Below are positions 1 through 64,000 of a stretch of DNA of 64,000 nt, piece after piece. The stretch is from Taxawa tesnikishii (nom. ined.). Its lineage: Eukaryota > Ascomycota > Dothideomycetes > Dothideales. Every line of letters starts with the position of its first letter. The stretch's first letter is position 1. The stretch spans positions 1,054,001-1,118,000 of the forward strand of contig JAPDRO010000010.1 in the NCBI GenBank assembly GCA_030247885.1, read 5' to 3'. The notes under the pieces are model-generated. The model was not told the origin of the DNA and made no database searches. It was given only the letters and a program-made list of their open reading frames with translations. A program made the position numbers and the translations under genes.

Positions 1-1120
1 ACATGATACGTGCTGTGGAGTTGGTGACATACGCAAGCCTTCTGATTCGTCCGTGTTTCCCTGTGCTCCAACGAATTTGCTGCGCAGCTAGCTATGAGCC
101 GTTTGTCTCACTAGCAGGTGCCGGCAGCTAGACATCGGAATTGCAATCCACAGAGAATCGTAAACAGTTTAGCCCAGCTTCGCTCTCCTCGAATATGGGG
201 CTGACTCGTCTCCTCGCAGCAGCCGCATGTGTAAAGGCGTGTACATATGGACGGCAACGCGATCCCGGTTTGATGATCTTGTTGGTGGTGTAGAGGTGAA
301 AATAGTTAATGGAGTCTAGGCATGTGGAACTGTTGATAAGGTAACAATCAGGATCGTGAATTGATCTGCAGCTGCAGTGCAAACGCGTTTTCGATCATGA
401 CGGAGCCGCACCACACCCAAAGCTTAAGCTGAAGCTAGTCCTGCTAACGCTGTCTTGATCATTCAGTCTTTCATCGCATCTTCCATTACACCTTGGATCC
501 CATAACGCTCCTCTATTCTTGAAACACTCATACCTATCCTCACCTCACGAAGTTCTCTACCCATCCGCTGCGACAGTGTACCCAGCGCCCGAGGCTTGCT
601 ATCGATCCGGAGGCCATCTTTTCCGGTATAACGACGGTAGAGGCGGAGCGATCTTCGCAGAATACCAACGGCGAGCACGAAGAGGAGGACGGAAAAGTCA
701 CGATCGATCTTGTGGGATGCGAGACAATGCTGCGCTGCCGAGGGGACGATGAAGCAGCTGCAACAACAAGTGCCAGGAAGCGAACTACCAGTAGATGACA
801 ATAGGTCAGGTCGATTTCGTCACGATCCGCATGCAGCTTTGGTGGTATACTCGCTTGGGTCAGCGCCAATCAAAATCACGCTTCAACTGGCTGATTGGAC
901 TGAGCTGCATTCACTGTTGGGCTTGATGTCGCCGTGCGTCTTTCACTCTGAATCCATGTATATGCGCACATCGCCATCTCCAGTCGACCCGCCTATACAC
1001 CGTTCATTGGTTCTCTTCCATGCGACAGTGCATAACAGCAGATCGACTCTACATCTCACTCCGAAGCTAATCATCCTCCCATCACTCCTTCTATACGCGA
1101 AGAGCCTAGCGATGGTATAA

Positions 1121-1402
1121 CGGGGAAGGGATGCGAGGTCATACCAAGACAGCGAGAGCAGTACACAAAAGGAGCACAGTTTGGAGTGCGAGAACGCACA
1201 TCTCAAGCAGCAGGACAAGAGCCTTCAAGCACAAGTTCAATCTGGCATCGGCAGCACCCAGCACGGTCGTGATGAGGTCAAGGTTGACGTGTAGGGCAAG
1301 ATCGTTGAGCGGGCGTCGGAAATCTTGCCCAGTATGGAAGCTAACGTAGAGCGGGCAAGAGCATTAATGGAAGCTGATGATGCCGACGACAACGAGTGGT
1401 GA
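1121..1402 (+). pseudogene. Possible 3' end of a degenerate gene (coiled-coil-like tail)
   Basis: A frame stays open from 1121 to a TGA at 1400-1402 apart from one TAG at 1292-1294. The translation is rich in Gln, Glu, Lys and Ala (for example the run ECENAHLKQQDKSLQAQVQ) and ends in an acidic tail, DADDNEW. This resembles the coiled-coil C-termini common in fungal accessory proteins. Another biased frame lies upstream at about 600-785 and could be an earlier exon, but no splice pattern or start codon could be settled. It was not recognised as a named family. It could equally be chance reading frame in old decayed sequence. Confidence 0.25.
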
Positions 1403-1839
1403 GGGTACAAAGCTGTCACTGGTACAACAACCTGTCCATCATCTAAGGCGCAATCTGCAGGAAAAACCCGAGAATGAAAGGGCGAAAGGAGGATGGGAAC
1501 GGAGACTTCACCGCGTATAGATTCGGGCTGAAAGATTGTAGAATCAACTTATATGGTCACTCATCAAGTCTGGGAATTCGCCGAATCTGAAGCCCACCCT
1601 TAGATGCACCACGATTTGCTGTGCACCAATAATACTAGAGGTCTGCTGATCAACAAAGTATAAGTTGAACTAAGTGCTTAATGGTAGCCGTACATGTAGT
1701 GGAACCAACCGTGACTTGTTGATTGATTGAGCCATCTTCTACGGCAGCTAGGAGATAGAGAGATTCCCGCTTGGCTTGGCAGGTCACATGACTGTCTACA
1801 CGGACGGATAGGCTGCCATCTTGTAACAGTATAGAATAA

Positions 1840-1977
1840 TTGAACTATTATAGATTTTTGTAGTCACTTAGAAAGGGTAGTTTCTTCTAATATTTAGAAT
1901 ATTAGCTATTGTTCTTAATATAACGTATACTATAAGGTAGTAAGCGCTTATAGAGAAGTAAGCTATTAAATAGAGTA
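1840..1977. other. A/T-rich stretch next to the pogo end
   Basis: This short block is markedly richer in A and T than its surroundings. Around 1919-1945 it contains a degraded version of the pogo end motif (ACGTATACTATAAGGTAG). It may be an older, A/T-converted element end into which the 1978 copy inserted. The TA at 1976-1977 would be the target dinucleotide. Confidence 0.35.
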
Positions 1978-3640
1978 ACGTAAACCGCGGGGAAGCTGGT
2001 CAGGTGGGGTAGTTGGTCACCCAAACGCGACCTTTCAATCTTCTATCATTATTACTACCCACCATGAGTAACTCTATACCCATAAAACTGGCCTATTCCG
2101 AAGCTGATATCCAGAAGGCAATATCCGCAGTAAGAAAGAAAGAATACCCGTCGATTCGCAGGGCCGCGCTTGCATTCAACGTTCCAAACGCAACGCTACA
2201 GAGTCGCATGGCTGGACATACCTCACGCGCTGCAGCGCATGAAACAGAGCAGATTCTCTCAAACGCGGAAGAGAAGACGTTAGTCCGATGGATTACACGT
2301 CTTACACGCACCGGCTTTCCTGCTTCGCCTGCGTTGGTTGTGCAAATGGCCGAGGAAATCCGACGCGCACGCGTGCAGCTATCGAAGAGACCACTACCCT
2401 CTCCTCGACCAATTGGCGAGCATTGGCTTGATCGCTTCAAGGCTCGTCATCCAGAGATTGCAAGCATCTGGACTCGTCAGATCGAGAGCGCGCGCTTCAA
2501 TGCGACAAGTCATGACGCCGTAAAGAGGTGGGTTGATGTGGAGACGGAGCTTTTCCTGCAACACCAGTATCCTCCAGAACGCGTGTACAACGTGGATGGA
2601 TCCGCTTTCGCAATCAGAGCGAGTCAAACATCAAGAGCGTTGGTTAATATGCGCGAGACAGCGAGTTGGAAGCAGATCGGAAGTAGGCAAGAGTGGATAA
2701 CGGCGATCGAGTGTGTGAGCGCTGCCGGGGAAGCTGTGCCACCCTTGATTATCTTCAAGGCCAAACACACCAACACGGCGTGCATACCTGCACACACGCC
2801 TCCAGACTGGAGGTTCTCGACTAGCAGTAGCGGCTGGACGTCCGATAGTCACGGTTTGCAGTGGCTGATCACCGTTTTCGAGCCCTTGACGCGGCCTGAC
2901 GACCCTACGACACGAAGAATGCTAATCATGGACGGTCATAGCAGCCATATGACAGCGACAGTGATAGCCTTCTGCATGGGGAATGCAATCGACTTGCTCA
3001 TCCTGCCGCCTCACTGTTCGCATATACTCCAGCCGCTCGATGTTGGCGTGTTTGCACCGCTAAAGCGCGCGCTAGCTTCGGAGACCGACGCCGCCCTACG
3101 GGTCGATTCCGGCCGCATATCGCGCGTAGAATGGACAGAAATGTACATCCGAGCAAGGGGTAGGGCGCTTACTACTCGCAACATCCCTGCCGGATGGAGA
3201 GGTGCCGGCCTTTAGCCTCTGAGCCCTGTGACGGTACTTGACAAGCTACCTACGAAGCCGACTCCGGCAGATCAACAACCTCATACACCTCCGCAACAAC
3301 CCGATCTGGACCTTTCGCTACTCGACAGCTCACCGCCAGATGGGACTGAGCTACGCGAAGCAAACGCAGCGCTCAACTCGGCCATCAAAGCTGCGCAGGA
3401 CCTGCCTTCTCCGGTAAAGCGCTACACGGAGCGGATGAGTCGCTTCGCTGAAACAACGCATAGCGAGAACGTCACCTTACGGAAGCAACTGAAAGAGCAG
3501 CAGGAGCTTCTCAACATGCGAAAGACTCGAAAGAAGGAAAGCGAGTCGCATTAAAGGGGAAGTTCGTGTTTAGCACGCAAGAAGTGCTCGAAATAGCAAG
3601 GGAAGCGAGACACGAAAACGCCGGTTTCTACATTTGATAG
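1978..3640 (+). mobile_element. Pogo-like DNA transposon, left end present, right end lost
   Basis: The left end starts after a TA at 1976-1977. It has the 9 bp tip ACGTAAACC followed by two copies of a 17 bp motif (GCGGGGAAGCTGGTCAG, then GTGGGGTAGTTGGTCAC). The interior encodes a DDE transposase. No matching right inverted repeat was found. Around 3605-3640 this copy joins the 3' tail of a second copy running the other way, so two truncated copies meet tail to tail. The family recurs at 21.3, 34.1, 50.9 and 55.3-59.2 kb. Confidence 0.85.
2064..3554 (+). pseudogene. Pogo-family DDE transposase, broken
   Basis: The encoded protein has an N-terminal helix-turn-helix region (SEADIQKAISAVRKKEYPS) and a CENP-B/HTH-like second DNA-binding part. 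A DDE catalytic core follows, with the acidic residues seen in YNVDGSAF, IMDGHSSH and LQPLDVGVF. The natural ATG is at 2064; the same frame is open slightly further upstream. An in-frame TAG at 3213-3215 interrupts the protein just after GWRGAG, where a Gln codon changed by C-to-T would fit. The frame then continues to 3554. Comparison with the inverted tail at 3641-3966 shows a further frame change near 3540, after which the expected GKRVALKGKFVFSTQEVLEIA reads in another frame. Two lesions make it inactive unless suppressed. Confidence 0.85.
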
Positions 3641-3966
3641 CTACTTGCGCACCGCAACAATGATACAGTCCGAATCTGAGTCGCTATGCATGTTTTCAGG
3701 CACTTCATCTTCCTCATCCCCTAGCGCTTCTTCGATTGGACGCTTGCGTGGTCGTCCGCGTGGTTTTTAGTCGATGACTCCGCTTCGGCTGCCTTGGCTA
3801 TCTCGAGTACTTCTTGCGTGCTAAACACGAACTTGCCCTTTAACGCTACCCGCTTTCCCTTCTTCCGGACCTTTCGAGCATCAAGAAGCTTCTCCTGTTC
3901 TTGTAAGTCACAGAGTCCGCGGCAGTTGGCACGCATGGAAGAGACATTAACAGGCTGAAAGCACAT
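3641..3966 (-). pseudogene. C-terminal fragment of a second pogo transposase, opposite strand
   Basis: Read on the minus strand, this encodes the tail of the same transposase family, including RKKGKRVALKGKFVFSTQEV. An in-frame TAG lies at 3721-3723, followed by a Glu/Asp-rich end with DSDSDCIIVA and a stop at 3641-3643. It is truncated at its 5' side near 3966. Downstream of its stop (3600-3640, minus strand) the bases GTGTCTCGCTTCCC resemble the inner part of the family's inverted repeat, so only the last bases of that element end are missing. Confidence 0.75.
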
Positions 3967-4379
3967 CTCGAGCGTCGGCAGCTGAAGTTCGGCAGCCTGC
4001 CGAAGTACGGTCGCAGCAAATCAAGGGTAGGGCCGACCCCATCGCAATGTGTCCCTCTGCAATCCTGCGGGCGTTGCAGATCTGAACCAAGATTACGTTA
4101 TATGCGGAACATCTGCACAGTAGCCGAAACAAAAGGGATGTGGAGCGCTGATCCAGTCGTTGTTGACGGCCCGCAACCGATCGCCGGTCAACCCCGAGAG
4201 GTTCCGCAGAATCGTCCCCGCATTCAAATGGGCGATCCTCTTAATGCGCGATGGTGTCGCAAGCCTCAACCAATCAACGAGAACGCCCGATCTGACGGGT
4301 CATTGCCTTCGTTGCCGGTGAATCGCCCTAGTTTCGCTTCGCGATCCGCTCGACCCGCATGGACGGGATTGAATTATCA
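3967..4379. other. No recognisable gene
   Basis: Overlapping short frames exist on both strands but none shows a domain, a convincing start or family resemblance. Confidence 0.4.
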
Positions 4380-4640
4380 GTTTACCTTAACAGGCTTACA
4401 CCACCGTGGACATGTTTGATGCAAGCTGCATTGTATAGCAAAGACCAGCGCCTGACGACGACGACATTATCTTACCTAATGCCGGCCATGACTGGCTCGG
4501 CTCGGCACGCCTCGAGAATAAGGATTGCTTCCATATCCAGGTCGTCGGGCCGCCCAGGAACGCTTGAATCTGGCAGAAGGGGAGGTGTCCGAGGCTCTCT
4601 TTCTTTGCCGCTCCACGCTTGTGTCTGCTCATGACGACCA
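4380..4640 (-). pseudogene. Probable exon fragment(s) of an unidentified gene
   Basis: On the minus strand a biased frame reads EPRTPPLLPDSSV and then DDLDMEAILILEACRAEP, up to a GTAAGA that could be a donor near 4480. A second frame further down contains VVVVRRWSLLYNAACIKHV. The two blocks look like neighbouring exons of one protein. No ATG-led complete model was found, and the family was not recognised. The call rests on the protein-like character of the frames. Confidence 0.3.
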
Positions 4641-5693
4641 TCCCCTCGTCTGATTCTCCGGTGCGTCCTACAAGGCGACAGTGAAGGCGTCAGAGCGGAA
4701 TATACATCCGATCTTAAGACAATAGCGAGACTAGCACCTGCGCCTTACGCTAGTCTACGGACGAAGAATGACGACATGCAGCTTGGTTATATCGGGGCGC
4801 TGTAGGGGTAGGGACGTGAGCCTAGTGGATGTCAGGCTAATCAATCCGAAGGACAGCAATGCATTTCTCATAGCCGCTTTGGGTTTTGCATCTGGGATAG
4901 TTCGTGCAGGGAGACATCCCATCGCCTCCGTGCGCTCATGCATCTGCGTTTGTGCTAAACTTACCTCCCGTTTCCAATCGTGGAGCGGAGTAGTTTGTTT
5001 GAGGCGAGGGACTGGTGCCGCGGGCCAAAACGTCCGGAAGGCCCCACTCACGACCCTCGGAGATCTGCAAGTGTCGATCCGCCGAGATGCATTGATACTG
5101 CTTTTCATTTCAAAGAATAGCACAGAGACGGAGGCAAAGCACATTAAGGCACACCTTAGGCCTGGCATCGGTATCTTATCGCCCCACACCGCGTTCATCT
5201 TGGTAGTGAACTTTACCTATTGTTGTTCAACGTCGTCTTATCGCTCTGCTGCAGTTGTTTCGCACAGCCGTGGCTGCTGATTCGGAACAACTTGTCCAAG
5301 CCGTGAGCCGCCTCTTTCTTAGATGATTCTCATGCAGTAACGATCCCTACGGGACACGCATGCACGGCCCTGTCCCGACTCTCCAGACCAGCCTGACCAG
5401 CCTGGCCTGGATAGACGGGATTGGGGATCTGACGGGCAGCGTGGACACGATCTGCAATACATTCTCTATCCCACGCAAGACATTCTTCGTACTACCTACC
5501 ACCTATCTTGCATCTTCTCCCCGCACAACGCTTGGAATCCTCTCTCACTCCTCTCTTCCTCTTCTCCCTACAAACACTCACGACCACCGCCTTTTACTCC
5601 AGTCCATACCACTTCCTGAATTGGATACGACCCTCTTACGCCTTTCGCCCTTTGACGAGACATTGACTGCCGTACATGGAATTCATGGGCGTG
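4641..5693. other. Intergenic region and probable leader of the G-alpha gene
   Basis: Long overlapping frames occur on both strands between 4755 and 5280. The minus one begins with a hydrophobic segment (ALMCFASVSVLFF), but neither could be assigned. From about 5460 to 5660 the plus strand is rich in C and T (for example CTCTCTTCCTCTTCTCCC), as is usual for fungal promoters and leaders just upstream of a start codon. Confidence 0.4.
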
Positions 5694-6985
5694 ATGTGTT
5701 TCGGAAGCAGCAAACAGCAGGACCCCGACGCCAGGAAGACTGCAGAGATCGAGAAGCAGCTGAAGGCCGATCAGAGGCGGCAGGCCAAGGAGGTCAAGAT
5801 GCTGCTGCTGGGTGAGTGGCGCGCGTCAACAGTGTGACAGACAACGGATACTGACAAGAGATGATAGGAGCCGGAGAGTCTGGAAAGTCCACAGTCCTGA
5901 AGCAGATGCGCCTAATACACACCAAAGGATTCTCGAACTCCGAGCGCAAGCAGTGGAAAGTCATCATCTTCAACAACCTCGTACACGCCTTTCAGTGCAT
6001 ACAAGGAGCCATGGAAGAGCATGAAGTGAGATTCCATGACTCAGACAACTTGGTAGGTCTCGACGAAGATGCTTAGAACACTGGCAGTTGGGCACGGCTC
6101 ATGGTTGCGACAGAAATACATGGAGGTCATTTGTCAAGACCCAGAGATCGCCCCTGAAGATGCGATGCCGACAACTTGCTTGCACGCCTTCAAGGTCTTG
6201 TGGTCGGACCAGGGATTGCAAACGGCAATGGGAAAGGGCCATGAATATGCACTGCGCGACAACCTGGAATAGTAGGCCTCGTCCACCAACTAAACAGGGA
6301 GAAATCACACTGATAGTGCACAGCTACATGAGCAACCTCGATCGTTTATTCGCAAAGAACTACATCCCCAACGATCAGGATATCCTACGAGCACGGTTAC
6401 GGACAACTGGCATCAGTGAGGCCGTTTTCGAGACAGGCAACCTCACATACCGCATGTTCGACGTAGGCGGGCAGAGGTCGGAGAGGAAGAAGTGGATTCA
6501 CGTGTTTGACAACGTCCAAGTAGTGCTCTTCTTGGTCGCAGTGAGCGGGTTCGATCACGTGCTTGTGGAAGACAACAGCGGAGTAAGCGGAGATTGTTCG
6601 AAATGATCGGTGCAGTCGATGCTAAATCGGCCCACAGAACCAGATGCACGAGGCCCTCATGCTTTTCGAATCCATCGCCAACAGCAAGTACTTTAAGCGA
6701 TCCGGTCTGGTCCTCTTCCTCAACAAGATTGACCTGTTCCGGGAAAAAGTCAAAAGCGGACAGGCCAATATTGCAGACTTCTTCCCAGACTTCCAGGGCG
6801 CGCCTCGAGCCGTCGAATCCGGCCAGAAGTTCTTCGCGGACAAGTTCCGGAACCTAGTGCGGGATCCTAGCAAAGAGGTCTACATCCACTACACCAATGC
6901 CACGGACACGAACCTGCTGGAGAAGACGATGAAGAGTGTGCAAGACATGATAGTCCAGCGGAACCTACACTCGTTGATGCTATGA
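5694..6985 (+). CDS. Heterotrimeric G protein alpha subunit, fungal group II
   Basis: This is the GTP-binding alpha subunit that relays receptor signals at the plasma membrane. Five exons fit without any lesion: 5694-5811, 5868-6052, 6114-6271, 6324-6582 and 6638-6985, giving 355 residues, the usual length. Visible motifs are the P-loop GAGESGKST (split by intron 1 after its first Gly codon), switch I RTTGI, G3 DVGGQRSERKKW, G4 NKID and G5 TNATDT, where most relatives have TCATDT. The start MCFGSSKQQ matches my memory of group II proteins such as Neurospora GNA-2. ATGs at 5685 (MGVMCFG) and 5676 are in frame, and the first would create an N-terminal Met-Gly. The tail ends HSLML, so there is no pertussis-toxin cysteine. 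All four introns are 52-61 bases with GT-AG ends. Confidence 0.95.
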
Positions 6986-7253
6986 GTTGTCCAGACCAAG
7001 AAAGACAAGGGGCGCGCAATGACTGCTCCGCTCCTTCTGCTCCCATTCTGCCTGCCTGCCTGATCTGCCCAGCTCCCGCAGCAGCAGCTTTCCCATATGT
7101 TGCCGCCGAGCGAGACTTTTTCTGATTGACGTAGAACTTGATGTTCCTCTTCCTTTTCCTTGGGTTCTTTCCGTGCGGGTCATGCACTTGCCTTTTTCGC
7201 GGCGACGGAGTTCGGGGGCTGAGACCGCAGAGCCGGTCTCCCAAATCAACGGG

Positions 7254-7284
<31 letters not shown>

Positions 7285-9913
7285 CTTCTTCTTCGAATTC
7301 ACTGGCTTCGCAGCATGGCTTTTGTCTTCGAACCCTTGGAAACAGTGCCTACGGACGTCACACCGCGTTCTAAGAGTCCAAGCCCAAATCGATGCACACG
7401 CCCATCAAGTCCGGGTCCTTGTTTAGAGGGGCAGAGGAAGACCACCTAGGCCGACGCCGCTCTCGTCCACTAGCTACATACGCCGCCGTCTTCTCCGGCC
7501 CGGAAGCGCAAGCGGGACGCTCTAAGCGCCGTAAGAGATCCGGAAACACCACTGCCCTCTAGCACTGAGGATGAGCCACGCGCCGTAGCGGCACCTGTAG
7601 AAGGCTTATCTTTAGTCACTAATGATAGCGACGACGCCGCTCCGATGACTTCGTCGCGCAGATTCGTAACGGTCATGTCCCCGCAGACTCCGCCTTCGAG
7701 ACGTACTATTACTTCGCTTACTACTCCTCTACTCGCATTCCAGAGGCGGCGATAGTTGTCTTAAACAACCGCGGACCTAGACTTGCCCTATTAAATTCCC
7801 GATAGATAAGGTCATTAGCATGTAAGAACTACTTAAACCGAGGCCCTTACGCTTAGCGTCCGTCGCCTCCAAATACGCCTGTTATGCGTTAAGCAGTCTA
7901 TGGCCGAACTGTTGTTGGTATATTACATTCACTTCCCGGTATGTACCGCCTGGCTACCAATCGTGAATCTTGTCCTTGAAGCACAACTTAACCATCAGTC
8001 AGCCACAAGTGTCCGCATTAAAGCACAACTGTTGGCGCCAACACCTACATCGAGATGAAAGACGTTTCGTCACAGTTCTGTCCAGTGTCCATTTTCGATG
8101 GGTGTGTATTCTTCTGTCGCGCGCCGACACAAGAAGAACTCTTTTAGGGCCAACCATATACGGCCGAGCAGACCATCAAGTCGTCGGCTTTGCTGCGATC
8201 CTATCTCGTGTGGCGGAAAAGGTGCCGGCGTCCAAGCGGTCGCCATTGTGTACAAGCCAAGTGGCCGTCGACCGTTCGTGTCCCCGCCTAGGAAATGCGC
8301 GCGATAAGGTGTTCTGGTGCGCGGCCGAACTGGCCGCGATGACATCGTGGAGGTCGTGAGAGGCAGATGTTCATAAGAGGGTACGTAAGCCCTTATAGGG
8401 ACGTTGATGGTGAGCCGACTCGATGTTGAGCGCATAACGCCAAGCTGATTTTTGTTTCTACAGAATTGCAAGGCGAGCAGCCGCAAAAATAAATAACTTT
8501 CCATGGATTGAGGCACAGTATGTGATTGTGGTGTTCGTGCGGCTTCCGCGCCTAGCATACACGCGTGATTGGATAAGCTGATACCCGCTCGCTTATATGC
8601 CCCCTTGTCAAGCATATCCTTGCGAGGAACAGATCGTCATGGAGGTACCATACCGATGTATCCGGAGTTTCTTATCAGGCAAAGCTAACCCACACCAATC
8701 CAATGTTTCTCTCCTGATATTGCTGATCCGTTGCTCCATACAGTGGCACTGAACAAATTTGGTTTCGCGATTCCACATTGTATGGTACATGTTGATCAAC
8801 CAAGTACGCAGCTAACCTTGAGTTGAGGACACACAGGCTACTGACAACTGAGCACGTTGGCGCTCCGTCTCGAAAGCTTCTGTGTCATTGCAGCCGCCTT
8901 GTATCTCTATTATGGATACGGAAATCGCGTCTTGAGAGGCGCATTGCCTCCCACCGTTAGCGCAGGATTCAAGACGTCACCTGATTGCAACCTACCATTG
9001 CACCGATGCCCAACCATCGACAACACTTCTTGGTATAGGAAACGTAGCCATCTGATCGCCTGAGCAGTTCTGAGGTGCCGCTCGAGCTGCTACCGGTAGG
9101 TATCGATCGTCCATAAAGGCCATAGTCATTAGGCACGTAGCGTTGCGATCGTTGGCAATTCTAGGGGCACAGTCAGGCTGTCATTTACTTCAACATTTGA
9201 AAACATACTGGAACTGGAGATTTTCGCCAGCGAGTATCTTGGGAATCGGATAGAGCATCGTAGGTAGAAGCTTCTCGAACGGTACCACTTGCGGCGATAG
9301 CATCGCGTAAACGGTAAGGTAATCTCTAATATTGACCATGTTGTATACTTTAGTAATTGCGTTCGGAAAGTCCATTCTTGTCGCATTTATACTCGACTTG
9401 GCCTCAGAACAGGAAGCTGGAAGCCCGCCTCCTGCGTGCCCGCATTCCCAACTTTGGACTTGTGCCCTAAATCAGGAAATGCATCCATATTTTATTTATT
9501 ACCAGCTAACAAGAGCGGTAGGGTAGCAGGAGCATTGATGCGCCAGATGCCTCCGATTCAATTGGTATGTAGCACGAACATGCAAGTGCTCTCCGTTCGA
9601 TCAACTTATGATACATGTTTAGACAGTCATAACAATACCCAACCGAAAGGTCATTAGCAAAATGGAGAAAGACTTCAACGAGAAGAGATCGTTGCGTATA
9701 TCTGTTGCTTCCGCACTTCTCCTACGCAAGGCGGAGACATTGGGCCTCCTACTACAAAAGCATGATGTGCATACGTCCCCTTTGCGCACTTCTAATGAGC
9801 TTAGAGTTACACTTTTTCTGTCGCGCCCCTCCTATAATGAGCTTGCTAGTATTGGTGTAGGGCTAGACTGATACATGAGCATGGAATCTCAGCTATTGCA
9901 CTTCATTATCCGT
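6986..9913. other. Long gene-poor stretch
   Basis: No gene could be supported. A Pro/Ser/Arg-rich frame without ATG is open at about 7475-7756 (contains SSPARKRKR and MSPQTPPSRR). Around 8100-8360 two frames hold words reminiscent of a retroelement RNase H (GAGVQAVAIVYKPSG and WCAAELAAM), but they are too broken to call. A minus-strand frame at 9190-9375 (VYAMLSPQVVPFEKLLP) is protein-like but unidentified. The whole stretch reads as old decayed sequence. Confidence 0.4.
7255..7294. repeat. (CTT)n microsatellite
   Basis: About thirteen perfect CTT units run from 7255 to 7294, some 270 bases downstream of the G-alpha stop codon. Confidence 0.95.
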
Positions 9914-10420
9914 CTACAGTATTCGGCGCCAAGAACTCAACACGGTTATGATCTCCATCCTGCGCCGTGGCTTCCGCTCCACGATTTGATAACTACTGCT
10001 CTGTCGGTAATCGACAGACCTGGCTTCTAGTCGTGGTTGGACTTCGATGATGCGGTACGAGGGTTGATTGTCAAGGTGGGCGTTTCTCACACGATGAACA
10101 CGTGGCATGCGCAGGATGGCCGTAGTAAGCCTAGGTATCAACGGTATCTCTATCCGGACACGTCTCAGGTCCTCGGGTAGCGTGCTGTATGTATGGCCAT
10201 CTTTGCTTATATAGATGAGTTGTGTGAGATGTTCTGCATAGGTCTTGCCGTAAGTACACAGGTGAGGGTCGTATACATAGGTTGAGGGGCTGGAACATTC
10301 GTAGCAGTCCTGCGTATGTTGCTCAAAGGCTCGAAGCGCCTCGTGTTCAGCGGAAGAGGGTAGGCGAGACACGGATGTCACCGGTGACTCAAGGAACCGA
10401 ACGCGGCGGTGTTTCTCCAT
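9914..10420 (-). CDS. Small conserved-looking fungal protein, function unknown
   Basis: The minus-strand frame from ATG 10420-10418 (MEKHRRVRF) encodes about 168 residues. A CYEC pair lies near residue 34. Then come KTYAEHLTQLIYISKDGHTYS and VRIEIP, a pattern I associate with small fungal proteins that carry a CxxC near the start and a later Y-S..VEIP stretch. The C-terminus is basic (ERKPRRRMEIITVL). No signal peptide or membrane segment is evident. The first base of the start codon is the edge of a complete Fot/pogo element, so the original leader now lies 2.1 kb away (right flank from 12550). The frame remains open across the reconstructed junction without an upstream ATG, so this ATG is the likely natural start. 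Expression would need a promoter inside the transposon. Confidence 0.55.
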   Translation of the reverse strand: MEKHRRVRFLESPVTSVSRLPSSAEHEALRAFEQHTQDCYECSSPSTYVYDPHLCTYGKTYAEHLTQLIYISKDGHTYSTLPEDLRRVRIEIPLIPRLTTAILRMPRVHRVRNAHLDNQPSYRIIEVQPRLEARSVDYRQSSSYQIVERKPRRRMEIITVLSSWRRIL

Positions 10421-10421
10421 A

Positions 10422-10462
10422 GAAGTCTTCCCCACCGTGTGCACAGACCCACCGCGTGCAAC
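10422..10462. repeat. Left terminal inverted repeat of the Fot/pogo element
   Basis: 41 bases, pairing with 12509-12549 with one mismatch (G versus T at the sixteenth base). Confidence 0.93.
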
Positions 10463-10579
10463 AAATAAAGCTTGCTAATTCTTCAATTTATTAGTTGATT
10501 CTACCAGCTACACAGATCAGTACGGAATAAGATTCAAGCTACGTGTTTCCAAATCAATGTTCAATCATCCTAACAAGTT

Positions 10580-12455
10580 TCATTCTGATAGGTGCGCTGG
10601 TGCACGGATAGTTCTCCCTGACCTTGACCTGAGCTGTTTTGGTGCCTCTGGAGCACTTGGAGGTTCCTCTGTGACTACAGGCTTTGTAGGTACCTGTTGC
10701 TTCCTTGGTCTTCCTCTTGGCCTCTTGTTCTGAGCCTTCAGCTCCAATTCAGCCTGTCTCTGAGCCTTTTGGCCACCCTCTCTGCCTCCCTTTGAGCCTT
10801 CTTCAAAGCCTCAGAGGCCTTGCGAGCAGCTTGAGCCACAGCTCTGTCGTCACGCCTCTTTGAGCCTCCTGCTCCTTCCTGACCTTCTCAACAGCTCTCT
10901 CTTGAGCCCTCTGCTCTCTGTTCTCTCTCTCTTGCTCCTTCTCTTGCTCCCTCTGGTCTTGAAGCTCAAGGGCAGCCCTTACCTTGCTAGGGCTGAAAAG
11001 AATTGCTCCAGAGCCCTCACCAGCTCTAAACTGCTCAATCAACTTCTTACCACGCTTCCTCTTCTTCTTCTCATGCCTTAGAGCCTCCATTACCTGCTGC
11101 TTACTAAGCCTCTCAAGCGTGGCCTCTGCCCTGCTCTTCTGGAGATCATCACTAAGCCTCTTGATGACTTTCTTGGTCTTCCTGTCTACCGTCTTATTGA
11201 TGATTGCTCTTAGCTTTCTCATACCAGAAGGAGAGTCCCAACAAGCAGAAGGGCTGCTTGATGCCCCTCTGCTTGGCCCTCTTGGTGTTGGTTCTCTCTG
11301 GTTCCTTGCCTTGAGCTTACCAAGCACTAAAGCAGGGTCAAAGGGGAACAGGCCGGTCTTACTCCAGCTGGAAGCGATGTTCTTGTCTGTGAAGGCCTTG
11401 TGCCATGCTGGATAGAAGCACTTGAAGAAATCTCTCTTAGTCATCCTTGTCTGGCCTTCTGAGAGCCTAGTCTGCTGTTCAAGCAGCTGGCTGTAATAGG
11501 TGGCCAGAGGAGCGAAGCAACCAACATCTAGAGGCTGCAGTCTGTGTGTAGAGTGAGGAGGATACATAGCAACAAGGATCTTATGCTGCTAAGCCCATTC
11601 AAGGAACTTCAGAGTTACATGAGATCCATGACCATCAACAAACAACAGCCTCCAATCTCTCCTTGCCTTGTCTTGGGTTTTCTTGTCAAACAAGTCTTCC
11701 AGCCACTTGAAACCGATCTCATCAGAAGTCCAGCCACTTGGTGAAGAGGTAAACCAAGCTTGGTGTTCATTGCAGTTGAAGTCTTGGACCCATGAGTCTT
11801 GGATAGAGCCAGAAGTACTGTCATAGATCAAGAGAGGGGGTAAAGCTGTTCCATCCGCACATATCGTAGCCACAACTGTGATCCACTCTCTTGATCCATC
11901 TTAGCCAGCTCCAAGAAGCTTCTGAGATGCCCATAGGTCTCTTGGAAAAATTCGTTTAGCCTTGGTGATCCTTCCAAGAAGAAAGCCCTTCTCGTCCATG
12001 TTGTAGGTGTTCTCAGGCAGTATCCGGTACTCATCCATTTTCTTGCTAATGATGGAGAAATAGCGCTCAAAGGAAGCCACGGAGTCAGCTTGGTGCCTTT
12101 CCAGGTCCAGATTGTTGAGATATCGAGAGTCTAGCTCATCCTTGTGCCTCTCAACAAACCTTGAACACCAGTTATGCCCAGGAGCTCTTCCACCAAGCTG
12201 AGCGGCTATCTCAGCTACGATCGCTGGTGTAGGTGGAAGGCATCGATCACACAGCTGTCTGATATGCAGCAAAAGCTGCTGTTCTTGTTGCTGGTTCAGG
12301 AACCTGGAATCTTCAACGACTTGGCTCCTATCAGTGGTGATGCCCTTCCATCTTCTCCAGAGGGTCGATCTGACGAGTTTGTACTTTGCTGCTGTAGCAG
12401 CTACATTCGGAGAGTTAGAGACACGTAACTCAGCAATTGCTTCATCCATATTCAT
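10580..12455 (-). pseudogene. Fot/pogo-family DDE transposase, broken
   Basis: From the ATG at 12455 (MNMDEAIAEL) the protein has a psq-type helix-turn-helix (VAATAAKYKLVRSTLWRRW) and a CENP-B-like second DNA-binding domain. The DDE core residues are visible in YNMDEKGF, LLFVDGHGSH and HRLQPLDVGCF. The C-terminus is a long charged coiled coil rich in Glu, Gln, Arg and Lys, ending near an AT-hook-like KRPRGRPRK. The frame is held by two in-frame stops: a TAA near 11901 after LLGAG and a TAG near 11586 before QHKIL. Both fit Gln codons (CAA, CAG) changed by C-to-T. Near 10850 and 10755 the frame shifts twice in the coiled coil. These lesions make it non-autonomous. Confidence 0.88.
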
Positions 12456-12508
12456 TGTTTTGAGCAAGTTATCTTGAAATGAGCGTCAATTGTTGTTGCA
12501 TGAAACGC

Positions 12509-12549
12509 GTTGCACGCGGTGGGTCTGTGCACACAGTGGGGAAGACTTC
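12509..12549. repeat. Right terminal inverted repeat of the Fot/pogo element
   Basis: Reverse complement of 10422-10462 with one mismatch; followed by TA at 12550-12551. Confidence 0.93.
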
Positions 12550-12762
12550 TAGACAGATGACTCACCGTCGAAGTTTCAGACGACCTACCGTCCCCGGCCC
12601 GTGTCAGGATATGCACATACAAGTGTTTAGGACAAAAACCCGCAGACTAATAGTCCAAAAGTCGATATCCGGTGCTTGACTGAAGTATAGAACACAACAC
12701 AATCTATGGATCAAACCAACTTCCCACCAAAAACCCCAGCACTCCTCCTGCGTCCCTCAATT

Positions 12763-13128
12763 CTACCCGCAATCAACAGCATTGTAGTACACCCCGTTGT
12801 ACTCGTACTGTCCCGCGTGTGTATGGACACCTTCGTTCCCAAGTTGGCACTGATCGATGATGTTCTGGAAGGCGTTCCAACAAGTCTGCTGAGTATCCAC
12901 GCCAGTCCACCTAAGATAGCCTCTCGTCCCAGGAACCGTGTAGAGGCCAGGTGTCTTCCATCTGTTAAGGGAGCCGCCGCAGACTTCCTGACGAGCGGCA
13001 TACATCTGTTCGCGTTTGGCACCGCCTTGAACACAGGAGCTAGACCCTCCACAGCTGGCAGCATAGGTCGAGGTGGTAAGCCAGCCGGTAAGGAGCAGTA
13101 GACTGCTTGCTTGGAGAGTGAGATGCAT
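12763..13128 (-). CDS. Small secreted six-cysteine protein, copy 1
   Basis: The 121-residue protein starts with a clear signal peptide (basic-free start, LLLLTGWL core, cleavage likely after STYA). The mature part is about 99 residues with six cysteines, in the order ASC, SSC, EVC, TCW, DQC, VDC, enough for three disulphides. Tyr, Gly and Gln are frequent. It is about 85% identical to the divergent copy at 14773-15141; most differences lie in the first 15 mature residues and around KTPGLYTVPGTRG. Such size and cysteine pattern suit a secreted effector-like or antimicrobial protein, but no named family was recognised. No intron is needed. Confidence 0.85.
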   Translation of the reverse strand: MHLTLQASSLLLLTGWLTTSTYAASCGGSSSCVQGGAKREQMYAARQEVCGGSLNRWKTPGLYTVPGTRGYLRWTGVDTQQTCWNAFQNIIDQCQLGNEGVHTHAGQYEYNGVYYNAVDCG

Positions 13129-13399
13129 GTTTTCTCGGCGTGAAGTCTCGAATGAATTTGTTGGGTTGGTTTGCTGAATTCGTTGAGCTGGTTTGCTGAT
13201 GTTGTAGAGTGCAATGAAGTTTGTCGACGGTGAAGGCGGGCTTAGATGAGTGACGACCAGTGTGACAACCTCGTGAATATATGACCCTCGTCAACGCTTG
13301 CCATGTAGTACTTACAAGTGCATCGGCAATTGAGGCCAACGATCGTGCCGTGGTCGTTATTGTCATCTTTTAGATCAGAACACTAGTGCTTAGTCAGAT
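12763..13399. repeat. Left arm of an inverted duplication
   Basis: Gene copy 1 and its roughly 270 base upstream region are repeated in reverse at 14523-15141. Similarity stops close to the stop codon on one side and at CTATCTGAC near 13399 on the other. Confidence 0.85.
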
Positions 13400-14522
13400 A
13401 GTGATAACAATAACGTAAACCGCGGGGAAGCGAGACAGACGGGGAAGCGACACACTAAGCCTATCTGCGTAGATAAAAGCTCTGTAAAAGAAAGACTTTA
13501 GCTCCAAGGAAGAAAAACTAAGACATATTAAGTTAGCTGTCTCGCTTTGGACAAACTTCTTAGGTAAGATGCAGCTGCTTTTGCTTATTCCAGTAGTGTT
13601 ACCAAGAACGGGCCATTGCAATCTAGACTAGTGTTAGTGCTGCTCGAGACGGTAAGTGACATACTAGGCAACATGAAGCAAATGATGGCCGCCGAATCCA
13701 CACGCTTACTTCTGCCTGCTATGTCTTCGTAGTCTTTCAAGATGCACTATAAGGACGAGTCTTACTATTCGGTCTTCTTGCCAATGTGGTCTCGTTCTTG
13801 CTAATGTGATGTTGTCGTTAGGGTGATGCTTTACTACATTGAGTCGCATGCTAATTGAGGTCTCGTCATAAAGCCCTTACCTAGTGATTACAGGCAACTG
13901 CGGGGAATGAGGAGTCGTGCTAAACATGGTAACGTGTAAGCGAGTACCTAAACACTATTGTAGGGGAGTTGCTCCCTGTCTTCTCGTTCGTGTGATTTCC
14001 CTTGGGCACTTAGCATTTTGCGGGTACCTTAGCTTGGATCAGCGGAGAGACTAGCGGTCAAGGTGGCTAATTGCACATGCCGCTTCCTGGAGGCTTCCAA
14101 TTTATCGCTAGCAGGACATATCGACCAATGTGGATTGGGGTATCGGAAAAGGTTCCCTAAGAAGTCTTAGAGTGGTGCTAAAGTATTGCTTATCGTCAGA
14201 CGCAAGCACTCACAGGACGGCTTACACTAGACTTGGCATGGGGCCTCTGCGCAGCAGGCACTACTAAGACGACAGTATGTCAACAAAACTGATAGTTGAG
14301 CAGACCAGGGAAACGTGTAAGATCTAAAGCTTACGTCCAAGTCAAGCTCTACTAGAGGCGTCATTTTACTAGAAAAGATTGACTTATAAGCTTCAAGCTT
14401 CCGCTCTGACAGGCAAATCCTGTGTGACAATGACTGCAGATATAACCTTAAGCTGATACTGTAATAGGAAATGCTAAACGAGCGAGGAGCAAAACGGTAC
14501 TAATGACTTACGACTGTCATCT
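13400..14522. other. Spacer between the inverted arms, holds one pogo-type end
   Basis: At 13411 a TA is followed by ACGTAAACC and two 17 bp-spaced motifs (GCGGGGAAGCGAGACAG and ACGGGGAAGCGACACAC), the left end of a pogo-subfamily element. No matching right end is visible before the second arm. The interior has no convincing frame. Confidence 0.6.
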
Positions 14523-15141
14523 CTATCTGACCAAGCACTAGTGTCCCGACCTTAAAGATGACAATGATGACCACGGCACGATCGTTGGCCTCAATTGCCG
14601 ACACGCTTCGTGTACGCTCAATGGCAAGCGTCGACGAGGGTCATATATTCACGGGGTTGTCACACTGGTCGTCACTCCTCTAAGCCCGCCTTCACCAACG
14701 ATAAACTCCACTCCACTCTACAACGTCCACGAAACAGTTCGACAGATACTCGCGACCTCACATCGAGCAACCATGCATATCACTCTCCAAGCAAGCAGTC
14801 TGCTCCTCCTCACCGGCTGGCTCACCACCTCGACCTATGCTGCCAGCTGCACAGACTCCGGCTATTTTTGTACTTTTGGCGGTGCTACTCGCGACGAAAT
14901 GTATGCCGCACGTCAGGAAGTCTGCGGCGGCTCCCTTAACAGGTGGAGGTCACCTGGTCTCTATACCGTCCCTGGCAAAGGCGGTTATCTGCGGTGGAGC
15001 GGCGTGGATACTCAGCAGACTTGTTGGAACGCCTTCCAGAACATCATCGATCAGTGCCAACTTGGGAACGAAGGTGTCCATACACACGCGGGACAGTACG
15101 AGTACAACGGGGTGTACTACAATGCTGTCGACTGTGAGTAG
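14523..15141. repeat. Right arm of the inverted duplication
   Basis: Mirror of 12763-13399, including the shared promoter-proximal block ACGGCACGATCGTTGGCCTC. Confidence 0.85.
14773..15141 (+). CDS. Small secreted six-cysteine protein, copy 2
   Basis: The 122-residue protein has the same signal peptide as copy 1 (MHITLQASSLLLLTGWL, cleavage after STYA) and six cysteines at matching positions, with one extra residue between the first two. The C-terminal 60 residues, from GVDTQQTCWNAF to YYNAVDC, are almost unchanged between copies, whereas the first mature segment differs (CTDSGYFCTFGG versus CGGSSSCVQGG). The two genes are head to head, about 1.64 kb apart, and each keeps its own copy of the upstream region, so they may be co-regulated. 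Function is unknown; a secreted role in host or competitor interaction is inference. Confidence 0.87.
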   Translation: MHITLQASSLLLLTGWLTTSTYAASCTDSGYFCTFGGATRDEMYAARQEVCGGSLNRWRSPGLYTVPGKGGYLRWSGVDTQQTCWNAFQNIIDQCQLGNEGVHTHAGQYEYNGVYYNAVDCE

Positions 15142-15187
15142 GATGGACGGATGCGTGCATGTGCGAGGAGATAATCCGGAGACGTGA

Positions 15188-15203
15188 GGGTTAGGGTTAG
15201 GGG
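15188..15203 (+). repeat. Interstitial telomere-like repeat
   Basis: Two and a half units of the fungal telomere motif TTAGGG (GGGTTAGGGTTAGGGG) lie 46 bases beyond the stop of secreted-protein copy 2. Confidence 0.7.
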
Positions 15204-17173
15204 TTTAATACTACAGACTATTTTGGCTGCCTGCTACCGTACACTTGACTGCTCGCCAATAGGGGAACTAGTGTTCCCAAGAGACTCGACGCAGCGGCAC
15301 CACGCGAAATTCTCTCACTCACAAGGAAGTTTCCTGGATTGATCCTAGAAGCATGTGACAATAAATTGAACAAGTGCCTTGCCCTTTGCCGCTCACAAGA
15401 GCGCTTCTCCTACCAGTGGACAGTAACCGTCCCGCGCATGGATGCAAATCTCCTCTTTCCCTCCACATACGAACAGTTCCACGCATATTCAGGCAGTGTG
15501 GATCAGAACGAGGTCGACTGCATACCCGCATGACGAGATCCGAATAAGCTGCCGCCTAAGGGACGGTCTTGATCCCAGTCAACGGAGTGGGAGACGGTCA
15601 GGAGCGTTCAGATAACCCGCCGCTTCATGATACGGGGTTCGCGCCCAGTCCACCCATCTAAGGTGGCAACCCAATCTGAGTGCGGTGGTCTTACGAACGG
15701 GAGGTCCGGTTTTGTGGTAAAGGTCCGTCCTCTAGGAGTTTGAGAAGCAAGGCTGGTCCTGCCCCGCGTAGCCGAATCCAAAGAGTGCCGGCCTAATACC
15801 GGTTCTCGAGACCAAGGTCCAGCGCGTCCAGTTTACACCAAGTTCCTCCCAGGATGCCTCCCATCCCGCGGCTGGTTCTTCGAGGTGGCTTCGTCGCCCT
15901 CTCCCCAACGCCTCCCTTTGTCTTTCGACCGTACAACCCCGCCGTCTTTCTCCCACAAAGAGTCCCACTCGAAAGGTTCCCCCAAAGGTAAAGGTTCTGC
16001 TAGTAGGCCAACACCTGACAGCATTCGTCCTCTTCCTCGTTTCCTTTCTCCCCTACGTGCCTAGTGGCCGACTTGAACCCTACTCGACGCTCCAGTTACT
16101 TCTAGTTCGTTGTCTTAGGGTTCCTGTCGAGGCTGTGACCGGCATGTTAGAATCCAGCCTTCGGAGCCTATTTCCGGGTCGTATCTAACCTCCCGACCTC
16201 GAGATATTCTCCTCCTAGGGCCTTAACGCGTTACCTAGGCACGAACGTGTCGTCCCCTCCCCGTCGTCCGCGTCCCCATCTGCCGGCTGCAGCCCACGAG
16301 CCGGTTGATTTTAACGCCTTCCCAAGGCAAAGTATGACGTCACACTTTGGGTGGCCACTCAAGGACCGACGTCATCGTGCTACTCTAGTATTCTTCTCTG
16401 GAACGCGTCGCGTTCCAGAAGAATCTACCGGCTAACGCTAAGTTGCATGCTTGGAACGCGTCGAACTTCCCACGACACCCCGCCTGCTGACCGGGTGCAT
16501 GACTGGAACGCGTCGCGTTTGGAACACGTTCCAGTCCGTGCAGCTTTCCCTGGAAAGGCTAATGTTGCGTTTATGGAACACGTCGTGCTTCCAAAGCCTT
16601 CATTTCCCTTGATGCTTTCCCTATTTCATACACTATAGCTTTTACGTGCGACCGAACGATGCGTGTTCGTTATGTTCGCAGATGTATCTTTACGTTCTGT
16701 CTCTGCAGTGACCGTGCTGTGGAACTGGAAGTAGACTCGCGGCATCCACACCAGCTCACCTCGAGTTAACTTAGTGATTACTGCGTTTTTGAAGACAACA
16801 ACAAAGAGCTACAAAGGGCTACAAGGCACACATGCTCACTTAGGATAGGTCAAGTTGATCCAGATACACTGGGCCCGCTCATCTGAATAATCTCGTCGTT
16901 ACAGTTCTTTGACCCTCTCACTTCTGCTGTCGACTTGGTAGTTTCCTTTCGCACAGAGTTGAGAGCTGCCATCTACTGAGGTTGCTGAGACGGCTAACGA
17001 TATGCCTTATTGCGCGTACTCCATACACAAGCAATACACACGATGATACACCTTCTCACGTCACAAGGACTGGTGTAGTGCGGACACGTCACATGCCAGC
17101 ATCACCTGACTAAGAGCCAGCACGTAAACCCGATTTCCGCATGCGATATTTTCCGCTCCCTCCCCTTGATCTT
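15204..17173. other. No supported gene; old repeat sequence
   Basis: A Ser/Pro-rich frame on the plus strand around 15830-16060 (SPQRLPLSFDRTTPPSF) looks protein-like but has no start and no recognised family. The part from 16398 is a dispersed repeat listed separately. From 16700 to 17170 nothing stands out. Confidence 0.4.
16398..16640 (+). repeat. Dispersed repeat with GGAACGCGTCG palindromes, copy 1
   Basis: The block contains several variants of TGGAACGCGTCG; at 16398-16418 they form a 21 bp near-perfect palindrome around a central T. Shared words such as AATCTACCGGCTAACGCTAA and ACACGTTCCAGTCCGTGCAG link it to 47160-47350 in the same orientation. Its parent element is unknown. Confidence 0.75.
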
Positions 17174-17749
17174 TCAGCACCAGTCCAAGAGAAGTTTCGC
17201 CGCCTCTTGCAAGTCAGTGGATGTGTACGTCTGACTCTGGATGATGATGTCGTAAGCGGAGAATGCATGTCCCACTCTGGTACCACAGTGGATGCAGGAG
17301 AAAGTCACATCGCCTGCATCGGCGCGCATGCTGTGCATCGCATCCAAGACAGCGGTGGCAAAGCTCGCTTGACTGGCCAGACTGTCTTCCGGATTGACGT
17401 CCTTGATCTCCACAACAGACTCGCAGTTGACCGTGAGGACAGCGCCAGCTCGGCGAAGCCAGGCAAGATGCGTGTCGGTCAGGCCGACTGCTGGAACATA
17501 GGGAACGTGCCGGATACGTGCGTGATACCGGCTGAGTGTTCGACCAAGGATCTCGAAGGGGTCTGTAGCCTCTAGCGATGTTGATGCCGAACCGACAAGT
17601 GGTGGCATGACGGGAGTGAACAGCACAACCAGCGCTTCCTCCGACATGTTGCGAAGGGTATGCATGCTCCAGTCGGACGACTTGAGGAAGCGTACAGAGG
17701 GCTGCGGTTCTGGCGACGTCAGAGAAGGCGACTGCCTGGCTTGTGCCAT
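17174..17749 (-). CDS. Conserved-looking fungal protein, function unknown
   Basis: A single uninterrupted frame of 191 residues runs from ATG 17749 to a stop at 17174. Its middle reads EEALVVLFTPVMPPL, DPFEILGRTLSRYHARIRHVPYVP and GLTDTHLAWLRRAGAVL, the regular texture of a folded soluble protein. I have a weak memory of similar hypothetical proteins in other ascomycetes. There is a CIHC pair near residue 157 but no full zinc motif, and no signal peptide or membrane segment. Upstream exons cannot be excluded. Both flanks are decayed sequence, so this stands out as a retained gene. Confidence 0.6.
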   Translation of the reverse strand: MAQARQSPSLTSPEPQPSVRFLKSSDWSMHTLRNMSEEALVVLFTPVMPPLVGSASTSLEATDPFEILGRTLSRYHARIRHVPYVPAVGLTDTHLAWLRRAGAVLTVNCESVVEIKDVNPEDSLASQASFATAVLDAMHSMRADAGDVTFSCIHCGTRVGHAFSAYDIIIQSQTYTSTDLQEAAKLLLDWC

Positions 17750-20225
17750 GACCGCGATCTTCGTGAGACAGACTGTAGTCTCAGATCAGTAACCGACATG
17801 ACGGAGCGGTTGTGTAGGTGTTTCCGATCCTGTGAAAACGCGCATCGCTTGGACATGGGAACGATGCTCGTAGGTACGAGATGACCAAGGGACGTAGAGA
17901 CAGATGACGCTTCGGGTCCAAGAGGTATGCTAACCTGGACTGATTACTGCCGCTGTCTCGGGGAGCTGTCGGAGACGTTTACGGATGAGCCGCGGTCTTC
18001 TGATCACGAAGAGTCAGACTGCAAGTACAATGCACTGAGAGGACACCAGCGCAACAAACGCCTTGTGTCGAGTACGTGAGACCGTTAAGAGTCACTTCTG
18101 TCTACTGTTTCTCTGGATGGGGGAGGACAATATGTGACGCTGTGTAACGAAGCTATGTGGACATGGTCTGCAGTCGGGTTGCGAACTGATCTGTCGTGAA
18201 TGGGTGCAGTAACCCTCTTCGAAAACCGTTCGGACCCTTCCCAGTTACCGGCGCAACCTCCATCCCTATCAGCCCCCGGGCTCGTTCGTAACCTTTGTCA
18301 CTTCCCTCGTCAGCTCTCTAAAGCTGAACCACTCCACGACCGGACTGCGTCTGCCCCATAAACCCCACCATCAGTAATCCTTCCCCTGCTGCTAGTGCTA
18401 GAGTGCGGTAAATGACAAGAAGTATGCGTTTGTATATCACTAGCGGCGTACTTGCACTGCCTACCAGGGTCTTTTTGTTATCGCCTCCCATGCTTTCTCG
18501 ACGTTGGCGTTCTCGTGCTGTAGACGTTGCATGTCTTGCCTTGCCCTTCTATGGACGTCTTCTGGCCACTTCTTTGCACATTTGATGAGAGAGTCATGTC
18601 GTTGGTTATCTGGCAAAGTTCGAGGGACACGATCCACTCTGAGTCTTGTTCATCGATCTTAGTCATTCAACGGTAACGATGCAGACTACTTACGCTCTGA
18701 TATAGACGGCTTGCGCTGAGCTGAGCGAGTGCTGCTGCGACAGCAAGGTGTTAGCGCCGTATTTCCTCGCGAAGCCGACGGCCTGTACGGAGCGTTATCT
18801 GGCTTCTCCTTAGCCCGTGTTTCTTGTTTTCTGAACTTGGTCTCCCGACCTTTGCTCAACTCTTCTTCCGGTTGCGCGGTCGTCACGCCCATTCGATCTT
18901 CCTAGCGCGCCTCTTTTCCTTCACGTGTCGCTTCTGGCCGTATGATTACTCCTGCGCTCTTCACACTTCATTGAACATGCCGGCCAGCTCTTGTAACGAG
19001 ATCGCAGCGTCCAAGGCAATAGAATTGTCTGACTCGACGAAGTCGTTCGGCAACAGGCCCCAGAGAGGCGAGCGCATCGTTCCACCCTTTGCATTGCCGA
19101 TCTCGCCTCAGAACGGTTCGTTGGGTATCCCCGCTTCAACATCGCCGACAATGCCGTCTCCCGTCTCTTGCAGGCAAGGGCGTCAAAGGCTTAGTGTAGC
19201 TTCTTAGCCGATCCTCCTCCTTCTCCTCCTCCTTTTCTTCTTTCCTGGCGCCTCGTACTCAAGATACAGTCCGATCACGCGTCATACATCATGAAGCGAA
19301 CCCACAATGCGAGGATGGGCTAGCCTTGACAAGTCTTTGCGCGCTGGCTATACGGCACCTCGACGATGACAAGGGCAAACTTGCAGCCAAGATAACCGAT
19401 GATGCCATCCGGCGACCGCTTAATGACATCGTCTGTGTCGCTTCCAGAATTCGAGTAGATCATTGTGTCCTCACCTGCTTCGAGCTTCCATATTCACCCT
19501 GCCACTTCTGGGTGTTGTTAAGCCGACTGCTCCCCTAGGGCCTCGATCTTGTTTAGTACGGTCAGAGCGACATCGAGTCCGAAGCATTTGTGTTTGGCTT
19601 TTGGCATGCGAAGGTCGTAGGCAGAGGTGTCGGACTCGTAGTCGCATCTGTGTTTGCGCATTAGCCAGTATCTTATGTGTCTACGAGTGCCTAGGTGCCT
19701 AGACTATGCCTAATCTTGTTCTCGTAAAAGCTCCAAAGCCCCTGCCGTCGCAGTTCTTCCTCAAGGCGGGCGAACGCCGCGGGCGGGCTTTGTGTTGAGC
19801 CCACAGCGGTTTGAATGCACTGAGATGACCCCTTCTGATCGCACGGATGCGCTCGACGATGGTGGTCACCGCCGCGCGGATTGCCAGCGATTGAGGCGGA
19901 GAGGGTGGAAGGGCAGGACCAAAAAGCACCGCAGTTTTCAGCGATGAGAAGCGCGAGGGCTTCAGAGACATCGAGGCGTATGGCTGAATGGATTTGGCAG
20001 CACTCTACATGCTGTATACGGACGAGCGATGTTGAGAGAGTGAACTATACACAGGTGTTTGATTGTAGTATTTACCGAGTCCGGTCTAGCCGAGCACTTC
20101 GACCCCGCGTCGTCCAGGTCCGATTATGCTTCTAGAAGAGACATTGTTGTTTCCTTTAACGTCATTATTTTTTCGGCCTAGCGTGAGACTGCACTCTAGC
20201 TTAGTCACTACAACTAGGAACGGTA
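17750..20225. other. Mostly decayed sequence
   Basis: On the minus strand, frames at 18686-18892 and about 18950-19200 look like remnants of one gene (KEKPDNAPYRPSASRG; DALASLWGLLPNDFVESDNS), without a complete model. A pyrimidine-rich simple stretch (CCTCCTCCTTCTCC) lies near 19215-19245. A minus frame at about 19720-19970 includes LEEELRRQGLWSFYENKI. None is assignable. Confidence 0.35.
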
Positions 20226-20770
20226 TTGCTATGGGAAGGAGGCCGGAAAAACTCTTCTCCTAGTCCGACGTTCAATCACTCTGTCGCGGATCCCATAACA
20301 CAACCGCGACCTTCGGACAGTTGGCAGGTAGACAGTAGACTACCGTCCATCTGCAATCCATGCAGAGGCCGTAGTCGTGTTAAGGGATCCGGAACCGGAT
20401 GGTTCAGCATCGGACCTTGGTTGGGAGATAGCTTTTTCCAGCCTCCTTCCCATTTCCCGTCTCCTGGATTGGTCGCAATGCCGTCCTTACTTATAGAGAG
20501 CAAGCCACGATGCAGCCTTACGCTATGGTGAAGGAGAGAGACTGCAAACACGTAGGTTGTGTTTGTGCATTATTCAAGACCTCATCCTCGGACCTCTTCT
20601 ACATGTAAACGTCTCAAGAGCGCCCGCATTCTAGAACGTGCATAGCAACTCCCTCTCTCGAGGCTTGTAGGAAAGCTATGAAGACATACGACACGCCAGA
20701 TAGGTCGTTTCTTGGCGAAGAGTGAGTACCAAAGAGCGACCTTGCGTACTTTCATCAGTATTGACCCGCG
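20226..20770 (+). pseudogene. Unnamed dispersed gene family, copy A (decayed)
   Basis: A plus-strand frame reads SPSPTFNHSVADP and later LGDSFFQPPSHFPSPGLVAMPSLL. A second frame further on reads LEACRKAMKTYDTPDRSF to a stop. The same order of blocks is found at 44560-45330 (plus), 47376-47930 (minus) and partly 63407-63740 (minus). Between copies the protein words are better kept than the DNA, which supports a once-coding family. No domain was recognised. Confidence 0.5.
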
Positions 20771-20839
20771 TATAGTGGTCAACCAACGTATCCTGCTAGA
20801 CGCAGATATCTGGCCGTACTTTTGTGTCGCTCGGGGAAA

Positions 20840-21080
20840 GCTTCGGAGAAGCGCACAACGTGTGTAACAACCCTTGCAATTCGTTGCAAACCCTCCAAAT
20901 CACGGTCGGCGGCCGCAAGCAAGTAGCTACGCGCGTGACGTACTTCGAAGCTGGAGGGTTGCATACTAGGACGTTAAATGCTAGACTGGATGATTGTTAC
21001 AATACTAGACCCAACAATCGTACATGTTGCTGTCTTATATGGATGTTTGGGATGACGCGCGATTCTTTACGACTCATAAT
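20840..21080 (+). repeat. Dispersed repeat, copy 1
   Basis: It shares long words with 48080-48270 in the same orientation, for example GGCCGCAAGCAAGTAGCTAC and ATGTTGCTGTCTTA. Both copies lie near members of the unnamed gene family. Confidence 0.7.
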
Positions 21081-21334
21081 GCTGCCTAGACCGAGGAGTT
21101 ATGCAGCGCAGGATGCATGTGTTCAAGCGGCAGACAAGAGTCCAGGCACCAGGCTTGGCGCGGATCCGCCATCCAGTTCTACTTGCGTTGGTGCACATAC
21201 CTAGGCTGATTTCCACATTGTCACCGCATCGCCGTGTTCGCGACACCGGGCAGTGAGTGCGAGAAGCCATGAAGGACGCACGAAATGACGGAGCGGCCCA
21301 CCTGCGGTCCATTGATGCAGACCCGATCATGGCT

Positions 21335-21780
21335 TCTTTCCTTGGCCTTGAAGACGAGCAAGGGAGGCACAGCAGCCCCGGCAGCGCTTACACACTCGAC
21401 TGCCGTTACCCACCCTTGTCAGCTGCCAATCTGCTTCTAACTAGATGCCTCACATATGTTGACCAGAACTCTCGACGACTGACTCACTCCGACAGCAAAG
21501 CCAGACTCGTCCATGTTGTAGACGCGCCCCGGGGATAGCTGTGTTGCACGGAAGCTCCGTAACCGCGCTGAAGCACTTCGTTACGCCCTCATGACTTGTC
21601 GCATTGAAGCATGACGACTACAGACACTTGCGACCTCAGCATGGCCCACTTTTCGCCGATTTGTCGGGGAGCTAGTAATGATTTCTTCGATAGCTAGACG
21701 CATCCACGTCGGATTTCCTATTGATGCCTTGTTCTGACAGACATCATTGCTTCGAAGCTTGTCTAACACAGAACGTTTCC
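21335..21780 (-). pseudogene. Pogo transposase fragment
   Basis: On the minus strand this aligns block by block with the middle of the 2064 transposase, roughly its bases 2270-2770, including the region of ALVVQMAEEIRRAR. It has many frame breaks and lacks both element ends. Confidence 0.7.
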
Positions 21781-22176
21781 TTCATAACTAACCCTGAATT
21801 CCCACAACACTTACGCGGGCAGACTACAGTTACGTTATCGCTTTACTCAATTCCTGCGCCCGGGACATACGCAATACGGTCTTTCCAGGAAATAAAATAG
21901 CATCATTGCGACATCTGGCTTGGTGAAGGGCATGTAGAACGTTCGGGACACTGAAAGTAGATACAGCATCTTGGCACCTTACGTCTTTGGACTTCTTGTG
22001 TGGAATAAGTTCTAAGCTTTTGAGGGAACATGAGCGGCAGGAAAGATCGCTTTCTAGACGACGAACATGACAACGCACAGAAAAAACGTTTGGCAACCAA
22101 TGTGTCCAAGTTTACCAGATCCTGAGTTTAACAAACCTTGTTGACAAACAGGTCAACCGGCTCGTCGTGACTTCTA
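21781..22176. other. No recognisable gene
   Basis: Only short overlapping frames; this is the 3' flank of the sirtuin gene. Confidence 0.4.
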
Positions 22177-23281
22177 TTAAGATGCCTGCACTGCATCTCC
22201 CAGTAGCTCTGGAAGTAGCGTAGCTGTGTCTCCTTGGAAATACCAGTCTCCTTGCTGGAGATAAACGAACTGCTGTTCCACTGGTGCTGTGTTGAAGATA
22301 GCGACCCGTGCTCTTCTTTCCCTAGCCTCGTCAATGTACTCGTTTGCCGGATACACCCCAGCAGCGGTGCCGACGATCAACATGAGGTCTATCTTCGAAA
22401 CCGTTCCCAGCCACTTGTCAATCAGGTCCAGACCAGCTGCCGGTGTCTCTCCATACCAGATGACGGCTGGGCGAAGCAAACCCGATTTGCACTTCGGACA
22501 GTAAGGCAGATCTTCAGGCTGCAGCTGCAGCAAGGGATAAGCGGCGTCGGCAACGTGAGGTGACGATGACGTCATTAGAGCTGGTGTGATCGGATGGACG
22601 CCACTGTTTGTGTTGTGGTAATCGCACTTGTCGTTGAAGCACTCTACATTGAACAACGACCCGTGGAGAGCGACAAGACTAGGTATGGGGTGGCCTGCCC
22701 TTTGGGAAAGATCTGGTAGGTATGAGCGGATGCAGTCGCAACATAATGAACGCTAGCTCACCGTCAATGTTCTGAGTTAACGTAAACCGTGGGGTAGTTG
22801 GTCAGGTAGGGATGTTGGTCAGTTAACGCAGTTAGGCAGTTCTAAGCGTACTAAGCCTTATTGGCTAGCTTATCTCGTCCAACCTTGACTCCATCGAGGC
22901 TACTGACCAACTACCCCACCTGACCAACTACCCCACGGTTTACGTTATGGTAAGAAGACCGGGTTTCGTCTTTGCCAGCTCTGCAAGCGCAACATGTCCG
23001 CTGTTTGGTTCTGCTCTCAATGCCATCTGCCGTCTGTATTCATAAAACTGCCACACCAGACCTGGATCCCTTTTGAACGCCCAGGGTGATGCTAAGGACC
23101 TCGATTCACGCTGCCTCCAGGAGGATCCAGCGCCACGAAACGTGGCTAGCCCAGACGCAGCCGACAAGCCAGCTCCGAGAAGAGCGAGTATGTTGGTAGA
23201 TGACTTCAAGTGGCCGACGAAAGACATTCGGTCGCTGGGATCCCATCCTTGTCCTCGAATGCCGAATCTGCTTGTATCCAT
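22177..23281 (-). pseudogene. Class III (SIRT5-like) sirtuin, split by a MITE
   Basis: Sirtuins remove acyl groups from lysine using NAD. On the minus strand the frame from ATG 23281 (MDTSRFGIRG) shows the NAD-binding GAGLSAASGLATFRGAG. The YEYRR motif follows; in SIRT5-type enzymes its Tyr and Arg bind acidic acyl groups. Then come TQNID, the catalytic-His motif ALHGS, two zinc Cys pairs (CFNDKC and CPKC), RPAVIWYGE and VGTAAGVYPA, to a stop at 22177. A 49-base intron lies at 22713-22761. A 166 bp MITE at 22780-22945 sits inside the codons for LLTI-TQNID and brings an immediate stop. Without it and its extra TA, the frame joins exactly. No other lesion is seen, so the disruption looks recent. 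An in-frame ATG at 23380 is an alternative start. Confidence 0.88.
22780..22945. mobile_element. Pogo-derived MITE 1, inserted in the sirtuin
   Basis: 166 bp flanked by TA on both sides (22778-22779 and 22946-22947). Each end is ACGTAAACC plus two 17 bp motifs of the type GTGGGGTAGTTGGTCAG. It differs from MITE 2 by two transitions when that copy is reversed. It has no coding capacity and shares its ends with the pogo elements of this window. Confidence 0.95.
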
Positions 23282-24228
23282 GGTCGACCACGACTCGCTC
23301 AAGGTTGATGAGCGAACGATTGGGAACGAGGTCACCTGATGGATAACCGCGATGGTTTTGACGGACTCAAGCTGCTGCAAGTCCGGGACAGTCCTGGATG
23401 GATGATTCTTTTCTCACTCTAGGTTCGGCTCGCACGTCCTGCCGTCGACGCCCTCTGTCTCTTCTACCATTCAACCCTCAAGCTAAGTCATAAGCTGATG
23501 TATTCTACAGATTCGACGGTCACAGCTTGCGTATGATACCCCGCACCTTCTTGTAACCTGCAACGCTGATCTCGAGCATCTTGTCTAGGCCTCCACTTCA
23601 CGTCTCATACAACCGCCAATGTCAGAACTCTGGGGCACTCCTCAAGCGTACAGATATATGTAGTGGCCATCGAGTTGCCTTCTCCCTATCGATGGAATGG
23701 ATGAACGCGCAAGCCCTCCATCGCAGATGGATGTTCCGCCAACCTCCCTATCGCGATGCTGTTCCCTCGAAGAGTGGTTAGAGCTTGATGCCGTCTAAGT
23801 GTTTCACATATAGTCTGAAGAAATGGCGGAAAGCAATCCGACTGGGTCAACTGGTTATGCAGATCTCTGTCCGCCTGACTGTGGTTGTCGCGCTCTGCTC
23901 AACCGCTTTGCCGTAGGAACAGCATGTGCATCTGCTGTCTGCCTAGAATAACAAGCGAGTGAAGTGACTGAGTCAACAAAACTGCAGCAATGACCAACCT
24001 CGACGTACCGCTCGATTGCACCACCAGCAAGCGTGGACAGGATTCCTCATGCCATTCAAGACCACAAAATGAGCTCCCAAACAGATCCTCGACTGCATCA
24101 AACCGTCCAAACGGTTCGAATAGTGATTCATACTACGGGACGAATGGGAAATAGCTTAGCGAGCGAAAACCACAGTACAATCTACTTGCTGCTAGACAAC
24201 GGCCAGTCCTGCCAATTCAACATGCATA
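23282..24228. other. No supported gene
   Basis: This is the 5' side of the sirtuin gene. Short frames only; nothing conserved was recognised. Confidence 0.4.
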
Positions 24229-24394
24229 ACGTAAACCGTGGGGTAGTTGGTCAGGTGGGGTAGTTGGTCAGTAGCCTCGATGGAGTCAAGGTTGGACGAG
24301 ATAAGCTAGCCAATAAGGCTTAGTGCGCTTAGAACTGCCTAACTGCGTTAACTGACCAACATCCCCACCTGACCAACTACCCCACGGTTTACGT
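24229..24394. mobile_element. Pogo-derived MITE 2
   Basis: 166 bp with TA at 24227-24228 and 24395-24396. It is inverted relative to MITE 1 and about 99% identical to it (two transitions). Confidence 0.95.
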
Positions 24395-24870
24395 TACCAC
24401 GGGTGACGATCGCAGTGGCATCCTTGACGTTGTACCAAGACCATACCACCAGAGTCGTTCTGCCATTGTTTACTTCGACTACTCTCCGGTACAGAGATTC
24501 ACACCATTGCATCTCTACACAGTTCTGGTACAGCAGCGCTACAACCAGTACATCTTTACTGGAGGATTGATGGGTTGTCGCCACTGGGTGTAAGTTCAAT
24601 CATTGCTATTTGCAACTGTAATGCTTACGCGGCTCTACAGAGTTACGATCATCCAGCTCCTTGTGCATATGAGATGGATCGAGGACCGAGCGGCTACTGA
24701 CGTGTTGCACCGAATGAGCTTCACATATTCCACTCTGCGCCCACCTCAACCTTACAGAATACAAGAGGGACAATTCATCGACGATAGCGATGACGATGAC
24801 GACGAAGATGAAGAGGAGGAGTAGGAGGAGGAGTAGTAGGTTAAAGAGGAGCCCGATGGAGAGTGACATA
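24395..24870. other. Gap between MITEs with a purine-rich simple stretch
   Basis: At about 24785-24845 the plus strand is a run of GAT, GAC, GAG and TAG triplets (GATGACGATGACGACGAAG). No gene was found. Confidence 0.5.
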
Positions 24871-25037
24871 ACGTAGTTGCCGGGGTAGTTGATCAGCCTG
24901 GGTGGTTGATCAGTAGCCTTGATTAGGTTTAGTTTATCCTGGAACGAGCTAGCCAATAAGCTCTATCACGCTTGAAACTGCCTATAACGGTTAACTGATC
25001 AACTACCCAGGCTGATCAACTACCCCGGCAACTACGT
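24871..25037. mobile_element. Pogo-derived MITE 3, diverged subfamily
   Basis: 167 bp flanked by TA at 24869-24870 and 25038-25039. The ends read ACGTAGTTG plus two 17 bp-spaced GGGTAGTTGATCAG-type motifs and pair with one mismatch over about 43 bases. The interior shares the word AGCTAGCCAATAAG with MITEs 1 and 2. Confidence 0.92.
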
Positions 25038-25742
25038 TACAGCATTTCCTGCTCTAGTGGCTGTGCTCAAACCCCAGAAACACGGACGGACACGGAACTG
25101 TTTTGCTACAGAACTCGGGGTGTTACAGCGTCTCATTGAGCATAGAGTGCCTGACCAAGCTGGAACAGGGATTTGTGTAGTCAGAAAGAAGTGGATGTCA
25201 AGATGTCTATAATCCTGAAACTTGACCTGATGTTCCCATAAGTTATGATTCCAGGAGGTACAAGACGTTGGCATGACGATCCGGACTGCGCTGCACGAGC
25301 CACACGGGCGATCTCTACATGCGCTACTCCAAGTGTTGCCGAGGTTAATCCGCGACCAGTAGGAGTTTACCGACTGAAGTTTCGATAGCCGCCAAGTATT
25401 GCGGCTTGTGTGATTCCTTTGAGACCCGACACAGTTGTTTCAGGCCATAACCTGTTCTACTTTTCCATACTCGACGTTACTTTGCGAGCATGATCACGTT
25501 CATTCAGGTCCAGATCAGGATAGCAAAGCACGCACAAGAGCCTAAAAACGGCGGTGAAAAGCCATACCCACCGCTGCCTAACTCGCAAGCCGCCTGCAGG
25601 GTTAGGTCGCATCGTGCCAAAGAAAGCTGCCCCGCGATACCGCGACAGTGACAGAAGATTAGAAAGACGAGTGCAGCGTAAGTCAAACCTACTGTCTCCC
25701 AGCGGGTCTGGATACCTAGATTAACAGCGTCGGTACAGGAGT
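25038..25742. other. No supported gene
   Basis: Upstream flank of the APH-like gene. Small frames only. Confidence 0.4.
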
Positions 25743-26592
25743 ATGGAGAGTTGTTACGACTTCTGCGAAGAAGACATTCTCCAGTGGTGTCAAGACCCGC
25801 ACCGAAGGATAATAGGCGGAAGCACTGGTGGTACCCAAGTGATCAGAGTCGGACATCAGTTCGCTGTCAAGTTCGGAGACGTGTTCCCAGAAGAAGCCGA
25901 CAACCAACGAAAAGCTTACGATCTACTGGATAAGAAGGTTGTCCGGGTCCCACGTGTCTATTGTTTCTTTGCTCGGAAAGGGGTTGGGTACCTGCTGATG
26001 GAATACATTGAAGGCTCTAGAGACGATGGCATCGACGACTCTGACAGAGCTGACATCGTTGCAAAAGTGGTAGACTACCTAGGCACCTTGCAAGGAACAC
26101 ATCCTGGTCCGTTTGCAGGCGGCGCATCGCGCGGACTACTTTGGCCTGAGGCAGAAGACATCACATTCGACACGGTGGATTACCTTGAGTCATACCTCAA
26201 CAGCAGACTCATCGACTGTCAGGATAAACTAAACTTGGTGGAAACATCATTGGTCGCTTGTCATCTCGATGTGGCACCACGGAACATCCTTTGGTTAGAG
26301 GATGGTTCCATCTGTTTGCTTGACTGGGCATCGGCGGGATATTATCCGCGGTTCTTCGAATTCTGCGCCCTCCGCGTCAATACTGGGGACAATGGGAGGG
26401 ACCTTCGGTTCACTCAGCAGCTAATGAAAGCCATGAAACCCCTCACAAAGATGGAAGTGCACCAACAAGATCTGGTTCTCCGAGCTCGATTCAACAACAT
26501 ACGCTATCACTTGTAAGTATTGTTTACCCTACATTAACGTGTCATGATTCACAACTATATTTAGTGAACTTCAACCGAGCTCGCAGCGCTAA
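25743..26592 (+). CDS. Aminoglycoside-phosphotransferase-like (APH) kinase-fold protein
   Basis: The 265-residue model has two exons, 25743-26512 and 26565-26592, with a 52-base intron whose donor GTAAGT overlaps an in-frame TAA. The second exon adds FELQPSSQR before its stop. Motifs of the APH family are present: a nucleotide-loop-like GGSTGGTQVIRVG, a Lys in FAVKFG, the linker YLLMEYIEGS, the catalytic CHLDVAPRNILW (Asp in HLD, Asn downstream) and the metal-binding LLDWASAGYYP. In fungi such proteins phosphorylate small molecules or are of unknown role; they are common in accessory regions and rarely give drug resistance. All key residues look intact. Neighbours on both sides are decayed. 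Confidence 0.85.
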
Positions 26593-27265
26593 TCCATAGA
26601 TTTGACAGGGATAACGATCTCAGGTTCAGAACGGGGTCAGTCTCTCATCCGATGTTGCTGCTCGCGAAGCTCACGTTCACGACAGTTCGAGACACTCCGC
26701 GTCCCTCGAAACTTCTGAAACGCAACAAGGTGGCACGCAAAGCATTTGAACTTGATGCTTCACGGTGAGTACTTTGTTGAAGGATGGGTGCATCTATGCC
26801 AGAAGATGGGCTTTGGCAGTATGTTAGTTCCACGAAGGCATGTTCTTGAACCGACTTGTGTACCCCTACGAAGTATGGTGCTCTATGGACTGCTGCATGC
26901 AGCCTCCGCCTTTGCTTTGAGGAGGCGCACTCAACAGGCGGCATGCATTCGCTGTTCATTGTGAACAATGTCTTGCCGCTCATGCATGATTTTTCCTTAG
27001 TTACAACTGCCTTTCTGCCTTTTCCCACCAATCCTTCAACAACAACCGTCCGCCAGCAATAATTGCGCATCTTACGATTCAAACAAGGCTTGTCGATGTT
27101 CTGGGTACATTATGTCTTCTCCTCCTGCCAGTCATCGCTCTACAGATGTCACAAGACCTCACCAGTTGACCAGGTCGAGCGGTTTGATCAGATGACTCCA
27201 ACTATCAGCTCGTTCGTTCAACGAAGTAACGTATGTGTCTCGCCTTGTCTTCTGACGTTGCTATG
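26593..27265. other. No supported gene
   Basis: Frames on both strands overlap without recognisable features. Confidence 0.4.
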
Positions 27266-29099
27266 TCACAGTACGTCTTTTCTTTGACCCCTTGGACGTG
27301 CCACGTCTGGTGCCGGGGAGAGCGATGTGTTTGGCGTGACATCTTGTGGATCAGCGAGGTTGCCATGTCCGCTGCCTTCTGTTCTGAGGAACTCCGTATC
27401 AATAACCGATGGTTCAGTGAAGAGACCTTCCACTCCCTGCGAAAGTCCGGTCGCCTCCGAAAAGCGCAAGCCGGATTGTTCTGAGACGTCAAAGGCAATG
27501 TCCGACGGCAACTCGTCAATGGCCGAACATATCCTAGCGAAGTGTGCTGGCATCCAGACGTCGTAAATGTTCTTCGTAAATCTGTATGCCGTCCACTTCT
27601 CTTTCCCATCTTGCTCCGTGAAGTCAAACTTGCGAATAGGGTGCCGGTAGAAAGCGGTGGTCTTTCCCTCAACTACGGGGTAGTGGCCGTAGATCCTCAC
27701 CGTGCTGTGGTCGTGCGAGATCGAGAAGGCAAGTATCTCTCGGTCGACTTCTTTCTCGCGCTTGGCCAGCCTGAAAAGCTCTACAACACCTCTTACCGCA
27801 AGAGTCATGCTGTGAGCGTTCTGCCGGTCCGCCACATCTAGCGCGGCGGCCCCACACTTGACCTCGGAGGTCAGGAACGGGAAGTACATGTAGTAAGTGG
27901 CCATGAAGTAAGACGTGTCCGTCAGCTCACCGACGAAAGGCTGGAGCCTCCGCAGCTGTTCGTCCGTGAAAGCCTCTCGCTTGAACCCGACCGCGTAGTC
28001 CGGCTGAGGACGAGGCAGGGTCACTGGAATGGCGTTGTGCCAGCCTTCATTGGTGCTTTCGACCAGCTGTTGCAGGTCCACGGCACCGTAGGTGGCCAGG
28101 ATCTCTGCTGATGGGACGATGAGAAGGGATATGTCCCGGATCACTCTGGTCTCGTTCTTGTCTTGCATCTTCCGGCAGGTCAGCTCGAATACATCGTCGC
28201 GGAACAGCGAGTCTGCAGGAACAGGCTGCTCCCTCTCAAGCAAGCTGCGGCAAAGCTGCTTGCTTGTATCCGTGATGCCTTGCTCAGACTTGTCCATGAA
28301 ACTACCCTTTGTCGCAAGCAGAGCCTTGTAGCGCGGGTCCCTGTAGGGTGCACTTTTGCTCCCCGCTGCTGCTGATCGCTAGGAGTGATGCCGCTGGATG
28401 CCGCTGAGCCAGCTTCCGATCGTTTGCGCCTGAGAGAGGACGAAGACCTCTTCCTCGCGAGTAGATGACTCATCTCGCTCTGCCCTTCGAAGTACTCCTT
28501 GGGCCACCTTCCTTCTCTTCTCCAGTAGTCGATCGGACTGAACTTGCCTCCGCTCGCACCCCTTGACTGCTCTTTACCAGATGTGACCACGACAGCAGCG
28601 CGGGAAGGACACGATTGCCGTCGCTTCAGGTGGAAGGCGGCTGTTGATTGTGCAGGCAGATCTTCAGCCTCCAGTGTTCTCTTTCTTTTCCGAGTTCGTG
28701 CTTGAGGGAGAGTAGTTGGTTCCTGTAGACGGTCGAGCTGAGTCAGTACTCTAGTACAGCCGGCTCTTAACGACGTTTCTGCCGAAGAAGCCGTGGGCGT
28801 TGAATGGAGAAAAGGGATTGTAGTTTCATCCTACTGACCTCGATTGCGCTCTGCCGATGATGGTCTTCTGTCCTGCGCAAACGTATACTCCGACGCAAAG
28901 GTCCTCGCATTGACTGGGCTTGGTTGCTTCTCCGCGCCCTCCCTTCAGGATGCCAGTCAGAGCAAGCTCCCGTTGATGTGTGAGTGACCGATCTACCTTG
29001 CTCCTTCAGCACTGAAGGTTCCTTTCCGGCTCTGCTGATGTTTGACCCTTTTCCAGAGCCGGTCTTCGCAGGCTTGAACTCTGACCGACGCTGAGCCAT
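27266..29099 (-). pseudogene. Fungal PD-(D/E)XK-like protein (DUF7924-type), one frame break
   Basis: Two exons fit: 29099-28839 (MAQRRSEFKP, Arg-rich RRSIRLRR) and 28737-27266, with a 101-base intron starting GTCAGT. The N-terminal part has SPIDYWRREGRWPKEYF and HLLARKRSSSSL. The core has the nuclease-like residues PQPDYAVGF and FPFLTSEVKCG, then ADRQNAHSMTLAV and ISHDHSTVRIYGHYPV. I know this layout as the fungal DUF7924 family, thought to carry a restriction-endonuclease-like fold. Near 28355, beside a CAG/GGGG run, the frame changes: the upstream block reads DQQQRGAK, whereas the expected KSAPYRDPRYKALLATKG lies in the downstream frame. A single small indel explains it. The remaining core is open, so it is a young pseudogene or an assembly error. 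Confidence 0.8.
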
Positions 29100-31311
29100 A
29101 GCAATGCGAAAGGAGCCGGTACAAGTAGGATTGTGTATCTATGCGATGCCCTCATGCGGATAGGAGGACTGTCTGGCGGGGAAGGCGGAATAGCGCCAAA
29201 GCCTAGGCGGGAACGTGTGGGCGGCATGCACGGACCACGACCCATTTGGCTGCAACGCCCCTGCCCGCGTGTCGGCGCGTCACAACCAATGTGAATGCGC
29301 CCGGTAGGGCCTCATGACACCAGAGGGATACGGGTTGTAGGTGGCGCACCCCTACTCTCAGGGTTGACTGCGTGGCGAAGAATGGAAGGGGTCGGACGAG
29401 TGTTTGATATCTGGGAGTTTGCGATGATCAACGATACTAATGCTTGACATAATTGTGGTGTAGCTTTAACGTTGGGACTGTCACTTTGACGCGTAGCCGC
29501 TGCGTTGCACCATGTAAGGACAAGCGAAATGTACACCATGTCGGTGGTTGTGCAAACGGCTCTCTGCTGTCTTCTGTCTTACAAAGTCGACTGAGCTATG
29601 TTCCGTTTGCCGGCGAAATCTCGACCTTTTGGTGCTGAGCCACGGCAGATGAGCAAGCATGTCCTCGCGGAATGAGTGCGCCTCAAGCATTGTGCCTTTG
29701 TGAATTCGCAAGCCCTTCCATGGACCGCTTCTGTTACACCGGATGATCCTTTGCAGCTACTCCAAGACAGCCGATACGACCTCCAACCCCGATCACTGTT
29801 AGTGCATGGCTATAAGAACAGACTGTTGAGTGATGACGTTGACGTGTCGGTGCTGAGCTTGACGCTAAAGCATGGGCTAGGCAGCAACATGGCGAGTGGG
29901 CGAAGCGGCCTTGTTGTACATTCTGCGCGGCTCCATCAATACACTTGCATTACGCAGCATGGCGCCAATGTTCCGTTCTCCTTCTTTGTGACGCCTGTCC
30001 TATTGCGTCCCATCCTCTCGGGCCTACGGCAGCTGCAAATGCGCGAAACAGAGATGCACGCGTTGCAAGACTGTCTCTGTACAGCAAGGATCAGATGCGT
30101 CGAGCACGAAGCTGGCGCCAAAACTGGCTACATCATTGGCCAGGTGTGCTCCTTCGTTGCACTGTTGAACCAGAAACCAACGTGCCACTCCTGCGACCAC
30201 TGTCACCTCTGCCTGGTATCAAGGATAGACCAGGTGTCCTGGAAGCAACCCATGTTCTCTGGCAATGTATCTGTCACTGCTCAGAGGTGACTGCGGAACC
30301 AGAAGCACATGTCGGTCCTTGCAGCCGGTGCATTTATGAGGCTGATTGCTGAGCTGTGCAGCATGGGTCGGGGCTACCTGACACTTTATGCCACGAACGA
30401 TGACCTTGACAGAGGATGCAATCCCGGTCGACAGCCTTGGACGAGGAGAACAGCCATCGTCGAAGTCATGAAAGGGTGATAATGTCAGCTGCACAAACGC
30501 GGTGTGCTTCGCGGAGAACCGCATCGAGCACAACAGCGTTGTGCTACACTGCTCTCAATTCCACAGCTCACCGTGCTGCGGAAGCATCTCTGTAAGCTAA
30601 CATCATCGGTACAACGCAATCTGTTGTATGAAGTGATGTCTTTAGGCTGACAGTGATCGACTTTGCATTCATCCCTACTACCTTCCGGCGCACAACATCC
30701 GCTATACCATTAACGCCTCTTAGCTACACTGGAACAGCGAAGGCTACTACAGGACTATCCAAGAGTAAGCTTACATCCTCAACAGACAGCTACGAGGATA
30801 CTAAAAGGAACGCAGCAAGCGTTTCCATGCTTAACCCAGGCTTCCACCTCAACAGTGGCCGGACAAGTGTAGCCATCATCAGCATTGGCTTGACCGCCCT
30901 GGCTGTAGCTATCGTAGCCGTGGTCTCCGTTGTCAGGTACTGCCAAAGGTACCTTCTGCGCAGCCGCTTGAACAAGTGCGCTAGGACTAGATGTCGACAA
31001 CAGACCGATTTACTTATACGTACATAGATGAGATAAGAGAGCCATATATGTAGAAAAGGTGTTTGACACATGTTGAAGCAACTGTCCTCGGCGTCGAGTC
31101 GTTCTTGGCGCATCCAATTTAGCCAACTAACGCTATCGAGGCATGACCGCCAGTTTGTGCTCCACCTCTCCAGTAACACAATCTTTGTGAAGCGATGCGA
31201 AGCAATCGCCACGGTAACACCCAGCATCGACTGCAGCCAACATACACACATGCGTTATCCTTGAAGTAGCTATGGATGTACGTGGAACACTAAAGACATG
31301 GATACAAGCCC
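29100..31311. other. Gene-poor stretch
   Basis: Frames at 29676-30290 (plus) and 30653-31027 (plus; holds one hydrophobic segment, VAIISIGLTALAVAIVAVV, but only a GTG start) are the longest. Neither shows a family pattern, and both overlap frames of similar length on the other strand. No gene is called. Confidence 0.4.
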
Positions 31312-31680
31312 CTAGCCGTCCGATCTCTTATCTTCCCTCTCTGGGTACAATGTGTGTCCGGCATACCTGCCGTTCTTGTCGAAGTAGATGTGAACAGTTT
31401 GCGCTTTCTTTGCCGCTGCTTGTGCTTCTGTGGCCAATCTGACGGTAGCGTGTTCTCGGAGGTCGAATGACTGGTATGCGCTGGGTTCCTACTGGATCAT
31501 CTTAGCACCTGGTTATGGAAGGCAGCTGCGAAAGGAGTGTGACTTTAGCTCGGCTTGTGTAAACTCTGCTAAGTCAGGCTGCTTGGTAGCTTCCTCTATG
31601 AGATTGAGAGTCCTGTAACGAAGCGCCTGGTCACGGATTCTCTGCGTGAACCTGACGGCGTTTTTCGCGATGGGTGCCAT
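31312..31680 (-). pseudogene. Small gene of unknown function, two coding blocks
   Basis: From ATG 31680 the minus strand reads MAPIAKNAVRFTQRIRDQAL through LNLIEEATKQPDLAEF to a stop near 31513. A second block, preceded by a plausible acceptor (CATACCAG), reads SFDLREHATVRLATEAQ, then VHIYFDKNGRYAGHTLYP to a TAG at 31312. The blocks look like two exons, but no donor in the right phase was found, so the gene may be broken or need a different model. Confidence 0.4.
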
Positions 31681-32315
31681 TGAAACGGATAAGGACAAGG
31701 AGCAGCTCGCGGTGCGGTGCGGTCTGTGAACGGAGTGTAAAGGCTTCCAAGAGTCTTTGGGGATTACTCAGCCTATATCGGCTAGGTTCTGAGGCTCGAC
31801 CTTATCATAAGAACAACACGCATTCAGCGAAGCGCCAGCGTTAGTGTTGATGACACAGCAGAGGCGTTGAGATAGGTTGTCTAAGCGCGTGCTGCAGACC
31901 ATGTCGGCATGTGCATTGCGACGGGACTCTGGTATCATCTACATCCGAAAAGGTCTGATACGGAAGGAGTCGCGCGCGTAGAGCGCAGTTATCAGAAATG
32001 CTGCTACTTTGTTCCAGATACGGTTCGATTGGCGTAGACCCGCTTGAGCATCCGTATGCATGGCTCGGAACCCACACAGTGAAGCCATTCCTACTGGCTG
32101 TGCCTTACTTTGCAAATATGGTCTGCCGTGTAGACGACGACTCTTCTCGTGTTAATTCAAAGGCTCAGCAAATTTGGTCGCACACCAATTGGGAGAGCAG
32201 TTGAAGAATACCGAATCCGGGGCGCCAAGTGACGCAATGAGCGTTTCTGCGGAGCTTTGACTGGCTGCGGGCATTCGCCGCAAGTAGCCGTATCTGCAAT
32301 GAAACACAATACAAG
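31681..32315. other. No supported gene
   Basis: Upstream flank of the SRPK-like gene; no conserved frame. Confidence 0.4.
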
Positions 32316-33886
32316 ATGAAGCTCAGGTCCCTCACGCTGTTCAGTCAATCGAGGCTTTTCATGACGAATGTGTTTCTGCCTTCGAGGGAAAGTCTCCACA
32401 AGCCGTACAGTCAACCCTCCGGCTCGAAACAGTCGTGGTCATTGACCATGCGACCGTACGTTCACTACTGCGCCGTGGAAGCGGAGCCACTGCATCGATA
32501 CCGTCCCGGAGGTTACCATCCAGTGCATTTGGGAGATGATTTTAAGAATGGCAGATACAGAATCCTGCACAAGTTGGGGTTCGGAGGCTACTCAACTGTC
32601 TGGCTTGCGCGAGACCAAATGTGAGTATGTCGCCATCGCTAACAAAGATCGAAGGCTGAGCAGCCAGGTTGGGTCGCTATGTGGCTCTGAAGATATCGGT
32701 CTCTGAAGTGCCGCCGGAGGGTCGTGAGCTTCAAGTGCTGCGAGCTCTTTCCCGGAACGCACCACCGGGGCTGGCTGCCAGCACGTGGTGCGCTTGCTAG
32801 ATGATTTCTGCCACACTGGACCAAATGGAACACATGTTTGTCTGGTGCTCGAGCCGCTTGGGCCTAGCGTCTCAGCTGTGGCTGAAGGGCATTGCGCCGA
32901 TGGTAGACTTCCAGGCATCGTTGCTAAGAGGGCGTGCAAAGAAGCGCTTCTCGCGCTGGATTTTCTGCACAAGCACCGCGTTGGACATGGAGGTAAGTAG
33001 AAGTGCTCTGTCATTATAGGCATACCTAGTCCGAGCAAGAGAACCTCAACTTATGGTAGATCTGCATATCGGGAACATGGCGTTCACCATGCCGTCGCTG
33101 GACTTGTTGTCGGAGGAAACGCTCCTCCAGAAGATCGGCAGTCCGAGGACTAGCACAGTTACTCGGTCAGATGGTAGGACGTTGGAGTCGGGGATGCCAG
33201 CATACCTTGTCTGGCCCACATGCTTTCCGGTCGACAAGTCTAGTCTCCACAGCCCTACCATGCTCATCGACTTCGGGGAATCGTTTCTGCCTAGCAACAA
33301 ACCTCAAACTCTGCACACCCCTCTGGCACTACGCGCTCCTGAGGTGCTCTTTGACGACGAGTGGGATCATCGAGTGGATCTCTGGAGCATAGGCTGCATG
33401 GTAAGCTGTGTCGAGCACACACAGGCAAAAACGCATCTCACAGAAAGCTACAGATATTCGAACTGGTTGTTGGACAGCCCCTTTTGACAGCTTCATGATA
33501 GACAAGGAACGTATCATTCGGCAGATGATAGAGTCAATAGGCCCGTTGCCGGGAAGATGGCAGTGCAAGTGGGCTGTGATGCAACAAGAAGGTCAGTACG
33601 GTCTCCTTCGAGGGTGGTCTTCTATGGGACAGAGGTGGAAGTTCAACATGAGAGGTTCTAACGCACATATAGGAGTGCCAAAAGATGCAGATAACGTAGA
33701 GGGAGAGAAATACAGCCTTCAGCAGTGGCTGGAAGAGACATACTTCGACAACGACAAGGCTACGGACTTTACGCGGGAGGATATTGCCAAGCTGGGGAGT
33801 TGCTCAGGAAACTACTCCGCTTCTGTCCTTCTATGCGTCCCACAGCAGCAGATATTGTCAGTGACGAGTGGTTTCAGGAGGTTTAG
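32316..33886 (+). pseudogene. SRPK-like Ser/Thr protein kinase, broken
   Basis: SR-protein kinases of this kind are expanded in fungi. Exons fit 32316-32620, 32668-32992, 33060-33400 and 33454-33886 with GT-AG introns of 47, 66 and 53 bases. Motifs in order: GGYHPVHLGDDFKNGRY, the Gly loop KLGFGGYSTVWLARD, the ATP Lys in YVALKIS, the hinge LVLEPLG, the catalytic loop HGDLHIGN (HGD in place of HRD), the metal loop LIDFGES, ALRAPEV and DLWSIGCM. The tail reads FQEV. Three frame changes interrupt it: near 32770 (before CQHVVRLLDDF), near 33480 (QPLLT where QPPFDSF is expected) and near 33796 (before ELLRKLLRFCPS). Splice sites and motifs are otherwise kept, so decay is recent. Confidence 0.85.
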
Positions 33887-34049
33887 CAAATTAATTGTGG
33901 AGCAATATGTGTAATGATGGCGGTCGGACCTTGCGGTCTGGCAAGGGCATGAGGTTGATCCCGACCGAGAAGAAACAGTGTTTCAGTCACGACCAAAATG
34001 GCGTGCTTAATGGCGTGCTTAATGGCGTGCCAACTCCATGGACCCCAAG

Positions 34050-35145
34050 ACTACTAGGGCGTGCTATTGCGGCGCAAACACGCCAGCATCAAGCGGCTAG
34101 AGTATGTGCGAACAACTGTGCGGTAGAACAAGCAAGTCGATTATGTCCCGTATACAGAAGCCCATCACATTCGCTGTGATATGGCTGCTGTGGCCGTCCA
34201 CGATCAGTAGTCGCCGTGCCGTAGGCTTCTCAAGCCGCCTCGATGGCTCGAAAACGTTAGTCAGCCACTTAAAGCCGTGGCTGTAAGACATCTAGCCGCT
34301 ATTGCTGGTCAAGAACCTCTAGTATGAAGACGGGCACGTAGGTATTTATGCACTGTTGGTGTGTTTTGCCTTGATGATCAAGGGGGCACAGCGACTCCGG
34401 CAGCGCACTCTATCGCTCTTATTTACTCCCCTCGGCTTCCGACCTGCTTCCAGCTAGATGCTTCGCGTATCTTGATAGAGCTCTTTACAATTGACTTGCT
34501 GCAACTGCAAATTCTGACTCATCCATGTTGTAGACACGCTCCGGAGGGTACTGTTGCTGCACAAAAGGCTCCGTTACCGCATCGGACCACGTTGTTACAG
34601 CCTCACGAGGCGTCGCATCGAAGCACGCACTATCAATCTGGAGAGTTCATATAGCGGCGATCTCAAGGTGACGAGTCCTGGGGCGGCTGAGTCACTTCTC
34701 GCCGATCGGCCGAGGACGTAATCATAAAGACTTTGACAGCTAAATGCGTTTACGTCGGACTTCCTTAGCTATTTGTACGACTACCGCAGGCAAAGCAGGA
34801 AAACCAGTACACGTAGGATGTGCAATCCATCGGACTCAGGACTTCTCCTCCGCGTTTGGAATGACTGCTCCGATCCATGCGCTATTGCGCGTGAAGTGCA
34901 TCCAGCGATACGGTCGCGTAGAGTTGGGTAAGGGATGTTGACTGCGCTAGCAGCCCTGCAGACAGAGGTATACTCCTTCTTCTTTACAACTAAGATTGCA
35001 CTCTTCATATCAGCTTCGATATAAAGTGGTCTATTTGGTGTAGAAATATCCGTTGTGGGTAGTGGCAACGTAGAGGGTGGAAGTGGTGCGTTCTAGTGGT
35101 TGACTATCTCACCCGTTCCACCATCCCGCGAAAGACGTTAGTTAA
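34050..35145 (-). mobile_element. Pogo element relic
   Basis: The minus strand carries a degraded end at about 35097-35145 (ACGTCTTTCGCGGGATGGTG followed by a second motif). The transposase start follows (YIEADMKSAILVVKKKEY), then further blocks down to the second catalytic region LLIVDGHSSH and CSHIL. The C-terminal half and the other end are missing. There are several frame breaks. Confidence 0.8.
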
Positions 35146-35696
35146 CTTACGAGGAATATAGTCACCAACTCCAAGCGACATAGGCTTGACAGCTTACCGT
35201 GTGCAATCGAAACAAAAATCGGACAACAGCGCTCCCAACCTTGCACTGAACGCGATACCACTTTGTCTCCGGTCATATGACAAGCACAGCACGATGAATA
35301 TATATCATATACGGCTACAACAGCAATTGAGATCAACCTTAGCCCCCACAAACACGTAAAAAACGATTTGGGTATCCCTTATGCCAACGCGCTGAACTCC
35401 GGCGCCGGTAACGCTAGGTAGCTACACATCTCTAGTAACATACAAAAATCTGCACAACGAGACCTTCGCGTTAAGCATCGAAGCTCCCACAGTAGTGGCA
35501 CCTGGCGTTACACACAACACGCCCTGCATCCTTCCCTGGCCTGTCCGCTTCTCCGCAATCTGGTGCTACTTGAACGAGTTCCCCGGCTTGTTCTGGAGAG
35601 TGGTCAAGTCGATTGCACGCGCCCTTCGCTCTCAGGTGTGGAGCCACGTGCCGCAGGACTGCAGGCTGTAGGCTCGACGGTACTGAAAGGGTCAGC
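35146..35696. other. No supported gene
   Basis: Downstream flank of the coiled-coil gene. Short frames only. Confidence 0.4.
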
Positions 35697-36761
35697 TTAG
35701 CTGGTAGCTAGGTTGCGGGGACGCCTTTTCCTTATCGAGACTTTCTGCACCCTTGGCGGTCGGACGGATGGAAGAGCTGTTGGTGTTGACTCCGAGGACT
35801 GAGCTTCGCTCTTGAGCTGCGCTATCCTCCGGCTTCTTCTCAAGCGAACAGAACCGCCGTGCCGCTCGGATCTTATCGCGGAGCATTCATCATGTTCCTT
35901 GACAGGTGTCGTAGATTGTGTGAGGACACCTGCAATAGTGCCGCGCTCTTTTCTTCCATCCATATCTATCGGCGCACAAGACTTCCGAGCTTTTGATGGC
36001 TTCGCTGAGCACGGCGACAATTCTCCCACGGATCGTTTTCTCTTTCCTAGAGTTTGTGCAGGATCCGGGTAGGGGCTGACAGGTGTTACCGGCTGACGTA
36101 CACTGGGACGATTCCGCAGAACTGCTTTGGCTTCCTCATCATCATCGCGGGCAGGAGCTTCTGATCCCCGACTCGGAGATCTATACCCTGAAGCCATTGT
36201 GGGGATTTGCTGTGCAATCCGCTTCAGCAGGATACTGTGCTCTTCCAGCTTCCTCCTTGCGGTGCCTCTTCTAGCTCGCCAGTATGTGACACCTGCCTTC
36301 TCGATCCACTTTATCGACTCTGTCGCCTGCCCTGCATCTATGGCTGCCTGTAGCTTCTCCTGAGACTGTTCGATTCTTGTCTCAGCATGTTTCATATCTT
36401 TCCTGAAACGGTCGGCTGTCCGACACTGGTAGTATTGATATTCTCTCCAGTCGTCCAGCTGGGTCTGTCGGGTGCGATCCTCGTACAACTCGATCTCGCC
36501 CTGCAAGCCTCTTTCAAGCCGGTAGGTACGGACATGCCGAATGTAACTGGCGAACCTTTCCGGTGCCGTGCGATTTCTACGAACTCTCTCTTGATAGTCT
36601 CGGGACTTTCTCCAACACGCGAGTTGTTCTTTAATGATGTCCCATCCTCTGCCGCTGTTGCTCCGCCAGTATGATATTATCTCCGCATATTGTCCAGGCT
36701 CATCCAGGATGTCAAATCCCAAACCGATCGGATGAGAAGGCCGGCCACCATCTCGCGTCAA
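35697..36761 (-). CDS. Coiled-coil fungal protein of a widespread unnamed family
   Basis: One open frame of about 354 codons. It begins LGFDILDEPGQYAEIISYWR and continues QLACWRKSRDYQERVRR, FASYIRHVRTYRLERGLQG, then LDDWREYQYYQC, a long helical Glu/Gln/Arg stretch and HSILLKRIAQQIP. I associate this layout with a family of dothideomycete proteins of unknown function. The last 150 residues are Pro/Ser/Arg-rich and basic (KRKRSVGELSP; RLRRSRRIAQL; RKRRPRNLATS), suggesting a nuclear location. The first codon of the open frame is TTG and no ATG precedes the conserved part, so the true 5' end is unresolved. It overlaps the start of the divergent kinase frame at 36690. Confidence 0.65.
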   Translation of the reverse strand: MTRDGGRPSHPIGLGFDILDEPGQYAEIISYWRSNSGRGWDIIKEQLACWRKSRDYQERVRRNRTAPERFASYIRHVRTYRLERGLQGEIELYEDRTRQTQLDDWREYQYYQCRTADRFRKDMKHAETRIEQSQEKLQAAIDAGQATESIKWIEKAGVTYWRARRGTARRKLEEHSILLKRIAQQIPTMASGYRSPSRGSEAPARDDDEEAKAVLRNRPSVRQPVTPVSPYPDPAQTLGKRKRSVGELSPCSAKPSKARKSCAPIDMDGRKERGTIAGVLTQSTTPVKEHDECSAIRSERHGGSVRLRRSRRIAQLKSEAQSSESTPTALPSVRPPRVQKVSIRKRRPRNLATS

Positions 36762-38661
36762 CGCATCATGCGCTTCATTCTCCTCACACAGGTAATCTTC
36801 TTTGTGATCTTCCGGATCCGGCGTCGTTGCGGAGGTGGACCGGGAACTGGCACGGGTGACAAGCGCAAAGACCAGAAGCGATCACACTTCACGTGGATCA
36901 TCTTCGAAGAGTTCGAGAAGATCGAAGTCCAACTATCGGGCACCGACTCCAAGTTCTGGATTGAGTTGGCTAGGCATGAAGAATGCCAGTTAGAGTATCA
37001 AGCGAACGTCAATACATTTCTCGAAAGTCGCAGAGAACATGAGAAAAGCACGTCGGCGCTCCCTCCATTCAACATACTCGGCATTCACAGTCAGGGCACC
37101 ACTGCAGCTCCTACTACGTCACATTCTCCTGGCCAAGGGCCTGTCTATATACTGTACGAAGAGCTGGGACGTGGCGAGTTTGGAGCAGTGCACAAGGTCG
37201 TTGATGTGAGCACTGGCTATGTGTATGCCGGGAAGGAGTTCATGCGTCCCGGCTGGGAAAACGAGGTTGCTGCGATGAAAAGAGTATCGCATGTATGCAT
37301 TCTTCTACGGTCATGAATGTGCATCTTTGACCGTGTGTAGCAACGGATCGTCCGATTTGTGGACTTTAGACCAGAACCTAACCCCTTGCTGGTGATGGAG
37401 TACCTTCCCTAGGCAACCTGCGGGACCAGCATGAGAACGTGCCCATTGCTATGGAAGAGGCAGTGGCACTCCTCTACCAGGGACTCCAGGGCGTCGGGTA
37501 TCTGCATTCTCAGTGTCTCGCACACAGAGACACCAAACCAGCCAACATCCTCATCGAGTCTCGCAGTCCCTTCAGCATCAAGCTTGCAGACTTCGGGTTG
37601 GTGAAGGACATGCCTGCACTGCAGACTTGTTGCGGCACGGCCCTCTACGCGGCGCCAGAGATCTGGAAAGGATCCGGATATACTTCCGCTGTCGACATAT
37701 GGTCGCTCGGACTTGTAGTGTTTGAGTTCGCATACGGCCTCCCGAAACTGAAACGTGGACCTTTCCGTGCGAGGGACTGGTGCAACCGGGTAGTGAAGGC
37801 AGTCGAAGACTGGGACTCGGACGAGCTTGTGGATTGTCTGTCGACACACATGCTGCGACTTGACCCAAAACAGAGGTCATCGGCAGACGACTGTCTCAAA
37901 CAAGCAGCCGAAGCGTATCGCTCTTACCAAGTCATGCTTCACATGCGGTACCAGGGGGCTGAGTGTACCACGCCGACGGAGAAGATGTCTACCTTCGGGG
38001 CAGACTTGCATGGGCTCGAAACATTCGAGCAATGCACACAGCTGGATACGGCACGTGTGTCTGGATCGCGTCGGTCATCTCACGGCCGATCTCGAAAGCG
38101 TCAAAGACGTGACATAGTCAAGACGAATGCCCAAGAAAGGCTCTCAGGCCAACCAGTGGCGGCAGAGACGCCTTTGGAGAGAGCCAGCGTAGCATCCCTC
38201 CGAGAGGGATCTTGCGTTCCAAGTCCAGCAGGCTTACCGGGTACGGGTAAGGATGGTCATTGTTGGGTTGCACATGACAGCTCGTATCAAGTCTCAGGTT
38301 ACCACAAGCGCCATACGGGGATGAGAAGGGAACCGCTCTTGTGGAGACAGCTATGACAGAATCAAGGTTCAGACCGAAGAACCTGTAAGTCTGCCGGCTC
38401 CATTGCTTGCTTTACGTGTGTTGACTGTACTGGAGGATACCAGCTTCAGTAGTGCAGCACAAACGAAATCTTCTGACATCGTCCGCCGTCCATCCTGTAG
38501 CTCCTGGAGTGGAGCCAACATCCCAACAGAACTTGACACCATCAGACGAATATCTGTCAGTACCATCTCGATCACCAATCAATGAAGCTGAATGGGAACG
38601 ATTGAAGCTAATGTACACCAAGACTCAAGGTATTGAGGGAAGGACTTGCGTCGCAGCATAA
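36690..38661 (+). pseudogene. Fungal Ser/Thr protein kinase, broken
   Basis: Exon 1 (start unresolved; in-frame ATGs at 36732 and 36768) ends at 37292. A 48-base intron follows and exon 2 starts at 37341. Kinase motifs: Gly loop ELGRGEFGAVHKV, ATP Lys in YAGKEFM, hinge LLVMEYLP, catalytic loop HRDTKPANIL, DFGLVKD, CGTALYAAPEIW and DIWSLGLVVFEF. At 37408 a missing base turns the expected LPLGNLRDQ into a stop and shifts frame. After the kinase domain a basic tail (RSSHGRSRKRQRRD) runs to a TGA at 38354-38356, and the matching frame resumes after an intron (donor about 38385) as VVQHKRNLLTSSAV to 38661. So there is one frame break and probably one premature stop. Confidence 0.8.
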
Positions 38662-39647
38662 GTGACTGAAACGTCTTCTTTATCCATGTCAGTTGCGATC
38701 CAAGTTTCCAGACAGTACGCGCAACGTGCTGTTCACGGGGAGTGCAAGTTCTCATCGACGAATGCCTTGCCGGAAACAGACATTGTCGGCAGGCGCTGTG
38801 CATCGAGCCAAGCGGCAGTGAATGACTCAGCCAGGAATCCGACAAAGGCCCTTCTATCCCGACTGGAACAAGGGTTCTGTCCAGAATCCCACCGAGATCC
38901 TTCGGTCGAGTCGTCGAGTCGTCGACGGTCAGGTAAGGAAAGCTTCTATAGCCGAGAAGGCAGCAATCGGGAGCCCTGACTCTAAACCCCTGTAGGTCTA
39001 GGCCATCCACGCGTATCCTGCCTGGCTTTGCTGAGCTGGCGCTGCCACCAGTCAACTGCGAATCTTGCATGGATGTTGAGCACGTTATCCCAGAAGCGAT
39101 CTTGTCAGTCAAGCAGGCTTTGCCATCGCTTAATCAACATCTCGCTTGGTTAGTTACGCGCAGTTTTGTTCATCTGATTCCGTGGACACTTCCTTTTGCA
39201 GCCCGTTCACGTTTGGTCAGGTCAAGGATGTCTAGCATGCTTGCAACACGTTGGTTCCCCAGTCATCGAAACGAATGTCCAGTCATCATATGCGCAAAAC
39301 TCTGTTCACGGAAAGATCGTACTTTGCCGGACGCAAAGCTCCGTCAACTGTTTTTCGCGCACCCCGACTTGCCCGCCGTTATACTGGAAGAGGAGCAGCA
39401 CATATCCCGAATCACCAGTAAGAATGCCCTTGTTTGGAACGGATGCTTGGACCAAGTCAAGCGTGACCGCTAACGACACACGCTCAGACCAATATCTCAG
39501 CAATGGCTTCGTTCAATACGTACGAAGAAGACATGTCGCCAGTGACCGAGATGCTACAAAGGTTTGACCGCAACGAACGTGGTCGAAGTTTCCTACCGTT
39601 CTGCTTCCCTCCTCTTTCTCTATCCTCACAAGGTTCAGTTTAACTAT
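38662..39647 (+). other. Degenerate coding sequence
   Basis: Protein-like frames lie on the plus strand: FAELALPPVNCESCMDVEH and ILSVKQALPSLNQHLAW around 39025-39150, then VHVWSGQGCLACLQHVGSP after a likely acceptor TTTTGCAG at about 39199. They look like exons of one gene, but frames and stops conflict. The family is not recognised. Confidence 0.35.
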
Positions 39648-41119
39648 TCAAACATCTCGTGAAAGCCCAAGATCCCTCTCGGTTTGACGCATTTCTCTGA
39701 GATGGTAGCCCCGACTTTGCTCTACCTCCTCCAACTTCAGCTTTCTCTCTCCCACAGAACGATTGAGATCTTGCATCCTCTGTTGCACATCTCTCTGCTC
39801 CCGTTGTAGAGTCTCGATTTGTGCACATATGTCCTCCATGCGCTTGGCCTGTGATGCAAGACCTGTTTCTGCCTCCCTAACGTCAGACGAACACTGCCCG
39901 AGCTCCTCCTCTGCAAGACGTAGCGCACGCCGATGCTGTTGATACTCCTTGACTTTCCTGCCTATCATGATCAGTTCCTGTGTCGTGGGGTCGTCCAGGT
40001 CAGCGTTCTTTGGACTGGAAAACGGCGTCCTTTGGTTCGATGCTGGCAAAGCGGTACTTCTCTCCTGGTCCAGAACATTCTCATTCGGAGACAAGGACAG
40101 TGTAGGCTCCTGAGGTGGTGAACGCTCGGTTGGTACTCCACTACCTGACCTAACCGTCGCTGCCGTCGTCGAGCTCAACAACCGCCCAACCCTCTCTCCT
40201 TCCTCTTGCATTCCCTCACGCGCTTCACCATTACTGTTCCCCGTATCGAGCTCATCACCAGTGCCACTGTGGTCTTGTGGTGACAAAGGGCACCGTCGGC
40301 AACGGCAGTTCGGCGGTCTGCAGCCAGCTTCTCCGATGCTACGTTGTCCGTTCCTGCATACACACGATCTGTGTTCTCCTCCTGTAACATCCCGTCGCGT
40401 CTTGCTGGAGTTGCAGTCGCCCCCACGCTAGCATCGCTGTAGTTGTTGGTGTCTGTAACAAGGGGCTGCGATGGCTTCTCTGCTTCCATACCGGCATTGG
40501 GAGTGTTCGCAAGCGCGTCAGGAGCGTCTCCTTCAGCACCACTTTCCGAAGGTCCGTACGTTCGATGCAACGGGTTTGTCGCAACACTGGCAAGAGTCCA
40601 CAGATAGCCCTGGCCCTCTCTGCCCTTGCCTTGACTCCGTCCCACAAATCTCGGATTGACCCCTTTAGCATACGTGCTCAATGTCGCAGATATCCCACTC
40701 TTTATTCTGCTACTATCGCGACTAAGTATATCGCTAGGATGGTGCTTTTCCATCCAAGACAGTATCTCAGGCGTCCGAAGTCCATCTGGGTTTGCTTGTA
40801 GCGCCTGACAGATAACGCTGAGATAGGAGAGAGAGGTGGACGGCGATGAAGTGCTTGTAGGTTGTGTGTTCACAGAGCTCCAACCTGGGTTCGGAGAAGA
40901 AGCGGGACTGCAGTTTGGATCCTGATCTGCTCGCTCAGCAGACGCACCGTGCTCGGAACAATGTCGCGACGCTGACGCATGATCGTCTGTTTTCCGTACT
41001 GTGCGCTTGTCATGGGCCTTAGCGGTGGACCGCCCTTTGCGAGTGTTAGCCCTGGTTTCTTCTTACGAAGTGAGGCCGCAAGCGCAAAACGTACGTTTTC
41101 TTTTCTGCCGATCAGGCAT
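39648..41119 (-). pseudogene. Winged-helix-like plus coiled-coil protein, frame changed
   Basis: A short first exon may start at ATG 41119 (MPDRQKRKRTFCACGL) and end at a GTAAGA near 41066. The main part reads SYLSVICQALQANPDGLRT, PEILSWMEKHHPSDIL, GISATLSTYAKG and REGQGYLWTL. This helix-helix-helix-wing pattern recalls forkhead-type DNA-binding domains, though it is weak. Around 40290-40310 the frame changes; the next frame runs to 39648 as an acidic then coiled-coil tail (ELIMIGRKVKEYQQHRRAL; RMEDICAQIETLQREQRDVQ). An indel or a missed intron could explain the change. The family name is unknown. Confidence 0.5.
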
Positions 41120-42077
41120 CTCGGCCGATAATGTGACGGGAGACGTTGCTGTTGCTTCCATTGTGCCTACCAGAACGGCATCCAGACCTTTCGGTGGCTC
41201 TCAAGTGTGGAACGAGGGTGCACTCGCGGAGATTGCGAAGATAATTGGGGGTGCTAGGGTCTTGGGGGTTGCAACTGGACATGGCAGCTGGACATGGGAC
41301 GCTAGCCGACAACAGCCGACGATAGCCGACCAGCGGAGTTCTGGCGGACTTTATGAAGTAAGCTGGATTCCGATCAGTCGCGCAAACTGAACAAGCGAAT
41401 CGTATGCCCATGACATCAAGGCTTTGGTTTTCTGCGCTCTATCTCCCTTGTTAGTGCTGACGGAATCGGGCCCGCATTAGTGCCTGACGAAAGCAGGGTT
41501 TGGGCATTCCACAACCTGGCATGGACCATGTCTACAACAGAAAATTGCGGTTGTTGTTAGGTGGACTAAGTTGCTGCATCATTGTTCGTTTTCAGCTGAC
41601 TCTTCGGATAAGGTGTATGGCCTTCGGGATCCACAATCTGCTGTTGAAGGACGGACAAGACCTTGCATATGAATCACACAACAGCGGCGTCTTTCGAGTT
41701 GTCTTGGCTAGCCACTTTCGCTAAAGGCTTGCTTCTATGCGAGTACCATCTGAGTTGCCAGAGAATGACAGCTAACGGAACGCCTAGCAGCAGCACCCAG
41801 CTCAGGCCCGAAAACAAGACGACTCAGAGCGAGAACACCCAGTATGCGCGGCTCATCATCCGTGCCCCCGCCTCGCGATATCTCTGGAATTCAAGCTTTC
41901 GCACATGTGCTACCATAGCGTTTGCTGGCCGCGAAGCGTCGCGCAGCAGTTCCGACGTCGCGCGGCGTCTGTCATCGCGGTGCGACGGAGATCCTCTGTT
42001 GAAGGACTGTGGAGGTCAACCGGCCCACGCGATCGGGCACCTCTGTTCCGATCAGCTCTAATGTTCAGTAGACCGGC
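41120..42077. other. No supported gene
   Basis: Several overlapping frames, none with a recognised motif or convincing start. Confidence 0.4.
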
Positions 42078-42767
42078 TCACTCTGTCACATCCGCACCTC
42101 TTAGGAGAAGCTCTTCATCGAACACAGTGTCACTTGCCAACTTAGAGTTAAGCTCATCACAAGCGAATGCCTTTGCGTGAGTGTGCTTCCTCCTCTTTCT
42201 GAGCCTATCCATGCTCCTCTTGCGGCACTGCTTGTGGTCTTCATCCTTCATCCTGACGTAGTCCTGAGGATAGCATCTTGTCGTGTGGAGCTGGAAGAAC
42301 TTGCTGTAACCCCCTTCCAGAACATACATCTCAGGATAAGTAAGCGTTGGATATTGAGAGTAGTTCACAGTCCTGTCATGTTGTCGCACATGTTTGGCGA
42401 CTTGGGGAGCGCGATAGATCGAAAACTCGCAATAAAAGACAAGCAGCGTGCGTGGTAACGGGGCTTGTTCGAAAAGCTTCTCCACGAGGAGCTCCTTGCC
42501 ATCGTAGCGAATAGCGCCTTCAATGTGCCCGCCTAGATGCTCGTATTCGAACCGACAGTCAACGATTATGACATTTTCGAAGTCGGTCTGGTGCCTTCCA
42601 TCGAGCACGTCAAGCAAGGTCTCCGGTAGTATCCGTGGAAGACTATCTGACCGGTACTCGTTTTCGAGATGTCGAAGTTTGTTACTGTAATAGTCACTGT
42701 TGACTTCAGCCGCGCGTATGCCGATAGGTTGACCATGGTTCTGCACCTCGTCGGCGTTCGGAAGCAT
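42078..42767 (-). CDS. Cdc25-like (M-phase inducer) phosphatase domain, divergent paralogue
   Basis: Cdc25 removes inhibitory phosphates from cyclin-dependent kinase. From ATG 42767 the 229-residue frame covers the rhodanese-type catalytic domain: LPRILPETLLDVLDG, VIIVDCRFEYEHLGGHIEGA, the active loop CEFSIYRAP, YPTLTYPEMYVLEGGYSKFF and CYPQDYVRM. Catalytic Cys and Arg of the CX5R loop are present, but the His normally before Cys is Tyr (TAT), a single C-to-T change from a His codon. The long N-terminal regulatory region of true Cdc25 is absent in this frame. A separate frame just upstream (42770-43186) may be its remnant. Likely a partial or neofunctionalised copy rather than the essential gene. 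Confidence 0.75.
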   Translation of the reverse strand: MLPNADEVQNHGQPIGIRAAEVNSDYYSNKLRHLENEYRSDSLPRILPETLLDVLDGRHQTDFENVIIVDCRFEYEHLGGHIEGAIRYDGKELLVEKLFEQAPLPRTLLVFYCEFSIYRAPQVAKHVRQHDRTVNYSQYPTLTYPEMYVLEGGYSKFFQLHTTRCYPQDYVRMKDEDHKQCRKRSMDRLRKRRKHTHAKAFACDELNSKLASDTVFDEELLLRGADVTE

Positions 42768-42769
42768 AT

Positions 42770-43186
42770 CTAAGGACCTTCTGACTTGCTTCCGTGATCG
42801 TAATCGTGCGACGCCTGCTTTTTCAAATGGCTGACAGATGGTAAGCTGGCGTTGTACAGACCGTAGAGCAGCGGCCTTTTCGTAGGGGTATGGTCCAGCA
42901 TTCTGATCACCACCTCGTTCTCTCTTGTGGTAGTTGTGTCACTGTTGTCGGGTAGCAACCTGACAGATGAACATCGGAGCGCGACATGCTCATCGTCATG
43001 TTGATGTTGTTGCTCTTTTCGTTCTTGTTGTTTGTTAGAGGTCGAGCCAGACAGATATACTGTTCTCATGCTAGAGGCAAAGGAAGGCATGATAGTGGCA
43101 GAGTGTATCGGGAAGCGGCACTCTTCGGCTAAGCAGGAAACGGTCTGTGTTAGAACCGTGTAAAACATGCAGATGGGCTGAGCCAA
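42770..43186 (-). other. Open frame upstream of the Cdc25-like gene
   Basis: 139 codons on the minus strand ending four bases before the downstream ATG in another frame. It is Ser/Gln/His-rich (SGSTSNKQQERKEQQHQHD) and contains LLYGLYNASLPSVSH. It could be the decayed N-terminal region of the phosphatase gene or an independent short frame. Confidence 0.3.
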
Positions 43187-44559
43187 ATCTATACAGGTCG
43201 TGTTTGGTTATGCGTACCTGTGACTAGTATCCAGACCGATCAATACATCTGTGGCTGACCCTTGTTGAGCAAATGAGATGAATTGGTGAGCGGGCGCCGT
43301 CAATGTTGAGGATCATGAACAGTCGGAAGACAGTCTTCATGCGGGTAGAGACGGCTTTTGTACCTCAACCTAAAACAAAACCTGTTGTGAAAGAGTATTC
43401 TGTTTCTCTATCTGTTGTGTAATCAGTTGTGTGAGTATTTAGACTGAGTCTCTGTAGATAGCAGTGCTATCTATGTTTGCCTGAGTCCAGATTAGGGCCG
43501 TTCGATTTTCAATCTCAATATCGCATGCGTGCGAGCATGCCCCTGAGCTTAGCAGATCCTTCTTGGGTTCCCTGCTCTAGCTTGCATCCTGCGTGACATT
43601 GATAGGGCATTGATGAGACGTTAAAACCGCTCATTTGCACAGACCGAAACTGTCAAACGGCGGATATCCTACTCGTGTAGTTATTCAAAATCAGCGGGGC
43701 CTTTCCGCTTTCTATCCGTAGCTGGAACGGCAAAAGTTGGCGAGTATTCCAACAACAGTTCTCGGTAATCACGCAACAACCACAAAGGGCAAGAGTCCAA
43801 TATCGAGGCTTGCCGTCTCTATTCCTTTGCGCTTTCGTTCTGTATGAGTACTAGTGTGCATACAGGCTGTGCATTAGCAAAATATGGAAAAGTGTCAAAG
43901 TCGTGCATTTGTCGCGAAAATGGTCAATTTGCTTAGATTTCCTTGAATCTGGTAGCCGAAAGAGTTGACCAAAAGTCGCAAAGAATTGTGGTTTGCTGTA
44001 GCAGGTAAGCCTAGTACTAGACAACGAGGCAGGGAGCAGTAGTATTGCAGGTAAGGAGGTACGGTGGATCGTATAAGAGAAGGCAGTGATTGAACTTGCC
44101 GCACGAGCTGAGCACAAAGCTCCTATCTACGGTAAAGAAACGTAATAACATACTCAAGGGACTTCGTACAAAGGGCGAGTAGTGCGCTTCTCGCGGCATG
44201 AGCCACGTTCGCTCATGTCGCGGATGTCGCGAGCGTCGCGCATCCTCTATATGTGCGCTTGGCAACCAGTGAAGTTGCCAAGCCTGTCGCGCATACTGAC
44301 CCGGGGTTCGTAACACTCGTCCATCAAAGGATACATGGCGCTGAATCTGCTTAGATGATGCGATGTGCGACATGAAGCGCCGTGGTTTGCGCCCAAAACG
44401 CAGGGCTGCGGCAAGCTGTACCCAACTTTGTCCGGATGTTTGCCGTCGATGTGTGATAAAGTAGCGTCAATGCCTCTTCCAGTGCAAGGTCATGTGACGA
44501 GCAGGCACTGCTCGTCCCTCAGGCATCGCTAGCTTTGCTATCTCTACACAAGCTTTAAA
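43187..44559. other. No supported gene
   Basis: Nothing recognisable was found on either strand. The stretch around 43360-43480 is A/T-leaning. Confidence 0.4.
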
Positions 44560-45330
44560 ACAGATGCCGGAATCCCTTAATCCAGATCTTGTCACTGCGT
44601 GCAGCTTCGTGGGGGCTGAACAAGACACAGCAGCTGCGGCGCACCCTGTTGTGGACACCCTTATCGTGCGCCACTTCGTACCGGCGCACAAAGGCACCAA
44701 AACCTGGATTCCGTCTCTCACGCTGTTACGATACGCTCCGCCTAACCAAAAAAACACGCGCTAAGACCGCTGAGAAGCGGAATCTGGGAATTGACCTGCA
44801 TAAGGGGACAGATCCGTGAAGGGAGTACTGGCACTACCGTCCATCTGCCGGAGGTCATAGTCAATCAATTGGTTGATTCTTGAAGCTATGGACCCCGCAG
44901 GGGTCAGGGTTGTTACTATCTTATCCACTGAACCGCCGGACCAATGACAGGACTCGCGTACCCATGAGCCAGAGGTCATAGTCGTGCTTACAGATCCGGG
45001 ACTGGATGATTCAACATCGGATTCGGACTGGGGAAAAAGTTTCCGACCTCCCTTCCATTCCCCGTTTCCTGGATCGGTCACAATGCCATCCTTACTAATG
45101 GAAAGTCAGTTAAAGTGCAGTCTTACACTATGGTGAAGGAGAGAAACTGCAAATACACAGATTGTGTTTGTGCTTCATTCAAGAGCTTATCCTCGGACCT
45201 CTTCCACTTGTATACGTCTTAACAGCGCCCGCATCTCATAGCGTGCTTGGTAATCCCCTTCCCGAGGCTTGTAAGAAAGCTGTGAAGACATATGACACAC
45301 CAAATAAGTCATTTCTCGGTGAGTAAGGGC
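44560..45330 (+). pseudogene. Unnamed dispersed gene family, copy B (best kept)
   Basis: Consecutive plus-strand blocks read NPDLVTACSFVGAEQDTAAA and VDTLIVRHFVPAHKGTKTW, then IPSLTLLRYAP, LHKGTD, EYWHYRPSA, FPGSVTMPSLL, and finally GEGEKLQIHRLCLCFIQ with LGNPLPEACKKAVKTYDTP to a stop near 45328. Frames change several times. The same blocks in the same order occur at 47930-47376 on the minus strand, and parts at 20226-20770 and 63740-63407. No domain was recognised. Confidence 0.5.
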
Positions 45331-45587
45331 GGGTCTACTCCTCTGTTATCTTCGCCTCGATCTGGCGCAATAATTAGTCGAGGTCGCATGAGGTTTACGA
45401 AGACATTTTGACATGATAACGAAGCGTTGGCTATCGGTCAATGTGCTGATGCGTTGTTCCTTTGTCATACAGATCGCTTGGCAGTCTGCGGAGGGTTTCC
45501 GCACCCAGCTGTGTGGATTGTTTACGCGACAACGTGTACTTGTACGCAGCAAGCAAGTTCTTTGCTTGCGGTCACCACCACCACCGA

Positions 45588-47120
45588 ATGGCCTTGCGCG
45601 TTGTAGACTGGCTATCTACGCTCGATATTTCTCTACTCTCGAGCCCTGACTGCACTCGCACTGCCCCATCAAGGGAGCGCAAGAGTAGCATCGCACCCTT
45701 GGCTGGCTTCGGCAGCCCACACGCGCCTGCGAACACCAGTTGCCGTAAGAGAAAGAGGCACATCATGTCTGGCGGTCGGTCCCAAACCCTTCAACCCCTA
45801 GCGTTATAGATAATGTTGGATAAGAAAGTTCTAATACCAACCAGACGAACCCGCGCTCAATGTAGAGGTAGACCACACACCACGCCCTCGTCGGCGGCAC
45901 TCGCAAGCCTTCGACATACTAGCTATCCCCCTTCGCTCATCATCGAAGCGTACACGCTCTTCTGCCACAAGCTCGCAAGCAGCCAGCAGCTACCATTCGA
46001 GAAAGTCATCCAGTCCAACAAAGGTCGGCGCGCTGAGGGGTTGGAGAAGCCCGTCATACTGCGGACTATACTATCAGAAGAAGGATGGGAGGAAGGTCTT
46101 CCGGAAGAGCTAGTGCGGCTGGTGAGGCAAACACGGTACTTCTCATACGGAATAGGTGCTGTGCCAAAGGAGCTAGAGGTACATTTGCAGTATATCCGGC
46201 ATGGTACGGGAAAGATACTGAATATTGGCAGTATGCCATCAAGCCAGCTTTGGGGCTCGCGTGGAATGAGAGCATGATCAGCGGAACCTATCTTTACAAG
46301 AAGCCGCCGAGTGTCATGGACCCTGACAGGGTGATCCGTCACACTCGACGATATGCCGAGTCGAGAGAAAGCGAGGCGGCCTAGAATTCAGTCGTTCATC
46401 ATTCTCTCGGCTTGATGGCGCTTAGATGTGGTGCGTACGACTCGCTACTCGATTTGAACAACATATGCGTTGTTGCTGTCGTTCCGATCTGCATCTCATG
46501 GAGTTGTCCTAGCCCAGCGTTCTCCGCACATGACTGACGCTAACTCGACAAACAGTACTTCCGCCCATATCTCCAGCCAAGAACTCCTACCTCTGGACGC
46601 AGGCGGCCATACTATAAGTGGTAAGATGGTCGACTTTGCGATAACCCTCGAACCGACAAAAGAGATGAAGATCGCTTTCCGGCACACAAAGCCTATCGTG
46701 CCCGGCCGACCGCAGTCGTTCAACCAGACTGACCACTTGCCCATCGCCAACCGTCCCATCGCGGTCAGCATTGAGACGAAGCAGTCCGGCGAGGGACAGC
46801 AAGCCGCGTACGGGCAGCTGAGCACCTGGCTGTTGGCGCAGTATCAGCGACTCCGATATTTGACCGAAGAAGCGGGCAACAAAGATGCAGAGATGCTGTT
46901 GTCGCCTGTCATGGTAGTGCAAGGGCCTACGTGGAGTCTCCTGGCTGCGAAGCAGAACGAGGAAGGAGAGATAATACTGTGGGACTGCGGGACGTTTGGA
47001 GAGAGCAAGAGCAGACTGGGTGTCTGTCAGATCTTGGCTACGCTGTTGCTGCTTATGAGGTGGAGTCATGAGGAATACAGGGCTTGGTTTGAGAAGCATG
47101 TGCTGTGCAATCCAAAATGA
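45588..47120 (+). pseudogene. PD-(D/E)XK nuclease-like fungal protein (PDDEXK_12 type), copy 1
   Basis: The start MALRVVDWLSTLD followed by a CRKRKRH basic patch fits the N-terminus of this fungal family. An in-frame TAG at 45807-45809 interrupts it. The middle reads EEGWEEGLPEELVRLV and, after a frame change near 46190, YGKDTEYWQYAIKPAL with AWNES. After a further break or intron (about 46385-46555) the nuclease-like core follows: KMVDFAITL (acidic residue), AVSIETKQ (the E-x-K), YGQLSTWLLAQYQRL, VVQGPTWSLLAA, ILWDCGTF and LMRWSHEEYRAWF, to a stop at 47120. The catalytic D...E-x-K triad is present in the last block. Function in fungi is unknown. Confidence 0.7.
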
Positions 47121-47159
47121 GGAGGTTGCGCTACCCGTGCATGGAGACCGGCCTACTCA

Positions 47160-47350
47160 GGCATTCTTCTCCGGGATGCGACGCATTCCACAAGAATCTA
47201 CCGGCTAACGCTAAGTTGCATGTTTGGAACGCGTCGCGTTCGAACACGTTCCAGTCCGTGCAGCTTTTCCTGGAGAGGCCAATGTTGCGTTTATAGAACG
47301 CCTCGCGCTTTCGTGGCCTTGCTCTTCCCTTTGATGCCTTCCCTGGTCTC
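47160..47350 (+). repeat. Dispersed repeat with GGAACGCGTCG palindromes, copy 2
   Basis: Same orientation and word order as 16398-16640, with one palindrome fewer. It starts about 40 bases after the stop of the nuclease-like gene. Confidence 0.75.
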
Positions 47351-47375
47351 ATGTGCTTGTCTAATCTCAGATCGC

Positions 47376-47930
47376 CTAATGCTGGTCGGTCGGGCTATCG
47401 ACGTGTTTCTTGACCGCTACGAGTAGACTGTACACCATACGGACCACTCCGTTCTGTACTGTCAAGGACGACGATATTACTGATCCAGGAAACGGGAAGT
47501 GGAAAGGACACCGGAGAAACTTGTCTCCTAGTCCGACGCTATCATCCCGTCCTGGATCCGATGGTACGACTACGAGCTCCGGAGCGATGGCAGATGGACG
47601 GTAGCCGTAGATCTCGCCCCGCCCATCTGTCTTCATGTGCAGACCGTTTCCCGAAACCCGCCTTTTGGCGGTCATAACATTAGCAAACGAGATGTATCGT
47701 AATGGCGCGAGAGACGGGATCTGGGTTTCGGTTTTCGGTGTGTTGTCTCCCAAGCGCCGGCCAAAAATAGCCCATGATGAAGGTGTCTACGGGAAGGGCC
47801 GCTACAGCTGCTGTATGCTCCGCAATAGTCTTGCTCCCTTGGGCTTGCATCCCCGCACGAAGCTGCACGTAATGATGAAGTTCTACCCACGCATCCGGTT
47901 GCTTGTCCATGACGCTCCAGCGTAGCATCC
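47376..47930 (-). pseudogene. Unnamed dispersed gene family, copy C (decayed)
   Basis: The minus strand reads QPDAWVELHHYVQL, TAAVAALPVDTFIMGYFWPA, IPSLAPLRYISFANV, GLHMKTDGRGEIYGYRPSA and KFLRCPFHFPFPGSVISSSL, matching copy B block for block. Frames change in between. Confidence 0.5.
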
Positions 47931-48079
47931 TCGAAACAACCTAGTTTTGCACCCACCATCATCTCCTGAACGACTACACTATCTATTCCGCCGCAGAACA
48001 CCGCCTTGTGGTCAGCTACCTAGAGCTTCAACTGTGAACGCCGCCTGTTGCACAGCCGTAGACTGGACTAGGCGTTGAC

Positions 48080-48270
48080 CGTTCTCTCCAGATCACGGTT
48101 AGCGGCCGCAAGCAAGTAGCTACGCGCGTAATGTATCCCGAAGCTGAAAGTTCGCACACTGCGAAACAAAGCTAGATGGTTCCTATAATACCAGAGCCAA
48201 CAATTGTAGATGTTGCTGTCTTACATGGATGTTTAGGATGATGCGCGAATCTTTACCACTCACAAGTCTG
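48080..48270 (+). repeat. Dispersed repeat, copy 2
   Basis: Matches 20840-21080 in the same orientation. Confidence 0.7.
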
Positions 48271-48824
48271 AACCGTGCTCACCGTATTCGTGTTAGGGAT
48301 CGTGGCCGGAGATGCAACGTTCCAACTACTGCTGAGTCAAGCGAATCAAGTCCCGTTGGACGTTTTGTACCGACTGTCTAGACAGTTCGAACATATTGAG
48401 TGACAGGAGACAGTGCTCTTTTAGTGCATCCGGTCTTTCGAAACTACGAACAACCACTGCATCAAGGGAGCCGGGTAGTAACATGTTCTCAAGAAGCTCT
48501 CTCTAAGAGACTCAGCGTAATGCACAAGAAGCCTGAACACGAAAGACCTCGATCGGACTAACGAGTTGCTTGGCGACAATAGTCAAAATACAATTGCTAT
48601 GAGGTAGAGCATGCTAATGTAGTGGATCTCCTTACGACCTCATAAACTCGATGTACGTTCTGCTTGTGGCGCGGAAGCGCTTCATGGCGTCCGCTCGGGC
48701 GTACGGGGATTCCTTGGCAGGCGCACCTTGGCGGTGCTCAGGCAACAGACCAAAATAAGCACAACCACAATGACCCCCACAACCTCTTCAATAGCGCTAC
48801 CACATTTGTCCTTCCATCGTTCTT
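48271..48824. other. No supported gene
   Basis: No conserved frame on either strand. Confidence 0.4.
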
Positions 48825-50290
48825 ATGCCAAACGACTGGAGGTTCGTTGAGTCGTGGCTTGACAGTGCTGTGCCCTTTCAGCAAGATGATTTCCCGTTAT
48901 CGCTATTAAAGAAACCTGCGGCGCTCCGCGTCGCACCGACTCTCGCTCCACCAACTCCTCCTCCATCCACATGGCCAGTCAAGCCCTCCGACGACATCTG
49001 TTCAGCGTCCCAGAGCCAGTCGCTAAAGCGCAAACGACGCATCTGGACACGAAACACAGCGCGTGGCGCAATGATGTCGCCGCGCAAACGTACTAGAGCC
49101 TAGGACGACCACACCTCTGTCACAACCGCGGCGAGCGTTCTCAGTAACATTCAGCTACCTCACACAGTCAGTTCTGGCTCCTCTTCTCCGACGAAAGTTC
49201 GCGCTGGAGGCCCTGTGAGGGAGCTGAGAGACATCTACCGTTGCCAGTCCGCCGCTCAAGTACACTATGACCCCAGATGCCAGTCCGCCGCGGAGCGTTA
49301 TAGATCTGATAAACGGGCTGCCGTTGCACGGGTTAAGAGTGATACCTGGGTCTTTGAAGGTATCGATTATATTGATGTTTTGGGTGCGACGCCAATGAGT
49401 CGTGTTAAAAGAAACCTTCAGAGCCGCCCTGCCTTTTGAGACTATCCCTGAATATGCCTTTGACACATCAATCAACACCGATCAGTTCGCCGATCAGGCG
49501 CTATGGAGCAAGGCCATAAGCACGTTGGAGAGAGCAAAGGTGTGCTTCGTGGACAACGAGCCCGAAGCTCCATGGTTGGCGATAGCAGCAAAGCTACTAG
49601 AGGACGTGTTCGCGCAACCGGAGTTAGACGGGATGTCATTTGTCAAGGATGTATGAGTTTTGGTCCATGTTCGGTGTGGGCCTCACAGCCATCGCGACTA
49701 ACGCATACCGGTGCTTACAGCCAATACAGCGACATCAACTCCAACAGCCTCCTTCCACATGTCTACAACACCGCCATCCCGACCAAGAAGGCAGACCTCG
49801 CCATCGCCGTCTCAGCCCACACGCCTACCACTGCTCCGGTGTACACCGCACTACGCACATCAGACCCCACAATGAGACTCAGCCAAATGTCAGAGACGAG
49901 CGTGAGCAGGCTAGCTCAGCCGGGCCGCATTGAGGTCGGTGAGCCAAGCAAGAGCTATTTGGAAGCCAGTCTGCAGCTCGGTGTCTGGTATTTCGTCGGG
50001 CTGGAGAAGCTGAAAGAGTTGAGGGTCCACTTCGGACAAGCTGATAAGCAGATACTAGCGCCGGGAAAGGATAAGGAAAGTGAAGTTGCAGAGCATACGA
50101 GGTCTCAAGAAGACCTTCCGCTCTTCAGATGGACTGTGATCGGCACGGACTGGAAGCTGCACGTCGCATTCGAGGACATGATAAACGGAGGTGCTGCGGT
50201 TGTACGACCTTTGGGTAGTGGGGGCTGGGTTCCGCGTTACCATTCTTCAAGCCCTTCAGGACGGCGACGATGTTGGCTAGGTAGGTGAAC
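48825..50290 (+). pseudogene. PD-(D/E)XK nuclease-like fungal protein (PDDEXK_12 type), copy 2
   Basis: It starts MPNDWRFVESWLDSAVP, with a basic SLKRKRR patch near residue 67. Further blocks in other frames are ALPFETIPEYAFD, APWLAIAAKLLEDVF, and the core KKADLAIAV, RIEVGEPSKSYLEASLQLGVW, LPLFRWTVIGTDWKLHV. In the E-x-K position the sequence reads EVGE, so the catalytic Lys seems lost. Stops and at least three frame changes separate the blocks. It is more decayed than the copy at 45588-47120 and belongs to a different branch of the same family. Confidence 0.65.
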
Positions 50291-50918
50291 GAGACGTATT
50301 AGGCGGAGTTTTGGAGTATCCTAAGAGCGTGAGCAGGATGCTCGAGTGCAAAGGATAGGTGCAAGGCATAGTCTTCAGCAGTCAATGTACCTTCGCTTAC
50401 ATATTAGCGATGCAGAGAGTGGCCAGTCTGGCTCTTCTCGATCTAGTCTTTGTTCATCGTCCTGTTCCCGTCGTGAATGGCCAAACTCATCTTTTCGCTT
50501 GCGTTTCCACAGCCCTTACTTGTCCCTTCTGCCTTTTTCTGTCCTTACAGTCCCCTTTGCACTACTTCCTTCCCTCTTCTCGTACTACGCTAGCTTAAAC
50601 GACCTGCAACATACGGTGAGTACCCAATATAGTGTCCGTCCTTCACCGGGAACGAACGCTCGATCTTGCCCAACATTTGTGTACGGCTATCCCGATTCAG
50701 ATCTCGCTCTGCGTTGGTTACCACAAAAACTCTATCTACGCAGACTGGCGGAGCGGTTAGGTGTCGATACTCTGTTGCATTACGAGCACCGTGCCGGCTC
50801 TTAATGGTAAATGACATGAATCGCGGCTACGTTTGCCTCGTCTAGCACAGTATGAGCAGTCAACGAACAGTAGGCGTCTAGAGGATGTCATCATTCTTAA
50901 GCCATCTGCATCCGTGTT
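50291..50918. other. No supported gene
   Basis: A plus-strand frame at 50346-50804 has no recognisable feature. Confidence 0.4.
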
Positions 50919-51223
50919 CTAGCACTCGGGAGAGCGCCCCAGTGCCACCTCTAGCTTGGAGCAAACCCAGCTCAGGCTAACAAAGATGGAGACAAACCGT
51001 TGGATACTTGTATAGGGGATGTTAAACGCGCCTGCAGCCTTGCGAGTTGACTTGAGTTCCTTCTTTTCAAGCGCAGAGATAGCGTTCTGTATACCAGCTT
51101 CAGTACAGGCGAGTTTATTAGGTGTTGATACATTCATGGTAGGTAGTAGTAATGATCAAAGATGGGAGGGTCGCATTTCGGTGGTTCGTTCCCCACCTGG
51201 CTCGCTTCCCCACGGTTTACGTT
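50919..51223 (-). mobile_element. Pogo element, 5' end fragment
   Basis: The minus strand has the end ACGTAAACC plus two 17 bp motifs (GTGGGGAAGCGAGCCAG and GTGGGGAACGAACCAC) next to a TA at 51224-51225. Then come the transposase start MNVSTPNKLACTEAGIQNAI and KAAGAFNIPYTS. It breaks off after about 70 codons. Confidence 0.8.
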
Positions 51224-51262
51224 AGTCGAAGCTGAAAGGGTTGCAACTCGGTCTTCCATTAC

Positions 51263-51297
51263 CCTACCTGTTCCACTACCCCGCGGTCCATGTTAAC
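51263..51297. repeat. Solo pogo-type end
   Basis: TACCCTACCTGTTCCACTAC followed by CCCGCGGTCCATGTTA is a second, diverged element end only 40 bases from the 51223 end. No partner was found. Confidence 0.6.
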
Positions 51298-51534
51298 ACT
51301 ACATTGTGGTTTTCTTGAGAACAGCGGCCAGGCCATAGTATGTCTAAGGGGTTCTCTCCTCTTGTCTTAAAGCGCTTGAGTCAACTAACTGGCTAAAGAA
51401 GAGGCGAAATCTCCCTACTATGGACGCTTACTCTCTAGATAATGTGCCGTCTTAAAACCAAGAGGTCGCCTAGGCGTCAGATGCGCTGGAACGACCGCGC
51501 GTCTCCTCTCTTGATGTGCCTCCCTTTCCACTCA

Positions 51535-53233
51535 TTACTCATCGCCATGCTCCCGATTGATCTCCGCGCTATATCGTGCAAAGTTGCTTCTCTCCCTCAA
51601 GCTCTTTCCATGCTTGAAGAACACGTACGGCGTGATACAAAACAAGCTCGCCACAGCCGCGATGATGGATCCAGCCACGTTGGATCCTAAGCCGGCAAAC
51701 ATCTGATGCGCGAAAAGTGGCATGCATCCGGAGATGATGCCGCGAAGAAACGCGAGAACAGCAAGACCTGATGACGCATATATTGTATATGAATCAGCGA
51801 GGTATCCGTTCAATGTGTAGGCGAACTCGTTGGCTGCGAAACCGATCAAGGCCAAGCCGAGCATGGAGACGATCCAGTGTGTATGTACGAACGGCGGAAT
51901 GGTCCAGGAGAATAACCAGAGGCCTATGGCCAGGGCGGGTGCTGCGATGGCAAAACCGATGATCTTGTCTTCTGGCTGGATATCCTCACCGTTTTGAGTA
52001 CGCCGATTCATGACTCTCAAGTCCCAGAGGCGTGGCATGATGCTGAATGGAATCCCGATTGCGATGGCCAGAAATGCGAGCGAACAGGTGGTGTCATGCC
52101 AGCCATACTGACTGTATACGACAGTCATTGACTCAGTGAAAAGATAGATCAGGCCCCAGGCTGTAGCATTCAGAAGCGATACCATGATGATGATCGGTTC
52201 CGTGCACCCAAGATGTAGGGGCCTCCATAGCACCACTCTCACAAAAGTGCGTGGGCTGTCGATTGTATCCGGATTGTCAGCAGGTTTTAGGTGTTGATAG
52301 CCAGCCTTTTCCAGTTCGGTGTGCTTCAGAGCGAGACGCTTGCTTGGACGACTTTCGCGTATACCCAATAACAGGACAAATACCCCGGTTGTGATTATCG
52401 CAGAGGTGTAATATATCCAACGCCTGAGTAAACCGTCAGCCGACCATAAAGCACATGTCACAAGTCAGTTATCTACCAGCCGACTGCTTCGCCGATGTAT
52501 GACCCATAGATTGGCCCGATAGTTAGTCCGAGTGTGGTTGAGCTATTCCACAAGAGAATCAACCATACGCGAGTCTTGCTAGCAAAGATATCTTCGATAC
52601 TGCCGGCGAGGACAACAGAAGGCACCGAGGAAGCGAAGCCAGAAAAGAGCCGTCCTACGAACACTCCAGCAACAGAGGGTACCACACCGACGATCAGTGA
52701 AGAAATGGCATACACCGCACATGAGCAAAGGTAGGGCTTCCTTCGGCCAAATGACTCCGAATAGGGCGGCATGAGAAGCCCGCCTAGTGCTTGTCCCAAT
52801 TGATACCTGTGACTTTCGTGAGACTCAAAGGCAGAGTCAGCTTGGCTTGCATACTTACATGAAAGTGAACGCTACTAAGGCGATGACGCTACTCAGACCG
52901 TACTCATTGTGGGCAAGGGCGGCAGCGGATGGCTAAAGACGTGGTGAGCTTCGAATCCTTCGAACGTGCAGCGTGTCAAAGTCCAACCCCAGTTGTGCTA
53001 ATCGCAGTCCTATGTACAATTAGTAGTCTACACAAAGCTAAGATAAACTCCTGGAAGTCACTCAACGTGTAGAATTCCAGGAACACGATGACTGCTACAT
53101 CGTAAGTCTTGCGAGCTGTAGACCAGTTTCGGGGATATTCTTCGTTTGTTTTGTCCCATTGCAAGTGACTTGATTCGGTCTTTTGCAGACCTCGACGTGC
53201 AATTTGTTGCTCGCAGTCACTTGATGAATCCAT
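51535..53233 (-). CDS. MFS transporter, DHA1-like (MFS-1)
   Basis: An H+ antiporter-type membrane carrier. Five exons fit without lesion: 53233-53067, 53009-52988, 52932-52859, 52806-52477 and 52423-51535, giving 493 residues. Introns are 52-57 bases; one exon is only 22 bases. The N-terminus has the family's cytosolic NWSTARKTYD, followed by about twelve hydrophobic segments. PYSESFGRRKPYL is the loop 2-3 signature, then VGRLFSGF, and the central loop has GIRESRPSKRL. Relatives export drugs, polyamines or fungal metabolites. It is divergent from the aldolase gene (about 735 bases between starts) and is a clear paralogue of the transporter at 61450-63207: introns flanking the SESFGR exon match in position and phase. 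An ATG at 53305 is an alternative start. Confidence 0.9.
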
Positions 53234-53968
53234 GGATGAGATCCGTGGTTCTTTAGACCGATGTGAGTGCAGACGCTGACTTGAGTTCTGGGATTTTCTG
53301 AACAAGACGAGAGAATCCGTCGCAAGAGCCGCAAGTGCTCACCCAATTAGGTCGAAACAGTTCGTTTGGTAAATATATGTCTTGCAAGACGGGAGGCGAT
53401 AGTGACATAACAACAGATTAGAGTGAGTGGGCCCGTGCAACTCTTCTACCCGAAACGTCTAACCGACTGCCCCGCGGTTCACATTAAGACATATCCACTC
53501 AGCTAGCAGGCTTGTGTACCCAGCGATCCACTGATCGACACTGGGTTTGGCGATCATTTACAAGTTTAACTTGCTAGTGCCGATGACGATCACTAGATCT
53601 CCTGTACTACCTACCTTCAAAACCCATCGGCACTCCCGTTTCTCACATTTAGTCGAGGATCTTCATTTATTTCTTGGCTTTGCTCCACAAATTAGCCAGC
53701 CACGTCGTCTATCCTGCAGACTCAATCTGTTGAGACAGCACAGCACTAACCTCCACGAACGGCAGAACGTGCACTGATTTTGTTGATGCTAGTGGGCTTG
53801 GGTGAACAGGTGAATCAGGTTGCTTACTGTCTATTTCCGACCGATGTCAGCAGACCGACCCTATTGCACCGATCAATCCCAGTCGCGCGTGAGCACTTCT
53901 TCGCCAGTCTCTATTCTGTTACCAAACTTGATGGTATCCCCGCTTTTCACATTCCAACTCACAGCATC
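53234..53968. promoter_or_regulatory. Shared promoter region of MFS-1 and the aldolase gene, with a pogo-end relic
   Basis: The divergent genes leave one intergenic region. At about 53440-53487 the bases CTGCCCCGCGGTTCACATTA resemble a pogo right end with its inner motif (CTACCCGAAACGTCTAAC). It is a degraded solo end, so an element or MITE once sat between the two genes. No specific binding site was recognised. Confidence 0.5.
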
Positions 53969-55222
53969 ATGGTGCGGCTTCCTATTGACGACTCCGAAGC
54001 TTCGTCGCGTAAGCAACCTCCGTTGAACACCCTGGAGAGTATTTTGGAGAGACACGCAGAATCAATCGCATGGAACTCTCCTGGACCAGCCCGCTACGAC
54101 TTCCGCAGTATGTCTCTCCATGATCTGATAGGCTGACCTCAAATTTGCGTTGAGTCACTCACCTGTACATCAGGCGACGTGATCACAACTCCTTCGATGA
54201 GTATGCTCGCTGCCATTATCAGTACCACTCTCAGGGACGACGTTTTCCACGAAGACACAACCACAACATCTTTCGAATCTGATATCTCCTTACTCTGCGG
54301 ACAAGAAGCTGGCGCATTCACGCCCACGGGGACAATGGCGAACCAACTCGGCCTTCGTACGCTCCTGACCCAGCCACCTCATGCAATTCTCACAGACGTT
54401 CACGCACACATCCTGGAAAACGAGGCCGGTGGCCCGGCTTTCATGAGCGGCGCAATGATGCAAGCCGTGACACCCTCGAACGGACAGTATTTGACATTGG
54501 AAGATATTCAGTCTCATGCAGTGTTGACGGACAATGTGCACAAATGCCCAACGCGAGTGATAGCGCTTGAAAATACGATCAGCGGCGTTGTCGTTCCGCT
54601 CGAAGAACTACGGCGCATCTGCCACTGGGCTCGAGAGAATGGCGTCAAAACGCATCTTGATGGGGCGAGACTCTTTGAGGCTGTGGCCACTGGAGCTGGC
54701 AGCTTACGCCAGTATAGCGAGCTTTTCGACACTGTCTCGTTGGACTTCAGCAAAGATTTGGGAGCACCGATAGGAGCAATGTTGTTGGGCAGCAAAGCGT
54801 TAGTTGCGCAGGCGAAGAGGATACGAAAGAGCATAGGTGGAGGTCTGCGACAGGCAGGTGTGTTGACGGCTGCATGTAGGACGGCAGTCAATGAGCAATT
54901 CGGTTCCGGAGAGTGGGGTTCAGAGACTGCCAAGTTGAGGTGGGTGCACAGGCAGGCGAAGAAGGTGGGCGAAGTATGGGAAAGGGGAGGTGGCAAGCTG
55001 ACAAAACCTGTTGTGACAAACCAAGTGTGGTTAAACCTGGAGAGCTTAGGCGTTTCACCGAATGAATGGAATGCAATCGGGGAGAAGTACGGGATCAAGC
55101 TGGACGGCCCAAGACTGGTGTTTCACCATCAAATTGGAGATGATGCAGTCAAGCTCTTGGGCCGAGCTTTTGAGGATGTGCTCAGCCGCTTGAATAACAA
55201 GAACAGGAGGATGAAGCTCTAG
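53969..55222 (+). CDS. Threonine-aldolase-like PLP enzyme
   Basis: The family cleaves L-threonine or L-allo-threonine to glycine and acetaldehyde; some fungal members act as amino-acid racemases in toxin clusters (HC-toxin TOXG). Exons 53969-54107 and 54174-55222, joined by a 66-base intron, give about 395 residues. The junction restores the family motif DFRSDVITTP. Other motifs are DDVFHEDTT, AGAFTPTGTMANQL, HAHILENEAGG, ENTISGVVVPLEEL, the Asp/Arg in THLDGARLFEA, the PLP Lys in SLDFSKDLGAPIG (relatives usually have SKGLGAP) and RKSIGGGLRQAGVLTAA. All catalytic positions look intact. It is convergent with the ODC-like gene across the transposon block and divergent from MFS-1. Confidence 0.93.
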
Positions 55223-55342
55223 TTCATCTAAATAGAGGTTTTAGATTACTCCGCGTCGAATATGGAGTGCATGACCTAGTGGCTACTACAGTCACCTCCG
55301 ATGATATCCCGGACACGCGCAACGCGCGTTCTCGTATTGATA

Positions 55343-58300
55343 ACGTAAACCGCGGGGTAGTAAACTAGGTAGGGTAGTAAACTACTAAAACACGACCCTC
55401 CGATCTTTCAACTTTGCTACTACCCGTCATAAATGCTTCTATAACTAGTAAACTAGTCTATACTAAAGCTAATATTTAAAATGTACTTAATACCTTAAAA
55501 GAAAAGTAATACCCTTTTATTTATAAGGCTACTAGTATATATAATATTTCTTATAGTACTCTACGTAATTATATAGTTATATAAACTATATATAATAGCG
55601 TGTAAATTATAATAAATTCTTTTAAATACGGAAGAGAAGATATTAGTTTAATAAATTATATATCTTACGTATATTAACTTCTTTACTTTACTTACTTTAA
55701 TAATATAAATAATTAAAGAAATTTAACGTAAATATATATAGTTATTAAAGACTTTATAACCTTTTCTTTAACTAATTAGTAAGAAGTTACTCGACTACTT
55801 TAAAACTTATTATCTTAAGATTATAAGTATTTAAACTTATTAAATTAAAAGTATATACTTTAATATTATAAGTTATAATACTATAAAGAAGTAATTTAAT
55901 ATAGTAATAAAACTATTTATATAATATAACTATCCTTTAAAGTACGTTTATAATATAAATAAGTTAAACTTTATTATTAAAGTAAGTTAATTATTAAGAA
56001 CTTTAATTAATATATAATATATTATATTATCGAGTAGTTTATTATTACTAAGTAGTCTACTCTTACTAATATCGCGACTATTATAAACTATTACTTTTAT
56101 ATTATAATATTATATAAAAATATACTTTAGTTTATAGTATTATTTAAAAGTATTTCTATTATTTAGATTTACTATTTTTATAGTATAAGTACGCGTATTA
56201 TAATTAGTCTTACTATAATATTTATAGTACTTTTACGTACGTACTTTCTTCGTAGACTATTTAGTACTCTTATTATTACTATTATTCTTATTAACTATTA
56301 AATTCTATATATTACTTACTATAAGACTTTCTTCTATTTAAATATACTTTCTTTTATAACTATATTACTTTATTAACGCCTTAATTAACTTCTAAAGACT
56401 TACGATTTCCCTTATTTATAACTCTAATTTATAACTTATAATAGTTATACCTTTAATAAGTAAATTTATAGCTTATAAAAGAAGTAAAATAAGTAAATTT
56501 TTATATAGTTATATACGCTTATAAACTAGCGTTATTTACGCCTTTATTTCCTTTAAATTAACTAGTATTTTAGACTCCTACGAGGTAACTTTTAATAGTA
56601 TAAGTATCGGCGTATAAAGTATTATATTAAGCTTTAATAATACTTACTCTAAGTTATAAGAAACTAATTTAGCGCCTTTAAAGTTTACTTAAATATTATC
56701 CTTTATAATTACCTTATCGAAAGTAATATAAAAGGCTAGTAAGAAAGCTTCTTTTTAACTTACGTAATAAAGTACTATAACTAGCTATTAATCTCTATAT
56801 TATATACTTACTTTAAGGGGTAAAATAACTTATATTAAGTAGTTATAATAAGTATAATAAGTATAAAAGTATATAAAGAATAATAATCTTTTATTCTTTA
56901 TAATAGTTATAAAAGTCGTAACTATTATAACTCTTATAGTTATTTATAATTAGTAAGTAATATATACTTACTTAACGCACCTTTATATATACGTTAAAGT
57001 ACTTTAATTACCTTAAAGTAAGTTTATTTATCGTCTAGTTATTAGCGCTAGTCTTAATTACTTAATTGCGAAGTAAGTCTATATATTAGCTTAATATAAG
57101 AACCTTACTACTAAAGATAATAAAGAGTAAGATAACTTACTTAATAGCGTAAATACTTTAGATAATTATAACTTACTTTTAGTTACTTAGTTATACCTTT
57201 TTAAAATTACTTTATTTCTTAGAGCTTATAAAGACTATTTAAGCGTTAATTATACTTATTATAAAGCCTATCTTATTAAAGTTATATATATTTTTATTTG
57301 AGATATTATACTTTTTCTTTGTCTTTTTAACTAACTTAAACTAAAGTATTATAACGCGTATATCTTTATTTAAGACTTACTAATAATTATATAAATAACT
57401 ACGTTAAAGCTTAACTTTCTTAGTATATATTTTAAACCTATTTACTTAGTACTTATTAATAGGCTCTTAACTACGCGTAGTAAGTAAATTATTTACTATC
57501 TTTTTATTATAGTCTTTATAGCGCTTATTTCTTATAAGTCTAACTTAAATATACGTACTACTATTATCTCTTCCTTTATCTTTTATAACTTCTTTAAGTT
57601 AGACTTATAGTTACGTTATATAAGCTTTTTATCGCGTCGTTATTTTAGAGTTATTTAAGGGACGTTAAATACTTTAAACGCGTATCTTTAACTATTAAAA
57701 GGAGTTACTTAAGTAGCTTAATAATAAGGTATAATATACCTTTATTATAAGTTAATTATACGTTACGTTATAAAGGTATTATTATAATAGTTTATAATAG
57801 TCGCGATATTAGTAAGGGCAAACTACTTAGTAATAATAAATTACTTAGTAATAAAATACGTTAGTTAATAATTTAATAGTTTACTTTTTTACTTAACTTA
57901 CTTTTTTATAGTTTACGTTAATTTTAAATATAACTTTACTTTCTTAAACTTATTTAAAGTCTAGTTATAATACTTTATAGTTTTAACTATAAGTTTATTT
58001 CTTTATACGTATTATATTTATATTTACTTTAATATTAAAGCTTAATATAGTCGCGCTTATTAAAAGAAGAGTTATATATTTATATAGTTATAAAGGGCTA
58101 AATTAATAAGTATATTTTAAGTTATATAATATTAAGTAGTAATAGTAATATAAACTATAAAGTAATTAACTAAGTAAAAAAGCTAACTATTAAATTACTA
58201 CTTCTTTTACTTTAGTTAATATAAACTATAAGATAATAAACTAAGTAAAGTAATAAAATACTTAAATATAACTCTTTTAACTTTAATTACTATTTATATA

Positions 58301-59190
58301 TTATAATAATATAATTAAAGTTTAAGTTACTACTATAACTTTTACTTCTTCTTTTTATTACTCTTAATTATCTTCTTAATTAGGCGCTTATATAACTATC
58401 TACGCGACTTTATAGTTAATAATTAAGGGTAATATAATAACTTTAGTAATACTTATATATTAGATTATTATTATTTACTTTCCTTAGCTTTTAACTTACT
58501 TTTAACTAAATACTTTATATATATTAATTAAAGCTCTTAATAACTAACTTACTTTAATTATAAAGTTAAACTTATTTATATTATAGACGCGCTTTAGAAG
58601 ATAATTATATTTTATAAAAGGTCTATTATTACGTTAAACTATTTCTTTATAACGTTATAACTTATTACGTTAAAGTACGCGCTATTAATTTAGTAAGTCT
58701 AAATACTTATAATCTTAAGATAATAAGTTTTAAAGCGATCGAGCTAGTTTAGGCTAATTATTCGAGGGAGTTATTGCGGGCTCTTTAAAAGCTAAACGTA
58801 GGCGCGTTAGACTTTCTTAGCTATTTATAGTACTAACGCTAGCAAAGTAGGGAATCTAGTACGCGTAAGACGTGTAATCTATCGAACTAACGTCTTGTCT
58901 TTTACGTTTAAAGGGACCTACTCTGTTTTATACGCTATAGCGCGCGAAGTTCGTCTAGCTATCCGATTCTATAGAGTAGTAAACGGGACCTTGAACGCGA
59001 GAGTAGCCTTGCGAATAGACGTATATTCCTTTCTTTTAAGGCGGAGATAGCGTCTTGTATATCGGCTTCCGTATACGCTTTTTTGCTAAGTGTAGAAGTA
59101 CTTATAGTGGGTAACAGTAACGGTATAACTTTACAGGTCGCGTTTTGGTGATCGACTACCCCGGGTGATCGACTTCCCTGTGGATTACAT
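55343..59190. mobile_element. A/T-converted pogo composite (3,848 bp) with two inward-pointing transposase heads
   Basis: The block is flanked by TA (55341-55342 and 59191-59192) and has pogo-type ends at both borders (ACGTAAACC plus two 17 bp motifs at left; a degraded match at right). From the left, bases 55343-56190 align with the 5' half of the 2064 transposase gene on the plus strand. From the right, 59190 back to about 58330 aligns with the same 5' half on the minus strand. C and G are almost all replaced by T and A, as RIP does in ascomycetes; only the outer 430 bases at the right are milder. The middle (about 56190-58330) could not be assigned by eye. It is completely non-coding now. 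Confidence 0.85.
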
Positions 59191-59216
59191 TATAGTACTG
59201 TCTATCGCAATGAGTG

Positions 59217-60493
59217 CTATCCTACTGACGTGCCAACATAGAGAGTTTCCTGTAGGCTTCCAAATCCGTTAAAGGATGTCCGGGAGCACATTGAATAAGC
59301 GCCCATGTCTTCGAAGAACAGCCAGTCACCGGGCTGAACTTCTGGTCCCAGGATATCACATCCGCTGCTGATACAGTCGACACTGTCACAGGTTGGTCCC
59401 CACAAAGAATACTCCTTAGGGCTATCGCTATTGACTTTTGTACACTGCTGTCCAGGAAAGAAGTCGGCTCCATGACATAGAATTTGCGGCCGTGTCCTTA
59501 ATCGACCAAACGCGGCTTCTCCGAAGTTGCCAAAGACACCGTCATTGAGGTAGAGCATCTTGCAAGCCCGCTGCGAGTCCTCTGCTGATGAGTGACTCCG
59601 CACGCCCTTTACGTTGCATGCAAGAGTATACGCGCCTTTAGCAAAGTATCGGCCAGGCTCAGCAATGTAACGTACGTCGAGATCGCGGAACCAGTATGCA
59701 AGCTGTTCTGATAGTGCTTTTGCGACGGCGTGGAAGGACTGCTCCTGGAAGCCGCCACCCAAATCCAGTATGGACATCTCATGTCCCAACTTTCGTGCAT
59801 AGTCGAATATTCGTCTTGCATCTTCGATCACTGCTCCATATGCAGCAGGATCAGATGCGCCGCTGCCGACGTGGAACGATACTCCACAGATTCTCAAGCC
59901 CAGATGGGTGGCCGTTTGCACGAGCACCATGCCTTCTTCAAGTGTGGCTCCAAACTTTTCACTCAACGAGGATAGCGCCGACGGATCTTGCGCCTTGAGC
60001 CTAAGAAACAGCTCGCCTTCCGGACAAGTGGCCTTTATCTTCTCAAGTTCTGAAGCATTGTCAAAGGTCATCTGACGGACTCCAATCTCTTGCGCATGCC
60101 TTAGACACGTCTTGCTCTTGACTGTGTGTGCAAGTATAACGCGTGAAGCTTTCACCCCCATTCCGCGTACCAGGTCCATTTCCTCTCTAGAAGCGCAATC
60201 GAAGCCGGTACCCAGCGCTGCCAGTTGCCTCAATAACATGAGGTCCGGATTGCACTTGACAGCTGTGCCATTCCTTCGTTAGCAGGCATAGCCCAGTGGA
60301 GTAGCGGACACGTCACATTGTACTTACCGTAATAGGGACGAATGTGAGGCAGCGCTTCAATCCATCTGTTGTATTGCCGCGTAACATAGTCGAGATCGCA
60401 GACAAAAAATGGTAGCTCATCATCTGCCTCCCTAACGACTGCACACGCTGCTGAAGTGCAGACTGGAGGGTCTGTGTGCGACGTTGCTGATCG
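59217..60493 (-). CDS. Ornithine-decarboxylase-like PLP enzyme (group IV fold)
   Basis: ODC makes putrescine from ornithine; relatives decarboxylate other diamino acids. Two exons fit: up to 60328, and 60262-59217, with a 65-base intron. They join PHIRPYYAVKCNPD, which holds the PLP Lys. Further motifs are GTGFDCASREE, SFHVGSGA, LDLGGGF, the phosphate-binding EPGRYF, the loop GPTCDSVDCI with the catalytic Cys-Asp, and the tail GAYSMCSRTSFNGF. In common ODCs the loop reads CDGLDRI, so SVDCI is unusual and may alter substrate. The open frame begins at 60493 without ATG before HTDPPVCTS; an upstream exon is probable and not resolved. The stop lies 27 bases from the transposon edge. It is divergent from MFS-2. 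Confidence 0.9.
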
Positions 60494-61449
60494 TCAAGAA
60501 GCATAGACGGCATAGTGTAGAGAAGACTATCTCATGTACTCTTGTTCCGAGCAATAGGCTTGACAAGCAAGTAAAGCGGAAGCGTGTTCTGTTACCTTGG
60601 AGAACATAACAACTTACATAGAGCCTAATCATGAAACTCAACTACCCTCGATCGCAAAGTAGGGAACAATCCACTGACGTGTAAACACATCAAGAGGCGC
60701 TTTCAATTACGTAGCTAATATGTTGAGGCTCTAGCAATCATTCAGCCAACAGAGTAGAAGACTTGATTTGACTAGTTTCTCGCGACTTGCGAAGCTCCAC
60801 CCCTAGTTCATCGTTTGTTGCATTAGAGTTGCATTAGTTCCATTTTTAGTCCCTGATCAAAAAGTGGGTACAGATCCCCTTGATCCCCAGATCAGGTCAG
60901 ATATGCCGCAACTGCATCACCCGCATACTAGCAGTAACTGCACCTATGTAATTCCAGTTTAGCGCTGTAGTTGCTCCAACGTAATCGAGAGGGTAGTAGA
61001 CCAGACTGGAAAGTGGATCAGTTAACCCATATAGGCAGCTAGAAGCCCAACGAGTCGTTGGGCTAGCCCTAGAAAAAGGTCACACTAAACTATATTTAGG
61101 TAGATGATCCACTTTCCCGTCTGATCCACTACCCCGTTGAGTACGTTATCTTTTTCCTTTGTTTTCCTGCGAATTACTCAGATCGAATCTGGGCAGAGTC
61201 AGCCTTAAAAATAAAGATTGGAGCTCCACAAAACAGCGAAGACATACCAATTACGCAATGCATCGCTTGCTAAGAAGGCAAGCGGTTGCCCGTCGACTTA
61301 CCCATCCCAAATCCGCTAGCCAACTATTCTCAGTCACCTGCACTGTAATCGTCTTTGACCTACTTATTGTTTCTAGATAACAAGACTCAGGTAGCTCGCG
61401 GCTTGCTTGGTGCATCCAGATCTAGACCATCCTATATTACCTACTTACT
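60494..61449. promoter_or_regulatory. Shared promoter region of the ODC-like gene and MFS-2
   Basis: About 950 bases between divergent genes, holding MITE 4 and possibly the unresolved first exon of the ODC-like gene. A GTAAGT lies on the minus strand near 60618. No known regulator site could be named. Confidence 0.45.
60979..61146. mobile_element. Pogo-derived MITE 4, most diverged
   Basis: 168 bp. TA lies at 61147-61148; the left side now reads CA. The ends are ACGTAATCG or ACGTACTCA plus two 17 bp-spaced motifs (AGGGTAGTAGACCAGAC and TGGAAAGTGGATCAG). Left and right ends pair imperfectly, so it is older than MITEs 1-3. Confidence 0.85.
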
Positions 61450-63207
61450 ATGGCCCTGACGTTGGACAAAAACGACGATGACACCAGTGTTCAGGACCAG
61501 CTCAGGAACCATGGGTTGGCACTCAGCGAGAAGGGCACTGTAGCATGGTTGCTTCCACACAAAGAATATCCGCGATACTGGTCGAGTCGACCGAAGACTT
61601 ATAACGCATGTTACATTCTGTTTGCCGAAGCTTTTGGGTAGGTTATCAATCTTTGCGGCAATACAACACTGCGTGAACAACATCGGCACAAAATGTATCA
61701 GAGGTATATTAGCTAACAAAGGATCAGGTCGGCCATGGCTACCGCTGGGAGTGCTGCAGCCGAGCAATACATCACAGAGACCGGGACCAACGAAACACTT
61801 GCGTACTTTGCGTTCACGGCCATGTAAGTGGCTATTGACAGCGCAACACGGTATCAAACTAAGATCGGGCCATTATCACAGGAATTTGCTCGGACAAGCC
61901 GCGAACGCAATCGTCTTTCCTCCACTGAGCGAGTCATTTGGCCGCAAACAACAGTTCGTCTGGGGAGGTCTTGGTTTTGCCGTCTCATTGGGTCTTACTG
62001 TAGTACCGACCTTTACAATGGTGTTCGTGGGCAGGTTCTTGACAGGTTTCACCGGCGGCATTCCCGCTTCTATAGCACCTGGTGCTTTTGAGGACATCTA
62101 TTCCTCGGAAGCACAAGTGTGGGCACTCTTCGCGTGGGCAACTTTGTCGAATGTCGGTCTTGTGTTAGGTCCGATCATCTCAAGCTACATTGTAGCAACG
62201 CTCGGTTGGTCAGTCCGAAGTCACTACTGTAGGTTGTTACCGCATCTCACTGACATTTAAGCTGGGTTAGGCGCTGGGTGTTTTACATCGCCACCACGAT
62301 CGGCTTCGCTGGCTTTGGTGGTTCCCTCTTCATGAAAGAGAGTCGACCAAACTTGCTTTTGAAACGTAAGATCGACACCATCCACAACACTATCGGTGTT
62401 GAATCTGTGCCATTCCATAACCCGGACCATTTCCCGTCATGGAAGGAATACTTCAAAGAGGCGCTCCTGCGGCCGGCGAAGTTACTCCTAACCGAACCTA
62501 TTGTGATGATGTGCTCGGCTCTCCACGGCATAGCTTTCGGCCTCATCTACGGTCTGACAGAGGCGCTTTCGGTCGTATATTCACAGCTGGGCTTCTCAGA
62601 GACGGCAACCTCGCTTGCGTTCATTCCGGTCTTGGTCGGGGTGCTCATTTCCGTAGTGTTTCGTCTTTACGACCATTCTTACATCAAGAAAGCAAAAGCG
62701 CAGCATCGAGAGATCCACCCGGAAACAAAGATACGAACGTTTGCAGTCTCCGCGCCTCTGCTAGGAGCAGGTCTGTGGCTCTTTGGTTGGACCATTCCGC
62801 CTTTGGTCAGCGGCGTACCCTGGATAGTCTCTATGCTTGGCCTTGTCCTGGTTGGGACAGCTGCTAACGATTTCGACACAGTCCTGGCTGGATACCTCAC
62901 CGACAGCTACATGTCGTACGCAGCATCCGGCTTTGCGGCGCTCGCATTCACGCGCTCCATAGTTTCTGCCGGATTCTCGCTCTTCTCTAGACCCATGTTT
63001 TCGAACCTGGGTTCCAACGTTGCGGTTTCGATCTTAGCTGCTATCGCGACAGTCTTCTGCTTGTCTCCTGTGCTACTGCTCGGGTATGGCCCGCAACTGC
63101 GTGCAAAGAGTCCGTTTGCGCGGTACTCTTTAGACATTTCTCAGGCTAACACGCTGAGCAAGGACAGCATCACCGGACAGTCTGAGACGGAAACCGCTAT
63201 GGCATAG
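61450..63207 (+). CDS. MFS transporter, DHA1-like (MFS-2)
   Basis: Four exons fit without lesion: 61450-61637, 61728-61823, 61882-62208 and 62271-63207, giving 515 residues. The N-terminus has PRYWSSRPKTYNA, the equivalent of NWS..RKTYD in MFS-1. PPLSESFGRKQQFVW is the loop signature, then VGRFLTGFTGGIP, and RWVFYIATTIGFAG opens the next helix, with KESRPNLLLKRK in the central loop. About twelve hydrophobic segments are visible. The C-terminus ends QSETETAMA. It is a paralogue of MFS-1: the AT-G and TG-G split codons before and after the SESFGR exon match. Together with the divergent ODC-like gene this suggests export of an amine or amino-acid-derived product; substrate is unproven. Confidence 0.92.
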
Positions 63208-63406
63208 TGCAAACAAGTAGTCAATACCCACGATGCGAATAAGAGTAAACAGCTTCGACGGGGTACGGTTGTACGTTTGAAGTTTCTAGTCTTCTCAGCA
63301 ATGTTTCCGGAATCATTGGTATCCACTAGGTCGATTTCACCGATGCTCCAAGGGCACCTAGTTCTATTGCTATGACGTCATCCGCGGGGAAGCCTTATGC
63401 TCCTCC

Positions 63407-63740
63407 TCACCCCCTCACTCGACGCCGTCGTTCGGAGTAGCAAAGGGTGCAGGATTCACAGCATACAGGCACTTCTAGGTCTAATGTAGTGCACGACAAA
63501 GGCGCCTGCGTAGCTGCTGCATGCTCCGCGAAGCTGTCGCCGTACCGCTTGCTTGTCTTGATAAAGCTGCACGTAGCGACAAGATCTGGATTCCAGGACC
63601 CAGGCGTTTGATCACTGCTATCACGTATTCGGGGCTTTGGCAGCTTGCTAAGCGCTGTTATAGGGCTTGAAGGCATAAAGCCTACGCCTCTCCATCCGCC
63701 GTCCTGCAGCTTCACATAGCGACCGTCACGCCTGTTCTAG
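63407..63740 (-). pseudogene. Unnamed dispersed gene family, copy D (fragment)
   Basis: The minus strand reads KLQDGGWRGVGFMPSS and WNPDLVATCSFIKTSKRYGD, then HAAATQAPL. The NPDLV.AC or TCSF block corresponds to copy B at 44580. Confidence 0.45.
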
Positions 63741-63856
63741 ATTGTTGCGCTTCGGTTCTTATCAATACCGTCTTGGCACAGCCAATGCGCGGATCCACCC
63801 AATGCGCGGTGGACATCAAGCACCCCAAACTTCAACACCACATCAACTCCGCCAAC

Positions 63857-63979
63857 ATGAGCTCAATTGAGGATGCGCTTGCAGAAATAGAATCGCTGAA
63901 GCCTGGAGAATCTCCCAACTACACTAGAATAGCTAACAAGCACGGTGTTGTGCGTTCTACGTTAACGCGAAGGCACTAA
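63857..63979 (+). mobile_element. Start of a Fot/pogo-type transposase, interrupted
   Basis: From ATG 63857 the 40-residue frame reads MSSIEDALAEIESLKPGESP and NYTRIANKHGVVRSTLTRRH, a psq-type helix-turn-helix resembling the start of the 12455 transposase. A TAA at 63977-63979 stops it and the window ends 21 bases later, so the rest cannot be judged. It belongs to a different subfamily from the pogo copies above. Confidence 0.65.
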
Positions 63980-64000
63980 GCTACTACGACGTCGCGTACG

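Follow-up and report, generated by a model that had tools for sequence, protein, structure and literature searches.

The locus analyzed here lies in the genome of the desert black fungus Taxawa tesnikishii (Dothideales), whose habitat is desert soil crust, in a window of 64,000 nucleotides (the whole stretch of DNA that was analyzed). It raises the question of whether two transporter genes and two genes for different PLP enzymes, found side by side 47-58 kb from the telomere, constitute a single metabolic cluster. Based on the evidence below we lean, by a little, towards two separate transporter-enzyme pairs which adjoin in a transposon-rich subtelomere; the four genes probably do not form one new pathway.

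Gene models and their setting

MFS-1 (51535..53233, minus strand) encodes a 493-aa transporter in five exons (53233-53067, 53009-52988, 52932-52859, 52806-52477 and 52423-51535), and MFS-2 (61450..63207, plus strand) a 515-aa transporter in four (61450-61637, 61728-61823, 61882-62208 and 62271-63207). Both spliced models are open, that of MFS-1 from ATG to stop, with four GT-AG introns of 52-57 bases in MFS-1 and three, of 90, 58 and 62 bases, in MFS-2. TA (53969..55222, plus strand) has two exons (53969-54107 and 54174-55222) separated by one intron, and its product is a PLP enzyme of 395 aa that belongs to the threonine aldolase / fungal alanine racemase family; the model is equal in length to the deposited P0121 and 100% identical to it over 96% of the query. 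The fourth gene, on the minus strand, is ODC-like, with its conserved core at 59214..60430. The mirrored layout described in the earlier note, MFS-1(-), TA(+), ODC-like(-), MFS-2(+), was verified in order and strands, and Pfam domain scores agree with the families it had named (two MFS transporters, a TA-type and an ODC-like PLP enzyme). MFS-1 and TA are a divergent pair with start codons 735 bases apart, and ODC-like and MFS-2 are a second divergent pair.

That nearly everything around these genes has decayed was an overstatement, since neighbouring frames with good domain scores exist (DUF7924, 378 bits; protein kinase, 112 bits; PDDEXK_12, 142 bits); a 400-aa DDE_1 transposase frame is also found in the vicinity. 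Two further MFS genes and one GMC oxidoreductase gene are located within 20 kb downstream, and MFS-2 matches 48 stretches of the genome, so that an MFS neighbour is not rare. Together with the canonical ornithine decarboxylase gene on C12, which likewise adjoins an MFS gene, these observations would suit pure coincidence, that is, four unrelated genes, MFS-1 and TA included, in a subtelomere where transporters and transposons accumulate, with no cooperation between enzyme and transporter. We consider this possible but not likely; in Bathelium, too, the locus tags of an MFS and a TA protein follow directly on each other (below), which argues against it.

A duplicated segment and a transposon between the pairs

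MFS-1 and TA form the right end of a 20-kb segmental duplication (35310..55340), absent from the earlier note, whose inverted second copy is located on the same contig (C2:619.3-641.2 kb). The copies were aligned by BLASTN at 99.3% identity over 18951 columns and at 97.95% over 1122, and 110 substitutions, unevenly distributed, separate them across 36430-55340. RIP of the duplication was considered and rejected (85 of the 110 substitutions are transitions, but CpA is not preferred, with 19 of these 85, and the direction is nearly balanced, 41 versus 44). The second copy of MFS-1, from C2:621444, shows three base differences and one residue difference. In TA, glycines common to 33 and 30 of 34 relatives are kept in the window and changed in the second copy, so the window copy looks more constrained, which favours the reading as two pairs. 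ODC-like and MFS-2 have no second copy.

The boundary of the duplication is exactly the edge of a transposon-derived block (55341..59192) between the two gene pairs. This block is AT-rich (GC 20-30%) and heavily RIP-mutated (TpA/ApT 1.78; (CpA+TpG)/(ApC+GpT) 0.07), and carries Fot/pogo-like terminal repeats at both ends, each end matching the elements te1, te2 and te3. That the duplication stops at this edge and took only the MFS-1/TA pair favours the reading as two separate pairs; the mirrored look then comes from two divergent pairs that face each other tail to tail, with a RIP-mutated transposon in between, and not from duplication of a transporter. More generally, two unrelated pairs of genes that meet at a transposon can resemble one designed cluster.

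The same junction also offers an argument for a true four-gene cluster, in which the ODC-like enzyme would make a diamine, TA would supply or transform an amino acid, the two transporters would export one or more products, and a transposon was later inserted at the center. The block begins 118 bases from the stop codon of TA and ends 21 bases from that of ODC-like; with the block set aside the two genes are tail to tail about 140 bases apart, as expected of long-standing neighbours, and this compact spacing counts against the two-pair reading. Each half being a divergent pair and both enzymes keeping their active-site motifs are also consistent with one cluster, as is, by eye, the resemblance of TAGTAT after the insertion point in the second copy to TAGTAC after the block in the window, a weak likeness because the dinucleotide TA is the usual target of such elements. 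Nevertheless we hold a single cluster to be unlikely. The duplication took only half of it, and the 28 scanned of the 31 window frames of at least 180 aa contained neither a PKS nor an NRPS nor any other core biosynthetic domain. The two divergent intergenic stretches have eight words of 9 bases and three of 10 bases in common (5.1 and 1.3 expected from 100 single-base shuffles) and none of at least 11 bases (0.4 expected for 11 bases), which is no clear signal. A literature search found no fungal gene cluster joining threonine aldolase, ornithine decarboxylase and a major facilitator, and a search for the lolD ornithine decarboxylase of loline found nothing.

The transporters and the MFS-1/TA pair

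The MFS_1 domain was detected at 58.2 bits in MFS-1 and 49.8 bits in MFS-2, on the frames holding the second-last exons; the frames of the long last exons alone matched no Pfam family, and a solved-structure search with that of MFS-2 gave a single chance match (E 1.5). Judged on length and domain, both are full-length proteins of 12-helix size and share MFS_1 with fungal MFS drug/H+ antiporters (FLR1/C36.03c-like names); among the named matches are MFS multidrug transporters, C36.03c and a fluconazole resistance protein 1. We take both to be of the DHA1 type. Their overall identity to each other is 42%, and each, like TA, has relatives about 70% identical among the matches listed. In the tree MFS-1 groups with proteins of Aureobasidium, Bathelium and Bogoriella, and MFS-2 with P0303, P0331 and Elasticomyces. 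The two clades are separate and supported, and a joint clade was rejected (p-AU 4.48e-25) in a tree from which the other MFS rows of T. tesnikishii's own genome had been dropped; this AU test was run after viewing a quick tree, the pairing itself being that of the earlier note. Since each transporter has its nearer relatives in other fungi, a local duplicate pair was rejected, and the proposal that one transporter was duplicated and recruited different enzymes is not supported. The split is ancient, which again favours two separate pairs.

TA scored 228.7 bits against Beta_elim_lyase (PF01212), and its nearest solved structures are L-allo-threonine aldolases. All 34 relatives in the alignment keep H125, R212, K240 and R360; these we take to be the PLP lysine and the active-site His and Arg residues of the family. 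The founding activity of the family converts threonine or allo-threonine to glycine and acetaldehyde. TA falls under the cut-offs of the family's two named NCBIfam models (206.6 of 230; 165.2 of 312).

A related MFS and TA are encoded under consecutive locus tags (M1821_008186/008187) in Bathelium mastoideum, the MFS belonging to the MFS-1 clade, which supports a pair of its own. The tags were compared by eye in two lists of 120 matches, and were consecutive in one of two comparable species, those of the MFS-1- and TA-family proteins in Bogoriella megaspora not being so. The Bathelium adjacency is one of locus tags alone, from a MAG whose two proteins differ in the longest contig listed for them (1738645, one of 2 contigs; 1498601); this and Bogoriella weigh against the two-pair reading. 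In the genome of T. tesnikishii itself, 20 of 48 frames of at least 170 aa in five 10-kb loci showed no PLP enzyme alongside the MFS genes of C29 and C7 and no MFS alongside the TA of C31. The pairing of transporter and PLP enzyme claimed earlier thus stands in part: one duplication took in both MFS-1 and TA, but as the end of 20 kb of copied sequence and not on their own; they are a duplicated, possibly conserved unit.

In the preferred reading MFS-1/TA would be the older unit. We infer that TA may cleave or otherwise transform a small beta-hydroxy amino acid, and that MFS-1, a predicted proton-antiport-type drug/amino-acid transporter, would export its substrate or product, the two together relieving amino-acid overflow or toxicity. 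Among yeast DHA1 transporters, Aqr1 is reported to export threonine/homoserine and Tpo1-4 to be polyamine transporters (excerpts of PMC4021133), which counts in favour of this reading. The MFS/threonine-aldolase pair is a testable candidate.

A different function for TA, that of a SimB/ToxG-like alanine racemase making a D-amino acid, with MFS-1 exporting a D-amino-acid peptide or giving self-protection, seems quite improbable. Relatives at 72% and 67% (Tothia, Macroventuria) are deposited as alanine racemase and two at 57-58% (Colletotrichum) as Alanine racemase TOXG, names which are transferred annotation; ToxG would without experiments have been annotated as a threonine aldolase, according to excerpts of PMC3729494. 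The SimB (cyclosporine) and ToxG (HC-toxin) clusters do combine a PLP enzyme of this family with a transporter gene, but are built around a peptide synthetase (excerpts of PMC6168864 and PMC3729494), a domain absent from the window frames scanned, and the likeness of TA to SimB and ToxG is one of family and description.

The ODC-like gene

The core of ODC-like consists of a main exon frame (60278-59217) of 353 codons, open and with catalytic motifs kept, and an upstream exon from about 60430 (EADDELPFFV...). Orn_Arg_deC_N (207 bits) and the C-terminal domain were both detected, and the top solved-structure match was 7odc, an ornithine decarboxylase. It shares with eukaryotic ornithine decarboxylases both domains and the motifs at the PLP lysine, substrate aspartates and cysteine, residues whose roles are presumably those of mouse ODC. 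It differs from them in that the main exon retains 117 of 154 strongly conserved fungal columns and has 37 changed, the Asp-His of the FDHQHP stretch among these, and in its N-terminus, which is broken. The core frame has no ATG upstream before a stop at 60496, and an N-terminus-like stretch (60431..60513), with its ATG at 60513, is out of frame with the core; of 47 one-intron models, the kind tried, none of the 25 inspected gives an ODC-like N-terminus. On the present assembly the gene consequently has no start codon from which such models read through without interruption, and P0001, the model deposited (322 aa), begins past the PLP lysine motif and so omits that lysine.

MFS-1, TA and MFS-2 are intact, with complete spliced models; the earlier statement that all four genes are, and the argument for selection drawn from it, fail for ODC-like on this assembly. 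Its N-terminal part has probably suffered damage or recent loss, and the break and truncated P0001 speak for two separate pairs. Because the main frame is open with its motifs, the break may instead be an assembly error and not decay, a point against that reading. If functional, ODC-like would make a diamine and MFS-2 is predicted to export it.

Apart from its own deposited copy, ODC-like is 46-50% identical to the 119 others among 120 matches listed of 7906, compared with the relatives at about 70% of TA and the transporters, and this difference argues against a four-gene cluster. There is a slim chance that the genes are a lineage-private module, in which a strongly diverged ODC paralogue (active site intact, FDHQHP stretch altered) would give a non-standard diamine joined to or exported with the TA product, and the break would come from misassembly or from a 5' exon that escaped notice. 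Were the diverged paralogue functional, it would offer a starting point for finding a new amine in desert black fungi. The branch of ODC-like is very long, at 5.96 changes per column where the median is 0.21. ODC-like was rejected as the housekeeping enzyme, a canonical-looking ornithine decarboxylase, 47% identical, being located on C12; a clade uniting the two was not rejected (p-AU 0.184).

Gene models and chromosomal place

The genome of Taxawa tesnikishii (Dothideales), described from desert biological soil crust according to PMC11195213, comprises 29.4 Mb in 34 contigs, and the contig carrying the window (C2:1054001-1118000) has 1,163,921 bases. Since C2 ends in TTAGGG repeats (8 copies in the last 1000 bases), the four genes lie approximately 47-58 kb from a telomere. 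The subtelomere past the window (C2:1118001-1138000; loci L028 and L029) carries a GMC oxidoreductase, two more MFS genes and further transposons.

The families claimed for all four genes in the earlier note were confirmed by Pfam, and both transporters have the size and domain of MFS proteins. Spliced models with GT-AG introns were obtained for MFS-1 (51535..53233, minus strand; four introns, 493 aa), the PLP enzyme TA (53969..55222, plus strand; one intron, 395 aa) and MFS-2 (61450..63207, plus strand; three introns, 515 aa). The Pfam match of both transporters falls in the second-last exon frame (58.2 and 49.8 bits); their long last-exon frames, taken alone, gave no Pfam match.

The main exon frame of the ODC-like gene (core 59214..60430, minus strand) is open across 353 codons and is preceded by a typical intron. 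The frame in which the core starts (EADDELPFFV...) hits a stop at 60496, and a stretch resembling the ODC N-terminus sits in a different frame, after an ATG at 60513. Among the 47 one-intron models found in a range of 900 bases, none of the 25 listed has a convincing start. Because the core frame stops before any ATG, the gene is not intact on this assembly, contrary to the claim that all four are; the break may be an assembly error. The deposited model (P0001, 322 aa) starts past the PLP lysine motif and lacks a further internal piece, and is named Ornithine decarboxylase in the public record despite both losses.

Relationships of the enzymes and transporters

The ODC-like main exon aligns over its full length with ODC 7odc, including the PLP- and substrate-binding motifs. 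A set of 120 ODCs (119 matches listed and the genome's own gene on contig C12) gave 154 columns with at least 97% conservation, of which the main exon retains 117 and alters 37. Its relatives, P0001 aside, show 46-50% identity (best 120 of 7906), and its branch length in a 34-row tree is 5.96 versus a median of 0.21. It is a strongly diverged paralogue and not the canonical gene, which was located on C12.

The deposited record of TA (P0121) is 100% identical to it across 96% of the query, and the best-aligning solved structures are L-allo-threonine aldolases. His125, Arg212, Lys240 and Arg360, which we take to be active-site residues, are conserved in 34/34 aligned relatives (P0122-P0155). Relatives sharing 67-72% identity are named threonine aldolase or alanine racemase in their deposited records (Tothia, Ophiobolus, Ascochyta, Macroventuria); those of Aureobasidium are entered as hypothetical or beta-eliminating proteins. 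In a 31-row tree (the genome's own paralogue on contig C31 and 30 of 120 matches listed, with P0121 as the window's record) TA grouped with these relatives in a supported 14-row clade (99/99), with the Bathelium and Bogoriella TAs outside. TA may instead be an alanine racemase, as are SimB and ToxG in the cited accounts (PMC6168864, PMC3729494); against this, a scan of 28 of the window's 31 frames of at least 180 aa turned up no peptide synthetase domain. The intact C31 paralogue lies ~156 kb away from a further, broken threonine-aldolase-like copy with stops (C31:861301-861840).

MFS-1 and MFS-2 share 42% identity overall. In a tree of 39 rows (both transporters and 37 of 120 matches listed), MFS-1 was placed with Aureobasidium, P0275, P0300, P0302, Bathelium and Bogoriella (100/100 support) and MFS-2 with P0303, P0331 and Elasticomyces (100/97). 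Top identities among the matches listed were 68% for MFS-1 (Aureobasidium P0242, P0300, P0302) and, own record P0243 set aside, 71% for MFS-2 (P0303). Forcing both into one clade was 276 log-likelihood units worse (p-AU 4.48e-25). The split is therefore old and did not occur at this locus, and the proposed local duplication of a transporter is not borne out.

The transposon block and the 20-kb duplication

TA and the ODC-like gene are separated by an AT-rich, RIP-mutated transposon block (55341-59192) with RIP indices of 1.78 and 0.07; outside it these are 0.64/1.25 (MFS-1/TA part) and 0.89/1.16 (ODC/MFS-2 part). The TA stop is 118 bases away from the block and the ODC-like stop 21 bases, so that the two genes would have lain close together, tail-to-tail, before its arrival if nothing else was lost. 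This is the best argument for a single four-gene cluster and speaks against reading the locus as two separate pairs.

The MFS-1/TA pair lies in an inverted duplication, and no second copy of ODC-like or MFS-2 was found in the genome. The main part (36430-55360 versus C2:638258-619310) is 99.3% identical and the left part (35310-36431 versus C2:641229-640108) 97.95%; in the second copy a transposon fills the gap between them. The two TA copies are ~488 kb apart. The second copy is flanked by transposon termini where homology breaks off on either side, the comparison past its left transposon spanning only ~5 kb (to C2:648000); in the window, homology stops where the block between TA and ODC-like begins, at its left terminus. 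No transposon end marks the left boundary of the duplication in the window (35310), a degraded element lying ~375 bases further left, and this weakly suggests that the window copy is the older.

A family of Fot/pogo-like transposons of ~1.85 kb (DDE_1, Tc5 HTH; TA dinucleotide target sites) has members at C2:617478-619329, 638258-640108 and 641229-643080 and at window 2013-3215. Terminal repeats of ~44 bases occur in the C2:617478 copy; the copies are variously decayed, and some keep long open transposase frames.

Divergence across the duplication (35310-55340 / C2:619.3-641.2 kb) is a mosaic of 0.8 to 47 substitutions per kb. The 110 substitutions are unevenly spread, at 10.5 per kb in 36.4-41.0 kb, 2.3 in 41.0-44.0 kb, 31 in 44.0-45.0 kb, 0.8 in 45.0-55.0 kb and 47 in 55.0-55.34 kb, and 0/2000 random placements gave a run free of substitutions as long as the longest one observed (3460 bases). 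Gene conversion of the part carrying MFS-1 and TA is the likely explanation. The TA copies differ at 5 codons, all within the last 68, and 4/5 change the residue; at two sites a family glycine (33/34 and 30/34) is kept in the window copy and lost in the second. No RIP signature was found in the duplication, despite heavy RIP in the adjoining block, which suggests that RIP has spared the duplication in the fungus's recent history.

Proposed function and co-location

The locus is of interest but is probably an ordinary meeting of two gene pairs, MFS-1/TA and ODC-like/MFS-2, at a transposon near a telomere; the earlier observation was mostly right, intactness and transporter duplication excepted. 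The yeast DHA1 transporters named in PMC4021133 include the threonine/homoserine exporter Aqr1 and the polyamine transporters Tpo1-4. By analogy, TA and MFS-1 would deal with threonine-like overflow, and ODC-like and MFS-2 would serve diamine production, then export; from such likeness we infer substrates, transport direction and enzyme-transporter cooperation.

Co-location elsewhere was read by eye from locus tags only, in 120 rows each of the MFS and TA lists. Consecutive MFS/TA tags were found in 1/2 species with comparable tags among the matches listed: Bathelium mastoideum (MAG; M1821_008186, MFS; M1821_008187, TA), with those of Bogoriella megaspora (MAG; M1820_007216 and M1820_002953) not consecutive. 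The longest contig listed for the Bathelium MFS (1738645, one of two) is not the one listed for its TA (1498601), so the tags only suggest adjacency on one contig. The Bathelium MFS belongs to the MFS-1 clade, and the Bathelium TA stands further off within its family. In the own genome, a scan of 20/48 frames revealed neither a PLP enzyme beside the MFS genes of C29 and C7 nor an MFS beside the C31 TA; the C12 ODC has an MFS gene downstream. In that stretch (C12:365114-367958; locus L038:5114-7958) the transporter frame comes ~660 bases after the canonical ODC, in tandem.
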